In this document: positions 1-64,000 of the stretch, one piece after another
How positions within the stretch are numbered: the stretch's first letter is position 1
How the letters are laid out: every line of letters begins with the position of its first letter
NCBI GenBank assembly: GCA_013141385.1
Contig: JABFRB010000016.1
Coordinates: 124,001 to 188,000, forward strand
DNA length: 64,000 nucleotides
Source of the DNA: Bacteroidales bacterium
GTDB lineage: Bacteria; Bacteroidota; Bacteroidia; Bacteroidales; Tenuifilaceae
Direction of reading: 5' to 3'
Program-made: the position numbers and the translations under genes
The notes under the pieces: model-generated
What the model saw: only the letters and a program-made list of their open reading frames with translations
What the model was told of the DNA's origin: nothing
Database searches by the model: none

Positions 1-1
1 C

Positions 2-181
2 AATCTACGAGGTTCAGGTATTGGCGGTTTATTAATGAAAGAAGTCGAAATAATTGCCCGAAAATTGCACCTTGAAGAGATTGAGTTAACCACTAAAATT
101 CATCGAGAACGAACTCAAGCATTTTATAGAAATTTGGGATATATACATACACATAATAAGTATGTAAAAAAACTTTCTTAA
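2..181 (+). CDS. GNAT-family N-acetyltransferase, C-terminal fragment
   Basis: The reading frame is open from the left edge of the window to a TAA, giving the last 59 residues of a protein. It begins with RGSGIGG, which fits the acetyl-CoA pyrophosphate-binding motif (R/Q-x-x-G-x-G/A) of GNAT acetyltransferases, and continues with the usual helix and an AFYRNLGY segment typical of the end of the fold. The substrate cannot be told. The start lies outside the window. Confidence 0.75.
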   Translation, partial: NLRGSGIGGLLMKEVEIIARKLHLEEIELTTKIHRERTQAFYRNLGYIHTHNKYVKKLS

Positions 182-379
182 TCAAATTAGGCACAATGGT
201 TCATATTGTTTTTTGAACGTCGATCTATTGTGTCCGTTATGTTTCAATTCAAAGTTTATCTAACAAATATCTTTTCATTTTTCAATTTACATTTTTCGTT
301 ATTATTTCTTAATCCTATGCTTAATAGCATGATTATCTTATTTATTGCTCGAAATGGAGTTCGCTTTAACATCATTTTA

Positions 380-387
380 TAACTTTG
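380..387 (+). promoter_or_regulatory. Bacteroidota -7 promoter box for mutA
   Basis: TAACTTTG matches the Bacteroidota housekeeping -7 consensus TAnnTTTG exactly. It lies 27 bases before the ATG at 415. A possible TTG start at 385 falls inside the box, which argues for the ATG at 415 as the real start. Confidence 0.6.
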
Positions 388-414
388 CCATCCGAAAATC
401 CTAAAAGAATAGTT

Positions 415-2298
415 ATGGCAGAAAAAAATAAAGGTTCTAAACTTTTCTCTGAGTTCCCGCCAATTTCAACTGAGCAGTGGGAGTCAGTGATTCGTGAAGA
501 TCTAAAAGGCGCCGACTACGACAAGAAATTGGTTTGGAAAACCATGGAGGGCATTAATGCTAAACCCTACTATCGCGCCGAAGACCTTAAGAATATTGAT
601 ACTACAAAAGTGCTACCAGGTGAATTCCCCTACATTCGTGGCAACAAAGAAAAGGGCAATAATTGGTTAGTTCGTCAGGATTTTGACGTTAACGGCGACA
701 ACCCCACTGAAACAAATCAAAAAGCACTTGATGTACTTACTAAAGGTGTCGATTCGATCGGTTTCAGACTTTGTAAAGGTTGCGAACCATGCTTTGATGG
801 CGTTAGCAAAATTCTTAACGGAATCGACTTTCAGAAAACTGAAGTTAACCTAATTGGAGGTGGTTCTTCACGTAAAGCTATACCGTTCTTTATCCAAAAG
901 ATTAAAGAAACCAAGGCCGACGCTAAAAAAGTAAAAGCATCAATTGATTATAGCCCATTATCATCATTAACACTCAACGGAAAATTCTGCTGTGATGCAG
1001 AAACCTCCTTCAATAGAATGAAGGAAGTAGTTGAAAGTGTTCGTGAATTCCCCGAATTCAAAGTGATTGGCGTAAACGCTTATATTTTCCATAATAGCGG
1101 CTCAACTTTGATTCAGGAACTAGCATTCGCTCTTGCGATGGCTAACGATTATCTTGTAGCACTCACCGAGCGTGGAATTACAGTAGATGAGGCAGCAAAT
1201 AGAATCAAGTTTAACTTTGCAGTAAGCGCCAACTATTTTATGGAAATTGCCAAATTCCGTGCAGCTCGTCTGTTATGGGCAAAAATAGTAGAGGCATACA
1301 ACCCTAAATCTATTGAATCCGCTCAAATGAGCATTCATGCTGAAACAAGCACATGGAACAAAACCGTTTATGATGCTTACGTTAACATGCTTCGCACCAC
1401 TACCGAAGGGATGTCTGCTGTAATTGCTGGTGTTGATTCATTGAATATTCTTCCCTTTGATACAACTTACCAGAACGCAACTGCTTTTTCAGAGCGTATT
1501 GCAAGAAACCAACAACTAGTTATTAAAGAAGAGTCTTACTTTGATAAAATCGCAGACCCAGGGGCAGGCAGCTATTATATCGAGAACTTAACCGACTCGA
1601 TTGCACAAGAGGCTTGGAAACTTTTCCTTCAAGTTGAAGCAATGGGTGGCTATCAGGCAGCATTTACTGAAGATTTTATTCAAAATCAGATTAAAGAGGT
1701 TGCACACAAACGCGATATGAACATCACTTCCCGTCGTGATACGGTTCTTGGAACGAACCAATACCCTAACTTCACTGAGGTTGCAGACACCAAAGCCGTT
1801 AAAGAAAGTTCTGTAAAACGCACTGTTGCCAGCAAAACTGCTGAGATGATTGCTGAACCACTTGTTCCATATCGTGGTGCTCAAGCCATTGAGGAACTTC
1901 GTTATAAAACTGATGCCAGTGGTAAACGCCCAAAAGTATTTATGTTAACTCTAGGAGGATTGGCAATGCGTCGTGCTCGTGCACAATTCAGCAGCAACTT
2001 CTTTGCCGTTGCTGGATTCGAGGTGATAGATAATATTGGCTTTAAAACTGTTGATGAGGGTATTAAAGCTGCTATTGATGCAAAATCAGATGTTGTAGTT
2101 ATTTGTAGCTCCGATGATGAGTATGTAACCTTTGCTCCTGAAGCATTTGAGAAACTTGGTAATAAAGTTATCTACGTTGTAGCTGGCGAGCCAGTTTGTA
2201 AACCAGAACTGGAAGCAAAAGGGATTAAGAACTTTATCAGCACAAAGTCTAACATTCTTGATACTCTGGTATATTATCAAAATCTACTTAAAATCTAA
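415..2298 (+). CDS. mutA: methylmalonyl-CoA mutase, small (beta) subunit
   Basis: This is the non-catalytic partner of MutB. Together they interconvert succinyl-CoA and (R)-methylmalonyl-CoA for propionate metabolism in the cytoplasm. The 627-residue protein aligns with the mutase barrel (FPYIRG near the start; shared F[15 protein letters not shown] segment) and ends in a cobalamin-binding-like Rossmann domain. As expected for a small subunit, that domain lacks the DxHxxG cobalamin-ligand motif, which is present in MutB. The ATG at 415 is chosen because an in-frame TTG at 385 overlaps the promoter box. mutB follows after a 439-bp GxxExxY cassette whose left repeat begins in the last base of the mutA stop codon. 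Identity is very likely. Confidence 0.93.
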   Translation: MAEKNKGSKLFSEFPPISTEQWESVIREDLKGADYDKKLVWKTMEGINAKPYYRAEDLKNIDTTKVLPGEFPYIRGNKEKGNNWLVRQDFDVNGDNPTETNQKALDVLTKGVDSIGFRLCKGCEPCFDGVSKILNGIDFQKTEVNLIGGGSSRKAIPFFIQKIKETKADAKKVKASIDYSPLSSLTLNGKFCCDAETSFNRMKEVVESVREFPEFKVIGVNAYIFHNSGSTLIQELAFALAMANDYLVALTERGITVDEAANRIKFNFAVSANYFMEIAKFRAARLLWAKIVEAYNPKSIESAQMSIHAETSTWNKTVYDAYVNMLRTTTEGMSAVIAGVDSLNILPFDTTYQNATAFSERIARNQQLVIKEESYFDKIADPGAGSYYIENLTDSIAQEAWKLFLQVEAMGGYQAAFTEDFIQNQIKEVAHKRDMNITSRRDTVLGTNQYPNFTEVADTKAVKESSVKRTVASKTAEMIAEPLVPYRGAQAIEELRYKTDASGKRPKVFMLTLGGLAMRRARAQFSSNFFAVAGFEVIDNIGFKTVDEGIKAAIDAKSDVVVICSSDDEYVTFAPEAFEKLGNKVIYVVAGEPVCKPELEAKGIKNFISTKSNILDTLVYYQNLLKI

Positions 2299-2736
2299 AC
2301 GCTAAGTCGCAAAGCCGCAAAGATGAAAACTCAAGAAGAATATGAAAAAATTGGTAAACTTATTCTTGATTGCGCATTCGAGGTGCATAAAGAGTTAGGA
2401 CCAGGCTTACTTGAGTCTGTATATGAGATTTGTTTACTTGAAGAATTAAGAAAAAAAGGATTAACCGTTAAAAATCAACTTAAACTCCCTGTTTACTATA
2501 AAGGAAAAGAATTAGACAAAGATTTTTATATAGATATTCTGGTGGAAGATTGCATTGTGATTGAACTTAAGTCTGTTGAAACTCTTTTGCCTGTACATGA
2601 AGTACAGTTGGTAACTTATATGAAATTGGCGAATATCAATCTAGGTTTTCTAATCAACTTTAATGTCTCTTTATTAAAATCAGGTATTAGAAGAAAAGTA
2701 AACAATTATTTCTTAGCGTCTTAGTGTCTTTGCGTT
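2298..2736. mobile_element. GxxExxY cassette bounded by 26-bp inverted repeats
   Basis: The left end (2298-2323) is three head-to-tail units of the form nCGCWAAG. The right end (2711-2736) is the same three-unit structure in inverse orientation, matching the left end at 20 of 26 positions. The only gene inside is the GxxExxY ORF. The left repeat overlaps the mutA stop and the GxxExxY start codon, and the right repeat supplies the last codons and stop of GxxExxY. Removing the segment would leave mutA and mutB 14 bp apart. I see no transposase, so mobility is an inference from the structure. Confidence 0.5.
2323..2724 (+). CDS. GxxExxY family protein
   Basis: A 133-residue protein of the GxxExxY family, seen in the segment GPGLLESVY at about residues 26-34 after an AFEVHKELG helix. 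The family is related to PD-(D/E)xK nucleases, and a plausible core is visible: [17 protein letters not shown] has the D-x(n)-E-x-K spacing. The biochemical role is unknown. It lies between mutA and mutB in the same orientation and would be co-transcribed with them, yet has no evident link to propionate metabolism. Its last codons (Leu-Ala-Ser-stop) are made by the right inverted repeat of the cassette, so gene and repeats appear to travel together. Confidence 0.88.
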
Positions 2737-2750
2737 TAAATCATAAAAAT

Positions 2751-4886
2751 ATGAGAAAAGATTTTTCAAAAATAAATATCAAGGAAGCGAAAAGCAGTAA
2801 TAAAAAACTCAGCACAGAGTCGAACTGGACAACACCTGAGTTGATAAACGTTAAGCCCGCATATTCTGCTGAAGACCTTGAGAACATGGAGCATCTGAAC
2901 TATGCTGCAGGTATTCCTCCTTTTCTACGTGGCCCTTATAGTACCATGTTCGTAATGAAGCCTTGGACCGTTCGTCAGTATGCTGGGTTCTCCACAGCCG
3001 AAGAATCAAACGCATTCTATCGTCGTAACCTTGCTGCTGGGCAAAAAGGGCTTTCTGTAGCATTCGACCTCGCAACCCATCGTGGTTACGATTCAGACCA
3101 CGAGCGTGTTGTGGGTGATGTTGGTAAGGCAGGTGTAGCAATCGATAGCGTTGAGGATATGAAAATCCTGTTTGCAGGAATTCCTCTCGATAAAATGTCG
3201 GTTTCAATGACCATGAATGGTGCCGTTCTTCCAATTCTAGCCTTCTATATCGTTGCTGCGCTTGAGCAGGGCGCAACAATGGAGCAATTAACTGGAACTA
3301 TTCAAAACGATATCCTAAAAGAATTCATGGTGCGTAATACCTATATATATCCACCCGAATTCTCGATGAAAATTATCGCTGACATATTCCAATTCACAGC
3401 TAAGAATATGCCTAAGTTCAACAGCATATCCATTTCTGGCTACCACATACAAGAAGCTGGTGCTACTGCTGATATCGAATTAGCTTATACACTAGCAGAC
3501 GGTCTAGAGTATTTAAGAACTGGCGTTAAATCAGGTCTTGATATCGATGCATTTGCTCCTAGGCTTTCATTTTTTTGGGGAGTTGGGATGAACCATTTTA
3601 TGGAGATTGCCAAAATGCGTGCAGCTCGCCTGCTTTGGGCAAAAATGGTGAAAGGGTTTAACCCCAAGAATCCAAAATCGATGGCCCTCCGTACACACTG
3701 CCAAACATCAGGTTGGAGTTTAACAGAGCAAGATCCTTTCAATAACGTAGCACGTACCTGTATTGAGGCAATGGCTGCAGCACTAGGTCACACTCAAAGT
3801 TTGCACACCAATGCACTTGATGAAGCAATTGCATTACCAACCGATTTCTCAGCTCGTATCGCACGTAACACGCAAATTTACATTCAAGAGGAGACTAACG
3901 TTTGCCGTTCGGTTGACCCTTGGGCAGGTTCTTACTATATTGAGTATCTAACCCATGAGATTGCCCACAAAGCTTGGAAACTGATTGAAGAGGTAGAAGA
4001 ACTCGGTGGAATGGCTAAAGCAATAGAGACAGGTATTCCAAAAATGCGTATTGAAGAGGCTTCCGCTCGTAAGCAAGCTAGGATCGACTCAAATAAGGAT
4101 ATCATCGTAGGATTAAATAGATTCCGTCTTGAAAAGGAAGATCCACTCGAAATTCTTGATGTTGATAATACAGCCGTTCGCCTCTCTCAGATTGAACGTT
4201 TGAAGAAAATTCGTGCCGAACGCAATGAGGCAGATGTCCAAGCCGCACTTGCTGCGATAACAAAAGCCGCTCAAACTGGCGAAGGGAACCTTTTAGCTCT
4301 TGCAGTTGATGCAGCAAAGAAACGTGCAACCCTTGGAGAAATATCCGATGCTTGCGAAAAGGTTGCAGGTCGTTATAAAGCAACAATTCGTTCCATTTCA
4401 GGAATATACTCATCAGAATCTATGGAAGACCAAACATTTAAAAATGCTCGTGCGCTTTGCGAAAAATTTGCGAAGTTAGAGGGTCGTCAGCCACGTATCA
4501 TGATTGCCAAAATGGGTCAGGATGGGCACGACCGTGGTGCAAAGGTTGTAGCCACCGGCTATGCCGATATCGGCTTTGATGTTGATATGGGTCCACTATT
4601 CCAAACCCCTGCCGAGGCAGCAAAGCAAGCCGTTGAGAACGATGTTCATATTCTAGGTGTATCAAGCCTTGCAGCAGGTCATAAAACCCTTGTTCCACAG
4701 GTAATGGAGGAACTAAAAAAACTTGGTCGCGATGATATTATGGTTATCGTTGGTGGGGTTATCCCGGCACAGGATTACCAGTATTTATACGATCAGGGCG
4801 TTGTAGGTATCTTTGGACCTGGTACACCCGTATCCGATGCAGCAGGTAAGATTTTAGAAATTTTGCTTGATAGACATAATGATTAG
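2751..4886 (+). CDS. mutB: methylmalonyl-CoA mutase, large (alpha) catalytic subunit
   Basis: The catalytic subunit (711 residues) of the adenosylcobalamin-dependent mutase. The N-terminal barrel carries the family segments [13 protein letters not shown] and [10 protein letters not shown]. The C-terminal cobalamin domain has the D-G-H-D-R-G motif with the cobalt-ligand histidine at about residue 593, followed by GVSSLAAGH and VGGVIP. The ATG at 2751 is preferred. An in-frame GTG at 2724 would overlap the GxxExxY stop and translate the cassette repeat. A rho-independent terminator follows at 4945. A short sequence resembling its 3' end recurs near 5795. Confidence 0.96.
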
Positions 4887-4944
4887 ATTTTCCCCTTTAT
4901 ATCCCTAACCTAGGGTGTAGAGTCCTGATATTTATCCTATTAAC

Positions 4945-4980
4945 AAGGGTGTCCAAAATCAAGGACACCCTTATAATTTT
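4945..4980 (+). terminator. terminator of the mutA-mutB operon
   Basis: A perfect 10-bp stem (AAGGGTGTCC at 4945-4954, complement at 4963-4972) with an 8-base loop, followed by a T-rich stretch. It sits 58 bp after mutB and 32 bp from the end of the convergent lipoprotein gene, so it may serve both. Confidence 0.8.
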
Positions 4981-5012
4981 TAATACAAATTACTTCTTAT
5001 AAAACTGTTACA

Positions 5013-5618
5013 TTATTCAAATGTTACTGGTATATAAATAGTCATTTCTAACTGTGCATTCCCAGTATTATCATTACCCCTACCATCAACCTTTACCCAT
5101 AATTCGGGTGCTACAGTAGTTGTTGTAAAGTAAGTCCAACCCCAATATTGATCATATATATTACCATTAAAATATAAACTACTCACGGGGCTAATGGCCA
5201 AAACTCTTTGAGTGACAGGTATAATAAAATCGAATTCAGATTTTAAGCATGTATAGTTTGGAACAGGCTCATTAACTCTATAAACAATGTGCAGCATTAC
5301 GCCAAATCCATCGTTTACGATTCTAATGTTGCTGGCCTCAACATAAAATTTAGTGTACCTACCTGGTCTGGAATATATATCCGCATCTCCTCCGCTAAAC
5401 CAAGGTACTTGATTGATTTCAAGAAGCCCCATAATAGCACCGCTAGTTTTTAATTGTCCTTTCGGATCTGCGGGAGTAAACTTATAACTAGACGATTCAA
5501 TTTTTTGTTGATTATTGCTAACCTGATCGTTGTTTTCTTGAATATCTTTTGAGCAACTACCTATCAATAAAAGTACTGACAGTAATGCCATTGCTTTAAT
5601 AATAATTAATCGTTTCAT
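5013..5618 (-). CDS. lipoprotein of unknown function
   Basis: I do not recognise this 201-residue protein. The start at 5618 gives a good lipoprotein signal: MKRLIII, a hydrophobic stretch and the lipobox LLIGSC, so it is probably anchored to the outer membrane. An upstream in-frame ATG at 5651 would add 11 residues ahead of the signal and is less likely. The mature part starts with a polar Gln/Asn/Ser linker and then reads as beta-rich, with many aromatic residues and alternating hydrophobic strands. It stands alone, convergent to mutB, and lies between the true mutB 3' end and a second, degenerate mutB-like tail. Confidence 0.75.
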   Translation of the reverse strand: MKRLIIIKAMALLSVLLLIGSCSKDIQENNDQVSNNQQKIESSSYKFTPADPKGQLKTSGAIMGLLEINQVPWFSGGDADIYSRPGRYTKFYVEASNIRIVNDGFGVMLHIVYRVNEPVPNYTCLKSEFDFIIPVTQRVLAISPVSSLYFNGNIYDQYWGWTYFTTTTVAPELWVKVDGRGNDNTGNAQLEMTIYIPVTFE

Positions 5619-5794
5619 AAGAATAAAATTTTTAATATAATGCCTACTCATAAGGTTTTTCGGCTTCGACCATAATAATATTATATAAGAAGTAATTTTT
5701 AATAAAGGTAAACAGCTTATTATTACATGTCAAGGAAAACACCTTTTTTATTATTAGTAAAAAATATTATCTGCGTATTTGTGGTAAAATCTCT

Positions 5795-5836
5795 GGTAAG
5801 ATTGTGAAAATTTTGTTGAATCGGCATAATAATTAT
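5795..5836 (+). pseudogene. remnant resembling the 3' end of mutB
   Basis: These 42 bases align without gaps to the last 42 bases of mutB (4845-4886), with 32 identities. In the same frame the two encode GKIVKILLNRHNNY and [13 protein letters not shown]. Several differences are synonymous (CTT/TTG for Leu, AGA/CGG for Arg), which suggests descent from a functional mutB-like gene. Nothing upstream of 5795 resembles mutB. No frame here is long enough to be a gene. Confidence 0.5.
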
Positions 5837-5866
5837 TTAGACCTTTTAGAACATAGAATGATTCAA

Positions 5867-5905
5867 AAACCCTCTTTAAACTAGTTGTTTAGAGAGGGTT
5901 TGTTG
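5867..5905 (+). terminator. isolated strong terminator hairpin
   Basis: Bases 5867-5881 and 5887-5901 form a 15-bp stem with one G-U pair and a 5-base loop, followed by TGTTGTTTTA. No intact plus-strand gene lies between mutB and this hairpin, so it appears to have belonged to the lost gene whose tail is at 5795. The rest of the 5619-6024 gap is AT-rich with nothing else recognisable, apart from a weak TACCTTTA -7-like box at 5987-5994 in front of the next gene. Confidence 0.65.
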
Positions 5906-6024
5906 TTTTATGCAAATTATTTGTAGTAGTGCTTGGCCCAGAGTCCCTTTAGTAGAAATTAAATAACTTTAAGGTTTTATTAGTTTTACCTTTACGAGAC
6001 AAGAATCAACCCTTTTCAGGAAAT

Positions 6025-7146
6025 ATGAGGATTAGAAAAACTATTATCGCATTTACAATACTACTCATAAGCAATCAACAGGGTATTTCACAAAATCTTC
6101 TTAGTAAAAAACAACTATACATCGAAGGTTTATACCATTATGGCTTTGTAGCTCCTCATCATGACTATATGGCCTATTTTATAAATGAACATGTACAAGG
6201 GTTTCAAATCAATCTGGGAATATCAACAATAGGGAATAAGTATTGGAATAAATACTACAACTACCCAAGGATAGGAATCGGATACTACCACTCGGGGCTT
6301 GGGAACAGATATATATATGGTCTTTTAAATGCAGGTTATTTATATGTTGATAGATCATTCTTCAATCTGAGTAACAGATTCAATCTTGGGAATAGAATAT
6401 CGTTTGGGTTAGGTCATATCTCTAAGAGATTTGATTTGTATTCTAATAATTACAATACAGTAATAGGATCAAAATTAAACGTGTTTATCCAATACAACAT
6501 AGAAGGGGCTGTGAAGATTACTCCTCTTGTCCAAATGAAAATGGGATTAAGCTTAATCCATTCCTCAAATGGTAGTATACATGAACCGAACATAGGGTTT
6601 AACGTGGTTACTTCGTCAATCGGGCTGCAATATTCTTTAACAAATCAGGTATACAACATTAAAAAGGAAAGCCCAATAAGTCTGGACTCTTCTAAAATTC
6701 AATTTATTGCCAGTGTTGCGTTCGGCTGGAAAAGTATTTCGCGATTTCATTCGTATGAATATCCTGTATATGCCATATCGTGCGAGTATTCAAAGAAAAT
6801 TTCAAGCACTGGTTGGCTGGGTTTAGCAATTACAGGTTACCTCGATCGTTCTATAAAAAAAGAGTTTGAAATCCAATTAGTGCCTGATTCAACTTTTAAA
6901 TCATCTGATTACTATAGCATTGCTCTTAACCCATCGTACGAAATGAAAATGGGTCGATTATCTTTCCTCTTTCAACCAGGAGTATATTTAAAGCATAGTG
7001 TGAAAGAGTATGGATTAATTACCAACCGAATAGGTTTACGATATAATTTTCGGAACAACATTGCGGTAGGCATTGCTATTAAAACTCATTGGCTAGCCAA
7101 GGCCGATATTGTTGAATGGAGTATTGGATATCGATGGAAGAAGTAA
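6025..7146 (+). CDS. acyloxyacyl hydrolase, PagL-like outer-membrane lipid A deacylase
   Basis: A 373-residue outer-membrane protein with a signal peptide (about residues 1-22, ending GISQ) and alternating beta-strand sequence throughout. Residues 179-193 read HSSNGSIHEPNIGFN. This fits the acyloxyacyl hydrolase/PagL signature H-x-S-N-x(5)-P-N-x-G-x-N, in which the His and Ser are catalytic, so H179 and S181 are the likely catalytic pair. PagL enzymes remove an ester-linked acyl chain from lipid A in the outer membrane. The protein is about twice the length of classical PagL; the extra C-terminal half also looks like barrel strands. The next gene starts 9 bp downstream and is probably co-transcribed. 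Confidence 0.7.
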   Translation: MRIRKTIIAFTILLISNQQGISQNLLSKKQLYIEGLYHYGFVAPHHDYMAYFINEHVQGFQINLGISTIGNKYWNKYYNYPRIGIGYYHSGLGNRYIYGLLNAGYLYVDRSFFNLSNRFNLGNRISFGLGHISKRFDLYSNNYNTVIGSKLNVFIQYNIEGAVKITPLVQMKMGLSLIHSSNGSIHEPNIGFNVVTSSIGLQYSLTNQVYNIKKESPISLDSSKIQFIASVAFGWKSISRFHSYEYPVYAISCEYSKKISSTGWLGLAITGYLDRSIKKEFEIQLVPDSTFKSSDYYSIALNPSYEMKMGRLSFLFQPGVYLKHSVKEYGLITNRIGLRYNFRNNIAVGIAIKTHWLAKADIVEWSIGYRWKK

Positions 7147-7155
7147 TTTTGCAGT

Positions 7156-7902
7156 ATGAAGAGAATCTCTTTATATAAATTGTTCCTTATTGTATGCACT
7201 TCGATTGTCTACTCATCGTGTAAGGATGGTTTATTTAACGCTGGAGATGTTGTAACAAGAGAGATACAACTTAGTAGCACAATCTCCTGTATAGAGGTGA
7301 ATACGATGCTAGAGATTACTTTAGTTCAGGACACCATCAATAAAGCGTTGGTTACCTGTGGTGAGAATCTTCAATCCGATATTGATATTTTTGTAAAAGA
7401 CAACATCCTATATCTGAACAACTCAATAAAATACAACTGGTCACGCAGCTATGAAAAGGTGAAATTAGAGCTTCATCTTATAAGTATACCTCGTCTAGAT
7501 GTTAGGAAGCCATCATATATAACCTCAAGAGATACTATCAAAACACATGAATTTTTCCTAGTCGATTGGGGAAAATTTACAGAACTAGATGTAACCCTCG
7601 ATGTTGATAATTGCGCAATAGATGTTTCTGTAGAAGGTTTTGGTCATTATACAGTTAAGGGTAAATCAACTACGGCAAATTTTCATTGTAAAGGCTCAGC
7701 ATTTTTTTACGCAGAAAAACTTCAAGTGCAAAACTGTACAGTTCTTCAAAATAGTATTGGTGATACTTATGTTAATGTATTGAATAAACTTACAGTAACC
7801 ATCCAAAACTCAGGAAAGGTTTACTACTATGGCAACCCATCTTCTATAATATTGAATAATAATTTCCCTAATGATAAACTAATTCATCTGCCAAATGATT
7901 AG
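7156..7902 (+). CDS. GIN-domain (DUF2807) lipoprotein
   Basis: A 248-residue protein with a lipoprotein signal (lipobox VYSSC at about residues 18-22). The mature part fits the head GIN domain (DUF2807) of Bacteroidota: an N-terminal strand region where a protein sees itself as EVNTMLEITLVQD, then repeating short strands rich in Val, Asp and Ser, each turn ending in a Gly or Asn, as in a beta-helix. These proteins are annotated as putative autotransporter adhesins, but the function is not established. It lies 9 bp after the PagL-like gene. Confidence 0.75.
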   Translation: MKRISLYKLFLIVCTSIVYSSCKDGLFNAGDVVTREIQLSSTISCIEVNTMLEITLVQDTINKALVTCGENLQSDIDIFVKDNILYLNNSIKYNWSRSYEKVKLELHLISIPRLDVRKPSYITSRDTIKTHEFFLVDWGKFTELDVTLDVDNCAIDVSVEGFGHYTVKGKSTTANFHCKGSAFFYAEKLQVQNCTVLQNSIGDTYVNVLNKLTVTIQNSGKVYYYGNPSSIILNNNFPNDKLIHLPND

Positions 7903-8106
7903 TTTCTAAAGCAATAGAATCTATTCAAATTCAAAAAGGTTCTACTGAGAAGGGTTGAACACTTGTATTTTTCAAATGAAATTGTGAAATTAGCCAACAA
8001 ATTGAAAATCTTAAAGCCTCTATGTTTTTAAGACTTTTTAAAGAAATATTAAACATTTTACTGCATCGTTTATTCAAAAAAAGGAGTCTTTAAATAAAAA
8101 CAGATT

Positions 8107-8661
8107 ATGGAAATACAAAAAACTTCTACAGCAGGACAAGTAATGGGTATCATCGGAATAGTGCTTGGTATTATTTCACTAATCGTAGCATTTATACCCT
8201 GCATTGGCGTAGTAGCATTTATACCAGCAACGCTTGCCCTTATATTTAGTATCATTTCTATTATTCAAGCCTCACAAGGTTATGGTTCAAAAGGACTTGG
8301 CATTGGTGCTCTAGTAATATCGGTGGTTGCAATTCTTGTTGCTGCTATTTGGTTAATAATTTTAAGTAATGGCGCAGCTATTATTACTGATAAGATCATT
8401 AATCACTCCGATAAAATTGAAAAATTTGGAAGAGATTTAGAAAAATCCGTTAACGAAGAAATTGAAAAAAATGTAGATATGAATTCCGTTTCGGATAGCC
8501 TTGAGAGGGCACTTAAAAACCTCGAAAGTGAAATGGATAAGGTAGAAGGAACAGTAAACGAAAAAACTATTCATGATGCAGCATCTGCGGCAGCCAAAGC
8601 AATAAAAAAGGCAACTGAAGGAATTAAAATAGAGACTGATTCTACTAAAACAAATAATTAA
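8107..8661 (+). CDS. small membrane protein, DUF4190-like, with a helical tail
   Basis: A 184-residue protein with two hydrophobic blocks in the first 90 residues, arranged as in DUF4190-type proteins: a Gly/Ile-rich helix pair GIIGIVLGIISLIVAFIP, a QASQGYGSKGLGIG loop, then a third helix. The C-terminal half is a charged, heptad-like helix (about 100-175), probably a coiled coil. It likely sits in the inner membrane. Role unknown. It is monocistronic, with its own terminator. Confidence 0.7.
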   Translation: MEIQKTSTAGQVMGIIGIVLGIISLIVAFIPCIGVVAFIPATLALIFSIISIIQASQGYGSKGLGIGALVISVVAILVAAIWLIILSNGAAIITDKIINHSDKIEKFGRDLEKSVNEEIEKNVDMNSVSDSLERALKNLESEMDKVEGTVNEKTIHDAASAAAKAIKKATEGIKIETDSTKTNN

Positions 8662-8675
8662 TGTATAAACATAAT

Positions 8676-8719
8676 GAAAGGTCAGAACAGATAATAATTT
8701 GTTCTGACCTTTCGTTTTT
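8676..8719 (+). terminator. terminator of the DUF4190-like gene
   Basis: A perfect 14-bp stem (8676-8689 with 8700-8713) with a 10-base loop, followed by GTTTTTATTC. Confidence 0.85.
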
Positions 8720-8801
8720 ATTCTTTTTGGTTGTAGCTTTTTCTGTTTAAATAAGTATTATAAAGATATCGATTGACTGTAAGTACAATTCCTATATATT
8801 G

Positions 8802-9209
8802 ATGAATAATAGATGCTATCATATAATAAATATCTGCTTTGTTAGTATTATACTAGGCATTCTATTCTACTCTCTTATATTTTGTGGCAATAATCATCCA
8901 ATCCCTGCATTACTCACAAAATTGACAGGCATAATCCCACCAAGTAAGGGATTATCGGCAAGTTTTTCGGAACTTGTTAGGGGTAATTTCGAAAGGGCTT
9001 TAGTCCTTAATCCCTATAGTATAAGAATCTTTTCTTTTTTTATAATCCAACTATTTACAAGAGCATTTGTTTCACTTGCAGTTGCCGGTAATTGGATGAA
9101 AACATCCAGAATTATTTTAATCGATGCTTTTTACTCTACAACACTTTTTGTTTTCTGCTTTGCCCCACTTATATCTTACACATTAAGCCTATTCGCCAAG
9201 CTCCTTTAG
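8802..9209 (+). CDS. DUF2752-like membrane protein lacking the cysteine motif
   Basis: A 135-residue protein with three predicted membrane segments (about 8-25, 70-92, 102-130). Its layout resembles DUF2752: a short N-terminal helix, a conserved loop, then ELVRGNFERALVLNPYS, which corresponds to the family's L-x-G-(D/N)-x-x-x-A-x-x-x-N-P segment. The family's usual CPxCGxTR loop is absent; the same place reads IIPPSKGLSASF. It may therefore be a divergent or inactive member. The ATG at 8802 is chosen over a TTG one codon upstream. The 3' end overlaps the convergent hydrolase gene by 21 bp. Confidence 0.55.
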   Translation: MNNRCYHIINICFVSIILGILFYSLIFCGNNHPIPALLTKLTGIIPPSKGLSASFSELVRGNFERALVLNPYSIRIFSFFIIQLFTRAFVSLAVAGNWMKTSRIILIDAFYSTTLFVFCFAPLISYTLSLFAKLL

Positions 9210-10043
9210 AAGAGTATCGAAAGTAAATCCCTCTGTTGCCTTTATTCCACGAGGTGTATTATAAACCCGACTACATTCACTATAATAATCATGTTGGTAA
9301 TGGAAAATGTAATCGCCATTCAAGGCTTCCTCCAAAAGTGTTTCTTTTTCTTTTAACGTTATAAGTGGTTCAACATCATAACTCATGATATATGGTAATG
9401 GCAAGTGGGCTCTAAATGGAAAAAGATCGGCAACAAATACAATTGTTTTCCCTTTATAAGTAATTACTGGTAAAATTTGACCATGTGTATGTCCATTAAA
9501 TATCCGAAGATAAACATCAGGTATTAACTCACCCTCCTTCTCTATAAGATTAAGAGCCCCCAAATCCCTCATAGGCAAAAGATTTTCAGGGAGGTAAGAA
9601 TCTACTTCACGTGAATTTGGGTTGATCGCATTCTCCCATTGAGCCCTAGATATATGATACTTAGCATTGGGAAATGTAAGAGCAAAAGAACCATCAGGGT
9701 TAAGTTTAACTCCACCGCCACAGTGATCGAAGTGGAGATGAGTTAGTATTACATCGGTTATGTTTTCTGGCTTATAGCCTCTATTAGCCAAACCTTCTAT
9801 CAATCCTTCTCCACCAAACTTATAAACGTGGCCAAAAAACTTCTCACTTTGTTTATCACCAATACCATTATCAATTAGTACAACTCTATCACCACTATCA
9901 ATTATCATTGAACGTACTGCAAGAGGGATTAAATTATTTTCATCAGCAGGATACACCTTATTCCATAAAACTTTTGGCACAACACCAAACATAGCCCCGC
10001 CATCAACTCTAAAGTTTACAATATTAAAAGAATGTATTTTCAT
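9189..10043 (-). CDS. metallo-beta-lactamase-fold hydrolase
   Basis: A 284-residue cytoplasmic enzyme with the zinc-binding motif H-x-H-x-D-H (THLHFDHCGG, near residue 108), a further metal His in FNGHTHGQ and an Asp in VFVADLFP, so the binuclear zinc site appears complete. The general layout (VIDNGIGDK, THLHFDH, GHTHGQ) resembles the lactonase-like branch of the superfamily, but the substrate cannot be assigned from sequence. There is no signal peptide. It is convergent with the DUF2752-like gene and overlaps its last 21 bp. Confidence 0.88.
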   Translation of the reverse strand: MKIHSFNIVNFRVDGGAMFGVVPKVLWNKVYPADENNLIPLAVRSMIIDSGDRVVLIDNGIGDKQSEKFFGHVYKFGGEGLIEGLANRGYKPENITDVILTHLHFDHCGGGVKLNPDGSFALTFPNAKYHISRAQWENAINPNSREVDSYLPENLLPMRDLGALNLIEKEGELIPDVYLRIFNGHTHGQILPVITYKGKTIVFVADLFPFRAHLPLPYIMSYDVEPLITLKEKETLLEEALNGDYIFHYQHDYYSECSRVYNTPRGIKATEGFTFDTLLKELGE

Positions 10044-10226
10044 AATAGTTTAAAAATTGAAGTACTTAAAATTGCCTAAAATTATTCTAAAATCCTAAGA
10101 TACTCAAAACCTCAACTCGATTTAACCACCTTTTATTCTAACAACAAAAAAACCAATTTGTTTCAGTTAAGTAATCCGAGTCAAGAAATTATCCTAAACA
10201 AAATAGCACTTCGCTTAAGAATGACT

Positions 10227-10234
10227 TAACTTTG
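10227..10234 (+). promoter_or_regulatory. Bacteroidota -7 promoter box for mpl
   Basis: TAACTTTG, an exact TAnnTTTG match, 17 bases before the mpl ATG. No clear -33 TTG is visible. Confidence 0.5.
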
Positions 10235-10251
10235 AAGTGTAAATTTCAACT

Positions 10252-11610
10252 ATGAGAATCCATTTTATTGCTATTGGTGGGAGTGCAATGCACAACCTTG
10301 CTATTGCCCTAAAAGAGAAGGGTTATGATGTATCAGGTTCGGATGATGAAATCTTTGAGCCTTCACTTAGTCGGTTAAAAAAGCACGAGATATTACCTCC
10401 ATCAATTGGTTGGGAAGTTTCTCGAATCACATCTGAACTAGATGCAATTGTTCTTGGAATGCATGCACGTGCAGATAATCCAGAACTTCTAAAAGCAAAA
10501 GAATTAGGTCTTAAGATTTATTCTTATCCAGAGTATTTGTATGAACAGACAAAAGATAAAATAAGGATTGTAATTGGCGGTAGTCATGGTAAAACCACAA
10601 TCACTTCGATGGTTATGCATGTTCTTAAATTTGCAGGTATCGATTTCGATTACATGGTTGGCGCACAACTCGAAGGCTTTGAGAATATGGTAAGTTTAAA
10701 ACAAAATACTAAAATAGCCGTGTTTGAAGGGGATGAGTATTTAACCTCTCCAATTGACCTACGTCCTAAATTTCACCTTTACATGCCAACCATTGCTCTG
10801 ATATCGGGCATTGCTTGGGATCATATTAATGCTTTCCCAACCTACGAAGGATATAAGAACCAATTTGCAATTTTTATCGATAAGATTATTGAGAATGGTA
10901 CTCTAGTTTACTGTGCGGAAGATTCTGAAATAATTGATCTGGTTTCAAAATCAAAAAGGAGCATTAACAAACTACCATACACAACCCATCCATTTGAATC
11001 AACAGAAGGAGGCGCATGTTTGGTTATAAAAAACGAAAAAATTCCCTTGTCTATTTTCGGGAAACATAATATGCAGAATATAAGTGGAGCTAAGGCCGTG
11101 TGTAATCAGGTTGGTATTACCGATGAGGTATTTTATAAAGCAATATCTTCCTTTAAGGGAGCCTCAAAAAGGCTACAACAATTAGCAGAAAATCAGCACA
11201 CAAAAGTTTTTCTAGATTTTGCTCATTCCCCTTCAAAAGTAGCAGCTACAGTTCAGGCAGTAAGCGAAACCTACCGCAATAAAGATTTGGTAGCATGTTT
11301 AGAACTACATACTTTCAGTAGCCTTAATGCAGAGTTCCTAAGTCAGTATAAGGGTACGATGGGAAAATCAAATATTAGCCTAGTCTACTTTAACCCTGAA
11401 ACTATTGCTCACAAAAAACTTTCGCCCATCAAACCTAATGATGTAAAAAATAACTTTTTGCCCTCTGATGTTGAGGTCTATACCGACTCTCAGATGCTAA
11501 TTACTAAACTGAAATCCATTGAATGGAAGGATAAAAACTTACTTATTATGACATCAGGAAATTTCTCAGGCATAAACCTTCAAGAACTTGCAACGGAGAT
11601 AGTCAAGTAG
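10252..11610 (+). CDS. mpl: UDP-N-acetylmuramate:L-Ala-gamma-D-Glu-meso-DAP ligase (murein recycling)
   Basis: A 452-residue Mur ligase. It starts with HFIAIGGSAMHNLA, the nucleotide-binding loop typical of Mpl/MurC, has the ATP P-loop GGSHGKTT at about residues 108-115, and a C-terminal ligase domain with FDFAHSPSK-like sequence (LDFAHSPSKV). Mpl attaches the recycled tripeptide to UDP-MurNAc in the cytoplasm. MurC is the alternative, but the early FEGDEYLTSPID segment and the absence of a surrounding mur/fts cluster favour Mpl. It is probably co-transcribed with the GNAT gene 23 bp downstream. Confidence 0.88.
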   Translation: MRIHFIAIGGSAMHNLAIALKEKGYDVSGSDDEIFEPSLSRLKKHEILPPSIGWEVSRITSELDAIVLGMHARADNPELLKAKELGLKIYSYPEYLYEQTKDKIRIVIGGSHGKTTITSMVMHVLKFAGIDFDYMVGAQLEGFENMVSLKQNTKIAVFEGDEYLTSPIDLRPKFHLYMPTIALISGIAWDHINAFPTYEGYKNQFAIFIDKIIENGTLVYCAEDSEIIDLVSKSKRSINKLPYTTHPFESTEGGACLVIKNEKIPLSIFGKHNMQNISGAKAVCNQVGITDEVFYKAISSFKGASKRLQQLAENQHTKVFLDFAHSPSKVAATVQAVSETYRNKDLVACLELHTFSSLNAEFLSQYKGTMGKSNISLVYFNPETIAHKKLSPIKPNDVKNNFLPSDVEVYTDSQMLITKLKSIEWKDKNLLIMTSGNFSGINLQELATEIVK

Positions 11611-11633
11611 GTTCAAACATAAAATTAATAGCC

Positions 11634-12209
11634 ATGAAACTCGAATCGAAACGAATAGAGATTATCCCTCTAACCCTGCATGAGATGCAGATATTCATTA
11701 AATCACGCAGTGATTACGAAAAACATGCAAATCTTACAGTAACGGGAATTGAGACCCCAGAATTTTACAGGGATGAAATTAAAGAAACAATCCAACTTGA
11801 GCCTAAATCATGGACTAGCAAAAACAAAGAATACCTATTCCATACTATATGGTTAATGATCCAAAGGGAATCAAAAACAATAGTTGGGCAATTTGTTTTC
11901 AACGGAAGACCAAATGAACTGGGTGAAGTTGAAATATTCTTCATGGTAGAACTACCCTATCGTAAGCAAGGGATTGCGACTGAGGCTATGCTTGAAATTA
12001 TGAGATGGGGTTGTAAGACTAAACTCTTCCGAGTAGTTTATATTGATGCTGATTTACAAAACAAAGCGGCTAAAGCTTCATTAAATAAACTTGGCTTTAA
12101 AAAGCAGCCCGACGATGAGGATGGTAATCCATCTAACAGATACTATAAAGCAATTTATCCCACAGAACCTTGTATTGATGACCTTGAAGTTGATCCAATA
12201 AAAGAGTGA
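11634..12209 (+). CDS. GNAT-family N-acetyltransferase (RimJ/RimL-like)
   Basis: A 191-residue acetyltransferase. The acetyl-CoA motif is YRKQGIATEAM at about residues 108-118, followed by a strand (VVYIDADLQNKAAKASLNKLGF) characteristic of RimJ/RimL-type GNATs, which acetylate protein N-termini or small molecules. The substrate is not known. It follows mpl by 23 bp in the same direction. The last residues are acidic and variable. Confidence 0.82.
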   Translation: MKLESKRIEIIPLTLHEMQIFIKSRSDYEKHANLTVTGIETPEFYRDEIKETIQLEPKSWTSKNKEYLFHTIWLMIQRESKTIVGQFVFNGRPNELGEVEIFFMVELPYRKQGIATEAMLEIMRWGCKTKLFRVVYIDADLQNKAAKASLNKLGFKKQPDDEDGNPSNRYYKAIYPTEPCIDDLEVDPIKE

Positions 12210-12346
12210 AAGACATTATCTACATGATTCTTTAAAACTAAATCTGTTCCTTCAAAATATTATCTCATAAATCATTAAAAAATATTTCACGCTGATATCC
12301 GCAAAAATGCTATCCTACCTCAATAAAAAAATATTTTTGAAATTTT

Positions 12347-12376
12347 TTGGCAGGTATAAAAATTAAGTTACCTTTG
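12347..12376 (+). promoter_or_regulatory. promoter of tRNA-Glu and rpsT
   Basis: A TTG at 12347-12349 (-33 box) and TACCTTTG at 12369-12376 (-7 box) are separated by 19 bp, matching the Bacteroidota sigma-A consensus. It is the clearest complete promoter in the window. Confidence 0.75.
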
Positions 12377-12413
12377 CAGCCGCTTAACCGATAAAGGAGC
12401 GGCACCAAATCAT

Positions 12414-12485
12414 GGCCCGTTCGTCTAGGGGTTAGGACGTCAGGTTTTCATCCTGGTAACAGGGGTTCGATTCCCCTACGGGCTA
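12414..12485 (+). tRNA. tRNA-Glu (anticodon TTC)
   Basis: A 72-base cloverleaf. The acceptor GGCCCGT pairs with ACGGGCT (one G-U), the T-arm is AGGGG-TTCGATT-CCCCT, and the anticodon loop GTTTTCA carries TTC. The CCA end is not encoded. There are 20 bp and no terminator between it and rpsT, so the two are probably cotranscribed. Confidence 0.96.
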
Positions 12486-12505
12486 CAAACTTTATTGTTA
12501 AGAAG

Positions 12506-12757
12506 ATGGCAAATCACAAATCAGCAGAAAAGAGAAACAGGCAGACTGAAGAAAGAAGAACACATAACAGGTATTTCGCAAGAACTACCCGTAATGCTCT
12601 TAAAGAATTAAGATCAACTACCGATAAAGCAGTAGCTACAGAATTACTTCCTAAAGTTTCTTCAATGCTTGACAAGCTTGCTCAGAAAAACATTATTCAC
12701 AAGAATAAGGCTGCCAACTTGAAAAGTTCTCTAACAAAGCACGTGAGCGAATTATAG
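12506..12757 (+). CDS. rpsT: 30S ribosomal protein S20
   Basis: An 83-residue, highly basic, helical protein beginning MANHKSAEKRNRQ and containing NRYFARTTRNALKEL and KNIIHKNKAANLKSSL, the hallmark S20 segments. It binds the 5' domain of 16S rRNA. Length and sequence are normal for the family. It is transcribed with the upstream tRNA-Glu and ends in a strong terminator. Confidence 0.97.
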   Translation: MANHKSAEKRNRQTEERRTHNRYFARTTRNALKELRSTTDKAVATELLPKVSSMLDKLAQKNIIHKNKAANLKSSLTKHVSEL

Positions 12758-12780
12758 AACTCATAATGCCAAAAACATTG

Positions 12781-12808
12781 AAGCTCCGAATATTCGGAGC
12801 TTTTTTTA
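12781..12808 (+). terminator. terminator of rpsT
   Basis: The palindrome AAGCTCCGAA-TA-TTCGGAGCTT is followed by a run of T residues. Confidence 0.9.
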
Positions 12809-12889
12809 TTTAAACAATTATTAAACTCACCAAATACAACCTTGGAATCATATTTTTTGTATCTTGTTGAATAACAATTTAAATATTTC

Positions 12890-13588
12890 ATGTCAACAGA
12901 GAATAAAAACCTAACGATAAAAGATTGGGCGCTTGAGGATCGTCCTAGGGAAAAAATGATTAAAAAAGGCGTTGGAAGCCTTACCGATACTGAACTACTA
13001 GCCATCCTTATAAAATCCGGCACAAAGAATGAAAATGCGGTAACAATCGCAAAAAGAATTCTTCATTCTGCAAACGACAACTTAAATGAATTGGGGAAGT
13101 TTACCCTTACAGATTTCACCTCAACCAAAGGAATTGGTGAAGCCAAGGGAATAACAATAATGGCAGCATTAGAAATTGGACGTAGACGTAAGTTGGCAGA
13201 AGTCCTCAATCGGCCTAAGATTCATTCGAGTAATGATGTGAAGGAGATTTTTCAAGCTCAACTAGCCGATTTGCCACACGAGGAATTTTGGGTTCTATAC
13301 ATGAACCGAGCCAACAAAGTATTAGATCAAACAAGAATAACTCAAGGTGGAGTGACGGGAACAGTTTTCGATATCAAATTAATTATGAAGTCAGCAATTG
13401 AGAAACTGGCCTCGTCAATTATAGTATGCCACAACCATCCATCTGGAAACCCAAAACCTAGCGAACAGGATATTCAAATCACCCAAAAGTTAAAAGAAGC
13501 TGCACAAATTTTTGAAATATCACTATTGGATCATATCATAGTAACCGATTCCGAGTGTTATTCGTTTGCTGACAATGGAAGTTTGTAA
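12890..13588 (+). CDS. radC: RadC family JAB/MPN-domain protein
   Basis: A 232-residue RadC protein. The N-terminal helix-hairpin-helix region (DWALEDRPREKM, then SLTDTELLAILI and the GIGEAKGITIMAALEIGRR hairpin) is followed by the JAMM metalloprotease-like domain with H-x-H-P-S-G-x(8)-D (HNHPSGNPKPSEQD). Despite the name, a direct DNA-repair role is not established for the family. The length is normal. No terminator separates it from the esterase gene downstream. Confidence 0.95.
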   Translation: MSTENKNLTIKDWALEDRPREKMIKKGVGSLTDTELLAILIKSGTKNENAVTIAKRILHSANDNLNELGKFTLTDFTSTKGIGEAKGITIMAALEIGRRRKLAEVLNRPKIHSSNDVKEIFQAQLADLPHEEFWVLYMNRANKVLDQTRITQGGVTGTVFDIKLIMKSAIEKLASSIIVCHNHPSGNPKPSEQDIQITQKLKEAAQIFEISLLDHIIVTDSECYSFADNGSL

Positions 13589-13656
13589 CATTAAGGAAAT
13601 CGACATGTGTCTTTTAATGCTACTTTTACATTTGTTATCCTTAAATCATTTCTTTT

Positions 13657-14442
13657 ATGAAGATTATTCTTTCCTTACTTATGGCACTCTCATTGATTTC
13701 TAAAGTATATGCTCAGGATTTATTCCTTTATGAGAGAAAAGAGTTTATAGTTGGAAATGATACTCTTCGATACAGGATCATGTACCCCCTGAACTTTGAT
13801 GCTAATAAAAAATACCCATTGGTATTATTCCTTCATGGATCCGGCGAAAGGGGAAAGGATAATGAAGCTCAATTAATTCATGGTGGTAAACTTTTTGCTC
13901 AAGATGAAATTCGTTCGAATTTTCAGGCAATTGTGATATTCCCTCAGTGCCCGGAGAATGGCTTCTGGGCTAGCACTAAAAGAGAAAAGAACACCGATGG
14001 GTCTAACCTATTTGTTTTTAATCCAAATAGCAAACCCACTAAACCAATGGAACTAACAATCAAATTGGTAAAGCAAACACTTAAAGAAAACTACGTAGAC
14101 AAAAAAAGAATTTACGTTGGTGGTCTTTCGATGGGTGGTATGGGCACTTTTGAAATCCTTTATCGATGCCCAAAGATTTTTGCTGCTGCATTTCCAATAT
14201 GCGGAGGTGGTAATCCCGAATATGTAGGTAAATATGCTAAAAGAGTAAAAATTTGGGTTTTTCATGGGGCAAAGGACGATGTTGTTCTTCCTGAATATTC
14301 TAAAAAAATGGTTGATGCAATTAAAGAGAAAGGCGGGGATGTAAATTTTACGATTTATCCGAATGCCAACCATAATAGTTGGGCCTCTGCTTTTGCCGAA
14401 CCAAACCTTTTTCCGTGGTTGTTTTCAATCTATAAGAAATAG
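13657..14442 (+). CDS. secreted alpha/beta-hydrolase esterase
   Basis: A 261-residue protein with a signal peptide (about 1-19, ending VYAQ). The alpha/beta-hydrolase core has the oxyanion segment FLHGSGERG, the nucleophile elbow G-L-S-M-G-G at about 161-166, the acid D in FHGAKDDVV and the catalytic His in NHNSW. This is the predicted carboxylesterase/phospholipase type common next to polysaccharide-degradation genes, but no such genes are near. It likely acts in the periplasm on an ester-linked substrate that I cannot name. Confidence 0.85.
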   Translation: MKIILSLLMALSLISKVYAQDLFLYERKEFIVGNDTLRYRIMYPLNFDANKKYPLVLFLHGSGERGKDNEAQLIHGGKLFAQDEIRSNFQAIVIFPQCPENGFWASTKREKNTDGSNLFVFNPNSKPTKPMELTIKLVKQTLKENYVDKKRIYVGGLSMGGMGTFEILYRCPKIFAAAFPICGGGNPEYVGKYAKRVKIWVFHGAKDDVVLPEYSKKMVDAIKEKGGDVNFTIYPNANHNSWASAFAEPNLFPWLFSIYKK

Positions 14443-14554
14443 ATTATTTTTCGATTAAATTACTTAGTAATTGAGCAAAATATAGTTTTCTTTTTACTAT
14501 TTTGCAGTCATCAAACCTTGCATTCAAAGTGTTAACATAAATAGGAGCAATTCC

Positions 14555-15205
14555 ATGATTAAAGTTATTGGCGAAAACAACTCCATACTCAACCAATTTA
14601 TCGCTGAACTGCGCGATGTAAATGTTCAAAACGACTTTATGAGGTTTCGAAAGAATCTCGAACGAATTGGAGAAATTTTCGCTTATGAACTAAGTAAAGA
14701 ATTACACTACGAAAGTCATCTAGTACAAACGCCACTAGGCACGGCAGATGTAAATCTTTCTACTGATCAAATCGTCTTGGCTGTAATCCTTAGAGCAGGA
14801 CTTCCGTTGCATCAAGGGATGTTGAATTATTTTGACAAAGCAGAAAATGCCTTTATTTCAGCTTACAGAAAGTATAGCAAGGATGGAACATTCACAATTC
14901 AATTTGAACACCTCTCCTGTCCAAGTGTTGCGGGGAAACTTCTTGTAATTATTGACCCGATGCTGGCAACAGGAGCTTCGATGTTACTTGCTTACAAAGC
15001 CATTCTTGAAAGAGGCACACCAAAACACACCCATATTGTTTCTGTAATTGCCTCAAAAGAAGGTGTTGACTACTTGCGAAAAAATCTACCACAAAAAAAT
15101 GCTACTATCTGGTTGGGCGCAGTTGACGATGAGTTAACTGTTAAGTCCTACATTGTACCAGGTCTTGGAGATGCTGGCGATTTAGCATTTGGTAGTAAAG
15201 AGTAA
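14555..15205 (+). CDS. upp: uracil phosphoribosyltransferase
   Basis: A 216-residue enzyme that converts uracil and PRPP to UMP (pyrimidine salvage). The PRPP-binding loop is IDPMLATGAS and the uracil-binding C-terminus is YIVPGLGDAGDLAFG, both diagnostic. Another conserved patch, VILRAGLPLHQGM, is present. It ends 3 bp before the convergent folK gene. Confidence 0.93.
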   Translation: MIKVIGENNSILNQFIAELRDVNVQNDFMRFRKNLERIGEIFAYELSKELHYESHLVQTPLGTADVNLSTDQIVLAVILRAGLPLHQGMLNYFDKAENAFISAYRKYSKDGTFTIQFEHLSCPSVAGKLLVIIDPMLATGASMLLAYKAILERGTPKHTHIVSVIASKEGVDYLRKNLPQKNATIWLGAVDDELTVKSYIVPGLGDAGDLAFGSKE

Positions 15206-15208
15206 TTA

Positions 15209-15712
15209 CTAACTGGCTACTGTAACTGGTTGGTACTTCCAAACCTTTGTTAAATCGTCACAATTTGCCAAAAGCTCCCGAATTGATACCGAAAAGAGAG
15301 GGTGCATAAAATCTGGGGCAATCTCAGCAAGAGGAGTTAATACAAATAACCTTTTGTGCAAATAGCGATGCGGAATGACCAAACTTGGTGAAAGCATTAC
15401 TTGTCGATCGTAAAAAAGAATATCTATATCAATAGTTCGGGCACTATAACCACTTCCATTTCTTTCTCTACCGAGTGTCCCTTCAATAAATGAAATTTCG
15501 AGCAGTAATGCAGCAGGACTAAGGTTGGTATCAACCAACAAAACCTTATTTAAGAAATTATTCTCATGCTCAAACCCCCAAGGTTCAGATTCATATAAAG
15601 CAGAATACCTAAGAATATAACCAACCCGCTCTGTTATTAAACTTATAGCCCTTTCGATGTAATTCTCTCTATCTCCAAGATTTCCACCCACCACAAAGTA
15701 AACTTTTGCCAT
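15209..15712 (-). CDS. folK: 2-amino-4-hydroxy-6-hydroxymethyldihydropteridine diphosphokinase
   Basis: A 167-residue HPPK enzyme of folate synthesis. It starts with the family segment GGNLGDRENYI, has YESEPWGF, and contains the signature R-T-I-D-I-D-I-L-F (ARTIDIDILFYD), where the aspartates bind the two magnesium ions, followed by IPHRYLHKRLFVLTPL. The length is normal. It is divergent from sppA and convergent with upp. Confidence 0.95.
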   Translation of the reverse strand: MAKVYFVVGGNLGDRENYIERAISLITERVGYILRYSALYESEPWGFEHENNFLNKVLLVDTNLSPAALLLEISFIEGTLGRERNGSGYSARTIDIDILFYDRQVMLSPSLVIPHRYLHKRLFVLTPLAEIAPDFMHPLFSVSIRELLANCDDLTKVWKYQPVTVAS

Positions 15713-15833
15713 CTGAAATCGTTATTCGTAAAATCGCTCAAATTTGCTAAAAAAACTTTATTCGTAGCCAATAATAAAATTTTTTATACATTTAGTTCAT
15801 CAAAAACTAACTGAACACAAATCCGAATTAACC

Positions 15834-17603
15834 ATGAAAAGTTTCTTCAAATATCTATTAGCCACTATTTTAGGCCTATTTATTGGGTCGTTCCTGCTTC
15901 TTATCATTTTTATGGGAATAATAGGAGGCATCGTTTCATCATCAGATAAGGCAGTTGAGGTTAAGGAAAACTCCTTACTCTATATCAACTTGAACAAGGA
16001 GATTGTTGATAGAGCATCTAACAATCCATTAGAAGGTTTCAATTTTACAAGTTTTAAGCCGAATTCCAATCTTGGGTTAAACGAAATCCTAAAAGCAATT
16101 GAAAACGCTAAGGATGATCCAATGATTAAAGGGATTTACATGGAGGTTGATGCTGTTACAGCTGGTGCTGCAACCGTTGATGAGATTAGAAATGCTCTCC
16201 TTGAATTTAAAGAATCGGGGAAATTCATTATCAGTTACAGCGATGTTTACAGCCAGAAAGCCTATTTCTTATCAACTGTAGCTAATAAAATTTATTTGAA
16301 TCCTGAGGGAATTGTTAGCTGGACTGGACTTCGTGCCGAAATTATGTACTACAAGAACATTCTTCAAAAACTTGGGGTAGAACCTCAAATTATTAGACAT
16401 GGCAAGTTCAAGAGTGCTGTTGAACCTTTTATGTTAGAAAAAATGAGCCCTGAAAATAGAGAGCAAACCAGAACTTATATGGGATCAATCTGGAATCATT
16501 GGGTTGATGGAATATCAAAAGCAAGAAACATTACAACTGGAGAACTTAACCGTTTTGCAGACAACATGCTAATACGCAACGGAAAAACATCTTATGAATA
16601 CAAACTTGTTGATAGTTTAATTTACAAAGATCAGGTTCTTGACATTATGAAAAAGCGACTTGGTATTTCCGATAAAAAAGATATCACATCAGTTGATATT
16701 GATGATTATGCAAAAATACCAACACCGTTAAAAGGAAAAGGTCTTTCAAAGGACAAAATTGCTGTTATCTATGCAAGTGGAGATATTGTAATGGGAAATT
16801 CCACCGATGGCGAGATTGGCTCTGAGGGTATTGCCAAACTGATTCGTGAGACTAGGCGCGATAGCACCATTAAAGCAATTGTACTTAGGGTAAATTCTCC
16901 TGGCGGCGACGCTTTAGCATCGGAGGTTATTTGGCGTGAAATGGTTTTAGCTAAAAAGGTTAAACCCCTTATAGTTTCTATGGGAGATGTTGCTGCATCG
17001 GGTGGTTATTATATCTCAGCACCAGCTGATACAATTCTTGCCAACCCAACAACAATTACTGGTTCAATTGGTGTATTCGGAATATACTTCAACGTTCAAG
17101 AAGGGCTGAATAAGAAACTTGGCATTAATGTAGAGACTGTAACAACGAATAAACATTCCGATTTTGGCTCAATGTATCGCTCTCTTACTGCAGAAGAACG
17201 TGAAGTTGCTCAACTTGGAGTTGAGGATGTGTACCAAGCATTCATTGGACATGTTGCCGAAGGTCGTAAAATTTCAGTAACAAGGGTTGATGAGATTGGA
17301 CAAGGGCGAGTTTGGAGCGGATCAAATGCTATTGACATTAAATTAATTGATAAATTCGGTGGTCTGAAAGATGCCATTAAAATAGCTGCAGGGAAAGCAA
17401 AACTCGTAAATTACAGAGTTACAGAACTTCCAAAGCAAAAAGAACCATTCCAACAACTAATTGAAGATTTTACGGACAAAACAAAAATTTCTTTCATGAA
17501 AGATGAATTAGGTATTGCTTATAGCCATTATCACAACCTTATGAATCTATTGTCAAATCAGGGAGTACAAGCACGAATTCCTTATAATATTGAGGTTTAT
17601 TAG
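15834..17603 (+). CDS. sppA: signal peptide peptidase SppA, 67-kDa type
   Basis: A 589-residue membrane protease that degrades cleaved signal peptides. One N-terminal membrane helix (about 7-32) precedes two tandem S49 domains. The catalytic Lys is in KFKSAVEPF (about K193, N-terminal domain) and the nucleophile Ser in GDVAASGGYY (about S389, C-terminal domain), as in the long E. coli form. Both residues are present. It is monocistronic with a terminator downstream. Confidence 0.95.
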   Translation: MKSFFKYLLATILGLFIGSFLLLIIFMGIIGGIVSSSDKAVEVKENSLLYINLNKEIVDRASNNPLEGFNFTSFKPNSNLGLNEILKAIENAKDDPMIKGIYMEVDAVTAGAATVDEIRNALLEFKESGKFIISYSDVYSQKAYFLSTVANKIYLNPEGIVSWTGLRAEIMYYKNILQKLGVEPQIIRHGKFKSAVEPFMLEKMSPENREQTRTYMGSIWNHWVDGISKARNITTGELNRFADNMLIRNGKTSYEYKLVDSLIYKDQVLDIMKKRLGISDKKDITSVDIDDYAKIPTPLKGKGLSKDKIAVIYASGDIVMGNSTDGEIGSEGIAKLIRETRRDSTIKAIVLRVNSPGGDALASEVIWREMVLAKKVKPLIVSMGDVAASGGYYISAPADTILANPTTITGSIGVFGIYFNVQEGLNKKLGINVETVTTNKHSDFGSMYRSLTAEEREVAQLGVEDVYQAFIGHVAEGRKISVTRVDEIGQGRVWSGSNAIDIKLIDKFGGLKDAIKIAAGKAKLVNYRVTELPKQKEPFQQLIEDFTDKTKISFMKDELGIAYSHYHNLMNLLSNQGVQARIPYNIEVY

Positions 17604-17624
17604 TAAACGTAATATGAATACTGA

Positions 17625-17656
17625 AAGGGTGCTCCAGTTATGGAACACCCTTTTTT
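17625..17656 (+). terminator. terminator of sppA
   Basis: A 12-bp stem with one internal mismatch (AAGGGTG-c-TCCA with TGGA-a-CACCCTT) and a 4-base loop, followed by a T run. Confidence 0.8.
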
Positions 17657-17699
17657 ATCAAATCACAAACGTTAAAACTACTATAAGTGATAAATTAAA

Positions 17700-17707
17700 T
17701 ACCTTTG
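17700..17707 (+). promoter_or_regulatory. Bacteroidota -7 promoter box for lpxK-punA
   Basis: TACCTTTG, an exact TAnnTTTG match, 30 bp upstream of the lpxK start. Confidence 0.5.
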
Positions 17708-17737
17708 AAAAGGTTTTGGATAAATAAACATTAAACA

Positions 17738-18796
17738 ATGCTTAACAAGTTAAACATACTCCTTGCGCCCATTGCCTTAATATATGGGCTGATTATAAAA
17801 GTCCGAAATTTGTTATTTGACTTTAATATTCTGGAATCTGTTTCTTTCGAAAAGTCTATAATATGCGTTGGAAATCTCACTGTTGGAGGTACAGGAAAGA
17901 CGCCTCACGTAGAATATCTTATAAAATTATTATCCACCAATCTTAATATTGCAACCCTTAGCCGAGGATATGGGCGAAAAGCCAAAGGTTTTGGTTATGT
18001 CTCAACCACATCAACAGCCACGGAGGTTGGGGATGAGTCATTGCAAATTAAGTTAAAATACCCATCGATTCAGGTATCCGTTGATGCGGATAGAGTTAGT
18101 GGTATTACTCGGTTAATTAAAGAAAATTCAAATCTCGATTTAATTCTTTTAGACGATGCATTTCAACATCGATATGTAAAACCCGGTTTATCCATTCTAT
18201 TGATAGATTTTAACCGCCCAATTACCAGCGACTATTTTCTACCCATGGGTCGATTACGCGATAGCGTTAAGGAAAAGAGGCGTGCTGATATTGTTATTAT
18301 TTCAAAATGCCCCTTAGATTTAAGTCATGAGGCGAAATTATTATTATCGAAGAGGTTGAAATTGAGTTCAAAGCAGAGTATTTACTTTACAACAATGATA
18401 TACGGCGAACCAATTCCTGTATTCAAAGAATATAGAATTAATCTTGAATTAAAAAAGGAGCAAGAAATTTTTGCTTTTGCAGGAATCGCAAACCCGACTT
18501 TTTTCTTCTCTCACCTCGAAAATAAGGCTAATTTAATAGAAAAACACACATTTCCAGATCATTTTGCCTTTACTAAAAATAAAATTTACCCTATCTTTGA
18601 CTCCTATTTAAGAAGTAAGGCAAATAGTAAAGCAATAATTACAACGGAGAAAGATGCAACTCGTTTACGAGGAATTCCTTCTCTGGATGAAGAATTCAAG
18701 AAATCAATATTCTACATCCCTATTGAGGTTAAATTTGTTGATGATCAAGAAATTATTTTTAATAATCAAATATTGACTTATGCTAGAAAAGATTAA
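17738..18796 (+). CDS. lpxK: tetraacyldisaccharide 4'-kinase
   Basis: A 352-residue enzyme that phosphorylates the 4' position of the lipid A disaccharide precursor at the inner membrane. An N-terminal hydrophobic helix is followed by the Walker A motif V-G-N-L-T-V-G-G-T-G-K-T, then LSRGYGRK, the LLDDAFQHR segment with the catalytic Asp, and ADIVIISKCP. The length is normal. The last 17 bp overlap the start of punA, implying translational coupling. Confidence 0.95.
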   Translation: MLNKLNILLAPIALIYGLIIKVRNLLFDFNILESVSFEKSIICVGNLTVGGTGKTPHVEYLIKLLSTNLNIATLSRGYGRKAKGFGYVSTTSTATEVGDESLQIKLKYPSIQVSVDADRVSGITRLIKENSNLDLILLDDAFQHRYVKPGLSILLIDFNRPITSDYFLPMGRLRDSVKEKRRADIVIISKCPLDLSHEAKLLLSKRLKLSSKQSIYFTTMIYGEPIPVFKEYRINLELKKEQEIFAFAGIANPTFFFSHLENKANLIEKHTFPDHFAFTKNKIYPIFDSYLRSKANSKAIITTEKDATRLRGIPSLDEEFKKSIFYIPIEVKFVDDQEIIFNNQILTYARKD

Positions 18797-19589
18797 AGAA
18801 ACCACAGCATATATCCAGAGTAAGATTAAAACTACTCCGGAAGTAGGAATTATCCTTGGAACAGGGTTGGGTGGCTTAGTTCGTGATATAAAAAATCAGG
18901 AAGTTCTTGAATATAAATCAATTCCTAACTTTCCTTTATCAACGGTAGATGGACATTCTGGAAAATTAATTTTCGGGGAACTTGGCGGTAAAAGGGTTGT
19001 TGCTATGCAAGGTCGTTTCCACTACTACGAAGGTTATGATATGAAACAGGTTACTTTTCCTGTTAGAGTACTTAAGTTTCTTGGTATAAAATATTTATTT
19101 GTTTCCAATGCAAGTGGAGGTGTTAATCCCAACTTTGAAATTGGAGATCTGATGATAATCAATGATCATATCAATCTTCTTCCAAACCCATTGATTGGTC
19201 TAAATATTCCTGAACTCGGACCTCGCTTCCCCGATATGAGCGATGCTTATAGCAAAGAATTAATCGATTTAGCAAAAGATGTTGCCAAAAAGAACAACAT
19301 CAATGTACAAGAAGGGTGCTATGTAGCTACAACTGGACCAACCTTTGAAACACCCAAAGAGTATCAATATTTCAGAATAATCGGTGGAGATACCGTGGGA
19401 ATGTCAACGACTCCAGAGGTAATCATTGCTCGTCACATGAAACTCCCAGTATTTGCTATTTCAATTATCACCGATCTTGGTGTTCCAGGAAAAATTGTAG
19501 CTGTAACTCACGAGGAAGTTCAAGAGATTGGGAAACTGGCAGAAAAGAAGATGACTCTGATTATGGGAGAGATGATGAAAGGGTTATAG
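18780..19589 (+). CDS. punA: purine nucleoside phosphorylase (trimeric type)
   Basis: A 269-residue enzyme that splits purine nucleosides with phosphate. It shows the trimeric (family 2) signatures: IILGTGLGGL for phosphate binding, GRFHYYEGY, VSNASGGVN, the GPTFETPKEYQ segment and the MSTTPEVIIARH loop. Hypoxanthine/guanine-type specificity is expected from the family but not proven here. It overlaps lpxK by 17 bp and is followed by a terminator. Confidence 0.93.
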   Translation: MLEKIKETTAYIQSKIKTTPEVGIILGTGLGGLVRDIKNQEVLEYKSIPNFPLSTVDGHSGKLIFGELGGKRVVAMQGRFHYYEGYDMKQVTFPVRVLKFLGIKYLFVSNASGGVNPNFEIGDLMIINDHINLLPNPLIGLNIPELGPRFPDMSDAYSKELIDLAKDVAKKNNINVQEGCYVATTGPTFETPKEYQYFRIIGGDTVGMSTTPEVIIARHMKLPVFAISIITDLGVPGKIVAVTHEEVQEIGKLAEKKMTLIMGEMMKGL

Positions 19590-19620
19590 CATTTGACCAA
19601 AAATCTTATATACATTCTAG

Positions 19621-19655
19621 CCTCTTTGGAGTTTCTAAAGAGGTTTTTTATTTTT
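19621..19655 (+). terminator. terminator of lpxK-punA
   Basis: A 7-bp stem (CCTCTTT with AAAGAGG) with a 9-base loop, followed by TTTTTTATTTTT. Confidence 0.8.
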
Positions 19656-19660
19656 AGCCC

Positions 19661-19735
19661 GTTATAGTTTTTCGGCTACAACGCATGTTTTTTTATACTT
19701 TTCACACCTCCTTTAGGGTTAAAGCATTCATTATT
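19661..19735 (-). pseudogene. vestigial T9SS-type C-terminal tail
   Basis: Read on the minus strand, and allowing one missing A in a run of seven, this encodes CFNPKGGVKSIKKTCVVAEKL and a stop. That matches the end of the giant protein at 30407 (YFNPNGEVKKFKKTCVVAEKL, same stop). The 22 bases at 19661-19682 are identical to 30406-30427. Only the tail is left, so this is a relic of a T9SS-exported protein or of one end of a duplication. Confidence 0.7.
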
Positions 19736-19834
19736 AAATAATCCCAGCAGCATAGTGAATATTTATATATCATTGCGCATGTATGTATTAACATACTTTC
19801 TTGCATCGAATTCACCTTAGTTTAATAGGGTTGT

Positions 19835-20010
19835 AAAAAGATGCTAGAGCGTTTTAAAAAACATAAGGACATTTTTAAAAAAGATGCTAGAGGTTTTTTA
19901 AAAAGATAAGGACATTTTCACAAAGAGATAAGGACATTTTCCTAAAAAGATGCTGAGAGGTTTTAGAAAAGGTAAATACATCTTCCAAAAAAGATGCGGA
20001 GAGGTTTTAA
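19835..20010. repeat. degenerate 43-44 bp tandem repeats, non-coding
   Basis: The word GATGC(T/G)(A/G)GAG(A)GGTTTT recurs at 19840, 19883, 19949 and 19993 (spacings of 43, 66 and 44), interleaved with ATAAGGACATTTT at about 19862, 19906 and 19928. The 66-bp interval contains an extra half unit. No frame stays open across it. The rest of the 19590-20069 gap holds the punA terminator, the vestigial tail and the HU terminator. Confidence 0.7.
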
Positions 20011-20013
20011 GAA

Positions 20014-20047
20014 AGAAGCGGATAATTTCTATAAAATATCCGCTTCT
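20014..20047 (-). terminator. terminator of the HU-like gene
   Basis: A perfect 11-bp stem (20014-20024 with 20037-20047) with a 12-base loop. On the minus strand it is followed by TTTCTT, 23 bp after the HU stop codon. Confidence 0.75.
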
Positions 20048-20069
20048 TTGCTTTGTACCATGCTAAGGG

Positions 20070-20450
20070 TTATCCCTTCTCGAACTTAAATGTATTGACA
20101 GCATCCTTCAGATCCTTCCCGGGGGTAAAGGTAACACTTGCAGATTTGATGTTGTTGGCGGTTACCTTCTTCTCGTCATCGGAACCCTCGCTGCTTATAG
20201 AAACCCGGAGGCTTCCAAGGTCGCCTAGCCGAACAATCTTGCCATCGGCAAGGGCATCAGGGATAATTTTTAGTACGGTTACCAGTATGCCCATTAAATC
20301 CCCCTCGGAGAAGCTGGAGGTTTCTGATACCCTTTTCGCCAGCTGCTTTAGGGTTAGCTCCCCATCGCTTACCGCCGAAGCGTAATATTTGGGAGCAGCA
20401 TCCTGTTTCAGAGGGTTTTTTCGAGGAATAACATTAAATTTTAGTGTCAT
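20070..20450 (-). CDS. HU-family DNA-binding protein, HU-HIG type
   Basis: A 126-residue protein resembling the Bacteroidota HU-HIG domain: an N-terminal strand (LKFNVIPRKNPL), a helical segment that replaces the HU start (DGELTLKQLAKRVSETSSFSEGDL), then the beta arm LGDLGSLRVSISS and the C-terminal VTFTPGKDLKDAVNTFKFEK. Such proteins are likely nucleoid or DNA-bending factors. The local GC is higher than in the surrounding AT-rich spacers. It is monocistronic with its own terminator, and convergent with punA. Confidence 0.9.
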   Translation of the reverse strand: MTLKFNVIPRKNPLKQDAAPKYYASAVSDGELTLKQLAKRVSETSSFSEGDLMGILVTVLKIIPDALADGKIVRLGDLGSLRVSISSEGSDDEKKVTANNIKSASVTFTPGKDLKDAVNTFKFEKG

Positions 20451-20880
20451 AATCTTTGATGATTTATTTTCTGAAAAGATATATAGTTTTTACAAAAAAA
20501 TCAATAGGTAGTACGCTTTTATGCAAATATTTGATGTGAGAATATGAAGGAGTATTTATAGATATATCACACCAAGAATGAATAGCTTTCAATTTCTGCT
20601 AGAAGAAATATTGCCATACCTCATGCAATAATCTTATTAGGGCTTTTGCTATAAAAGGTAGATTCAAACCAGTATTGTTTCCATTGTGCTATTACTTTAT
20701 GGGCGGTAAAACTATTTACTCTATACATATAATAGTGTGTTTTGTAATTATAACTTACAAAACCATTAATGCGTATTTAATGTTACTTATATTAACAATT
20801 TATTTTTGTTTGCTTGTTGTTTTAAAGTTTTTTATTAATATTGTAATCATTAATATACACGCATATAAAAAATATTACCT
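20451..20880. other. gene-free AT-rich spacer
   Basis: A divergent intergenic region between the HU-like gene and the TPR gene. An 83-codon frame at 20675-20926 is open, but it is composed almost wholly of AT-rich hydrophobic codons and overlaps the start of the TPR gene, so I do not call it. Neither a promoter consensus nor a repeat stands out. Confidence 0.5.
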
Positions 20881-21741
20881 ATGGGTATACAGATTGACAG
20901 GAATACGATTAAAGCATTTATACTAAATGAACTTCCTCCAAAAACAATGTCTTTGGTTGCGGATGCAATAGACGAGGATATGCGCTTGAAAAGAATGTAC
21001 GAAGATGAAAAATTTGAACTTGATGCCAAACTATACTATGCTAACAAGATGACCCGAACCGATAGGGACAAGTTTCAGCAAAGGCTATTGAAGAAAATGG
21101 AACTTTGTAGAGAGGTTAACCAGTACGAGGAGAAAAATACTTCCCCAGAGGAGATCCGCCGAAGAAGAAGTGTCTGCGAGACCGCTCAAAGCCAAGAAAT
21201 GAATATACCTAAAGCACACGCTATAGGTATGAGCATTAAACGCTGGCTGGTTGCCGCTTCGTTTACGGTGGTGCTTATTGTTGGTGGAGGGTTAGTTTAT
21301 CATTCTCAAACCGATGATTCACTGGAGAACAGGTTATACACACAGTACTATACCCCGCTTAGCTATAAAAATAACTACGTAATAAATATCAGCTCTTTAA
21401 GTCTTGCCAAGCAGAAGTATATGGACGGGGAGTACGCCAATGCCCTACTGCTCCTAAAGGGCTTGCCTTCAACGATAACCATTGAGGCTGAAAGAAACCT
21501 GTACATCGGACTATCCTTAATGGAAGTTGACAGCTATAAAGAGGCAGCAGACTACTTCGAAGGGATTCTTGCTAACCAATGTAAACTTGATAATATCCCA
21601 CAGGCTAAGTGGTATTTGGGACTTTGCTACTTAAAAACAAGGGATAAGGCAAAAGCGATTGATGCCTTTCGAACTATTGTAGATGATAATGGTTATAACC
21701 ATAATAAGGCTAAACGAATTCTAAAAGAGCTTGGCTATTGA
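20881..21741 (+). CDS. membrane-anchored TPR protein with anti-sigma-like layout
   Basis: A 286-residue protein. Residues 1-115 are charged and cytoplasmic-like, 117-138 form one membrane helix (WLVAASFTVVLIVGGGLVY), and 175-286 hold about three TPR-like helical pairs (YANALLLLKGL, YKEAADYFEGIL, KAIDAFRTIVDD). This layout is found in Bacteroidota anti-sigma-like proteins encoded with ECF sigma factors and TPR-CHAT proteins. No sigma gene is present here, but the CHAT protein is the next gene, convergent. A partner or regulator role for CHAT is an inference. Confidence 0.75.
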   Translation: MGIQIDRNTIKAFILNELPPKTMSLVADAIDEDMRLKRMYEDEKFELDAKLYYANKMTRTDRDKFQQRLLKKMELCREVNQYEEKNTSPEEIRRRRSVCETAQSQEMNIPKAHAIGMSIKRWLVAASFTVVLIVGGGLVYHSQTDDSLENRLYTQYYTPLSYKNNYVINISSLSLAKQKYMDGEYANALLLLKGLPSTITIEAERNLYIGLSLMEVDSYKEAADYFEGILANQCKLDNIPQAKWYLGLCYLKTRDKAKAIDAFRTIVDDNGYNHNKAKRILKELGY

Positions 21742-21786
21742 TTTTCGTTCCCTGAACGTAAAGAGCAGTGCCAGAATTATTCTGTA

Positions 21787-21821
21787 AAGCGTTCCGAACT
21801 TTTTAAAAGTTCGGAACGCTT
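21787..21821 (+). terminator. terminator of the TPR gene
   Basis: A near-perfect 35-base palindrome (AAGCGTTCCGAACTTTT and its complement) with T residues inside the loop, 45 bp after the TPR stop. Confidence 0.65.
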
Positions 21822-21865
21822 GCATTTAATCGGCTTGATGGATGTGAAATTCTACAAGCAAAACG

Positions 21866-21896
21866 CCGATAGGTTTTTCAGACCCTATCGGGTTTT
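21866..21896 (+). terminator. second hairpin with T tail
   Basis: CCGATAGG (21866-21873) pairs with CCTATCGG (21884-21891), followed by GTTTTCC. A third small hairpin (CTTCCAG/CTGGAAG) lies at 21912-21936. Together with the next repeat they fill the space between the two convergent genes. Confidence 0.5.
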
Positions 21897-21953
21897 CCTG
21901 TTAGGCATGACCTTCCAGCGTCGCCAGATCTGGAAGAGTCGGGGAGCGTTAAC

Positions 21954-22070
21954 CCGTCATCGCGAGCCTCGTTCTTTGAGGCGAAGCGATCTGTCAACAC
22001 ACATGGGGTTAGCTTTGTAGGTCTCACATGTTCGGATTGCTTCGCAAAGAACGCTCGCAATAACGACAGG
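21954..22070. repeat. REP-like inverted pair
   Basis: The left arm (about 21954-21995) reads CGTCATCGCGAG followed by GTTCTTTGAGGCGAAGCGATC. The right arm (about 22033-22070) is the degenerate inverse, GGATTGCTTCGCAAAGAACG followed by CTCGCAATAACGACAGG. The type CGTCATTGCGAG...GAAGCAATC is a dispersed intergenic repeat known from many genomes. The arms could form a long imperfect hairpin of about 115 bp. It abuts the stop codon of the CHAT gene. Confidence 0.7.
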
Positions 22071-24842
22071 TTACAGCTGGCTTACAATTCTACCCACCAG
22101 CCTCCTTATCACCCTCCGTTTCCAGATAAGGAGGGTTAATGCTACAATTATGGTAACGATGAGGATTATTCTTTTTAGATACCAGTAATGGTAAAGCGCA
22201 TGCTGATTTCCGTTTACCACTATACCCGTCCAAAAACGGGGGGATATAAAAACCTGATTCTCCTTTTCGAGGTACTCCAGCTTGGCAAGCCTCAGTGCCT
22301 CATCCTTCCGCATCCCCTTTAGCAGGTTCAGGTAGTAATCGTTTAGTATATCGTTTATTGATCCGCCGTAGGCTACCCACAGCGACATTACCACCGATTG
22401 GCTGCCAGCAAACATAAAGCTCCTGCTTATGCTCATTACCCCTTCCCCTTTGGATAGCTTCCCCGATCCTGAGTTACATACACCCAGCACAACCATCCGT
22501 GCTTTCAGCTGCATGTTGTACACCTCCCATGCGTACAGGTAGTCATCGTCAGTGGAATCGGTTGGAGCGGACAGGGCTAGCTTCGAGTTGGCGGGGTTAA
22601 GGGTATCCTCCAACCCATGTGCGTAGAAATGGATAATCCCGTACCTACCACAGAACTTTCTAAAATTCTCTTCTGTAGCTTTACTACCTGTTAGCGATTT
22701 CCCGAAAGTTAGCAGGGCAATTCTTCTTACATCGCTTAGTCCCTCGGGAATACTTCTCAGCGAATCCTTTGAACCTTTGTAATCGGGCGCAATTCCCAGA
22801 TAATCGGGTGAACCTCTGTGAATGCTACTCAGGGAATTGCTGTAAAGCGTGGCGGAGTAAGCGTAGCCTATGGGGTATTTTCGTAGCAGGTACGATTCCT
22901 TTGCATAGTTGGGTTTATCGCTCACCCGATACGGCTTATCAATAAGCGCATCGAAGGAGATAAGATTCAACCTCCCATCTGGAATTATTAGCAGATTTCT
23001 ATTCTCAAGCAGGGATTCAACTGGGTAGATTAACTTTTTGTAAAGTGTATATGCCGCATCCCTATACATGTAGTAATCCGAGGGGTAGGGGCTGCGTAGA
23101 TCTGATATTAAAAAGTCAAGCCCTGAACGAAAGGTACTATCGGTTTCCTGCTTTACAAGTAAAAAAGTGTCCTTGGTAATGGCAAAGGTATACAGTGTGC
23201 TATCGCCCAGAACGTACTCAAGAATAGCCTCCTTTTTGTCCATAACTCTTTGCAACTGCGGTATGCTAACCACTTGGTTGCTATACTTTTGCCTATAGTA
23301 TGCAGGGTAATTACTCTCAAGTCGTTGCATTAGCCCCTCAAGTTTTTGCGTTAGAAAAAACTGCTGTTTATTCCACCCTTCTATTTTTGCTCTGTTGGGG
23401 CGTTCCATCTTGCTTTCATCCCCCACCTGCATTCTAAGGCTGGCTATCTGCTGCTTTACCTTTCGTTCATTATCACTTATGCTATCGGGTATTCCTGCAA
23501 CCCCCTTTGCCATCTCATCGTTCTTCAGCTCCCTTAGAACGGCGTACTTGCTGTACTCGGCATATCGAAAGGCTATGTCCATGTACTTAGAATCACCTGT
23601 AATTTCGTGCAGCAAATTTGCAATCCACACCATCAGTAGGTGTGTTTCGTGTTCCTTTGCAGCAAGCTGTAACTTTGACCCCTCGTACAAGTAGCCAGTA
23701 CGTAGCCGCTCGGTAAGGGTAGCAGCCAGTTCAAGCGTGGCAAGGGCTGCTTTAAGGTTTTCATTCCTGTTTTTAGATTCTGATAATTTTTTTAATGCTT
23801 GTGCTTTTAGTTTTAAAACATCCAACAAATCCATATCGGGGAGCACATCTGTATTTGGATTAGAATACACTGAACTATCATTAAAATTATTAATCTTGGA
23901 TATTAAAGATTTTTGGTAGTACTCTAGTGCTTGCTTGTATTTACCATTACGGTAAAATAGCAGTCCGTTATTTTTCAAACAAAAAGAGGTGTAGAGGTGT
24001 TTGTTTCCTAGCGTATTAATTATAATTCTATATGCCCTTTGGTAAAGTTGTTCACTCTTTGAAAATTCGCCTATTTCAGAATAAAAAAGGGCAAAGTTCA
24101 TGTATGACATTGCGGTCATGTAGTGGCTTTCGCCAAATTCCCTAGTATTACATTCAATTGCTTTTTTAAAACAGTAATTGGCTCTATTCAAACTATCCAA
24201 CTTTTGGTAGGTCAGCCCGCAATTATAATAGGTTTCACCTACACCTCCTAGTTGATTTTTTTCTGCAAGCTGGATGCTTTTTAGATAGCTCACCCTAGCA
24301 AGGTTGTAATCTCCTAATTTACGATACGCATACCCAAGATTATGATAATTATCAGCCATGTAGCGGTATTTCTTCACATCATCACTTTTTTCAAGTATTG
24401 ATAATGTATTCTCGAAATAGTAGATAGCCTTTGCGTAATCGCCCCTTAAAGAGTAAATATTGGCAAGGTTATCGTTGATTAGTGATATGTAATAGCTTTC
24501 AGAGGTTTTTTCTATTGCTTTTTTGTAGAAATCAATAGCCTCGCTTAAATTTCCCTGCTTTTTATATACTAACCCAAATAGATTATACACTCTGAAATAT
24601 TCAGGTTTAGTGTCACTGGTCATTTTGTCCTTTAACAAAAGAATTTTATTCAAATCCTTTATAGCATTGATATAATCCCCAGCTGTATAGTAAACCTTAC
24701 TGCTATCGTAAAGTATATTTATATAACTGGCATCAGTAAACTGCTGCGCTTTTATCTCCTGTAGGTTAAGGACAATACATGCTAATAGTAAAACAATAAA
24801 ACTGAGTGCCAAAGAATTACATTGTAATTTAAAAGAATTCAT
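22071..24842 (-). CDS. secreted TPR-CHAT protease with C-terminal membrane anchor
   Basis: A 923-residue caspase-like protein. From the start at 24842 it has a signal peptide ending near IKAQ, about seven to eight TPR motifs (residues 45-320), a helical linker, a CHAT domain (about 535-885) and a final membrane helix (IILIVTIIVALTLLIW) with a basic tail. The CHAT catalytic dyad is intact: His in HFYAHG (about 742) and Cys in LGVCNSGSG (about 789). CHAT proteases belong to the caspase/gingipain clan and often cut after Lys or Arg. An upstream ATG at 24875 would put 11 residues ahead of the signal. It is divergent from four tandem short-peptide genes whose GG motif follows an Arg or Lys, making those peptides its best candidate substrates (inference). 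Confidence 0.88.
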   Translation of the reverse strand: MNSFKLQCNSLALSFIVLLLACIVLNLQEIKAQQFTDASYINILYDSSKVYYTAGDYINAIKDLNKILLLKDKMTSDTKPEYFRVYNLFGLVYKKQGNLSEAIDFYKKAIEKTSESYYISLINDNLANIYSLRGDYAKAIYYFENTLSILEKSDDVKKYRYMADNYHNLGYAYRKLGDYNLARVSYLKSIQLAEKNQLGGVGETYYNCGLTYQKLDSLNRANYCFKKAIECNTREFGESHYMTAMSYMNFALFYSEIGEFSKSEQLYQRAYRIIINTLGNKHLYTSFCLKNNGLLFYRNGKYKQALEYYQKSLISKINNFNDSSVYSNPNTDVLPDMDLLDVLKLKAQALKKLSESKNRNENLKAALATLELAATLTERLRTGYLYEGSKLQLAAKEHETHLLMVWIANLLHEITGDSKYMDIAFRYAEYSKYAVLRELKNDEMAKGVAGIPDSISDNERKVKQQIASLRMQVGDESKMERPNRAKIEGWNKQQFFLTQKLEGLMQRLESNYPAYYRQKYSNQVVSIPQLQRVMDKKEAILEYVLGDSTLYTFAITKDTFLLVKQETDSTFRSGLDFLISDLRSPYPSDYYMYRDAAYTLYKKLIYPVESLLENRNLLIIPDGRLNLISFDALIDKPYRVSDKPNYAKESYLLRKYPIGYAYSATLYSNSLSSIHRGSPDYLGIAPDYKGSKDSLRSIPEGLSDVRRIALLTFGKSLTGSKATEENFRKFCGRYGIIHFYAHGLEDTLNPANSKLALSAPTDSTDDDYLYAWEVYNMQLKARMVVLGVCNSGSGKLSKGEGVMSISRSFMFAGSQSVVMSLWVAYGGSINDILNDYYLNLLKGMRKDEALRLAKLEYLEKENQVFISPRFWTGIVVNGNQHALYHYWYLKRIILIVTIIVALTLLIWKRRVIRRLVGRIVSQL

Positions 24843-24856
24843 TATTATTGTCCAAA

Positions 24857-24874
24857 TGTTCCTTAGTTGGAACA
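24857..24874. promoter_or_regulatory. palindrome in the CHAT/peptide divergent spacer
   Basis: TGTTCC-TTAGTT-GGAACA is a perfect 6-bp inverted repeat in the only 68 bp separating the CHAT start from the first peptide gene. It could be an operator serving both sides; this is a guess from position. Confidence 0.3.
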
Positions 24875-24910
24875 AAAATAGACTAATTGTTTAATTTAAA
24901 ATGCAAAATC

Positions 24911-25030
24911 ATGAAAACACTAAAAAAAATGAAAGAAAAGAAGGCAATAAAAGGATTCAGAATTCTCAAAGCAAAGGAGCTAATGCAAATCAGGGGGGGG
25001 GATGAAACTCAAAAAGATCATCTTCTTTAA
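24911..25030 (+). CDS. double-glycine peptide 1 of the CHAT-linked array
   Basis: A 39-codon gene. The basic leader begins MKTLKKMKEKK and ends K-E-L-M-Q-I-R-G-G, which fits the general L-x-x-x-E-L-x-x-I-x-G-G double-glycine leader pattern of exported peptides. The core is DETQKDHLL. The Gly-Gly codons sit in a run of nine G residues (24993-25001), and with nine the frame reads through to the core. It shares leader and QKD core motif with the next three units. Confidence 0.7.
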   Translation: MKTLKKMKEKKAIKGFRILKAKELMQIRGGDETQKDHLL

Positions 25031-25074
25031 CAGGTACAAAAGCAAACGAAATGTTTAACTAAAAACACATGATT

Positions 25075-25209
25075 ATGAAAACTCTAAGAAGAAACAAAGA
25101 AAAAAAAATGGTAAAAGGGTTTAGAACACTTAACGCGAAGGAATTGCTGCAAATCAGGGGTGGTGACGTTGACGGAGCTCCAACCCAAAAAGATATTGAA
25201 ATTCATTAG
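25075..25209 (+). CDS. double-glycine peptide 2 of the CHAT-linked array
   Basis: A 44-codon gene with leader MKTLRRNKEKK...KELLQIRGG and core DVDGAPTQKDIEIH. The Gly-Gly codons are GGT GGT, so no homopolymer is present. The preceding 30 bases (AAATGTTTAACTAAAAAC...ATGATT) recur before units 3 and 4 and in a truncated fifth unit, showing that the array grew by tandem duplication of a unit of about 180 bp. Confidence 0.7.
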   Translation: MKTLRRNKEKKMVKGFRTLNAKELLQIRGGDVDGAPTQKDIEIH

Positions 25210-25257
25210 CAGTAAAAAATAAAAATAAACTAAATGTTTAACTAAAAACTTATGATT

Positions 25258-25386
25258 ATGAAAACGATTAAAAAAAGAAATGAAAAGAAAATGGTTAAAG
25301 AGTTTAAAACTCTTAAGGTAAAGGAACTATCAGCAATTAAGGGTGGTGAAGGAGCTCCAATTCAAAAAGATGGTGAAATTCATTAG
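25258..25386 (+). CDS. double-glycine peptide 3 of the CHAT-linked array
   Basis: A 42-codon gene with leader MKTIKKRNEKK...KELSAIKGG and core EGAPIQKDGEIH. Gly-Gly is coded GGT GGT and preceded by Lys instead of Arg, so a basic residue before GG is kept in all four units. The core ends like units 2 and 4 (QKD-x-EIH). Confidence 0.7.
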   Translation: MKTIKKRNEKKMVKEFKTLKVKELSAIKGGEGAPIQKDGEIH

Positions 25387-25434
25387 CAGTAAAAAATAAA
25401 AATAAACTAAATGTTTAACTAAAAACTTATGATT

Positions 25435-25565
25435 ATGAAAACTCTAAGAAAAGGAAAAGAAAAAAAAGCATTAAAAGGGTTTAGAATCCTTAAAATAAAA
25501 GAATTGTTGCAAATCAGGGGGGGGATACTGCTCCTATAACCCAAAAAGATATTGAAATTCATTAG
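25435..25565 (+). pseudogene. double-glycine peptide 4, out of frame at a poly-G tract
   Basis: As sequenced, the frame starting at 25435 reads a normal leader (MKTLRKGKEKK...KELLQIRGG), then four unrelated residues (ILLL) and stops at 25539. The Gly-Gly codons lie in a run of eight G residues (25517-25524). A ninth G would restore the core DTAPITQKDIEIH and a stop at 25565, matching the other units. It is therefore a frameshifted unit, a phase-variable OFF state, or a homopolymer sequencing error. Confidence 0.75.
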
Positions 25566-25614
25566 CAGTAAAGAACAAAAACAAACTAAATGTTTAACTA
25601 AAAACTTATGATTA
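25566..25614 (+). repeat. truncated fifth array unit (leader only)
   Basis: The inter-gene sequence that precedes units 2-4 (AACTAAATGTTTAACTAAAA and on to ATGATTA) occurs once more, but the homology stops where the next ATG should be, and unrelated sequence follows. This marks the downstream edge of the array. Confidence 0.75.
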
Positions 25615-25678
25615 GGGTAAGGCGGAGCTGAAATTGGGCTATTATACCAATTGGAAATACTCTTTTGAGCAAAATAAA

Positions 25679-25715
25679 AGGCTGCCTAATTTACTTTTTA
25701 GGCAGCCTCTTATTT
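25679..25715. terminator. bidirectional terminator between the peptide array and the M4 protease
   Basis: An 11-bp perfect stem (AGGCTGCCTAA at 25679-25689 with its complement at 25698-25708) with T-rich flanks on both strands. Confidence 0.8.
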
Positions 25716-25774
25716 ATATTACCATTATATTACCCTTGGGGTGGGGTTCTGGGTAGGGCTTTTTTAGTTTTTAG

Positions 25775-28195
25775 CTAGTGCTTTACAACCAGCTGTTGCC
25801 TATATACATTCTTCCCATCGGTTATTTCAACCACGTAAACCCCATTGTTTAGATTACCAACTGGTAGAGTAACCGTCTCACCCGATTTGTTTAGCGTAGC
25901 TTTTAACGCTCCAAAGCTATCTAAAACACGGATTGTATAGGCTTTCGTTGAGATGTACTTTGAGGCTAGAGCCGTTGTACCTGTTGAACCATTACCCATT
26001 GAAGAGGCATTATCTGCGCTACCAATTGTTAACGTAATATTATCCGATGCTGGATTTGGGGAAATGGTAAAACCGTAGTAGCAGGGATCTTCCGCAACCT
26101 CCCCATGGCTAATCCCAGAAACCCCGCAGGCGTTCACCTCTGCAACATCCACGTAGTACACATGTCCGCAGTTGTTCAGCTGCCTCTGGAAAATAACGCT
26201 GGTGCTGGAGGTAGTATATTTCAGTTGTCCATCCAGATACCATTTGTAGGTGTTAGCGGTAACCACACCATCAATGGTGGCTGTAAATCTTCTTGGTGGC
26301 GCATCAAATTCTATGGCAATAGATCCCGGTACTGGCGAGCCAACAGTAACATAGAATGGGGAAAGGGTAGTACTAGCACAGGTAGAAGAAAGGGTTGCTT
26401 GAACTTGACCCAGCCCACTTCCAACGGCTTTATAAGTAGTTGGACTTCCCGTTGGGGACTGGGAATACAAATTGGAGCTAGCATTCCATAATACCGAGCA
26501 GCCTGAAGGCAGGTTATTTACCGTAAAAGCGCTACCCGATGAGCATACAAGGGTAGGACCAGTGATAGCTGCAATTGTTGGTTGAGCTCCCACCCCAACC
26601 GCATACCAAGCATTCTCTACCAAATTCACAAGAAGCCCATTTTGACCAGAGCATAGCGTACGGGCTGCATTGGTCATTGCAGTACGGAGTTCTGGAAAGG
26701 TTGAAATATTATCGAGGTAGTTATTGTAAACCGCCTCTATAATCAAGTCTTCCGCCCTATCCATACCCATTCCGCTTACATTATAGCTATTCCCAATACC
26801 ATTTACTCCAATACCCCCGTTAACCAGCAGGTAGAACCAGTGGGAGAAAACTCCCCCCTTAACGTACATATTACCCCCATTGTACTGTGAGGTTAGGTAG
26901 GTGTTTGCCGTCTGGTAGTAAGCACCCGGATCGTTTGTATCCTGAAGATTTCGTACACAGGTGTTGCTCCTCATTACCTGCTCGCCTATCCGCCAAACAT
27001 CATTGGGGCGAATACGGTACTCAAATATTGCCCCCCATATATCGCTTAGCCCCTCGTTCATGGCTCTTTGCTCCCCTATACTACTCCACTCCGTTTGGAA
27101 ATAGGTGATTCCATGCCCGAATTCATGCCCTATCAGATCAATACTACCAATGGGTTTAAAAACAGAAGCACCCTCTCCATACTCCAAAACTTTCTTAACC
27201 CGATCCCAGTACGCGTTATCCCTATCTCCAGCACCGTCTTGATATTTTATGCAGGCATTAATAGGAAATCCTGCATTATCGAAACTGTTTTTCTGGTATG
27301 TGGTATTTAAATGGTCATAAATTTTCTGCAACGCCCAGTGCACATCCAGCCCCATATCCCTATTGTCGGGCGACAATTCCGCTTTGCTCCAGTAGTTATT
27401 GGCATCGGTAATTTCAATTGCATTATCAACATTTGAAGTGTTATTGCAATTTTTGGTGTGGATGGTAGCCCCACGGGAAAAATCCGCAAGGTTGTAGGCG
27501 TTATTGTAGAATTCCGTTGCTGCCTGCTGCGTGCTGTAGTAGCGGGTCTCGAATGTTCCTGTAAAGGCGCTATCGAACCGCTGCTCCGTGGTCACCACCC
27601 TGCCCGTGTGGGCATCCACGTAGCCCATCTCATCATTATTTTTATGATCTGATATAAGGGTAACCTTGTAGGTAAGCATTGGGGTAGTAATGGTATCGTT
27701 ACCCTTTAGGGTTACCACCTCCTTTATGATTAGAGCAGATGTAAAATCATCCACGGAGGATGCAGGGATCTCCTTGTAGCTGGCAAAAGCTAGCATAGCC
27801 TCCTTGGGCGTAATGGATGGGGTTGTACTCATACCTCTGATTGGCACGTAATGGCCGTGGGCAAAGTACATCCTGCCGTTCTGGTAGTGGAAGTTATAGC
27901 CCGCACCATCCACCTTTACGCCCCTGTAGTACTGGTCGAAGTGCTGGTGGGTGAACCCCTCACGATCCTGCTTATGCGGCACCTCGGTAAAGCCATTGTC
28001 TGGCTTTACCTTTAGAAAGTTTTGGAAGAATTCTTTGGAGTCCGTTGGAATGCCCAATTTTAGATCGGTGTTGAACTCGGCACTTTTTACAACACCCCCT
28101 TTGCTGTAGGTAACGGTTGGCCTATCAACGCTCTGAGCGTAGCAGTGCATTATAATTGGTAAACCTGCAATTAGTGTTAGTAGTAGTTTTTTCAT
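25775..28195 (-). CDS. secreted M4 (thermolysin-like) metalloprotease with T9SS tail
   Basis: An 806-residue secreted protease. The signal peptide ends near HCYAQ. An FTP/PepSY-like propeptide follows (about 25-215). The catalytic domain has the zinc motif H-E-F-G-H (about residue 355) and the downstream NEGLSDIWG glutamate, so it looks active. After residue about 540 come immunoglobulin/PKD-like modules. The last about 95 residues (GFTISPNPASDNITLTI ... NNGVYVVEITDG ... QQLVVKH) form a T9SS type A sorting domain. It would be exported through T9SS to the cell surface or medium. It faces the CHAT peptide array across a shared terminator. Confidence 0.93.
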   Translation of the reverse strand: MKKLLLTLIAGLPIIMHCYAQSVDRPTVTYSKGGVVKSAEFNTDLKLGIPTDSKEFFQNFLKVKPDNGFTEVPHKQDREGFTHQHFDQYYRGVKVDGAGYNFHYQNGRMYFAHGHYVPIRGMSTTPSITPKEAMLAFASYKEIPASSVDDFTSALIIKEVVTLKGNDTITTPMLTYKVTLISDHKNNDEMGYVDAHTGRVVTTEQRFDSAFTGTFETRYYSTQQAATEFYNNAYNLADFSRGATIHTKNCNNTSNVDNAIEITDANNYWSKAELSPDNRDMGLDVHWALQKIYDHLNTTYQKNSFDNAGFPINACIKYQDGAGDRDNAYWDRVKKVLEYGEGASVFKPIGSIDLIGHEFGHGITYFQTEWSSIGEQRAMNEGLSDIWGAIFEYRIRPNDVWRIGEQVMRSNTCVRNLQDTNDPGAYYQTANTYLTSQYNGGNMYVKGGVFSHWFYLLVNGGIGVNGIGNSYNVSGMGMDRAEDLIIEAVYNNYLDNISTFPELRTAMTNAARTLCSGQNGLLVNLVENAWYAVGVGAQPTIAAITGPTLVCSSGSAFTVNNLPSGCSVLWNASSNLYSQSPTGSPTTYKAVGSGLGQVQATLSSTCASTTLSPFYVTVGSPVPGSIAIEFDAPPRRFTATIDGVVTANTYKWYLDGQLKYTTSSTSVIFQRQLNNCGHVYYVDVAEVNACGVSGISHGEVAEDPCYYGFTISPNPASDNITLTIGSADNASSMGNGSTGTTALASKYISTKAYTIRVLDSFGALKATLNKSGETVTLPVGNLNNGVYVVEITDGKNVYRQQLVVKH

Positions 28196-28216
28196 CAGGT
28201 AATTATTTGGTGTAAC

Positions 28217-28633
28217 TTATTGTATACGTTTTAAAATATATACATCAAACATTGCATCAAACCAAGGACTTATATCCTTGGCAAGGATGTTATTCCTGTC
28301 GGAGAACTTAAACAGGGATTTTTCCCATATTTCCATTCCATCTGATTCATCGTAAACAGTGCGTATATTAAGAGTAGAATCAGCTATATAGTAAATGGTA
28401 TATTTCATCTTTTTATCCAATGCATCGTATAATCGATAAACACCATTGGGCAAAAACTCCCCGTAGCTCCCGCTAGGTTTAACTTTTATTGTACCCATAC
28501 CTCGCTTTTCTATAAGTATCCATTTACCAAGGATGGCTTTCGCAGGGTCGGTTTCGAGGGACTCTTGTTTGCAGCTAAGGAGTGTAAACAATACAATTCC
28601 ACACAGAAGTAAAAAAAGTTTTAAGGGTTTCAT
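28217..28633 (-). CDS. tandem lipoprotein paralogue C
   Basis: A 138-residue lipoprotein (lipobox FTLLSC). The body, starting DPAKAILGKWILIEKRGMG, contains a G-K-W near the N-terminus and successive short strands (YRLYDA, YTIYYIADSTLNIRT, LFKFSD), suggestive of a lipocalin-like barrel, though I cannot assign a family with certainty. It is one of three adjacent paralogues on the minus strand, 60 bp from the next. It ends in RIQ after a conserved SPWFDAMFDVYIL segment. Confidence 0.75.
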   Translation of the reverse strand: MKPLKLFLLLCGIVLFTLLSCKQESLETDPAKAILGKWILIEKRGMGTIKVKPSGSYGEFLPNGVYRLYDALDKKMKYTIYYIADSTLNIRTVYDESDGMEIWEKSLFKFSDRNNILAKDISPWFDAMFDVYILKRIQ

Positions 28634-28692
28634 TTGTTTAAAGTTTATAAATAAATTATTTCAATGCTTCTTACGTTTATCTTTATTAGAGG

Positions 28693-29109
28693 TTATTGCA
28701 TACGTCTTAAAACAAATACGTCAAACCAAGCATCAACCCAAGGGCTCATGTCTTCAGTAAGAGTATTATTTCTATCAGAAAACTTATATAAATATTTTCT
28801 CCAAATTTCCGTTCCATCACTTTCATCGTATATGATACGCACATTTAATGTAGAATCAGAAAAAAAATACGGGAAACTATTTACTTTACCATCTATGGCA
28901 TCATAATGCTTAACAATACCGTTGTTAAAAAACTCTGTATAGCTTCCGTTAGGTTTAATTTTTATTGTACCCATACCTCGCGTTTCTATAAGTACCCATT
29001 TCCCGAGTATGGCTTTCGCTGGGTCGGTTTCTAGATGTTCTTTTTTGCAGCCAAGGAGTGTAAACAATGCAATTACGCACAGTGTTAGAGAAAATTTAGA
29101 GGGTTTCAT
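28693..29109 (-). CDS. tandem lipoprotein paralogue B
   Basis: A 138-residue lipoprotein (lipobox FTLLGC), clearly homologous along its whole length to its two neighbours (ILGKWVLIETRGMGTIKIKPNGSY, DSTLNVRIIYDESDG, SPWVDAWFDVFVLRRMQ). The 59-bp spacers between the copies are also similar, so duplication included the intergenic DNA. Function unknown; probably surface or periplasmic, outer-membrane anchored. Confidence 0.75.
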   Translation of the reverse strand: MKPSKFSLTLCVIALFTLLGCKKEHLETDPAKAILGKWVLIETRGMGTIKIKPNGSYTEFFNNGIVKHYDAIDGKVNSFPYFFSDSTLNVRIIYDESDGTEIWRKYLYKFSDRNNTLTEDMSPWVDAWFDVFVLRRMQ

Positions 29110-29168
29110 CCGTTTAAAGTTTATAAATAAATTATTGCAATACTTCTTACGTTTAGTTTTATTAGAGG

Positions 29169-29591
29169 TTATTCAATGCGTTTTTCAACGAATACATCAA
29201 ACATGGCATCAGCCCAGGGGCTCATATCTGTGGTAAGAATGCTATTCTTATCGGAAAATTTAAACAAATACTTTTGCCATAGTTCCGTTCCATCCTCTTC
29301 AAAGTATGCAATACGTACATTGAGAGTTGAATCGGCGAAATAATAAATCGTATATTTCATTTCTTTGTCTAGGGCATCATAACGTCTCATAATACCATCT
29401 TTCAGGTATTCTATATAGCTCCCGTTAGGTTTAATTTTTATTGTACCCATTCCTCGCATTTCTATAAGTATCCATTTCCCAAGGATGGCTTTCGCAGGGT
29501 CGGTTTCAATCGGCTCATCATCACAGCTACTAGCCATAATGGCAAGTATGCTGCATAGAAAAATTAGCTTTGTAAAGGGATTCACTATCAC
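29169..29591 (-). CDS. tandem lipoprotein paralogue A
   Basis: A 140-residue lipoprotein (lipobox IMASSC), the first of the three in transcription order. The mature part matches paralogues B and C, but the signal peptide differs (MIVNPFTKLIFLC), so duplication or exchange may have started near the lipobox. It begins 10 bp after the stop of the beta-barrel gene and is probably in the same transcript. Confidence 0.75.
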   Translation of the reverse strand: MIVNPFTKLIFLCSILAIMASSCDDEPIETDPAKAILGKWILIEMRGMGTIKIKPNGSYIEYLKDGIMRRYDALDKEMKYTIYYFADSTLNVRIAYFEEDGTELWQKYLFKFSDKNSILTTDMSPWADAMFDVFVEKRIE

Positions 29592-29601
29592 AGAATTTAT
29601 T

Positions 29602-30270
29602 TTATTTCAATTTATATTTTAATCCTATTACCAAAGAAAATCCATAGTGCCTCATGTTGCTACCTTCAAAGTAGTCAGGGTTCGAAAATTTAGTAAAACT
29701 ATGCCTATAGATTATAGAAGAAAATAACGCCAAATTATCATATAATCCATAACCTGCTCCCAGCTCAACCAATCCACCTAAATCAAATTTTGAAACACTC
29801 TCTTTAACATCAAATGTTTTGCTCCCAATAATATTGCCATCAATATCAAAAACTGGTAATGTTGTTCCTGCTTTTAATAAAAGGGAAGGGGAAATGCCTA
29901 TTTTAACAAACCCATTATACTTCTCAGATATTTTGTATCCAAACTTTAGCGGTACGCTCACATAATCGTAGTAGAATTTAAATGCGTAGCTTTCCTCAAT
30001 AGTATTACCCATTATTACCTCCGTGGAAATCATTTTGTCTCTAAATCCTTGTTGGCTGTAAAGTACATCAGCCCCTACAGAATATTTAGCTGAAAATTTA
30101 TATTCATAATTTAACCCGATCATAATTCCAGGTCTAAATTTCCTGTTGTTGAAAGTAGCATCAGAAGTAATATTTGTCAAATTTAATCCACCATGGATAC
30201 CTATAAATTGTAATTGTCCAGATACATTAATTGAAATTAGAGACAGAATAATTAAAGCGAATTTTTTCAT
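29602..30270 (-). CDS. outer-membrane beta-barrel protein (PorT-like family)
   Basis: A 222-residue protein with a signal peptide (ending NVSGQ). It starts with FIGIHGGLNLTNI and has alternating strands throughout (YKFSAKYSVGADVLYSQQGF, VPLKFGYKI), as in the outer membrane beta-barrel domain common in Bacteroidota. It ends with a barrel-type LVIGLKYKLK. No specific function can be given. Transcribed first, ahead of the lipoprotein trio. Confidence 0.8.
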   Translation of the reverse strand: MKKFALIILSLISINVSGQLQFIGIHGGLNLTNITSDATFNNRKFRPGIMIGLNYEYKFSAKYSVGADVLYSQQGFRDKMISTEVIMGNTIEESYAFKFYYDYVSVPLKFGYKISEKYNGFVKIGISPSLLLKAGTTLPVFDIDGNIIGSKTFDVKESVSKFDLGGLVELGAGYGLYDNLALFSSIIYRHSFTKFSNPDYFEGSNMRHYGFSLVIGLKYKLK

Positions 30271-30285
30271 AGTTAAAGATAGTTA

Positions 30286-30380
30286 TATGTGTTTTAATAC
30301 AAATTCATAAAACATAGCATCATCTCAATGCTTCATCTTCGGTAAGAATCTTGCTCCACTAATTGCTGCTAAGATCATAA
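30286..30380 (-). pseudogene. degraded fourth copy of the tandem lipoprotein gene (3' end only)
   Basis: On the minus strand, split over two frames, this reads ILTEDEA and then DDAMFYEFVLKH. It matches the ends of the three intact paralogues (TLTEDMSPWVDAWFDVFVLRR). Only about the last 30 codons survive and they carry frameshifts and stops. It lies upstream of the barrel gene, which shows the family once extended beyond that gene. Confidence 0.7.
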
Positions 30381-30406
30381 GGATTAATTTAAAGTTCTTT
30401 AGTCTG

Positions 30407-33400
30407 TTATAGTTTTTCGGCTACAACACAAGTTTTCTTAAATTTCTTCACCTCACCATTTGGATTGAAATATTCGATATAAACGACATAAATCCCTATG
30501 GGTAATCTTTGATTCTTGTTATCTAGCCCATCCCATGTAATTGTCCCTTCTGTACTAATTAAAAGATTAGAAACCAACCGTTTAATTTCTCTTCCCTCAG
30601 AATCAAAAATCCTGATATTAGCAACAGAACCCTCGTTAGGAAGTTTAAATGAAATTAGTAGATAATCGTCTTTTCCATCACCATCGGGAGAGAAGATCTC
30701 AGGGGTAAGCACAAATTCATCATCTTTTTTAGAGGGTTCAACCCATTGAGAATTTTTATAAGTGGGCGTTGCAAAACCAACCGTTTGTGCCGCTGAATGC
30801 CATGTTGATGAACTAGATGATTCTAATTCGGGGTTAATTCTTTCGAGAGATACCCCTTTAAAATCGTTTAACAACTTGGAGTGTAAGTTCTCAAAATAAT
30901 GAAACTCGTCAATTACCTCCAACTCCTTATTCAGGAGAACCACATGATCTTCATCGTTATTAAAAGCAGCCATACTTGATGCAGTAACAAATGCTTTATT
31001 ATTTTCAGTATGATAAAACATCTTTACTAAACTAGGGTTGGTTGTTATTACTGCATAACTTTGAGGGAAGAACAACTTTGAGGTGTCGGTAACACTATAA
31101 ACCTGTTCTAACTTATTTGTAGTGCTATTTCTATTGGATTGCAAAATCTTACTTAAATCAAAAGTTCTATTTGATCGATTATAAATCTCAACAAAATCAA
31201 CACCCCCTGTATTAGGATTAAATAGGACTTCATTTATTACAATATCATTCCACACAGGAGTTTGAGGTAAGGTAAAGGGTACACAATCACCAATAAAATG
31301 ATTACCCGAAAAATCGGTTAAGTTTTCGCTAAAGCAGAGATTGTAAAGATTATCTGCCGAAATTGGTTTTTGTAATTCTAATAACACTTTCGAGTAGCCA
31401 TCTCCCACAAGAGTAGCATTTGAAGGGTTTCCCATTTCGTTATCGATATTATAAGAATTAGTATAGGTGAGCATCAAACTATCCATTGGTTCTGAGAATT
31501 GAAGTATTATTTTGCTATCGTCAACAACCTCAAGTGATAGTAATTGTGGAGAGGTAATATCAGGATTCGTAGCCGCTACTGAGTTAATCGAACAAGGTGT
31601 TCCACCTTGTGGAGAAATTGATGCCCTCCAATTATTTTCCCCCTCCATAAGGTTGTGAAAATCGATTTTTTCTAATGACCAACCCCCTTCTTTTTTTTGC
31701 TCATCATCATACCAGCTATCGCTATAGCTAACAAGCGAGATAAGTGAACCTCCTGAATCGATAAGTTTTAGGGTCATACCACTATTTAGCAGCGCAGGAA
31801 AACTTGTCACTCCAATGGCATTGCCATACATACTCATAGTATTAACAGCACTTGTTGAACAGAGTATAGCATATTGGTTGGGAAGAATAGAATCTGCGGG
31901 TAAATTCAATGAGTAACTATTAAGGCATAGTTTCCATCCTTTAAGTGAAATTGTATCGGTTGAAGGGTTATAAAGTTCAATGTATTCGTATTGTGGCAAC
32001 CCCCTTGAAGGGATAGGGTTAGTCATAACTTCATTGATTACAAGGCGACCAAAAGTTCCCTGCTGACCTAACCCAAAATAGATACTATCCCTAATAGATA
32101 ATCCATTTAGATCTTTCACCCCATTAACTCTGAGTTTCAGTTTTCCGAAAGGTAATTTATCAGTTTTAAGAATTACCTCTTTGGATTTGTCAATTGATTT
32201 TGTTGCGCTTATAATATTTATTTCGTTCCTATTCTCATCCTCAATAGTATAATTTGCTTTTTTTGATGCATTATCAGAATTAATTTCTTTGGAGAACTGA
32301 ACGCTAACAGTATTCAAATTAAAGGCTTTAACAGAAACGATAACTGGTGGGTAATCGGCGTTACATATACTTAAATCATCAAACCAAAGTTGCCCTGCTC
32401 GTGAAGTAGTATAATTGAAAACTAGACCGCTCCAACCCATTGTTGAATGGATAAAACTCTTACATATCCCTCCCAAAACAGGATAAGGATTATCCTTGGT
32501 AGAGTACCATAATTTCCATTCACCCTTTGGGGTTAATTCTACCCTCACAATCACCTCATTGTCTGCCCCCCAACAAAAAGAAGTATTTAACAACAATGTT
32601 CTAACACCTTTATCGGATCTCCATAACATCAAAGAATTAGAGCCTAATGATGGGTTGACTCCAACAAAAAAACCTGATATTGAATCTGATACAAGAGCCA
32701 AAGTGTCTGCCATCAAGGCAAAGCAAAAATAATTATCAGAGGAAGAATTCCAATTTCCATTTCGTAATGTAAAATTCCATTCAATCGGTTTTTCACCAAT
32801 TAAAGGGAAGTTAACGGGAATTGATAGTATGCTTGCCCCAGAATTCAAACTTTGCTTGTGCTGTAGTGATTTTAAGTCGTTTATTGGTGAAATTGTTGAT
32901 ACCGTCCATTGGTCGCCTCCTTGCCAACTTTGATTTAATATGTTTTCAAAATTCTCATTCACCAGACAGTTATAATCCAATCCACAGTAAATTTCATCGG
33001 AAAAAGAATCACCCAACTGTTTTCCACTCACTTTAAAACGGTAAGTTCCTATTTTATCTAACTTTATATCACTCCATTCACTGGAACCAGAAATTAAATC
33101 CTGACTAATACTCGGACAAGAAAATTCCCCAGACCCATAATCTAAAAATAGAGTTAATTGATCATTGTAATCATTATCAACACTTCCAAATGCATCGGTT
33201 GCAATGACTTTTAGCGAAAAAAGTTGCAAGGGCTCAACAATGAAAGGCGTTTTTGCAACCTTCAATGAGGTGGCTTCAATATCAATTTTACACGGTGAAC
33301 CATAAATTGTAGAGTTAAAATTACCGACAAAATCAGTTCCAGAGGTTGATGCCTCCCATCCATGGTTTGCTGCTGGAATATAGAACTGGAAAGGGAAATT

Positions 33401-36076
33401 ATCATCCACTCTACCTTTTGTTAAAAATATCGAAATAGATAAAGAAATGGTATCACCATTAGAAATAACTAAATTTTCAGGTTTAGGTAAGATCTCAAAA
33501 ACACCATCACTCAGAGAATACGACTCAATATCTATTTGTTCACCATTTGCCTTAATAACAAATCCGGCAATCTGTTCATTTAAACGCTTTGCATTCAATG
33601 GGTCAAAACAAAATAAGGTAATTTTTGAAGGTATTAAAGGCAATCCATCCGTACTTCCTCCATCAAAAATATTGAATCCAATAACCTCAACAGAATTCTC
33701 AGCATTAGTAATAGTACTTTTTATTGATACGGGATTTTGTGGTGTTGATAATGGAATAATCCCACCATCTGAATCCCCGCAAGTTATTAAAGATGATGAG
33801 TTACTTTTAAGTGATATTGAAGACGCTAGCATAGAGAAACGTTCGGGGACACTATATGTCAACGCGTTATATGTACAAACGCCAGAAACAATTGGGGGTG
33901 TTGAACCTGATGGAATTGATAATAGTCCGGTTCCTGTAAAAAGCGATAAATTTGCTATTCCTGAAAAATCCTTATCCAAATTTCCATTGCTATCCGTGGC
34001 GTTAAGCGTAATGCTAAAGGGTTGCTGAACGCCAACCCTTGTTGGTGTTGAGGAAAACTTTAACTGGGTTGCAATTACATCTACCCAAAAAATATTGGAA
34101 AATATCTGTTGTGGAAATATCGATTTAAATGTTGAACCCAGAGGATCGGCTGTAAAACCATGATTAATTGCATCAACCTTAAATTGTATTTTTTGATTAT
34201 CGGTTAACCCCTGATCTTTTAAATAAACGTAAATACTAATATCTTTATACTCTCCATCAGAAATAATAAGGTCTCCAACTGAAAATGTAAAGTAACTTGT
34301 TTTGATATCAGGTTGAGAAATATTTATAGGCTTGCCGTCAACCACAACCAGAATTCCCTCAATCGATTTTAAGAGCGAAGCGGCATCAGCCATCTCCACC
34401 CTACTTATTTTAATATTCTTAACAATAGTTGGAACTCCATCGGTATTCCCTTGATCATAAATTGAAAATCTTATTACTTCTACTGCCCTAGCAGGAAAAC
34501 TTGAAAGTGAGGATATTGCTATTCCAGCAGGTTGACTCACTGACTGGTTTACTGTAGATGTAGAATCGTTTAAAACGTTGATTTCATTCGAAATAATTTG
34601 CTTAAAATCTGATGAATTTGCGCTAATCTTAAACGTCCCTCTACTACTATAATTCAAGTCACTCCAGGTCGCTATACCTTCAAGCGGTGTTTTGGTTAAA
34701 CCCGATGGTGCTGAAAGAGTGCCTGTTCCTTGTGAAAGTACTACATTAATTGGATTTGTAAAATCCTTATCTAAATTTCCAGAATCATCTGTTCCAGCAA
34801 TTGAGATAGTAAATGGAGCATTTTTACTGACATTGGATGGGGTTTGCTGAAATTTAATATTAGTTGCTTCAACGCTTACCTTAAATTTATTGGATATAAT
34901 TTTATGCGAAAAGATATTTGCAAAATCAGATCCTGAAACACCTCCCTCAAAACCATGATGAATAGAATCTACCATAACCCTCAAAGTCGATCCGTCAACT
35001 AAATTATTTTGTTTCAAAAAAAGGCTAAGCATATACTCCTTTGCTTGTCCATTCGGAATTAGAATGGCTGTTGAATCTACCTCAAGGCTAATTTTTTCCT
35101 CTGTTATTACTTGGTTAAGTATTGATACTTCACCATTTAAATCCCTAAGTCTAACACCACCTATCGTATTTACCCAACTAGCAGGAGTGGAAGTAGCAGC
35201 TTTTTTGAATTCCATTTTTTTCACCCTTGTGGGCTCATTGTCTAGAATAGAATTGTCTTTTATCTGAAATCTCAACACATCTACTGCAATAGTCGAATTA
35301 TTTGTTGATGATGAAATAGATCCTGCATTAATTTGCGTAACTGGATTAAGAACCTCTGATGTAAGGTCATTATTATTCAATGAACTATAATTCAAGAGGA
35401 TATCGTCAACCCAAAGAAGTTGATCGCCAGAGGAGCTATAATTATAGCATATCCCGAAACAGTTAAAATCCGAATGATTATTGTCTATTACACTCCCATA
35501 ACTAATTAGGCTTGAAAACGTACCCGTAATAGATGCTTTAAGCGTAAAAGTGCCATTAGCCTTCCGCTCTACTTCAATTGCTCCGGCATTTGTTTTGCCT
35601 ATCTGAGTTTGCCAATTTAGAGTAGATGTTATTATTTCTTGAGGAATGCCATTATCAACACGCCAAAGTTTGAGCAAATCGTCACTACCCGTTAGGTTTA
35701 CACCTACGGCATATCCAGAGTATGCTCCACCTGACTGCATCTGGCTAGCATCATGATCGGACATTAACATTATCCACCATCGATTCGATGATGAAGGATC
35801 ATACCCATGACGTACTCTAATCTGCCAAGTAACAGAACCTCTTAGGGGATTCCATGAAGGTAAAGGTGCGGATATCCTATCCATAGCATCGGTGGAATTG
35901 TTGAATGTATGTTTTAATGAGTAACTCCCACCCAAAGGAGAAGAAGTAGATGCAGTCCAACGCAAGTCAGGTGATTGCGTCCATTCGGTTAGATTACCAG
36001 ATTCAAAATTGTATGATACCTGCGAAGAGCAGATCATCGGTAAAAAGGACAATAGCAAAAAGGAAAACTTTTTCAT
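30407..36076 (-). CDS. giant secreted protein with lamin-tail domains and a gliding/T9SS-type C-terminus
   Basis: A 1889-residue secreted protein. The start at 36076 (MKKFSFLLLSFLPMICSSQ) gives a clean signal peptide; the open frame continues to 36403, but that part overlaps asd. Order: a lectin-like beta-sandwich (SYNFESGNLTEWTQSPDLRW), several repeated adhesion modules (SSSTNNSTIAVDVLRF-like and QFKVDAINHGF-like, each followed by an Ig-like SITLNATDSNGNLDKDF module), a second beta-sandwich, two lamin-tail domains (VINEVMTNPIP and VINEVLFNPN, the second in a DFVEIYN context), and a C-terminal FSPDGDGKDDYLLI/GIYVVYIEY domain of the gliding-motility/FlgD-like type used for T9SS export. Likely a cell-surface adhesin. 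Its 3' end recurs as a relic at 19661. Confidence 0.85.
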   Translation of the reverse strand: MKKFSFLLLSFLPMICSSQVSYNFESGNLTEWTQSPDLRWTASTSSPLGGSYSLKHTFNNSTDAMDRISAPLPSWNPLRGSVTWQIRVRHGYDPSSSNRWWIMLMSDHDASQMQSGGAYSGYAVGVNLTGSDDLLKLWRVDNGIPQEIITSTLNWQTQIGKTNAGAIEVERKANGTFTLKASITGTFSSLISYGSVIDNNHSDFNCFGICYNYSSSGDQLLWVDDILLNYSSLNNNDLTSEVLNPVTQINAGSISSSTNNSTIAVDVLRFQIKDNSILDNEPTRVKKMEFKKAATSTPASWVNTIGGVRLRDLNGEVSILNQVITEEKISLEVDSTAILIPNGQAKEYMLSLFLKQNNLVDGSTLRVMVDSIHHGFEGGVSGSDFANIFSHKIISNKFKVSVEATNIKFQQTPSNVSKNAPFTISIAGTDDSGNLDKDFTNPINVVLSQGTGTLSAPSGLTKTPLEGIATWSDLNYSSRGTFKISANSSDFKQIISNEINVLNDSTSTVNQSVSQPAGIAISSLSSFPARAVEVIRFSIYDQGNTDGVPTIVKNIKISRVEMADAASLLKSIEGILVVVDGKPINISQPDIKTSYFTFSVGDLIISDGEYKDISIYVYLKDQGLTDNQKIQFKVDAINHGFTADPLGSTFKSIFPQQIFSNIFWVDVIATQLKFSSTPTRVGVQQPFSITLNATDSNGNLDKDFSGIANLSLFTGTGLLSIPSGSTPPIVSGVCTYNALTYSVPERFSMLASSISLKSNSSSLITCGDSDGGIIPLSTPQNPVSIKSTITNAENSVEVIGFNIFDGGSTDGLPLIPSKITLFCFDPLNAKRLNEQIAGFVIKANGEQIDIESYSLSDGVFEILPKPENLVISNGDTISLSISIFLTKGRVDDNFPFQFYIPAANHGWEASTSGTDFVGNFNSTIYGSPCKIDIEATSLKVAKTPFIVEPLQLFSLKVIATDAFGSVDNDYNDQLTLFLDYGSGEFSCPSISQDLISGSSEWSDIKLDKIGTYRFKVSGKQLGDSFSDEIYCGLDYNCLVNENFENILNQSWQGGDQWTVSTISPINDLKSLQHKQSLNSGASILSIPVNFPLIGEKPIEWNFTLRNGNWNSSSDNYFCFALMADTLALVSDSISGFFVGVNPSLGSNSLMLWRSDKGVRTLLLNTSFCWGADNEVIVRVELTPKGEWKLWYSTKDNPYPVLGGICKSFIHSTMGWSGLVFNYTTSRAGQLWFDDLSICNADYPPVIVSVKAFNLNTVSVQFSKEINSDNASKKANYTIEDENRNEINIISATKSIDKSKEVILKTDKLPFGKLKLRVNGVKDLNGLSIRDSIYFGLGQQGTFGRLVINEVMTNPIPSRGLPQYEYIELYNPSTDTISLKGWKLCLNSYSLNLPADSILPNQYAILCSTSAVNTMSMYGNAIGVTSFPALLNSGMTLKLIDSGGSLISLVSYSDSWYDDEQKKEGGWSLEKIDFHNLMEGENNWRASISPQGGTPCSINSVAATNPDITSPQLLSLEVVDDSKIILQFSEPMDSLMLTYTNSYNIDNEMGNPSNATLVGDGYSKVLLELQKPISADNLYNLCFSENLTDFSGNHFIGDCVPFTLPQTPVWNDIVINEVLFNPNTGGVDFVEIYNRSNRTFDLSKILQSNRNSTTNKLEQVYSVTDTSKLFFPQSYAVITTNPSLVKMFYHTENNKAFVTASSMAAFNNDEDHVVLLNKELEVIDEFHYFENLHSKLLNDFKGVSLERINPELESSSSSTWHSAAQTVGFATPTYKNSQWVEPSKKDDEFVLTPEIFSPDGDGKDDYLLISFKLPNEGSVANIRIFDSEGREIKRLVSNLLISTEGTITWDGLDNKNQRLPIGIYVVYIEYFNPNGEVKKFKKTCVVAEKL

Positions 36077-36128
36077 CATAAAAGAAAATAACATTACTTT
36101 TACCAAGATAATAAAAAATTTATTCATA

Positions 36129-37121
36129 ATGAAAGTTGCTGTTGTTGGTGCCACAGGATTAGTAGGCACGGTAATGTTAAAAGTTCTTGAAGAACGCAAT
36201 TTTCCTGTTACAACCTTAATCCCTGTTGCTTCAGAAAAATCTGTGGGCAAGAAAATTTTATTTAAAGGAAAAGAATACTCTGTTGTTTCAGTGGCTGATG
36301 CTGTAAAGATGAAACCTGCTGTGGCAATCTTTTCAGCAGGGGCTTCAACTTCCCGTGATTGGGCTCCAAAGTTTGCTGAAAACGGAACAGTTGTTATCGA
36401 CAACTCATCGTACTGGCGAATGCTTCCTGAAATACCATTGGTAGTACCTGAGGTTAATGCAGATATTTTAACTTCAAATCATAAAATCATTGCTAATCCA
36501 AACTGTTCAACAATACAACTTGTAGTAGCAATCAACCCATTACATAAACAATATAAAATAAAAAGATTAGTAGTTTCAACCTATCAATCTGTTACAGGTA
36601 CTGGTGTAAAAGCGGTAAAGCAAATGTACGATGAGCGAAATGGTAAGAAAGCAGATATGGCCTACCCTCATCCTATAGATATGAATTGTTTTCCTCATGG
36701 CGGAAGTTTTCTTGAGAATGGATATACTACCGAGGAACAGAAATTAATTGATGAAACTCGAAAAATAATTGGCGATAATTCGATTATGGTTTCCCCTACA
36801 GTTGTTAGAATTCCTGTAGTTGGTGGTCACTCGGAATCGGTTAATCTAGAGTTTCAAAAAGATTACCAAATTCAGGATATCTTTAATATTCTGAAAAACT
36901 CTGCTGGTATTACTATTCAAGATACCCCTACTCAGAATATCTATCCAATGCCTAAATATGCGGAAGGGAAAGATGATGTTTTTGTTGGTCGAATTCGCAG
37001 GGATGACTCCCAGCCCAATAGTCTTAATCTTTGGGTTGTCTCCGATAATTTAAGGAAAGGTGCTGCTACCAATGCAATTCAGATTGCAGAATATTTACTT
37101 CAAAAGGGATGGATAAATTAA
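36129..37121 (+). CDS. asd: aspartate-semialdehyde dehydrogenase
   Basis: A 330-residue enzyme that reduces aspartyl phosphate to the semialdehyde (lysine, DAP, threonine and methionine synthesis). It has the NADP loop VGATGLVG, the active-site Cys in NPNCSTIQ (about C126) and the conserved VVGGHSESV substrate segment with the catalytic His. The ATG at 36129 is chosen because earlier in-frame ATGs would overlap the divergent giant gene and lengthen the N-terminus ahead of the Rossmann strand. It shares a 52-bp divergent spacer with that gene. Confidence 0.95.
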   Translation: MKVAVVGATGLVGTVMLKVLEERNFPVTTLIPVASEKSVGKKILFKGKEYSVVSVADAVKMKPAVAIFSAGASTSRDWAPKFAENGTVVIDNSSYWRMLPEIPLVVPEVNADILTSNHKIIANPNCSTIQLVVAINPLHKQYKIKRLVVSTYQSVTGTGVKAVKQMYDERNGKKADMAYPHPIDMNCFPHGGSFLENGYTTEEQKLIDETRKIIGDNSIMVSPTVVRIPVVGGHSESVNLEFQKDYQIQDIFNILKNSAGITIQDTPTQNIYPMPKYAEGKDDVFVGRIRRDDSQPNSLNLWVVSDNLRKGAATNAIQIAEYLLQKGWIN

Positions 37122-37140
37122 GTTCAAGATTCTTCCAAAA

Positions 37141-37172
37141 AAGAAAGGTGTTCGTTAAACACCTTTCTTTTA
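37141..37172. terminator. terminator of asd, also reached by the giant adhesin gene
   Basis: A perfect 12-bp stem (37141-37152 with 37158-37169) with a 5-base loop; T-rich on both strands. It is only 4 bp from the stop codon of the minus-strand giant gene. Confidence 0.85.
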
Positions 37173-37173
37173 T

Positions 37174-40100
37174 TTATAACCCAAAGTTATTGGGTATATG
37201 ATAAATAATATCCGTAATTGGTAACGGACTAACCGTTATACTTACCGAACGAGGCAAACTAGTACCACAACCATTGGTTGCTGTAACACTTAAAGTACCG
37301 TTAGTTGCATTATTGTCATAATTAAGAGTTACTGAGTTACCAGTTCCAACAATAGTAGCACCGGTTCCACTATATGTCCAATTATAAGTAACACCAGGTT
37401 GTAAGCCCACCGTATAAATATTTCCACTAGACCCTTGACAAATTGGAGTTGGCGCAGAAATAAAACTTGATGGTCTTTGAGGTGCTACAGGAAAAGCTAT
37501 AATAACATCATCAGCAGAGGTACAAGTTCCACTACTTATAGTCCATCTCAGGGTATAAGTATTACCAGAGATTCCATTAAAAACACTATTAAAGGCAGTT
37601 GGCGTAAGAATAACACCACCACTTCCACTTACTGTAGACCAAAGACCTGAATAAGGGTTTGGATTATTTCCTGCAAGAGTATATCCTGAGAAGCCGCATA
37701 GTGATTGATCTAAACCTGCATTAGATGTTGTTGGAACTGCATAGTCGGTTACTATGGTAGGATCAACTACGCCAGTATTTGCTCCGCTATTATAGGTAAA
37801 CCCTGTTAATTTGTAAGTTCCGGGAGATGGTGTAGGTAATGTGTAAGGTAGTGATGTAATATTAACCGTAGGTTGCGCTGCGCCATTAAAAGTATAATCA
37901 AGTGTATAATCTAAATTAATTGGTGAGAATGAAGTAAATTTAACAGGGATACCTGCATTTCCGCAAACTGGACCAGAAGGATTTAGCGATGCTCTTGGTT
38001 TTGTGGATGAAATGCTTGCTGTAGTATAGTTGATGGGTGTTGTTGAAATATTTACATTATTAGTCGTTGCTACATCGCCATTATTATTATCCCCTGTTGC
38101 CGTAGAAACCTGTTCCACCCAATTACCTGCGTTATACTCAGCAACACGCATATCGGAAATACCACTTACCGTCATTAACGGGGTCAAATCGCTGAAAGGA
38201 TCCCATCCAATTTTCACTTTTGCAGTATAAGCACCCGATGTGTTATTAACACTCCAATACTCCATCGTATTAGCTGCTTGAAGAGCACCACTCAATGAAG
38301 TCGCTGTTGGATTTGGGGTGAAGTACTCGGCTAACCAAAATAGACTAACAGCAGCTGTTGAGGTTAGGGTAAATGCATGTCCTTTCTGAGTTCCTTTACC
38401 AACAGGATAAAGAAAACTTGAGCCTGAAAATATGTATTTATACAAAGATCCATTCACAAATGAGGTTGAACTTCCACCAGATGGCGTAACAGTGGATGGG
38501 CCATTAAGATAAAGTCTATTTGTTGATGAAGTGTTAATAATTCCATTCGTTAATAATAAATTTCCACTTAATTGAATTACTCCATTATTTCCAATATTTA
38601 AACCAGAACTATTATTAATCTCTAAATTATTAAAACCATTTGCTCCATTAAAATCACCTAAAGCTGATCCCCCAAGAGTTTGCAAAGCTGAACCAGCAAA
38701 AGTAACAGTTGCATTTGCTCCAGAACCACAAAGGAAAGCACCCGTATTTAAACGTTCCATTGTTCCTAATATGGTTAACTTGCGTTTATTGGTATTATTG
38801 TCAAGAATTGGCCCGTCAATAACAAGCCTATTGCAAATTGTTAAATCCTTATTTGGTAATGTTCTTGTTCCAGAACCAGTAAAGAAAAGATATGGTACAG
38901 TATTGTATTGTGATGCTATAATCGTATAACTTCCAGAGCCTGCATATTCCAAAGTCCCCCCAATAGCACAATCAAGGAATGAAGTAAAATCACCTGCTGG
39001 TAAATTACCTCCCTCTAAATAAAGTTTACCATTCCCATCGATTGTTCCTAAATTATGTCCAAAAGTTGGATAAACCATCTTTAAAGTTCCATTTATTGTT
39101 GTGTGATAAGCAAAACAATAACTAGCATTTGCTGTTACAATATTTGCAACTACAACATTAAAACCATTTGGTCCACCTACTGGACATGGTGGTGATGCTC
39201 CAATTGGATCCCAAATTGTATTATCAGTCCAATCTCCATTTGCGTTTGAAATATATGAAGGAACATCATCAGGTAATGCGGCATTAATCCCAGCAGTATA
39301 GTCTCCAGTTATATCATTTGTTCCAGCCGGTATTGTATAATCTATATGATGATTTATTTCATCAACATTATCAGTTAAGGGGCCTGGCGTGGCTTTGCTC
39401 CAGTAAGTTCCCGGGGTCAACAATTTTGCAGCAACATAGTTGCTCTCCACTCCCTGTACATCTGAAGCAAGGTACTGTAATTGCAAACTACTAGCAAATC
39501 CAGATATTCCAGAACTTGCAATACCCCAGTAATACTTTAATACCTGAGTAGGGTCAACAACGGCTGGGTGGTTGCTATTAATCGGTTTAATATTAATATA
39601 GCCCACAGAACCATTGGCTGTTATGTTCAATAAAGCAGGAGTATATTTTCCTGTTACACCAATAGGATAAGTAAATGAAACGGGAATTGCAGTTGTGTTG
39701 AAAAATTTTCGAATCCCACTACTACTAGCAACTCCATCTGTTATTATCATTTTCGACTGACCGAATGGAGCACCACCAATATTCGTATTAAGTCCAAGAG
39801 TGAGTAAGTATTGATTTAAATCAAAAACACCTTGAGTTAAAACAAGATCATTTTGCAAAGAAATATCATTATTAATCCTAGCACCAAATCCATTATTTAG
39901 TTCTAATCGCCCAAATGCTCCTGTTCCTGTAATTTGCTGTAAAGATGTTCCTGCAAGGCTAACCCCTCCAATTGTATTATCATCAGTATAAGAACTGTTA
40001 TTTACTATATTACCTTTTAGGGTTAATTTTTTATTACTGAGAGTTAGCGTACCACTATTTATTGATAAATTATTATTTACTGTAAAACTATTATTTATTG

Positions 40101-43100
40101 TTAAGGATGATACCGAAGAGACTGTCAAATCATAAAAATTAGTAACGGAACTTCCAATTATGGATTGAGCACCTCCATTAAAAGTTGTATTATTTGTTCC
40201 AAAGTTATAAGTACCATTATTGTTAAAGTCACCTTTAATAGTAACATTTCTACTATTCGAAGTGAAAATACTATTTGCATTTGTTAGTTTCAGTATACCA
40301 TCAAGAACCAGAGGGCTAACCATTAATGATACCGTAGCATTACGTGCTGTAGCTGCAGTTTTCCCTGTAACCGTTAAATTGTTAAGAGTAAAGTTTGCAT
40401 CAATGGAGTAATTTTGAACAACATCCACTACAGGGCCAACAGAAGGTAGCTGTGAGAATATTATTTCTCCACCAGTTACTGATGATGAACCAGGACGTAA
40501 GTATAGATCTCCATATGAAGCACCACCTCCTCCTCTTACAATTGTTAGTGTACTTGTTGCACCAGACATATTAAATACGCTTCCCGGGTTCAAAACCTCT
40601 AACTTTGCATTACTTGCTATTGCATTATTACCATTTATTACGACAATTCCTCCACTCTGTATATAACTTAAAATCCCTGCCGATGTTGAAGGACTCCTCC
40701 TAATTTGACCATTAACAACCAATGTACCTCCCTGTATCTCAATAGAAGATGCACCCCCTCCAGAATACTCAATATCGTTGTTATTATTTGTGGTGCCATT
40801 TGTTGGGCCAACATATACATTTCCTTGAATCAGCGTTAGTTTACCATTTAGAAATAGATCGTTCGTATTTGATGCAGCATTTCCAATAAGTATGTTTCTA
40901 TTTCCTGTATTTGAATAATCAAGATATAATCCTGCAGTAGAGGGTATCGTAAATGCAGTACCCTGACTTATAGTGAAGTCGGCATTGGGATTGGTTCTCA
41001 TGTATTGGAAAGTTCCGTTTTGTAAAAAGAGCCAGTTATCGGTTGGAGTTGTCAATGTTCCACCGATGTCTAAGGTAAGAGTAGTTACTTGGGACGTTCC
41101 TTTGTTTACAGTTAAACTTTGAAAAACAGTGACTGGATTATTAAGAGTGTTTGAAATTGATGTGGAATTGTTTCCGAAGAATGTAACGGGTAATAGAGTG
41201 AAGTTGCATTGACGTGAAGTTGTAGTTCCCCCAGCAATTGTACCAACGGTATTGTTAATCAAGTTTCCACCTATAGATAAATTTTGACTAGTTGCACCTG
41301 CCCAAACTTGGATTGCCGAGTTCGGTGCTACCTTAACATCACCATAAACAACAAAATTTTGGGTAATTGCAGCATTGCCATACCAAATGAGCGCTCCTCC
41401 TTGAATATCAAGATCTCCATTAACTGTAATCGTCTTAGCAATACGAACAGCAGGTGCTGTTGGATAGTTTACATTCCAAGTAGGACAAAACCAAGAGTCA
41501 GCATTTTGACCTCTTGTAATTAAATTTCCATAAATTGTTAGGTTATTATTCGGGAAAATAATATTAGAACCACCAAGTGGCGAAAGAATTAGATTTCCAT
41601 AAGTTAGTATTCCGTTTGGCAACCAATAAGTGGTACCAGCTGCTGGATTTGTAGAGTAAAGTTCGGTTGTTCCTAGATTTATGTTAAAGTCCGTAAAATC
41701 TCCGAGAGGAAATGCAAACGTTGAGCCAGTAGTCTGAGATGCAGCCACCCTAAAAGTACCATTTCCAGAAGAACTTGAAAGAACCATTCCAAAATTACTG
41801 CTCGGGTTATATCTTGTGTCTAAAGTAGCACCAACTTCAATCTGAAGACTCGCACAGCTATGTGGGTCGGTATCCGGATTAACTAGATAATTAGCAGGTG
41901 TGTCAAAGCTAACTGTATGATTATTACCAATTATTACAATATCATTTGCACCTGGTACGCTACCAGCCTGAGCTCCTGTATGACTACTATTAAAAGTCCA
42001 AGTAGCTAAAGCACTCCAAAATCCACTTGCAAGGCTATAATAAATTTGGGGAGTACCAAAACAGGCATCTCCAGCAGTATAATCACCATCAAGAAATGCC
42101 ATGCTATTGGTGGGCGCAGTCCAATCTGAAATTGTATTTGTACCCGTATTAATGTTTGCAACTACCCCGCTATTCCATGTGTATGTTGACCTGTTATAAA
42201 CTGATGGTATATAATTACCCTCTGTACCCACCACATCAGACTGGTCATAAACAAAAGTGTGTATTACTGAATTAGCAGGGATTCCAGCAAAACCAGAGGA
42301 TTTAATACGCCAAAAATAGGTTAAACTTTGACCATTAACTGTTGTAGATGGATGCTCATAACCAACAGGTATTATTGTTATTGAACCATATGTTGTTGGG
42401 GCACTGCTAAAGCCAATTGTTGCAGGAGTATACTTAACAGCTCTAACAGGTATTAAGGTTGGAGCACCTATCGGAAAAACAAAAGCGGTTGTTGATGAGT
42501 ATACCTTAGTAACACCGCCATCACCCGAGTTTCCTGAAGTTTGAATGTATCTATTCAAAAAAGATCCGCTTCCACTAACTATAGAAGCAGAAGCATTTAA
42601 TTTTAAATTATAAGTACATATGTTGAAAAGTTTGTCTCTTGAAAATGTTAATACCCCATTAATAGTTATATTATCAATCAAGGATATCGGTGAGGCAACA
42701 GCAGTATTATTATTTAACTCAATATTACTAAAAACACCATTACCATCAATAACCTGTGTAACAGTTCCAATCAAAGCGATTTTCCCTGTGCCATTCTGAA
42801 CTCCTGAATTATAAACATCTTTCAAAACATTAATTGTATTGCCATTGTCATTTAACGTACCTAAAACTAATCTAAAATTATCATTAACATTTACAGTCGT
42901 TTGAGAACCCGCAAAGTTTAAAACTTCACCAGCAACCTTATTAATTGTAAGCTTATTTAAAGTAAGAGGAATTCCAGTATTTATGGTAAAAGTCTGAGTT
43001 CCCGAACCATTAAACATTGTTGTATTAGCACCTGTAGAATAAGTTGTACCACTCTGAAGAGTAAAATCACCGCCTATGTTTACATCCTGCCCATTTGCCT

Positions 43101-46100
43101 CCAGATCACCAACTTGAACTGTTAAGTTTTTTAATACTGTTAATGGGTAACCTGCATTTAATCGAGAAGTAGAAGAACCACTAGACCTATCAAGTAACAG
43201 ATTACCAACAGGAGCATTAGATGAAATAAACCAAGCAGGAGCATCAGCCGTTACAGTTCCTGTTACAGATGCCAACTCCAATGTTCCACCAGTAACATTA
43301 TAATTTGAAGCAGATGATAATACATCAAATACTCTACCAGCAACTGCAGTGGCATCATAAATCCTTATTGTTCCCGCTGACATTGCAAACACATTTGAAG
43401 CACTATTTACACTGAATGATCCTGCTGCAGCATCAATAGATCCTTCATTTGCTCTTGCAGTATTAAGTGGAGCATTCACTAAATCACTAACAGCAATATA
43501 AGAACTTGGAGTTCTTTGGAGTCTACCCCGCAGAGTAAACAAACCACCTGCTTGTGTGTATGAAATTAAACCACCAGCAGCTCCATCAAACTGCTTTGCA
43601 TCCAGAGTACCGCCATTAACAAAAATTTGCCCCGAAGTTAAATTTGAGTATATCAAACCAGATGATTCACGAGTAGACAAATACCCATCGTTAACAATTA
43701 GTTTTCCTAAAACCTTCAACCCACTATATCCTCCTTGACCAACACCATTAACCAAACCACTACCACCTGCAACCCCGTATGAGACATTTATATCTCGATA
43801 ATCATCAGCAGTAACTAAAACAACTACATTTTGTCCATCAATAGTTAAACAAGCATTTGCAGGAATTGTAAAATCACTAGTTGGCACACCAAGTCCCCCT
43901 GTAGTTCCCTCTGTTAGTGAAGGAATTACTACAAAACCTGTTAATATTAATGTACCTGTTCTAATCCATAAAGCTTTCCTTGAATCAGGGTTTATAACAT
44001 AATTTTCATCAACACATACATTGGCACCAAATAATCTAAAATTGGTATATGCTGATGAATTAATTGTTAGTTCATAGGTTTGGTCTGTTCCTTTATCTAT
44101 AACTAAATTATAAAAATCTGTTTGTCCGTTACAGGTTAAAGCGTTATCAGTAGCTCCAAAAAAATAGACAGTGGCAAAACCAGAGGTAGCACCAAGTACT
44201 GTAGGTGGAAATGCATTGAATAATGGGTAAGTTAAATTGGTAAACCTTACCGTTCCATTATTAGTAAAATCACCGTTAACTACAACTCTATGCGATTGTT
44301 GATCGTAATAATTCATAAATGGCGATGTCCCTCCTGCTATCCCAATAGGATTCGTAGTTGTATTTGTTACACCTGTTCCAACGCTAATAGCTGCTCCATT
44401 ATCAACGGTAACATTTCCACTAATAATCAACCTGCGCCTTGTATTTGAATTATCATTTATTTGATAAGTACCATTCTGAATATAAAGATTACCATTTAAG
44501 GTTATATTATTAACTTGAATTACAGTTCCTACCGTGTTTATTGTTAGGTTATTATAAACAATTTGAGCAACAGGAAGGTTGATGGCTACATTGTACTCAA
44601 CTGTTCCACCACCAGCATTAATAAACGTATTGGTTGTTACTGTTGGAAAATTAGCCGATGCAAGTTTTAAAGTACCCTGCCCCCTTAAAGCAGATAGAGG
44701 GTTAGAGAAACTTCGAGTATCAAGATTTAAATATCCGCCATCATTTATTGTTACATCTAAATTTGAGGTTGAAACATCCCCTGTCAATGTTACAGTTCTT
44801 CCTGAAAGAATTACAACTTTATCATTATTGCTTGGAAGGGTGCTCCCTATCTGCAATGTACCACTAGGGTCTGATGTCCAAGTAGAAGAAATATTCCAGT
44901 TGCCTGTTTGGTAAGAATAGTATGTTTTGTAGCCCATTGTCCACCAACCAGCAATGGTACTTGTACCAGTAATAGTAAATGAATTAGCACCAAAAGTTGG
45001 AGCTCCCGTTAATGGGGGATTTTGCCAAGATACACCTCCATCTGGAGAAAAAGAAATACTTGGCAATGCACCATTTAATTCTGCTGGATCATACTGGAAC
45101 GTTGCTGTAGCATTTGTAATTGCTCCGCTTGGAATTGTTACAGCCCAGTATTTATTTATATAACTGGGATTAAGTGCCGTAGGAATTGCTCTAACTCTTA
45201 TTGTTGGAGATGTAGTTGTTAACGCTGATATTGTAGCAGGCGAATAGTAACCACCAGCACCAATTGGGTATGATTGTGGTAATGTAGCACCCGCATTCCT
45301 TTCCAAATAGCCAGTACCACTGGTTGCTATCATATTGGTTGAACTAAAAGCACCCTGAATTGCATTAACAGCATTGTTATTTACAGTCAAGTTAAAATTA
45401 GAAAGATCAAGTACACCTGCAGTTAAATTAATTATACCAGTAGCACCTACAATTACATTTCCAATAAGTGTCTTTGTGCTACTCCCAGAAATAGTGATGT
45501 TATTATAGGTAAATGCGGGTATATTTTGCGTACCCGTTCCATTAAAATTAATAGTATTACCAGTGGTAACATAAGTTCCCATGGGTGTAAATAATCCTGA
45601 GATACCAATTGTTCCTCCATTTACTAGAGTTCTAGTACCTCCGCCACCGGCAGTTAAGTTGTAAAAATTGTAGGCTCCAATTGTTTGTGCTCCAGCCCCG
45701 CTATAACTTACAGTATTGTTATTGCTAGTAAAATCCTCTGTTCCAACTAATGTTGATATTGGATCGGCATTGGCTGTAAGATAAAGAACTGCCTGAAAAA
45801 CTGGTGTTCCATTTGTGAAATTGCCGGCTCCTGATAAAGTACCTGCAATTGTAAGTCCATTTATATTGGCATTCGTGAGAGTTCTACCTGCCGTACCGCA
45901 AACTACATTGGTAATAGAAAATGACTGAGCACCAGATATGGTTTGATCATTTGTATCAAATGTATATGTAGATGTTGCAATAAAAGTGGTGGAGTTCACC
46001 GTAAGGCCTCCTCTAAATGTACAAGGTCGAGGAATATTCCACTGACCATTAAGGTTGACAGTTACAAGGCCGACGAATAAATTTGCACCGCCATTATTAC

Positions 46101-46950
46101 CGTCAGTAAGTCTTCCGTTAGCATTAATCGTTGTAGTTCCATTTACGGTAAAATTATTTCCCCCAAAATCAACTGACATAGTATTCACTGCTGATGTTCC
46201 CATAATTGAAAAATTTCCCTGTACCAATAATGCACCAGCAGGAGTTGCTATTTCTGGGGAAGTAAGAGCACTACAGTTAAAATTAAGATCTCCAAATGTT
46301 TGATTCAAACCACCTGGAGGGTTAGCTGTTGTGCCAGTTATATTACATGTAGAGGCGGCATTCCATGTTGCAGTAACAATATTACCTGCATCACGATTAT
46401 GATTATAAATAGCCCCCGAATTAAAGGTAAATGAGGGGTTTGCTGCTTTTGTTAAAACTCCATTTGCACCAACCTGAACGGTTCCAATAATAATAGCCTG
46501 ACTATTAGCATTGTTATTTTGCGTAATTGTCATCGTTCTTGGCCCCGACTCACCTATGATAGTTAATGTTGATCCGCTTTCAACAACAAAATCTGCATTT
46601 GTAACAGATGCCCCTGTAATTGAATTATTTGCGTTATCACCAATTGTAATTGTTCTTGCAGCACCACTAGAAGTAAGAGTAACAGATTGACTATCTGTTA
46701 TCCAGAATTTTTGAAGGTTGAAACTTGCCAAATTTATTAAAACACTAGGATCTCCCGAATTTGCATCAAATATTGCTAAAAAAGTGTTATTATTAGGAAT
46801 ACTTGCCCCAGATGCTCCGCCAGAACTAGCAGACCAGTTATTGGTACTATTCCAATTACCATCACCACCAGTTACCCAGTAACGATTCGTTTGTGAGTAT
46901 GCAAGTTGGGTACATAAAAGTAAAACCCCTAAAACTATCCTCAATTTCAT
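37174..46950 (-). CDS. 3258-residue beta-solenoid surface protein, no C-terminal sorting domain
   Basis: The largest gene in the window. The signal peptide (ending LAYSQ) is followed by TNRYWVTGGDGNWNSTNNWS. After it come roughly 2800 residues of short, Asn/Thr/Gly/Ser-rich strand repeats (of the kind GTQTFTINTGIPLTLNKLTI, NGNLYIQNGTYQI), consistent with a long beta-helix. Several longer modules contain FxYPIG(A/V) and TPA segments, and about the last 300 residues hold PKD-like domains (SCPICQGSSG-like, CGNAGIPV). Proteins of this type normally end in a T9SS type A or B domain. This one stops at PLPITDIIYHIPNNFGL directly after a PKD-like domain. Either the tail was lost or it is exported another way. 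Cell-surface adhesin role inferred. Confidence 0.85.
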   Translation of the reverse strand: MKLRIVLGVLLLCTQLAYSQTNRYWVTGGDGNWNSTNNWSASSGGASGASIPNNNTFLAIFDANSGDPSVLINLASFNLQKFWITDSQSVTLTSSGAARTITIGDNANNSITGASVTNADFVVESGSTLTIIGESGPRTMTITQNNNANSQAIIIGTVQVGANGVLTKAANPSFTFNSGAIYNHNRDAGNIVTATWNAASTCNITGTTANPPGGLNQTFGDLNFNCSALTSPEIATPAGALLVQGNFSIMGTSAVNTMSVDFGGNNFTVNGTTTINANGRLTDGNNGGANLFVGLVTVNLNGQWNIPRPCTFRGGLTVNSTTFIATSTYTFDTNDQTISGAQSFSITNVVCGTAGRTLTNANINGLTIAGTLSGAGNFTNGTPVFQAVLYLTANADPISTLVGTEDFTSNNNTVSYSGAGAQTIGAYNFYNLTAGGGGTRTLVNGGTIGISGLFTPMGTYVTTGNTINFNGTGTQNIPAFTYNNITISGSSTKTLIGNVIVGATGIINLTAGVLDLSNFNLTVNNNAVNAIQGAFSSTNMIATSGTGYLERNAGATLPQSYPIGAGGYYSPATISALTTTSPTIRVRAIPTALNPSYINKYWAVTIPSGAITNATATFQYDPAELNGALPSISFSPDGGVSWQNPPLTGAPTFGANSFTITGTSTIAGWWTMGYKTYYSYQTGNWNISSTWTSDPSGTLQIGSTLPSNNDKVVILSGRTVTLTGDVSTSNLDVTINDGGYLNLDTRSFSNPLSALRGQGTLKLASANFPTVTTNTFINAGGGTVEYNVAINLPVAQIVYNNLTINTVGTVIQVNNITLNGNLYIQNGTYQINDNSNTRRRLIISGNVTVDNGAAISVGTGVTNTTTNPIGIAGGTSPFMNYYDQQSHRVVVNGDFTNNGTVRFTNLTYPLFNAFPPTVLGATSGFATVYFFGATDNALTCNGQTDFYNLVIDKGTDQTYELTINSSAYTNFRLFGANVCVDENYVINPDSRKALWIRTGTLILTGFVVIPSLTEGTTGGLGVPTSDFTIPANACLTIDGQNVVVLVTADDYRDINVSYGVAGGSGLVNGVGQGGYSGLKVLGKLIVNDGYLSTRESSGLIYSNLTSGQIFVNGGTLDAKQFDGAAGGLISYTQAGGLFTLRGRLQRTPSSYIAVSDLVNAPLNTARANEGSIDAAAGSFSVNSASNVFAMSAGTIRIYDATAVAGRVFDVLSSASNYNVTGGTLELASVTGTVTADAPAWFISSNAPVGNLLLDRSSGSSTSRLNAGYPLTVLKNLTVQVGDLEANGQDVNIGGDFTLQSGTTYSTGANTTMFNGSGTQTFTINTGIPLTLNKLTINKVAGEVLNFAGSQTTVNVNDNFRLVLGTLNDNGNTINVLKDVYNSGVQNGTGKIALIGTVTQVIDGNGVFSNIELNNNTAVASPISLIDNITINGVLTFSRDKLFNICTYNLKLNASASIVSGSGSFLNRYIQTSGNSGDGGVTKVYSSTTAFVFPIGAPTLIPVRAVKYTPATIGFSSAPTTYGSITIIPVGYEHPSTTVNGQSLTYFWRIKSSGFAGIPANSVIHTFVYDQSDVVGTEGNYIPSVYNRSTYTWNSGVVANINTGTNTISDWTAPTNSMAFLDGDYTAGDACFGTPQIYYSLASGFWSALATWTFNSSHTGAQAGSVPGANDIVIIGNNHTVSFDTPANYLVNPDTDPHSCASLQIEVGATLDTRYNPSSNFGMVLSSSSGNGTFRVAASQTTGSTFAFPLGDFTDFNINLGTTELYSTNPAAGTTYWLPNGILTYGNLILSPLGGSNIIFPNNNLTIYGNLITRGQNADSWFCPTWNVNYPTAPAVRIAKTITVNGDLDIQGGALIWYGNAAITQNFVVYGDVKVAPNSAIQVWAGATSQNLSIGGNLINNTVGTIAGGTTTSRQCNFTLLPVTFFGNNSTSISNTLNNPVTVFQSLTVNKGTSQVTTLTLDIGGTLTTPTDNWLFLQNGTFQYMRTNPNADFTISQGTAFTIPSTAGLYLDYSNTGNRNILIGNAASNTNDLFLNGKLTLIQGNVYVGPTNGTTNNNNDIEYSGGGASSIEIQGGTLVVNGQIRRSPSTSAGILSYIQSGGIVVINGNNAIASNAKLEVLNPGSVFNMSGATSTLTIVRGGGGASYGDLYLRPGSSSVTGGEIIFSQLPSVGPVVDVVQNYSIDANFTLNNLTVTGKTAATARNATVSLMVSPLVLDGILKLTNANSIFTSNSRNVTIKGDFNNNGTYNFGTNNTTFNGGAQSIIGSSVTNFYDLTVSSVSSLTINNSFTVNNNLSINSGTLTLSNKKLTLKGNIVNNSSYTDDNTIGGVSLAGTSLQQITGTGAFGRLELNNGFGARINNDISLQNDLVLTQGVFDLNQYLLTLGLNTNIGGAPFGQSKMIITDGVASSSGIRKFFNTTAIPVSFTYPIGVTGKYTPALLNITANGSVGYINIKPINSNHPAVVDPTQVLKYYWGIASSGISGFASSLQLQYLASDVQGVESNYVAAKLLTPGTYWSKATPGPLTDNVDEINHHIDYTIPAGTNDITGDYTAGINAALPDDVPSYISNANGDWTDNTIWDPIGASPPCPVGGPNGFNVVVANIVTANASYCFAYHTTINGTLKMVYPTFGHNLGTIDGNGKLYLEGGNLPAGDFTSFLDCAIGGTLEYAGSGSYTIIASQYNTVPYLFFTGSGTRTLPNKDLTICNRLVIDGPILDNNTNKRKLTILGTMERLNTGAFLCGSGANATVTFAGSALQTLGGSALGDFNGANGFNNLEINNSSGLNIGNNGVIQLSGNLLLTNGIINTSSTNRLYLNGPSTVTPSGGSSTSFVNGSLYKYIFSGSSFLYPVGKGTQKGHAFTLTSTAAVSLFWLAEYFTPNPTATSLSGALQAANTMEYWSVNNTSGAYTAKVKIGWDPFSDLTPLMTVSGISDMRVAEYNAGNWVEQVSTATGDNNNGDVATTNNVNISTTPINYTTASISSTKPRASLNPSGPVCGNAGIPVKFTSFSPINLDYTLDYTFNGAAQPTVNITSLPYTLPTPSPGTYKLTGFTYNSGANTGVVDPTIVTDYAVPTTSNAGLDQSLCGFSGYTLAGNNPNPYSGLWSTVSGSGGVILTPTAFNSVFNGISGNTYTLRWTISSGTCTSADDVIIAFPVAPQRPSSFISAPTPICQGSSGNIYTVGLQPGVTYNWTYSGTGATIVGTGNSVTLNYDNNATNGTLSVTATNGCGTSLPRSVSITVSPLPITDIIYHIPNNFGL

Positions 46951-47383
46951 ACGCTATCAAATAATCTACAGTACTAAACAATTATAGTCAAAGATATTCT
47001 AAAAAAAGATTAGTAACATCAATCGATTAGTAACGGATAAAGGAATTTTATTAATTAAAATAGTGCCATCATCCTACTAATCAAAATAAAACAAATTAAA
47101 AACCAATTTTGTTATTATACTGTATTTGTTACATATAGGTTTCCAATAATCCTTATCTTATACGTAAATAAACCGATTTCGGGCAATTAAAATAAAAAAA
47201 TGTTTTTGATGAGTGATTTTTATTGTACTGATTTATAGCAACTTAAATAATTGGGCCTTATAAGTTAAATTTACATTTCTTTAATGAACAAATTTGATTA
47301 GATGCTGAAATTGTATGATGAATTAACCCTTGGTCGTTACTTATTCAATACCTCATTTCAGTTTAAACCTTATTCTTAGGTTC
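46951..47383. other. gene-free AT-rich spacer
   Basis: Between the giant adhesin start and the tonB terminator I see no open frame of interest, no strong repeat and no clear promoter match. It should contain the promoter of the adhesin gene. Confidence 0.5.
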
Positions 47384-47414
47384 AAAAAAAGCCCTGAAAA
47401 TCAGGGCTTTTTTT
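47384..47414 (-). terminator. terminator of tonB
   Basis: GCCCTGA-AAA-TCAGGGC flanked by seven A and seven T residues, so it works on both strands; 22 bp after the tonB stop. Confidence 0.9.
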
Positions 47415-47435
47415 AGCTGAGAATTAGTAATTGGA

Positions 47436-48233
47436 TTAATTTAATTCGCTAATCACAAAAGCAATGGGGAATGTATATCTAACTCTAACTGCTATTCCTT
47501 GCTGCTTCCCAGGGCTCCATTTTGGGGATGATTCTAATACCCGAATAGCCTCCTTGTCAATTAAAGGATCTACAGAACGAAGAACTTGAACATTTGAAAC
47601 ACCTCCATCTTTCTCAATAACGAATTGTAAATACACCTTTCCTTGTATTCCTGCTTCCTGAGGAGCCTGTGGATAACGAATATTTTGTGCTATCCATCTC
47701 CTAAACTCATTATCACCATCTGTACCAAAAAAAGGTTTTTCTGAAATAACCCCAATGTCAATGATAGAATTATTTTCAACTTCTGGTATTTCATTATTTA
47801 TATCTCGTAAAGGAATTATATCGTTCACGTTTTCATTCTTTACATTAGCATTTACCTCATCACTTGTTAAAAATTTATCGCCTTCATCTGGAGATAATGT
47901 GTCAACAACTTCGGGCGCAGTATAAATCAACGGTTTAATACTAACCATAACGGGTTTTGGTTTTTCAATTTCCTGAACTGGTAGTTTAATATCAGGATCA
48001 AAGGCTATAGTTGTTGGGCCAATAAGAGTATCTTTAATAATTGGGGGTTCAGAATAAATCACATAAGGTGTAACAACTGTGGCACTAATAAAGACAGCAC
48101 TCACAAGGATAGACCAAATTAGAGCGACATTGTATCTTTTACGGATTTGATAAGCTCCGTACTCCTTGTTCCGGTTTTCAAAAACCAATTCATCGAACGA
48201 AGGAACGTTTTCCATTTCATCTTTTGGTTTCAT
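47436..48233 (-). CDS. tonB: energy transducer TonB
   Basis: A 265-residue protein that couples proton-motive force to outer-membrane transporters. A Bacteroidota-type start (FDELVFENRNKEYGAYQIRKRYN) precedes one membrane helix (about 35-58), a Pro/Glu/Asp-rich periplasmic linker and the C-terminal TonB domain (about 180-262), with FPQAPQEAGIQGKVYLQFVI and the SPKWSPGKQQGIAVRVRYTFPIAF end. The length is usual. exbBD are not adjacent. Confidence 0.92.
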   Translation of the reverse strand: MKPKDEMENVPSFDELVFENRNKEYGAYQIRKRYNVALIWSILVSAVFISATVVTPYVIYSEPPIIKDTLIGPTTIAFDPDIKLPVQEIEKPKPVMVSIKPLIYTAPEVVDTLSPDEGDKFLTSDEVNANVKNENVNDIIPLRDINNEIPEVENNSIIDIGVISEKPFFGTDGDNEFRRWIAQNIRYPQAPQEAGIQGKVYLQFVIEKDGGVSNVQVLRSVDPLIDKEAIRVLESSPKWSPGKQQGIAVRVRYTFPIAFVISELN

Positions 48234-48334
48234 GGTGTTTGGTTTTAGACCTTCTGTTTATATATTATACGAAAAAAAGTGTTTTTTGGTATAAAATAGA
48301 ACCAATATTTTAATCGCCAGCACCTTTTTTTTTC

Positions 48335-48342
48335 TATATTTG
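48335..48342 (+). promoter_or_regulatory. Bacteroidota -7 promoter box for the tRNA pair
   Basis: TATATTTG matches TAnnTTTG; 40 bp upstream of tRNA-Ala. Confidence 0.5.
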
Positions 48343-48382
48343 AACCCTCAAATTAACAATGTACTTTGTTGGTTTTATATTT

Positions 48383-48456
<74 letters not shown>

Positions 48457-48463
48457 CAAATAA

Positions 48464-48536
48464 GCGGGAGTAGCTCAGTTGGTAGAGCATCAGCTTCCCA
48501 AGCTGAGGGTCGCGGGTTCGAGTCCCGTTTCCCGCT
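48464..48536 (+). tRNA. tRNA-Gly (anticodon CCC)
   Basis: A 73-base cloverleaf 7 bp after tRNA-Ala: acceptor GCGGGAG pairs with TTCCCGC (one G-U), anticodon stem TCAGC/GCTGA with loop TTCCCAA. CCA is not encoded. The sequence to its right changes to decayed genes and accessory genes, as expected of an island integrated at a tRNA 3' end. Confidence 0.93.
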
Positions 48537-48546
48537 CGCTGAAAAT

Positions 48547-48580
48547 GAAAGCCTTACAGAAATGTGAGGCTTTCTATTTT
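48547..48580 (+). terminator. terminator of the tRNA pair
   Basis: A 12-bp stem with one G-U pair closing a GAAA tetraloop (48547-48558 with 48563-48574), then TATTTTTA. Confidence 0.8.
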
Positions 48581-48648
48581 TAGACTTACTAAAACTATAC
48601 TAAAACAAACTACTCATCTTAGATACTAAAAGAGATTGTTACAAAAGA

Positions 48649-48762
48649 TCATAAACTCAGCATTTCAAAGAACTTTGTCTCACTTAAATTAATCCCTTTT
48701 ACTAATGGATACAATAAGTAGCCATATTCCATAAATGTTATTGATTTTTCTTCCACCGCCAG
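48649..48762 (-). pseudogene. short coding remnant
   Basis: A 37-codon minus-strand frame without a start codon at its 5' end encodes VEEKSITFMEYGYLLYPLVK followed by GINLSETKFFEML and a stop. Its composition is protein-like, but I do not recognise a family. It lies between the tRNA-Gly terminator and another decayed gene. Confidence 0.35.
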
Positions 48763-48869
48763 CTAAAGTTTCAAATACAAGATAAGTTAGGTAAGGTTTA
48801 TGGGCTTATAGCTACCAAATAAACGCAAAAAACCTGTCCCAAAATAAAGTGGGTTTCAGTTTTATCTCT

Positions 48870-49085
48870 AACGCAGGTGCAATTTGTTATGAGGAGTCGG
48901 ACGGCAACATTGTCGAATTCCGCCTCAAGCCCGTTGCTGATATCCGCTAGGCGTTCGATGAATTCACGCTACTTGTTGATATATGCAGGGTTTACGTTAG
49001 GGCGGTTCAGGTACGACTGGAGCGAACTGTTCGATTACCCGATATCCTCAGCCAACCAGACTAGGAAGACTTCTGTAAGGCGGAG
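48870..49085 (-). pseudogene. decayed gene with two in-frame stops
   Basis: On the minus strand one frame reads VFLVWLAEDIG-stop-SNSSLQSYLNRPNVNPAYINK-stop-REFIERLADISNGLEAEF. The uninterrupted quality of the protein sequence around two stop codons (TAA, TAG) shows a recently inactivated gene. WLAEDIG-x-SNSSLQSYL resembles a helix-turn-helix. It follows the excisionase-like gene by about 10 bp on the same strand, so the two were probably one operon of a mobile element. Confidence 0.55.
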
Positions 49086-49094
49086 CTATTCATT

Positions 49095-49421
49095 TTAAAT
49101 ACCCCTTTCGCTGTCTTGGCGCAACTGTGCAATAGTCTTACGCTCGCCTGACTCCAACCATGCCATTAGTGCTGAACGGCGGTAGTACACCTTTCCCGAC
49201 ATCTTCAAGAAGGGAATGCGCCTTCGGCTATTCATTGTATACAATGAGTGGACGGACAGATTAAGAAAATCGGCCGCCTCATGAATGGTCAGCAACTCTT
49301 TAGGAGGGTTAGCCTCGTTAGGCAGTAAAGGGGGTAGGTCGTTTCTTATCGACCTCTGCAAGTCAATGAACTCTCCAACAGTTAGAGAGTAGAGCGGTCT
49401 TTCGGATTTTGTCGTTTTCAT
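49095..49421 (-). CDS. excisionase-like helix-turn-helix protein
   Basis: A 108-residue protein with a helix-turn-helix_17 (MerR/Xis-like) domain at about 43-92: LTIHEAADFLNLSVHSLYTMNSR, then R-I-P-F-L-K-M-S-G-K-V-Y-Y-R-R-S-A-L-M-A-W-L. This pattern (DNA-binding helix, wing with an F-x-K-x-G-x-x-x-Y segment) is typical of Bacteroidota excisionase family proteins carried by conjugative transposons. No integrase is nearby. Four 10-bp direct repeats lie upstream of its start. Confidence 0.8.
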   Translation of the reverse strand: MKTTKSERPLYSLTVGEFIDLQRSIRNDLPPLLPNEANPPKELLTIHEAADFLNLSVHSLYTMNSRRRIPFLKMSGKVYYRRSALMAWLESGERKTIAQLRQDSERGI

Positions 49422-49467
49422 GTAATTTTTGGTTTCACAAAGATTTGTAAAACCCCAAAGAGCTCTT

Positions 49468-49507
49468 ATGGGTTTTCATGGGTTATTATAGGTTTTTATA
49501 GGTTTTC
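49468..49507. repeat. four 10-bp direct repeats upstream of the excisionase-like gene
   Basis: ATGGGTTTTC, ATGGGTTATT, ATAGGTTTTT and ATAGGTTTTC follow each other without gaps, 46-86 bp before the start codon. One repeat per helical turn is the spacing expected of a cooperative DNA-binding site. Confidence 0.7.
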
Positions 49508-50090
49508 TTTTTTTAATTAGTTGATGTTTAGCGACATACACATTATTACAGGATAATTTAATATATGTCTGTATATCAATGATTTAAAAGAAAAATAGAT
49601 TAAAATGAACCTCAATTTCAATACTCGGTTGTTTATTTTTTAATGTTTTCATAAAAATACAATTTTGGATTACGGGCAAATAAATATAGTTTGATGTGAT
49701 CAAACAACGTCAATCGGAAATATTCCGCTCGCTAATTCCACTACTTTATCTAGCTCTACTTTCTGTTTTTCCAGCCCTTTTCCCAGCATTAGGAGATTGA
49801 GCTCTGGTTTTCAGCCGAAAACTGCAAGAAATACCCTGTCCTATTTGCCATTTACAGTAAGAGTACTTTTTCTTCGGTGGGTAACTTTTATGTAATAACC
49901 TTATTCCTATTTTTCGTTTTTTTCAGGTTTTTTGAGTGTCTCCGTAAGGTTTCTTTGTTAAATATTTGTAAAACAGTAGTAATAAATTGGTAATATTTAA
50001 GTAGTAACTATGGAACAACCCGTAAATAGCACTGAGTAATACCGCTATATCGGCTCATCTTTTATTCGGTTCTTACCCTTTTACGGATGC
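49508..50090. other. gene-free AT-rich stretch
   Basis: About 580 bp without a credible open frame, RNA gene or repeat. Composition and scattered stop-broken coding-like patches suggest decayed mobile DNA. Confidence 0.45.
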
Positions 50091-50170
50091 TCTCTTACTA
50101 GAAAATCAGCAATATCTTCCCCGGCGATTTTTTTATGAGAGCCATAATTTGATATTCCCAATATTGGGAA
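50091..50170 (-). pseudogene. fragment resembling the end of a second small DNA-binding protein
   Basis: A minus-strand frame reads FPILGISNYGSHKKIAGEDI followed by ADFLVREHP and a stop, preceded by stops. IAGEDIADFLV is like the final helix of excisionase-type helix-turn-helix proteins. Only the tail remains. Confidence 0.35.
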
Positions 50171-50242
50171 CTCAGGCTATGATTTTCAGACGGAAAATCC
50201 ACCACTTGTTTTAAAGCATAATCATTTCACAGGATTTTCACA

Positions 50243-50494
50243 TTATAAAATCTCATAAACCGGAATTTTCTCAATAATTACACCGTTAGGGCCTGTTCGC
50301 TGCCCCATACGTACAGGCCACCAGCGATATTGATTGTTGTTTTCTCTGTAAACTACCGAGAAGGTTTTATTATAATCTAAAAACCCTGATTCAACATTTA
50401 TAAAAGGACAGTAATTTTCAGTTTGTGGCTCTATAATAAATTGAATACAATATTTTGCATAAATCCTTTCTATTCTTAATTCTTGGAGCATCAT
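50243..50494 (-). CDS. hypothetical 83-residue protein
   Basis: Not recognised. The sequence is protein-like, with many aromatic residues (YCPFINVE, NNNQYRWWPVRMG) and no signal or membrane segment. Start codons ATG-ATG at 50494/50491 are adjacent. It is preceded on the same strand by another small frame (50529-50678), and both could be parts of a toxin-immunity type cassette, a guess based only on size and setting. Confidence 0.4.
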   Translation of the reverse strand: MMLQELRIERIYAKYCIQFIIEPQTENYCPFINVESGFLDYNKTFSVVYRENNNQYRWWPVRMGQRTGPNGVIIEKIPVYEIL

Positions 50495-50528
50495 CTTGTG
50501 ATTTTGAATAACTCTTTAGTAACTTGGT

Positions 50529-50678
50529 TTAGAACAACACTTGAACAATTTTCGTAAATTCTTTAGTGTTTTCTAAATTCTTTTCAATTTCTGATATTTG
50601 TATATCAATTTCATCTTTGGTACTATTGGACTTTGGATTGTTAATCTCTGGAATATTATCCGTCCACAAAGGAGTCAT
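50529..50678 (-). CDS. small ORF, possibly the tail of a broken gene
   Basis: 49 codons from ATG at 50678: MTPLWTDNIPEINN, then a charged helix (KDEIDIQISEIEKNLENTKEF). The same frame is coding-like further upstream (QNYGDYNAFINGN) up to a stop at about 50717, and another frame beyond that (KPQEHYLGFTLLS) continues the pattern. This looks like a frameshifted longer gene rather than a true 49-residue protein. Confidence 0.3.
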   Translation of the reverse strand: MTPLWTDNIPEINNPKSNSTKDEIDIQISEIEKNLENTKEFTKIVQVLF

Positions 50679-50886
50679 TATATTCCCATTTATGAAGGCA
50701 TTATAATCACCATAATTTTGCTAAGGAGCGTAAACCCCAAATAATGTTCCTGTGGTTTAGAGTGCTGTGGAATGAACTGCTGCACAGTTATTCATCGTTA
50801 AAAACTAAGTTAATGATAGTAATAATTCTACATCTGCAAAATCAGCCACAGTAGGCTAAATCACATTTTACGGGCTTGTTATTGTT

Positions 50887-50941
50887 AAAAAACAGTTCAG
50901 CCTTAGACTTAAACTTGAAAACTTTGACTGAACTGTTTTTT
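50887..50941. terminator. bidirectional terminator
   Basis: A perfect 14-bp stem (AAAAAACAGTTCAG at 50887-50900 and its complement at 50928-50941) with a 27-base loop. On the minus strand it ends in a T run, 7 bp after the stop of the 153-residue protein. Confidence 0.75.
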
Positions 50942-50947
50942 AATGCA

Positions 50948-51409
50948 TCAATCAAACTTTCTGAGTTCATTCATTATTTCATTTTGACGATTAATCTTTC
51001 TTTCATTTATTTCATCCGCTTCCTTTTTCTTTGGTTGATAATATGCAAAGAAATAAATTAACCAAATAACGACACCAGTACCGTATACAAATGCTAAAAT
51101 TAGAAAAATCCAAAAACTAACTGGAAAGAGTTTTGGAAATTTTGGATTTTCCAGAGAAAAATATTCATTTTCCAACTTTCTAACTTCATCTAAATTAGGT
51201 AAATCCAACTCTCTCGTAAATGCTAATTTGACATAATGTTCTGATGTTGTTACAGAATAAATGGAATCCCCTCTTTGCTCAAGATGACTGTCTTTAACTT
51301 TAATTTCCTGTGTGTTAAGTAAATTCCAATGGAATTTTTGCATTAAATTAATTTGAGACTGCTCATCATTAGGATGAACTTGAATCGAAAAACTTTCTGT
51401 ACGTGCCAT
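50948..51409 (-). CDS. unknown membrane protein next to the conflict island
   Basis: 153 residues. The first 90 are soluble (MARTESFSIQVHPNDEQSQINL), one membrane helix spans about 99-122 (FWIFLILAFVYGTGVVIWLIYFF), and a charged helical tail follows (PKKKEADEINERKINRQNEIMNEL), probably cytoplasmic coiled coil. Not recognised. It is last in the minus-strand series, separated from the TIR-like gene by 184 bp, so membership in the island's system is uncertain. Confidence 0.7.
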   Translation of the reverse strand: MARTESFSIQVHPNDEQSQINLMQKFHWNLLNTQEIKVKDSHLEQRGDSIYSVTTSEHYVKLAFTRELDLPNLDEVRKLENEYFSLENPKFPKLFPVSFWIFLILAFVYGTGVVIWLIYFFAYYQPKKKEADEINERKINRQNEIMNELRKFD

Positions 51410-51593
51410 TTGATTTTGTTTTTATTTTCTTACTCATAAGGCTTTTCAGTATCGCCCCGTTTTATTAAAGGTGGTGTCTGGTCTCCCCCTATACCACAAT
51501 CTTTTTAGGTGGTCAATCTTTTTGAAACCACAATGTCAGTTTTTAACTTGCCCTTAGCTATGTATGAGAATTAACCCCAAAAACTATATGTAA

Positions 51594-51974
51594 CTACAAT
51601 GATTCAATAAAGTCTGAAACATTATCCCATGTCCATTCTTTACAAGGAATACCATTCATATTAGCAGGTTTATCCGATAAGGTAGCACCACCAATATAAA
51701 TGCCCATCATAGGAATTTTTTCATCTTTAGCGCAATCTATTTCCCATAACTCACCGCTTGCTTTCTTTGTATTTTTAGAAATCAGTGCAATAAACCCATC
51801 GCATCCCTTAATTCTTGTTCTGCAATTTGTTTTCCATTTCTCATCAAATGGTTCTTTCACAGACATATCAATAAAATCGTAAGGGACGCTTTTATTTTTT
51901 GCTTGACCAGTAAACAAGTTTTTTGTTATTTCATCTTCGATAGCAAAAGCTACGAATATTCTTTTGTTTGCCAT
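51594..51974 (-). CDS. ThsB-like TIR protein (MTH538 family)
   Basis: A 126-residue single-domain TIR-like protein: RIFVAFAIEDEITKNLFTGQ, then YDFIDMSVKEPFDEKW with a conserved acidic surface, CDGFIALISKNTKKASGELWEIDCAKDE and MMGIYIGG. This is the MTH538/DUF1863 TIR-like family to which the Thoeris sensor ThsB belongs; ThsB proteins make a cyclic-ADPR-type signal from NAD when phage is sensed. The Thoeris effector ThsA is not present here. It starts 18 bp after the caspase gene stop, so the two are an operon. Confidence 0.8.
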   Translation of the reverse strand: MANKRIFVAFAIEDEITKNLFTGQAKNKSVPYDFIDMSVKEPFDEKWKTNCRTRIKGCDGFIALISKNTKKASGELWEIDCAKDEKIPMMGIYIGGATLSDKPANMNGIPCKEWTWDNVSDFIESL

Positions 51975-51992
51975 TTTAATTAGTTTTAGTTG

Positions 51993-52961
51993 TTATATTC
52001 TGTTATCCTTTACTAATCTCCAATAGTGATATCCCAGATTTGAAAGTTTACATGCCTTTGAATTCATTGCTGCGAAAAACATAAATTGCTCGTCAACGGG
52101 AACAACGAGACCAATACTTTGCAGTTTTTGAAGATTTTTAAATATTGTTACATTCTTAAGTTTTGCGTATGGCCTAACTACTTTATGTTCTATTTGCAAG
52201 GTGTTTGTATCTTCATATGATGGATCTAAAGGATAGTGTTCTATTGGTGTAGGAAAATATTCCGTTAACTTTCTCAAAACCTCAATGGAAACTTGAGGTG
52301 CTATTGTTCGCAGCGAAATGAATTTTGTAATATTCGTTTTGAAAACAGGACGCTGATCCCAAGCTCCTAAAGCCTGATCGATATACGCATAAACACTGCC
52401 TGGCGTAATATGTCCATTGAGGTCTGCAGCACCACCTTGTAAAGCATCAAGCAACAAATTTGTAAAAACGCCATGTCCATTAACTTCTAGTGAAGTCTCG
52501 TTATCCTTACTGGCAGTAAGTATAGTGACCCCTTTGGCAATATGAGAAGATAAACCTCCCGTTATTTTGGGAGATCCAAATGCTCCAGAGTAGCAGCAGT
52601 CAAGAATAATTACCCGATTTTTTGCTTCTGATGCATTTGCCGCAATAAGAATCTCATCCATAGAGACACCTTCATCATTCCGTTCATAATCGGGTGTTAC
52701 TATATAACCGCCAAGTTCATTAATAAAACCATGCCCAGAAAAATAGAATAGTGCAGAATCGCTATCTCCATTAAATAACTCAATAATCAATCTTCTTAAG
52801 TTTGCTTTTGTTGGAACATCTGTTCTTATTTTTACATCAAAATTTGGAGTACCATCACCATTCTTTTCAATGATACTGGCGAACGCTTCTGCATCATTAA
52901 CACACCCGCTAAGAGGTGCGTTGGGATATTTGTTTATACCAATTACGAGTGCTTTTTTCAT
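51993..52961 (-). CDS. caspase-like peptidase (C14/metacaspase type)
   Basis: A 322-residue protein. The p20-like caspase domain (about 1-230) has KALVIGINKYPNAPLSGCVNDA, the catalytic His in FYFSGHGF (H77) and the catalytic Cys in LDCCYSG (C123), both intact. The C-terminal about 90 residues are a separate domain of unknown type. There is no signal peptide, so it should act in the cytoplasm. Metacaspase-type enzymes usually cut after Lys or Arg. It lies 176 bp downstream of the DUF4407 gene and 18 bp upstream of the ThsB-like gene. An executioner role in abortive infection is inferred from context. Confidence 0.9.
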   Translation of the reverse strand: MKKALVIGINKYPNAPLSGCVNDAEAFASIIEKNGDGTPNFDVKIRTDVPTKANLRRLIIELFNGDSDSALFYFSGHGFINELGGYIVTPDYERNDEGVSMDEILIAANASEAKNRVIILDCCYSGAFGSPKITGGLSSHIAKGVTILTASKDNETSLEVNGHGVFTNLLLDALQGGAADLNGHITPGSVYAYIDQALGAWDQRPVFKTNITKFISLRTIAPQVSIEVLRKLTEYFPTPIEHYPLDPSYEDTNTLQIEHKVVRPYAKLKNVTIFKNLQKLQSIGLVVPVDEQFMFFAAMNSKACKLSNLGYHYWRLVKDNRI

Positions 52962-53137
52962 AACTTCAAAATTGTTTTTATTTGTACTTTTTATTGTGAA
53001 CGAGAATAGTACTAATCCTTAAAAGATGAATTGGCTCTATCTGAGTTTAAAAAAATCTTTTTCAGTAGTAATATTTTAAATGTACTTGTATAGATTGCCA
53101 TTTTTATTTGAATGCATACAGGCATCATCTTAAGTTC

Positions 53138-54370
53138 TCACTGTCTCTTAATATCAAATAATTCTTCTGTTTTTAAACTTTTTATAATCTCTTCGTACAA
53201 TTGCTGTACAAGATTTTCATTCTCCAATTTTTGCAATCGATTATTATATTGTTTTTCAATTACTTCCAAATCGAATTCTGTTTTCCTTCTCCATATTTTA
53301 TTTTTAATTTGTTCATCGTAAATAACTTCGCCATTATATTGAGACTTCTTTCTTTTTTCCTCTATTTTTTTTTCATAATCTTGAAAATCTGAATTGCCCT
53401 GAATATTTTTGATATTTTCCTTTTCATGCGCTTCCAATAACTCTTCATACAATCCTTTAGTTTGTGATAACTTAACTAATACGGGTGCCGTTTCAATGAG
53501 AATAAAAATCAGCGTTAAAAAAATATTTGCGAGTTTAAGTATAATCTTTTTACTAGTTAAGCTGGAAAGAGCTTCGATTTCCGCTAATGGTCCTTCATAA
53601 TTCTCTGCCTCCCCTTGAAGGTTCTTGTCTCTATCTTTAACTTTTTGGTGTAAATCCTTCATTTCATCGTTTATCTCTTTTTCTCTTAATGTTACTTTTT
53701 CTTTTAATTTCTCATATTCTTTTTCGGTTTGAATCCGAATATTATTTTTCCGTTTAGCTTCTGGTCCAATGCCTATTTCTCCTGTAGTTGTAGTTGAATT
53801 TTTCCCTTTTATTTCATTATAATAATCTGTCTCGCTGTTGTCCAATTCTTTTTTCTTTTCAGAAAGCGTGATATGAAGGCGTCCCTTTTCATTCTCAAGC
53901 CGTCTAGTTGTAGAATCCATTTGGGCAATCTCTGCATTGGAACTCCGCATTTCGCCATGCAATTGATTTTTGATATTCGCTAACTCTGTTTTTATTTCAT
54001 GCTCAAACAATTTTAATTCCAAAGGCTTAGCTACAACAATACCTAAACAAATAGCTAGAAAAACTCTAGGAAGTACGTTAATAAATTTTTTACTTTGATT
54101 AACACCCATGCTTGTAACCAAATATCTGTCAAGCGAAAAAATAACCACTCCCCAAAACATTCCAAATGCAATAGCTAAATATATTTGTCGAAATGCTGTA
54201 AAGAAAAAATAGCCTCCCGAAAGACTAGCCATCACTGCTGTAATTAAAAGTATAGTCCCCATAGTGCTGTACTTTGTAACTTGGGTTGGGCACTTCTCTA
54301 AAATAACTATACAAGCCCCTGAACACCTGCATAAAAAGACCGTAAAAGGTTTAATTTTTTGTGCTTCCAT
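53138..54370 (-). CDS. DUF4407 membrane coiled-coil protein
   Basis: 410 residues. It starts with FLCRCSGACIVILEKCPTQVTKYS, the cysteine-rich entry typical of DUF4407, then three membrane helices (about 37-57, 66-84, 93-112), a long charged coiled coil (about 120-265), a fourth membrane helix (about 275-298) and a second coiled coil. It is an inner-membrane protein whose coiled coil probably lies between the two membrane pairs. Its first 20 bp overlap the end of the kinase gene, so it is translationally coupled to it and part of the same operon. Confidence 0.88.
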   Translation of the reverse strand: MEAQKIKPFTVFLCRCSGACIVILEKCPTQVTKYSTMGTILLITAVMASLSGGYFFFTAFRQIYLAIAFGMFWGVVIFSLDRYLVTSMGVNQSKKFINVLPRVFLAICLGIVVAKPLELKLFEHEIKTELANIKNQLHGEMRSSNAEIAQMDSTTRRLENEKGRLHITLSEKKKELDNSETDYYNEIKGKNSTTTTGEIGIGPEAKRKNNIRIQTEKEYEKLKEKVTLREKEINDEMKDLHQKVKDRDKNLQGEAENYEGPLAEIEALSSLTSKKIILKLANIFLTLIFILIETAPVLVKLSQTKGLYEELLEAHEKENIKNIQGNSDFQDYEKKIEEKRKKSQYNGEVIYDEQIKNKIWRRKTEFDLEVIEKQYNNRLQKLENENLVQQLYEEIIKSLKTEELFDIKRQ

Positions 54371-56471
54371 GATATTGTGTTTTAAATTGATTGAATATTT
54401 CTGGGTTTATTTCCAAGTTGAGGATGCTATCGTCAGGTTCTTTATTAAAAAAACTATCGGAAGGTGTTATGTTGAATAACATAGATAAACTAATCGTTTT
54501 TGATGCCGTGACTCCAAATAGCGTTTTAGCCGTTAACGTAAATACATTCTGGTCGGTTAAACAGATTTCAGCCTCAGTTTTATTAGAAATATCCCCTAGA
54601 AAAGGTAAAATACAAATATGCTCTGCATCAATTACCTCCCACGAGAGTTTAAAAATGTTATCAAGAAGATCAATTGCTTCATATTCGAATTTCTCTATGA
54701 TAGGAGGATCTTTAGATACATTAATAGTAATGCTTTTCTCAGTTTTAATACCAAAAAAACTTTCAGCTAATAAAGTATATGTTGTTACGCCCAAAGGTTT
54801 AACCTCAACATTTGTTTTGTTGGTAACATCAATGTTCTCCGGGTTTAGAATAAGTCGATGCGCACTTTCAACTTGCCATTGTAGTTTTATTGGATTACTA
54901 TTCAACCTTATAGGATTATCTGATTTAAATTCCTTTATAATAGGCGGTTGGTCAGATATACTTATGAAGAGGCTTTTTTGGCATTCAAATCCAAAGTAAT
55001 TTTTGGCAATTAACGTATAAGTTGTATCAATCATAGGTTCAACCTCAACACTGGTTTTTCCATCAACATTAATATTTCCCGGATTCAGTATTAGTTCACT
55101 GCAATTATCCACATTCCATGAAAGGTTAATCGGAACAGCACCAATTCTAATCGGCTCATCAGATTTAAATACAATTATTTCAGGAGGTTGTTTTGATACC
55201 CTTATTTCTAGTTCCTTTTTATGTTCACCACAGTAGTTTTTTGCAATAAGAGAATAAAATGTATCCGTAACAGGGCTCACGTTATAACTATCCATACCAG
55301 TAACATTAATATTGCCCGGTTGGAGAATTAACTCTTCCTCATATTTTACAATCCAATGAAGCTTAACAGGATCCGAATTGATTCTTATTTTTTTATCGCT
55401 TGCAAAAACACCTATTTGAGGAGGGTTCTGAATTTTTTGTAAAGCGTACTTCCATGAGCCGTATAAACTTCGCATGGCAGGATTAGAGTATCCATCATTA
55501 AAAGTAGTTTCGAATATCTTTTTGATTTCAACTGATATATTCTGTTTATACCATGAAACAAACTGATTATAAAATGATTCGTTGTCCTTGTTGAAATAGT
55601 CTTCATTTGGGTCAATGTAAGGCCATCGATATTTTAAGAAATAATTTTTTATTGTATCCAACCCTGTATCTTTAAGCATAAAGAATGGGTGTGAAGAGCA
55701 TATAAGATAGAAAATAGCCACAGTGATAGACCACCTATCGGAATTTAGATTCACATTTATTTCTTGCTGCTCACGAATGGATTTTCCAAACTGCCCCATT
55801 ATCTCAGGAGCTAGCCAATCCTGAAATGAACCCAGAGTAGTTGGTTGATCATTGGAACTATCGGCAACTGCACCGCTGTCAAAGTCTATAATAACACATT
55901 CTTTGGTTGAAATATTTAAAAAAAGTGCGTCCTCCTTTAAATCGGCATGTATATAAAAAATTGAACTTAAAAAATCGAATGCTTTAATCAGATGATAAAT
56001 CATTGGTATTTTGATATCAAAACCCACATGTTGAATAATACTTTTATCCAATGCTTCACTGAAACTTATAAAGCCTAAACTATTTAAATTATTTGCGGAG
56101 TATCCATAAACCTCTTCACCATTTAACATCCCAATAAAACTGAATTGTGGAACAGCTTTTAATGCGGAGTATTCTTTTATAATTGAATCTGTACCATTCT
56201 GCCTTACCTCTTGATTTTTGATCTTTAACTTTTTCTGCAATTTCTGAATTGTTTCGTAACCCTTCCTGTGTATATCTCTATTTGGGGTTAGTATTTTAAT
56301 AAGTTGATCTACAGAGCATACAGAATTATTTACAGTGTAGCATTTATACACTTTTCCAAAACCACCTTCACCACCGCTGATTATGGTATCCGAAATTTCG
56401 ATTGTCTTTATTACATCAAATTCGACAAGTAATTCAGTTGAAAGTGCGGATTTAACTTTAATGGTTTGCAT
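54351..56471 (-). CDS. Ser/Thr protein kinase-like protein with four Ig-like repeats
   Basis: 706 residues. The kinase domain (about 20-335) has the Gly-rich loop GGEGGFGKVY (33-42), the presumed ATP Lys in LIKIL (K59), the catalytic loop HADLKEDALFL (H175-D177-K179), DFD (196-198) in place of DFG, and WLAPEIM (219-225) for APE. The Mg-binding Asn of the catalytic loop is Ala (A182). About 350-665 are four repeats of about 80 residues, each starting PP(E/I)I and holding WxV...LxPxNI(N/D)V and TTYTLIAKN-like segments. It is part of the vWA/PP2C/kinase trio and overlaps the PP2C gene by 14 bp. Confidence 0.85.
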   Translation of the reverse strand: MQTIKVKSALSTELLVEFDVIKTIEISDTIISGGEGGFGKVYKCYTVNNSVCSVDQLIKILTPNRDIHRKGYETIQKLQKKLKIKNQEVRQNGTDSIIKEYSALKAVPQFSFIGMLNGEEVYGYSANNLNSLGFISFSEALDKSIIQHVGFDIKIPMIYHLIKAFDFLSSIFYIHADLKEDALFLNISTKECVIIDFDSGAVADSSNDQPTTLGSFQDWLAPEIMGQFGKSIREQQEINVNLNSDRWSITVAIFYLICSSHPFFMLKDTGLDTIKNYFLKYRWPYIDPNEDYFNKDNESFYNQFVSWYKQNISVEIKKIFETTFNDGYSNPAMRSLYGSWKYALQKIQNPPQIGVFASDKKIRINSDPVKLHWIVKYEEELILQPGNINVTGMDSYNVSPVTDTFYSLIAKNYCGEHKKELEIRVSKQPPEIIVFKSDEPIRIGAVPINLSWNVDNCSELILNPGNINVDGKTSVEVEPMIDTTYTLIAKNYFGFECQKSLFISISDQPPIIKEFKSDNPIRLNSNPIKLQWQVESAHRLILNPENIDVTNKTNVEVKPLGVTTYTLLAESFFGIKTEKSITINVSKDPPIIEKFEYEAIDLLDNIFKLSWEVIDAEHICILPFLGDISNKTEAEICLTDQNVFTLTAKTLFGVTASKTISLSMLFNITPSDSFFNKEPDDSILNLEINPEIFNQFKTQYHGSTKN

Positions 56472-57345
56472 TTTTTTGTCGGTTTTTAAAATAGGTTAAA
56501 GCCTGCCCAGTGATTATTATTCCAAGAGAACAATCATCGTCCATCCCTCCTGGTGTTTCTTTAAGTTCTTTCAGATAACTTTTCATTGCCAATTCGAGTG
56601 TTTCCTTTTTGTAATCCTCATTTTGTATCACATAAGTCCTTAGCGCTTTTATAAGTTTTAGTAAATTTTTATTTACTTCTAACCATACATTGCCATTACT
56701 ATCTTTTCCTACATTGTCATGATCTGATGAGTATATTCCATCGGAACAAATGATGATTATGTCCCCAAACTCATGGTTGTCCTTTGTCAATTCAATGATA
56801 CTTGGAGAATATTGCTTTGGGGATGCTCCGTAAGAAAAGTACTTATACAAGGCCTCTTTGCCGTTTTCAGGAACGGTATGTGGATTAAGGTAATTATTTA
56901 AACACCAAGGTAGATTATAAATATCTTCGGGAAAATCAATAAAATTTCCTTTCAGATGTAAAATTGCTCCGTTACCAGAATAGCCTATTTTAAAGGAATC
57001 CTGGGTTTCAATAGCACAAATGCAGGTCGTTCCATATGCATTTTCAGGTATTTGCTGGTTTTCCCCTAACTGATTATTTACATTGCAATCAAGTGACTCT
57101 GCCACCTTTTTAAAAAAAGGCTGTAATTCTATTTCTTTTATAATTTCTGCTTCCTTAAAATTGTCTCTTATGCCTTTTATAACAGCACTTGATGCCAACT
57201 CTGCTTTATCAAACGATCCAAGACCATCTGCTATTGCTATTAGATTAGCCTTTATAGAGTCGTTCCTTGAATTACAGTCCCAATCCTGATTTACAGATTT
57301 GACTGTTTCCCTTAGGCTAACTACAATACTTCTTGATGTATCCAT
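56458..57345 (-). CDS. PP2C-family protein phosphatase
   Basis: 295 residues with the PPM/PP2C motifs in order: SVNQDWDC (family usually EDR/NQD), IAIADGLGSFD with the first metal Asp, AYGTTCICAI, GYSGNGAILHL, IIICSDGIYSS and the C-terminal GGMDDDCSLGIII metal site. It probably removes phosphates placed by the adjacent kinase. It lies 2 bp after the vWA gene and overlaps the kinase gene, giving tight coupling. A Ser/Thr phosphatase function is well supported; the substrate is not known. Confidence 0.9.
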   Translation of the reverse strand: MDTSRSIVVSLRETVKSVNQDWDCNSRNDSIKANLIAIADGLGSFDKAELASSAVIKGIRDNFKEAEIIKEIELQPFFKKVAESLDCNVNNQLGENQQIPENAYGTTCICAIETQDSFKIGYSGNGAILHLKGNFIDFPEDIYNLPWCLNNYLNPHTVPENGKEALYKYFSYGASPKQYSPSIIELTKDNHEFGDIIIICSDGIYSSDHDNVGKDSNGNVWLEVNKNLLKLIKALRTYVIQNEDYKKETLELAMKSYLKELKETPGGMDDDCSLGIIITGQALTYFKNRQKNANH

Positions 57346-57347
57346 TT

Positions 57348-58274
57348 TTAATTTATTTTTACTCCTGATGCTCTTGATATAGAACTCTCAAAAAAGTTGC
57401 GTAAAGTTTCAGGATCATAAGTTCTCTTGAAACCGATGATAGGATCTGAAGCAATCTCTTTCATCAACTCTTCTGCCGCTGTATTTTTATCGCCAGCGTG
57501 AGATAAAAAAGTAGTACAGATACTCATTTTCTCCATTCTTTTAATGGAATTAGCAACTCCCCGAGTTATATCCGGCTGATGACATTCTCCGTCTGATAAC
57601 AGAAGGATAATTACCGAATGTGGGACTCCGCTTGTTGGATTTGAAAGAAAAGCCTCAGCTATCTTTTTGGCCTCTTCCAAGCCAGAATGTATGTAAGTGC
57701 CACCTCCATGATTTATAATTGGATCATAATTCCCATTTTCATTTATATTTTTTAATGGGGTTGTGTTAGTTTGTACTGATGCCGTGAAATCAAAAGAGAC
57801 AACACTGAAAGAAAAATTATTTTTCTTTCGACTTACCTTAAACCGAGTTAATACATCGCGTATTGCCATATTAACAGCATCCTTTTTTTTGATATTACCA
57901 TTGGTTAATTCCTCCATAGAGCCGCTCCCATCCATTACAAATATTCCTAACTGATGAAATTGTTGAGGAGAACTTATATCTGTTGGAGGTACAAGAGGCT
58001 CTATTCTTTTGGAAAAAGAGTTGTTGGGACTCGAATTATCTCGGCATAAATAGAGTTTTGAGCCATCACGAACATTGAGTTCATAAAATCTCTTGCTACT
58101 ATCAAAAACCTGTCCTTGCTCTGTTTTTAAAGCCGCATTTCCGTTTAAGTTGGAAAACTCACTCTCTTTTAATAACTGCTCAACGATCTCTCTTACAATA
58201 TCATTGGAATCAACCGAGCCATTATAACGAGAATTATTTGTCTCGTTTATAAATTCAATTTTTATCTCACTCAT
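57348..58274 (-). CDS. TerY-like vWA protein with a ubiquitin-like N-terminal domain
   Basis: 308 residues. The vWA domain (about 105-300) has the MIDAS metal site D115-G-S-G-S, the Thr in HGGGTYI and the Asp in LLLSDGE, all intact, as in TerY proteins. Residues 1-80 (IKIEFINETNNSRYNGS ... LNVRDGSKLYLC) look like a beta-grasp ubiquitin-like domain of the EsaB/YukD kind. vWA, PP2C and kinase genes together form the TerY-P triad described for tellurite-resistance-associated and stress/conflict loci. The ubiquitin-like fusion is unusual for that family to my knowledge. Confidence 0.85.
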   Translation of the reverse strand: MSEIKIEFINETNNSRYNGSVDSNDIVREIVEQLLKESEFSNLNGNAALKTEQGQVFDSSKRFYELNVRDGSKLYLCRDNSSPNNSFSKRIEPLVPPTDISSPQQFHQLGIFVMDGSGSMEELTNGNIKKKDAVNMAIRDVLTRFKVSRKKNNFSFSVVSFDFTASVQTNTTPLKNINENGNYDPIINHGGGTYIHSGLEEAKKIAEAFLSNPTSGVPHSVIILLLSDGECHQPDITRGVANSIKRMEKMSICTTFLSHAGDKNTAAEELMKEIASDPIIGFKRTYDPETLRNFFESSISRASGVKIN

Positions 58275-58294
58275 AGGTTAATAATTTAAGATTG

Positions 58295-60541
58295 CTATTT
58301 ATTTGTATTGGGATCCTCATTGTGATCAAAATCTATTTCTATGCTTTTCGTTACAGATGAGAGTATTTCGGTTATTTCTGGCAACTTTAATTTTTCTCGG
58401 ATATTTTTTCTTGAAGTTTTGGTGAGGGTCTCATTTATTTCATCGATTCTTTTATTTATATATTTTTCCATTTCAGAATCATTATATTTCATGTCAAGTT
58501 CCTTTTTTTGGAAATTAATCATGTTACTTAGTTTTTCTTCTTCAAACTCTTTAATTTTTATCATATCGTTAATGACTCTTTCCTTATCAAATAAATTCTT
58601 CTTCTGTTGTATCTCGTCAGTTATAGACGGGTGTCTTCTTAACCAAGGTGCAATCTTTATATCCAGACCAAATGCCTCGGCAACAATATTTCGAGTAGCA
58701 TTTAATAAGCCTACCAAATGCCGAAAGAATTCATCCGTGTTAATGTTCTCTTCATTTAGTTCATGAATCTTATCTAGATGTAATTCGACATTATGTTTAA
58801 CAAATCTCGAAATGTCCTCTAGTAGGATTAAAATATCCTTACTCCTATAAGCATCACATTTTGCCTTAAAAAGATCGTAGCTGTCTTCATGCACGCTGAC
58901 AACCATAAATTGCGCATCGAACTTCGCCTGTAGTTGATATATCTCAATGTTTATGGTATGATTAACCCCAAATAGCGTTTTAAAACTTCGAACCAGATCG
59001 GTTTCCAATTGTTTCAGGATAATGTCAACCTCTTTAGTTCCAAATTCTTCATTCAGTTTGCTTAATATCTTTTTTCTAAGTTCGTCTGCAAGCGAATCTC
59101 CCTTTCCATTTTCTGGAAAATTAAAATTCAAGTAGAACCTTTTGGGATCTACTTGGTGAATAAACTGCCGTACTGTATTCACAACCGTTTCTTTCATTTT
59201 TGAAATAATTCCATCACGTGTGGTTCTGGGGTTTATTAATCTGGCAATTTTTTTTGGATCTTCGATTTTTCCGCTCGCGATGATGTTTAGTTTGATCCGT
59301 ACATCTTCCTTATGGGTAGGAAATTCGATATCATTACCCACTTCAAAATCAAAATGATCAGGTATAATGCCTTCCAGTTTAGGTATTGTAATAAGTTGCC
59401 TGATCTCGTAACCCTTCTTGGTTAATGATTTAGCCATCTCAAGTTTGATGTAATCGCTATTGAAGTTGAGGGCTAGTTCAGTGAAATCTTTTTCAAATAT
59501 GCAATCCTGAGTGATTCGGTTCAATTCATCTTTCACCCATTCGTTAATATCCTTAATCCCAGAATTATAAAAATCTCCCAGATTTTTTAATGTAAGAATC
59601 AAGTGATGTTCAATGTCGATCCCATAACTATTTTTCGTAATACAACTAACATTGTGGATTAACTGTGAACGTTCGGGAGGAACGTTCCTTAGTTGTGATT
59701 CAAGTGTTAGAAATTCAGGTTTTAAACCGTCTCTATCTAGATCAATATCTAATTCACGAATCAGAAACTCTCTTAGCCCTGTATGAAGATTGAAATGAAA
59801 ATAGTGGAGGTCTATAGTGCTTTTACTATTAATACTTTTTTTGATGATTTCTTTTACTTTTTCATCTAGTTTGGTTGTGTTCATTAAAGTTTGCATTCCC
59901 TCAACCTTTTTGTTTTCCAAAACATTAACCTCCAATTCATACGATAATGGTATTCTGTTATGGAAATCATTTACTTTTACATCAACCTGCCCACGTAGAG
60001 TTTTGGATACTTTTTCTTCACGAACTTCAATTGCTAAATCTAGGCTGAGTCCTAGTTTTCTAGCTTCATCCTCTAGGTAATTCTTTAATTTGGTTTGTAA
60101 ACTGTAGAATCGTTTAACAAATTGTGGTTCATTGCTAGCAAAAGTTGATATCCATCTGACAATTCGGTTATTTAATGCATTCTCAAAGCGAAGCTCGGTT
60201 ACAAGAAGTTTAATCAGATCTTTCTGGTGATTTTGCTGTATCTGCGCACTGTAGTTGATCGTAATGCTCAAGGAACATGAATTGTCTAACTCGGTCAACT
60301 CTTTTTTCAGACCTTTTATTTCAGCAATCTCATTAAAATCAATAATATAGTAAGCCCATTCTTTTTTTGAGAATGAAATAGGTTTGTTCTCATAAACCTC
60401 CATCGAACCCTTATCTAAATAGTATTTCTTTTCTGAAGAATTAGGTTTATAGGTAGAATCAACCTCTCTAATCAGATTGTTAATATTATTTATAGATGTT
60501 GAAGATTTAAGTTCTTCTGCGAGTATTCGTTGTAGTCCCAT
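58295..60541 (-). CDS. large coiled-coil protein with SPFH-like modules
   Basis: 748 residues, no signal peptide or membrane helix. At least two modules look like band-7/SPFH domains: a strand-rich part followed by helix and a distal strand (for example about 300-400: SYGIDIEHHLILTLKNLGDF, NEWVKDELNRITQ, then KKGYEIRQLITIP). The C-terminal about 130 residues are a charged coiled coil (FDKERVINDMIKIKEFEEEKL). SPFH proteins assemble into large rings. The assignment rests on pattern reading only. It sits between the STAND-like and vWA genes with 16-20 bp gaps, in the core of the operon. Confidence 0.55.
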   Translation of the reverse strand: MGLQRILAEELKSSTSINNINNLIREVDSTYKPNSSEKKYYLDKGSMEVYENKPISFSKKEWAYYIIDFNEIAEIKGLKKELTELDNSCSLSITINYSAQIQQNHQKDLIKLLVTELRFENALNNRIVRWISTFASNEPQFVKRFYSLQTKLKNYLEDEARKLGLSLDLAIEVREEKVSKTLRGQVDVKVNDFHNRIPLSYELEVNVLENKKVEGMQTLMNTTKLDEKVKEIIKKSINSKSTIDLHYFHFNLHTGLREFLIRELDIDLDRDGLKPEFLTLESQLRNVPPERSQLIHNVSCITKNSYGIDIEHHLILTLKNLGDFYNSGIKDINEWVKDELNRITQDCIFEKDFTELALNFNSDYIKLEMAKSLTKKGYEIRQLITIPKLEGIIPDHFDFEVGNDIEFPTHKEDVRIKLNIIASGKIEDPKKIARLINPRTTRDGIISKMKETVVNTVRQFIHQVDPKRFYLNFNFPENGKGDSLADELRKKILSKLNEEFGTKEVDIILKQLETDLVRSFKTLFGVNHTINIEIYQLQAKFDAQFMVVSVHEDSYDLFKAKCDAYRSKDILILLEDISRFVKHNVELHLDKIHELNEENINTDEFFRHLVGLLNATRNIVAEAFGLDIKIAPWLRRHPSITDEIQQKKNLFDKERVINDMIKIKEFEEEKLSNMINFQKKELDMKYNDSEMEKYINKRIDEINETLTKTSRKNIREKLKLPEITEILSSVTKSIEIDFDHNEDPNTNK

Positions 60542-60557
60542 AACCGTTGTGTTATTA

Positions 60558-62996
60558 TTAATTAAATTTTAAATACAAGGTTCTGCATGCTTTTGCCTTA
60601 GCTAAAAAAAGTAGTGTAAATTGATAGTCAGTCTTTCTTTTGTATTTGCTGACTTCTTGCATGTATTCTCTGGTCATCAAAGCCCATTGTTGTTTTAACA
60701 TAATCTGCTGAACATGAGTTATTTCTTTTAATAGAGTATTGTAAAACTCTTCAATAACGTTTTTTTGTAGCCGCTTTAGTTCTACATTTTCGTTAGTGCC
60801 ATTCAGAATAAGATACCACGATTCCAAAATAAAAGCCTGAGCTTTTGTAAGCACTTCTTCTATATTGATATCAGATGTTATTCTTTGATTGTCAGCAACT
60901 TTGTACGCTTTAACCATATCTGGGTGAAACAACCATTGAATAAGAAACTTCCAAACGTCTTTTGCATTTTCCTCTTTAAAATTGAAGAGAAAGAATTTAG
61001 ATGGCCATTTTCCATAATTTATCAAAGGGAACCGCCCGTATAATGGGTTGGCAAGGAATAGAATTAGCAGAATACTATTTGCCTGGCACAAGGATAAACT
61101 TCCATTTGAAGGTTTATGTGACCACCATTTCTGTATTTTCTCAAGAATATCAAATGTTTCATAAGTATTCAACTTGGAAATTCTATATAAACTTTTAATA
61201 CACTCATAATGGATCTCACCTTTAGCCCCCTTTTGATTAAGTATCCTCTTAATCCATAACATTGCATTGATATGAGAGAAGTCTTGTAGGTCTTCTACTA
61301 TCCTAAGTACTACTAGGAATAACTCTTTTTGAAATAGGAATTCGATGAAATCTTGTACTTGCTGACGTAAAAGTTCTGATTTATCCAACATTAATCTCAT
61401 GAGATCCAGCAAACGATTAAAGCCGATTTCACTTTCAAATGCTTTTTTTTCGATATAATTATTTACCACCTCTATTTCTTCCTCATTCAATTCCTCTAAC
61501 TTTTTCTTAAGTTGGATTTTATTATCTGTGAATATTCTAATAAAAATCCAATGCAACAGGTTTAACCCATAGAGATCAGGATCAAATGGAATTATATTGG
61601 TGATGTTTTGCAACAAGTTTTGTAAAAACGGTTTAGATATACTCGTTTCAAAGAAAATTCCCGAGCCGATTATCTGTTGAAACTGCTCTTCAAAAAATAG
61701 GAAATGCCTTTTTTGAAAAATAGTTCGTACTTCATCTTTTAACTCTGGTTCTTTAAAATCAAAATATTTTCTTCCGCTTGGATGCTCATAAGAAATAACC
61801 TGACAAGAACTTAGTATCTCATCACCATTATTTTCCCATTCTTCAAAAAGATTAATGATCTTAGGTTCATTAACAAGATTTTTTTCGTTGCCAGCTTTCT
61901 GATGATCTATTTGATTTGCTATTTCTGTTGTTTTTCCATTCAGGAGTAATTTCGCTATTAATTTGTACTCAGTTGTCGTAATCTCGGGGAAAAAAGCAGT
62001 TATAAATAGAATATGCTGATGGGTTTTTTGATCAAACGGAAGTTTCACTACCTTGCCAACAAGTTCTGAATGAAAATCATTATTTCTTCTTCTTTCAATT
62101 TCTCTTTCCAAACTGGAGATGTCTTCTTTCAAATAGCCACTAATAACTTCGTACAAATCACTTTCTGTTTTATTTTTCCCCCAGAACCCTTGCTCTTTTT
62201 GAGTAAGGATAATATCATGAAACTCTCTCCATCTTTTTTTAAAGTGGAATTGAAGAATAATAGGTAAAAAAGGGATGCTAAAAAGAGGGAAGAAGAAGCT
62301 GCGTTCAATAGCATCATTTTTTTTTGAAAATGATGCGTGACGTTTATTAATAATCGTGTTTAATAACGATTTATCTCGAACATAGCAGATGAAAAATATG
62401 TTTTTTCTCCTGAGTTCGGCTTGCGTAGAATCAAAACTTTCTTCCTCTTCTATGAACAAGGACTTAAAAAACTCAGATTGAATTAACTTTGTTTTAATAA
62501 AACATACTTTCCCTTTATTAAAATTTTCTTGGCTAAACGTTGATAAGGTTATCGATTCTTGATTCTCTTTAAAAGGTTTATCTTTATCAACATCATCATC
62601 TTTATCCTGAATGGATAATAATCTTTTTTGGAAATCATTAATTCCCTCCCTTTTAATAATGTAATCTACAATATCTTCAATTGTATTTTGAATAACCCCT
62701 TTATCCTCGCAATGAAGAACAATGAGCCTATTTTCAATAAGACGATCGGCATATTGTTTTATTTCCTTTTTCTCAATCCCATAGATGGCTTTAGTACCAG
62801 CAAACTCCCAAATTGTGGTTGGATCTTTGATTCCTATTCCATAGTAATTGGTTTGCTCACCAATGGTGGTTCCATTATTATCTCTAATAAATTGTAAGAA
62901 TCTATTTTGGGTTGTTGGTTTGGGCGGATTATTAACATCTTCTTTATCAGTTGATGATTCATTGCTTTCATCTTGTTTATTTTTTTCGTCTTCCAT
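60558..62996 (-). CDS. STAND-like protein without a P-loop, with an N-terminal signalling motif
   Basis: 812 residues. Residues 1-30 are acidic and disordered; 33-53 carry FLQFIRDNNGTTIGEQTNYY, a motif shared with the C-terminus of the upstream TIR protein. From residue 80 a STAND-like NTPase fold seems to start, but the place of the Walker A loop reads LIVLHCEDKGVIQNTI with no GKS/T, and the Walker B-like strand is KNIFFICYV. It is thus likely an inactive (iSTAND-type) domain. The rest is helical (HEAT/TPR-like superhelix) and would form the sensing part. It lies 5 bp after the TIR gene and 16 bp before the SPFH-like gene. Confidence 0.6.
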   Translation of the reverse strand: MEDEKNKQDESNESSTDKEDVNNPPKPTTQNRFLQFIRDNNGTTIGEQTNYYGIGIKDPTTIWEFAGTKAIYGIEKKEIKQYADRLIENRLIVLHCEDKGVIQNTIEDIVDYIIKREGINDFQKRLLSIQDKDDDVDKDKPFKENQESITLSTFSQENFNKGKVCFIKTKLIQSEFFKSLFIEEEESFDSTQAELRRKNIFFICYVRDKSLLNTIINKRHASFSKKNDAIERSFFFPLFSIPFLPIILQFHFKKRWREFHDIILTQKEQGFWGKNKTESDLYEVISGYLKEDISSLEREIERRRNNDFHSELVGKVVKLPFDQKTHQHILFITAFFPEITTTEYKLIAKLLLNGKTTEIANQIDHQKAGNEKNLVNEPKIINLFEEWENNGDEILSSCQVISYEHPSGRKYFDFKEPELKDEVRTIFQKRHFLFFEEQFQQIIGSGIFFETSISKPFLQNLLQNITNIIPFDPDLYGLNLLHWIFIRIFTDNKIQLKKKLEELNEEEIEVVNNYIEKKAFESEIGFNRLLDLMRLMLDKSELLRQQVQDFIEFLFQKELFLVVLRIVEDLQDFSHINAMLWIKRILNQKGAKGEIHYECIKSLYRISKLNTYETFDILEKIQKWWSHKPSNGSLSLCQANSILLILFLANPLYGRFPLINYGKWPSKFFLFNFKEENAKDVWKFLIQWLFHPDMVKAYKVADNQRITSDINIEEVLTKAQAFILESWYLILNGTNENVELKRLQKNVIEEFYNTLLKEITHVQQIMLKQQWALMTREYMQEVSKYKRKTDYQFTLLFLAKAKACRTLYLKFN

Positions 62997-63001
62997 GACT
63001 T

Positions 63002-63553
63002 TTAATTATTAAAGTGATTAACTTTCCCTATCACAAAGCCATTGTTTTCACCTATAGTCTGGATTACTTCAGCGATACTCTTTATTTTCGGTTTTTTGGT
63101 AACATTAGCACCCTTAGTATTACCATCGCTTCTATTTCGTTCTTCAAATTGCTTTAATAGTTTAAAAACTTTTACAGCTATTTCATAGCTATTTGATCCT
63201 GTCCAACGTTTATAAATTATCTGTTCTGAAATTCCGTCTATTTTTGTATCATCAATTCGAATCGGAATTAAATAGGGCATCCCTTCTCGCCTAAGAACTG
63301 TTAGAATAACTTCTTGCTCTTCTTTTGCCCATCGTTTCCTACTGTAATGTTCTGAAATAAGAACTAATGCAAGTCTAGATTCTTCGTGATAAATTTTCCA
63401 TGTCAATTTTTTAAGAGGCTCGCCTAAGTTGTCCTGCTCATAAAAAAGGTAATACTTTACATCCAGATCTTTTAAAGCTCTTCCGATTTGTTCGGCAATT
63501 TCTTTATCCTCTTCCGCAAAAGAGATAGCAACGTCATATCTATATTTTTCCAT
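63002..63553 (-). CDS. TIR-domain protein with a C-terminal amyloid-like motif
   Basis: 183 residues. A TIR domain (about 1-130) starts YDVAISFAEEDKEIAEQIG and has YEQDNLGEPL, LVLISEHYSRKRWAKEEQE (with the expected NADase Glu) and IPIRIDD. A basic, flexible linker follows. The last about 20 residues, VIQTIGENNGFVIGKVNHF, match the start of the next protein. The ATG at 63553 is preferred over a TTG at 63571, because a GATATTTG (-7-like, 7 of 8) box on the minus strand covers 63569-63576. It is the first gene of the operon and a probable NAD-depleting effector (inference). Confidence 0.8.
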   Translation of the reverse strand: MEKYRYDVAISFAEEDKEIAEQIGRALKDLDVKYYLFYEQDNLGEPLKKLTWKIYHEESRLALVLISEHYSRKRWAKEEQEVILTVLRREGMPYLIPIRIDDTKIDGISEQIIYKRWTGSNSYEIAVKVFKLLKQFEERNRSDGNTKGANVTKKPKIKSIAEVIQTIGENNGFVIGKVNHFNN

Positions 63554-63726
63554 TGTCTGAATTTTTGTCAAATATCTTTCTCTTTAATTCCCAGAACTAC
63601 ATCAAAAACAATGATTTTTATATCCTCAGAAGTAAGGAGGTGAAATAGGTCAGAAGTGAGGATTGTTTGAATTTGGTTTTATTCAGAATTTTGATGTCGA
63701 ATAAATCTTAACTAAAAATTCGTTTT

Positions 63727-63858
63727 ATGGAAAACATTAATGAAAGTATCCCTGAAGTAAAAGTTCAGGATTCTTTAGAAGTATCAGGTATTCGTAGCCC
63801 TGGTGAAACCGATCCGCCGATACCTATAGAAAAACCGTTAGATGAAAAGTTATTTTGA
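63727..63858 (+). CDS. 43-residue peptide gene divergent from the TIR operon
   Basis: A short frame with good start and stop codons and its own terminator 10 bp downstream. The peptide begins MENINESIPEVKVQ and ends in a Pro/acidic segment (SPGETDPPIPIEKPLDEKLF). No signal peptide, Gly-Gly or Cys residues. The size, the dedicated terminator and the proline-rich tail suggest a real secreted or modified peptide, or an inhibitor of the neighbouring system. I do not recognise a family. Confidence 0.5.
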   Translation: MENINESIPEVKVQDSLEVSGIRSPGETDPPIPIEKPLDEKLF

Positions 63859-63868
63859 GAATGACAAG

Positions 63869-63910
63869 AAAGGGTTATCTGTTTTTTTAATAGATAATCC
63901 CTTTTTTATT
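63869..63910 (+). terminator. terminator of the 43-residue peptide gene
   Basis: AAAGGGTTATCT pairs with AGATAATCCCTTT with one bulged base, followed by a T run. Confidence 0.75.
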
Positions 63911-63960
63911 ATCTTACAGAACATTACAAATGAAAAATTTCACAATCGTTCCCAAATACC

Positions 63961-64000
63961 ATGAACAGAAAGAATTGTCTTAAATTGCGACTACTAGTAA
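63961..64000 (+). CDS. start of a possible gene running off the right edge
   Basis: ATG at 63961 opens MNRKNCLKLRLLV and is still open at the window edge; a positively charged, then hydrophobic start fits a signal peptide. Another ATG at 63930 gives only 17 codons. Too short to be sure. Confidence 0.25.
   Translation, partial: MNRKNCLKLRLLV

Follow-up and report, generated by a model that had tools for sequence, protein, structure and literature searches.

What links a caspase-like protease gene to an array of small peptide genes beside it? The window analysed here, a stretch of 64,000 nucleotides from a Bacteroidales bacterium of the Tenuifilaceae (contig JABFRB010000016.1, positions 124,001 to 188,000), carries a gene for a TPR-CHAT protease divergent from four tandem small ORFs, which start at 24911, 25075, 25258 and 25435; as had been reported, the two are 68 bp apart (24842 to 24911). 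The original prediction offered peptide maturation, signalling or a bacteriocin as functions, with CHAT cutting the leader. Peptide-based cell-cell signalling is well known in Gram-positive bacteria, and we know of no trigger for the CHAT proteases of Bacteroidota. According to an excerpt of a review, ECF54 sigma factors have been suggested to be under the control of proteases, on the ground that carboxypeptidase, subtilase and CHAT genes are found near them (PMC8999054). Our analysis partly confirmed the original observation and partly supported its interpretation, and signalling is the best supported of the three options.

The protease and its peptide array

The features of the locus are as follows.

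20881..21741, plus strand: membrane TPR protein, 286 aa, candidate CHAT target (AF2 pLDDT 79.2; co-variation with the CHAT half)
22071..24842, minus strand: TPR-CHAT protease, 923 aa (Pfam CHAT and TPR, dyad, alignment, AF2 model); in order, a hydrophobic N-terminus, TPR half (about residues 40-520), CHAT half and C-terminal hydrophobic helix
24911..25030, plus strand: GG-leader peptide unit 1 (peptide-model match C16:148911-149027, E 1.1e-17)
25075..25209, plus strand: GG-leader peptide unit 2 (peptide-model match C16:149075-149206, E 1.7e-21)
25258..25386, plus strand: GG-leader peptide unit 3 (peptide-model match C16:149258-149383, E 1.0e-19)
25435..25565, plus strand: GG-leader peptide unit 4, frameshifted in an 8-G run (assembled ORF ends at 25539)
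25672..25715, plus strand: hairpin 3′ of the array, an inverted repeat with 18-nt arms, likely a terminator

The claim of a TPR-CHAT protease with an intact dyad held: the protein matches Pfam CHAT (PF12770) with E=1.7e-44 and 152.8 bits against a curated cut-off of 24, and the alignment contains both catalytic residues, His742 and Cys789. An alternative TTG start is possible at 24875. A fold search with the AF2 model (pLDDT 85.3) returned Csx29 (Z 27.4, 571 residues), RapI (Z 22.9 over residues 39-477, a score tied with eukaryotic TPR scaffolds) and the anti-sigma factor DdvA (Z 21.8, rmsd 13, residues 74-878); NprR was among the sequence matches. The protease had also been called secreted. 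An export signal is apparent, but hydropathy and the model predict a membrane anchor rather than free secretion, and the hydrophobic N-terminus together with the C-terminal hydrophobic helix suggests that periplasmic and membrane-anchored is the better term. A defence role for the locus was also considered, for which PADLOC returned generic TPR models only.

All four peptide units have the L-x-x-x-E-L-x-x-I-(R/K)-G-G leader that had been described. The conserved QKD cores are in frame in three of four units; unit 4 is out of frame from its poly-G tract (25517-25524) onward, and because the frame breaks there, the end point of 25565 given previously is the stop of the other frame. Unit 1 has a 9-G run (24993-25001) at its R-G-G codons and stays in frame. 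An identical copy of the unit 3 peptide is encoded on contig C21, adjoining another CHAT gene (L024). That these ORFs are more than chance is indicated by dN<dS in 137/137 pairs of 18 genus-group peptides (median dN/dS 0.26; pairs with dS between 0.05 and 2 were kept, 137 of 153).

Across 99 distinct peptides, cores have a median length of 14 aa and a median net charge of −2; Pro occurs in 81 and Cys in 1, K/R lies inside many genus-group cores, and inspection found no core motif common to all families. Unit 3 just exceeds the cut-off of Pfam ComC (PF03047; 20.8 versus 20.4), in a match that covers the leader; units 1 and 2 fall below it (15.5 and 13.7) and unit 4 has no match.

Class II bacteriocins are cationic or hydrophobic, so these short, acidic, Pro-containing and Cys-poor cores make a bacteriocin less likely. 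Peptides that kill relatives, with CHAT and the membrane TPR protein providing immunity or regulation, would fit the GG leaders, the C39 exporters and the tandem variable cores. Unit 3 also barely passes the NCBIfam bacteriocin-leader model TIGR01847 (15.8 against a cut-off of 15.7), and units 1 and 3 match class II bacteriocin models below cut-off, units 2 and 4 having none. Against this, modification and immunity families were absent among the 25 of 55 families listed for 79 neighbouring ORFs (the Pfam scan covered 79 of 150 listed ORFs), and we regard a bacteriocin locus as quite improbable.

Extent of the CHAT-peptide pairing

The pairing is no local accident: in the window's own genome GG-leader peptide genes lie divergently upstream of 9/10 CHAT genes, and in the order a peptide gene is found within 800 bp upstream of 36/82 examined CHAT genes (28 divergent, 8 in the same direction), representing 17 of 39 families. 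The 36/82 is a biased frequency, since 40 order loci, like the 80 from elsewhere in the phylum, were hand-picked from match lists and the order picks favoured shorter CHAT ORFs. Controls gave 0/81 downstream windows and 11/1640 shuffled upstream regions; among named loci the counts were 20/62 upstream within 800 bp and 0/71 downstream. Only CHAT genes with at least 300 bp upstream were counted, and CHAT ORFs were kept for the set if they matched past model position 820. The leader regular expression misses leaders with other residues, as with the first CHAT of L022, whose peptide was recovered by the model.

The search for such neighbours beyond the window succeeded in the order, but none of the 80 CHAT loci taken from other parts of the phylum had an upstream GG peptide. 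This speaks against the pairing as a general CHAT feature and places it mainly in one order and nearby CHAT clades. With no peptide detected at 46/82 order genes and 80/80 elsewhere, CHAT in general needs none. On the tree, peptides are present at 56 of 238 tips with 13 changes of state, a figure without a shuffled control (repeat loci L106, L107, L128 and L129 and ORFs under 600 aa were left off). One locus in this count, L078, is probably a false match given its offset of −24.

In the reverse direction, 27/27 peptide-model matches (E≤0.001) adjoin CHAT in the own genome and 26/27 in its nearest relative. Peptide genes lying mostly without CHAT had been named as the outcome that would count against a link; 53 of 54 matches in the two genomes adjoin it. 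One extra weak peptide match, in genome G020, lacks a CHAT match to the search model. These counts support the conclusion that CHAT and peptides belong together. Among the matches listed, we found no description of the pairing in titles or abstracts of the open-access literature.

Leader processing and export

The ComA-type C39 recognition sequence is given, in an excerpt of the source, as Leu(−12)-x3-Glu(−8)-Leu(−7) (PMC6363468). The window leaders, in short ORFs, fit L(−12)-x3-E(−8)-L(−7)..GG in all four units. C39 exporters occur at 5/61 peptide-bearing and 0/188 peptide-free CHAT loci (p=0.0008, four of the 61 being repeat fetches that were kept). The own genome has six C39 matches, three of them in ORFs of 718-733 aa, and two of these three lie near CHAT-peptide loci (L018 and L021); the exporter of L018 may handle a different GG precursor encoded in its own operon. 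Reading of the sequence showed neither a C39 exporter nor a sigma, kinase or LytTR gene adjoining the window locus, and for the kinase and LytTR genes a Pfam scan of six neighbouring ORFs agreed.

The original prediction was that CHAT may cut the leader, with the basic residue that precedes GG as the preferred site. Such a residue is present in all four window units but in only 70 of the 99 distinct peptides; in the other 29 this position holds I, S, T, L, V, A, C, M, F or N, as in KISGG and KITGG of L017. Since the leaders are of ComA type and C39 exporters accompany the peptides, the leader is most likely cut by C39, not CHAT. Moreover, with its apparent export signal, a CHAT protein of the predicted topology should not meet the cytoplasmic precursor. 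Maturation of the peptide by CHAT, which would either remove the leader or trim the core beside a basic residue, with C39 acting beforehand or not at all, would still accord with the basic residues before GG and within many genus cores, and with a caspase-clan enzyme whose His/Cys dyad is present in 61/61 peptide-linked genes (and equally in 206/206 other CHAT genes). We consider it unlikely, given the non-basic sites, the C39 link, the probable periplasmic location and the co-variation described below.

Co-variation and exchange of the TPR half

We compared 19 CHAT genes and the peptide nearest each by Mantel tests. L037, L038 and L040 (more distant, kept in the identity comparison), L036, L021 and the second CHAT of L022 were left out. 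Core distances correlate with those of the TPR half (r=0.51, p 0.0005) and not with those of the CHAT half (−0.08, p 0.74); of a substrate one might rather expect that it follows the catalytic half of its protease. Relative to the others, L017, L020 and L042 are 38-43% identical in the TPR half and 65-97% identical in the CHAT half: TPR half and peptide family swap together, with a junction near residue 520-540. At the other end of the protein, the periplasmic part of the membrane TPR partner follows the CHAT half (r=0.79, p 0.0005) and not the TPR half (0.08, p 0.21).

Physical linkage explains part of this co-variation: the peptide genes lie next to the 5′ (TPR) end of the CHAT gene, and the 3′ end has the periplasmic end of the partner as its neighbour. 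Could hitchhiking explain all of it, with another receptor such as a nearby kinase sensing the peptides and CHAT kept close by for regulatory or housekeeping reasons? Cores also vary in step with synonymous differences in the TPR half (r=0.47; 0.34 without the swapped genes), and little amino-acid signal remains once these are accounted for (partial 0.25, p 0.02; 0.19, p 0.03 without the swapped genes). Over all 19 genes leaders follow the TPR half more closely than cores do (0.77), and with the swapped genes removed they still track its first 140 residues (0.32-0.38 per segment, given without p values); kinase or LytTR genes are present at some loci. For the whole TPR half, however, removal of the three swapped genes leaves the core correlation in place (0.38, p 0.0005) and abolishes that of the leaders (0.09, p 0.20). 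HisKA domains were matched by only 8 of the 79 neighbours scanned, and CHAT is near nearly every peptide match in the two genomes. Hitchhiking alone therefore seems improbable to us.

The same co-variation would suit a peptide that inhibits CHAT, its acidic core filling the TPR groove or the active site and keeping the protease inactive for as long as the core is neither cleaved nor taken away. Separase-like proteases are kept in check by pseudosubstrate inhibitors, and short, acidic, Pro-containing, Cys-poor cores fit such a bait. Many genes per locus with differing cores (12 in L017) and export by C39 better fit a diffusing signal, and no core motif is shared by all families; an inhibitor is, in our judgement, an unlikely reading. 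We return to signalling as the preferred one.

The membrane TPR partner and other neighbours

The membrane TPR protein is read as a cytoplasmic N-terminal part, one hydrophobic helix and a periplasmic TPR domain, the fold search giving TPR matches for residues 165-286. A homologue adjoins 8/10 own-genome CHAT genes, and the partner also accompanies CHAT genes without peptides. Pfam detected no anti-sigma domain in the window protein, and no anti-sigma family was among the 25 listed families. In several loci a sigma-like gene overlaps the homologue or lies just ahead of it, with none seen by the window gene. A sigma-70-like gene is added in related loci, at times together with HisKA or LytTR genes; of 15 LytTR matches elsewhere in the own genome, one is near a CHAT locus (L021). 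One locus, L045, has the whole set: peptide, membrane TPR, HisKA, LytTR, C39-ABC and HlyD genes. CHAT is divergent from these and is followed by a membrane TPR and a sigma-like gene.

Comparison with known systems

The loci resemble the streptococcal CSP/ComAB/ComDE and BIP/BlpAB/BlpHR systems in their ComA-type GG leader, short variable core and C39-ABC exporter. ComE and BlpR are LytTR regulators, and L045 has HisKA and LytTR genes beside its peptides. The signal-sensor pairing is also pherotype-like, as judged from an excerpt on those systems (PMC7595303). They differ in that a caspase-like TPR-CHAT protease takes the place of a kinase as the constant partner here, that the host is Gram-negative, and that no exporter or two-component genes were seen adjoining the window locus.

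In Craspase (Csx29-Csx30-CASP-sigma), Csx29 cleaves Csx30, an inhibitor of the ECF-type CASP-sigma, so that regulation proceeds by cutting a sigma inhibitor, according to the portion of the report consulted (PMC10028731); here that route is a proposal. The TPR-CHAT fold matches (Z 27.4), and the wider family has protease, putative inhibitor and sigma-like genes, but our CHAT is apparently periplasmic and membrane-anchored, and its proposed trigger is a peptide, not RNA. The Myxococcus transmembrane anti-sigma factor DdvA, to which the model aligns over residues 74-878, ties the fold to ECF control. DdvA joins anti-sigma function and fold in one chain, whereas CHAT and the membrane TPR protein are separate; its signal is given as not known in an excerpt (PMC4374960). 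As for the RRNPP receptors (Rap, NprR, PlcR), whose TPR superhelix binds short peptides, the likeness lies in the TPR fold (RapI Z 22.9), and the differences are fusion of the TPRs to a protease and their apparent position on the other side of the membrane, judging from the hydrophobic N- and C-termini. RRNPP receptors reside in the cytoplasm, and their targets are DNA or response regulators.

A proposed signalling route

The recurrent pairing, near-exclusivity in two genomes, modular swap, co-variation and C39 link form the observed basis of a model. C39-peptidase ABC transporters would cut the precursors after GG and export acidic, Pro-containing peptides of about 10-20 residues, as the leader motif and exporter neighbours imply. 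A mature peptide would bind the N-terminal TPR half of the anchored TPR-CHAT protein and alter its activity, which the co-variation suggests. The CHAT half might then act on the periplasmic domain of the adjoining, anti-sigma-like membrane TPR protein and so alter expression, a step proposed on the strength of the co-variation, the order of the genes and the precedent of Csx29 and Csx30. We give a peptide-gated periplasmic protease acting on a membrane anti-sigma-like partner, with binding and cleavage both inferred, somewhat less than an even chance of being right.

A fuller version is more tentative. A caspase-like membrane protease would sense a secreted GG peptide directly and then cut an anti-sigma-like protein that spans the membrane. 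The sensor half and the ligand genes would be exchanged as one cassette at a fixed junction, giving strains another 'pherotype', and the match between the catalytic half and its membrane target would be preserved. Single peptides may be turned on and off through the poly-G tracts at their Gly-Gly codons.

The findings suggest that CHAT-peptide loci are an undescribed peptide-signalling system. If the peptides are the trigger, CHAT activation could be tested directly with synthetic peptides of about 10-15 residues. Such a system would join peptide signalling to caspase-like proteolysis and would put natural exchangeable ligand-sensor pairs on offer.

Organization of the window locus

The original prediction placed a CHAT protease with an intact dyad 68 bp from a divergent array of four double-glycine peptides, and this layout is confirmed.

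22071-24842, minus strand: TPR-CHAT gene, divergent from the peptide array
starts 24911, 25075, 25258 and 25435, opposite direction to the TPR-CHAT gene: four small ORFs (units 1-4)

The gap is 68 bp, the protein matches CHAT at 1.7e-44 with the His/Cys dyad present, and all four leaders fit L-x3-E-L-x2-I-(R/K)-G-G. Of the QKD cores claimed for every unit, three are in frame; unit 4 shifts frame in an 8-G run, and unit 1, with 9 G, is in frame. Several peptide genes carry 7–9 G at the Gly-Gly codons (window 24993-25001 and 25517-25524, and loci L028 at 6656 and L034 at 6314). The three with an early end or apparent shift (window unit 4, L028, L034) all have 8 G, yet locus L044 (6799) has 8 G and is in frame; this may be phase variation or sequencing error. 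A hairpin follows the window array. Just past the array lie a thermolysin-like M4 metalloprotease that carries a type IX secretion sorting domain (25775-28195) and three related tandem genes for small proteins of 138–140 aa without Pfam matches (28217-29591).

Recurrence of the CHAT/peptide pair

CHAT genes and GG-leader peptides are recurrently paired, and this association is very firmly established. The source genome (5.5 Mb, 53 contigs) has ten CHAT genes, nine with divergent upstream peptide genes (the window, L017, L018, L019, L020, L021, the first CHAT gene of L022, L023 and L024); L017 has 12 peptide genes (regex listing), L020 two and L024 three. Using a model built from 12 genus-group peptides (E≤0.001), we found all 27 matches in this genome no more than about 3.7 kb from a CHAT gene, and 26 of 27 in the nearest relative beside CHAT genes or fragments, the other about 5.5 kb off; peptides mostly without CHAT, which would have spoken against the proposed system, were not what we saw. 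The family's other 25 genomes gave a single weak partial match; it was in G020, which had no match to the CHAT model.

Among named-organism loci collected with a CHAT alignment, a peptide gene lay ≤800 bp upstream of CHAT in 20 of the 62 with enough DNA and downstream in 0/71; all 29 upstream peptide ORFs were on the strand opposite to CHAT. Across Bacteroidales, in a partly hand-picked set, 36 of 82 CHAT genes had an upstream peptide gene, spread over 17 of the 39 families covered (controls: downstream 0/81, shuffles 11/1640); 28 pairs are divergent and eight run in the same direction (L110, L111, L112, L115, L116, L233, L238, L251). At CHAT loci sampled in the phylum outside the order the count was 0/80. 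A CHAT tree of 238 tips, 56 labelled for peptide, needs 13 changes.

The TPR half and the peptide

At L017, L020 and L042 the TPR half is only 38–43% identical to other loci, while the CHAT half (65–97%) is similar to the range among the others (66–97%). The identity change falls at residues about 520–540, and the peptide family also differs; together this looks like cassette exchange. A TPR-only gene at L028 has its own divergent peptide, and its match to full CHATs ends at residue 539–540. L017 has two further truncated TPR pieces amid peptide genes; its region 2326-5715, upstream of the full CHAT gene, mixes a dozen GG-peptide genes with truncated CHAT TPR fragments.

Over 19 genus-group loci, distances between cores correlated with those between TPR halves (r 0.51, p 0.0005) and showed no correlation with distances between CHAT halves (r -0.08, p 0.74); leaders gave stronger values (0.77 and -0.13). 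With the three swapped genes removed, correlation with the TPR half was 0.38 (p 0.0005) for the core, 0.09 (p 0.20) for the leader and 0.37 (p 0.001) for the core given the leader. With these genes left out, the core tracks residues about 41–300 and the leader only the first ~140 (0.32–0.38 per window). Hitchhiking is an alternative here: synonymous TPR-half differences also correlate with cores (0.47; 0.34 without swapped genes), which counts against a purely functional reading, and the amino-acid excess is small, at 0.25 (p 0.02), or 0.19 (p 0.03) without swapped genes. From these sequence comparisons, chances are about equal that the TPR half would bind the peptide as a ligand; the peptide as a CHAT inhibitor is an alternative.

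The membrane TPR protein

Beside eight of the ten CHAT genes in the source genome lies a gene homologous to the membrane TPR gene at 20881-21741, and homologues adjoin peptide-less CHAT genes too. The protein's periplasmic part co-varies with the CHAT half (r 0.79, p 0.0005) but shows no such relation to the TPR half (0.08, p 0.21); the cytoplasmic part tracks CHAT weakly (0.30, p 0.0085). Linkage could produce this co-variation, as the synonymous correlation of 0.61 would suggest; the amino-acid signal given synonymous change is 0.67, a figure without a permutation test. Whether this protein would be the CHAT target is about evenly balanced. A sigma-70-like gene overlaps the membrane TPR gene, or adjoins it, in several relatives; none was seen beside the window copy.

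Exporters and peptide properties

C39-ABC genes occur at 5/61 loci with peptides (four of the 61 being repeats) versus 0/188 without (p 0.0008); in the source genome they lie near L018 and L021. At L045 one strand carries peptide, membrane TPR, HisKA, LytTR, C39-ABC and HlyD genes, with CHAT divergent and, beyond it, another membrane TPR gene and a sigma-70-like gene with a weak score. L021 combines CHAT, a peptide gene, C39-ABC and a gene that by reading resembles a secretion adaptor; its membrane TPR and LytTR genes are about 7 kb away from CHAT. Among 79 neighbour proteins scanned, 12 had Sigma70_r2, eight HisKA and five C39. The L018 exporter may carry another GG precursor of its own operon; one with a leader ending EGG lies at 8213-8359 in the operon's direction. 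At L025 (4320-10532), hydrophobic GG peptides accompany C39-ABC and secretion-adaptor-like genes, and no CHAT gene is nearby. Directly beside the L019 pair is a separate RiPP-like cluster (10608-16107, by reading) with a GG precursor, ATP-grasp-like and radical-SAM/SPASM-like proteins and a membrane protein matched by the C39 model.

The 99 distinct peptides have a median core of 14 aa and net charge -2, beginning with D or E in 76, with Pro in 81 and Cys in one; median leader charge is +4. A basic residue before GG, claimed for every unit of the window array, holds for those four; over the 99 peptides it is R or K in 70. All 137 genus-group pairs tested have dN<dS (median ratio 0.26). The leader is of the ComA-type C39 signal kind described in PMC6363468, and unit 3 barely exceeds the cut-offs of the Pfam ComC and NCBIfam bacteriocin-leader models. 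C39 processing of the peptides is likely; CHAT as their maturation protease, as first proposed, and a bacteriocin are alternatives.

Structural precedent

The CHAT model (pLDDT 85.3) aligns with Csx29 (Z 27.4, 571 residues), with separase, and with DdvA, a transmembrane anti-sigma factor (Z 21.8, rmsd 13); its TPR half matches RapI at Z 22.9, equalled by eukaryotic TPR scaffolds. According to PMC10028731, Csx29 cleaves Csx30, which is thought to relieve inhibition of an ECF-type sigma factor, CASP-sigma. By analogy, these matches and this precedent make plausible an order at the window locus in which a ligand would act on the protease and the protease on an anti-sigma factor.
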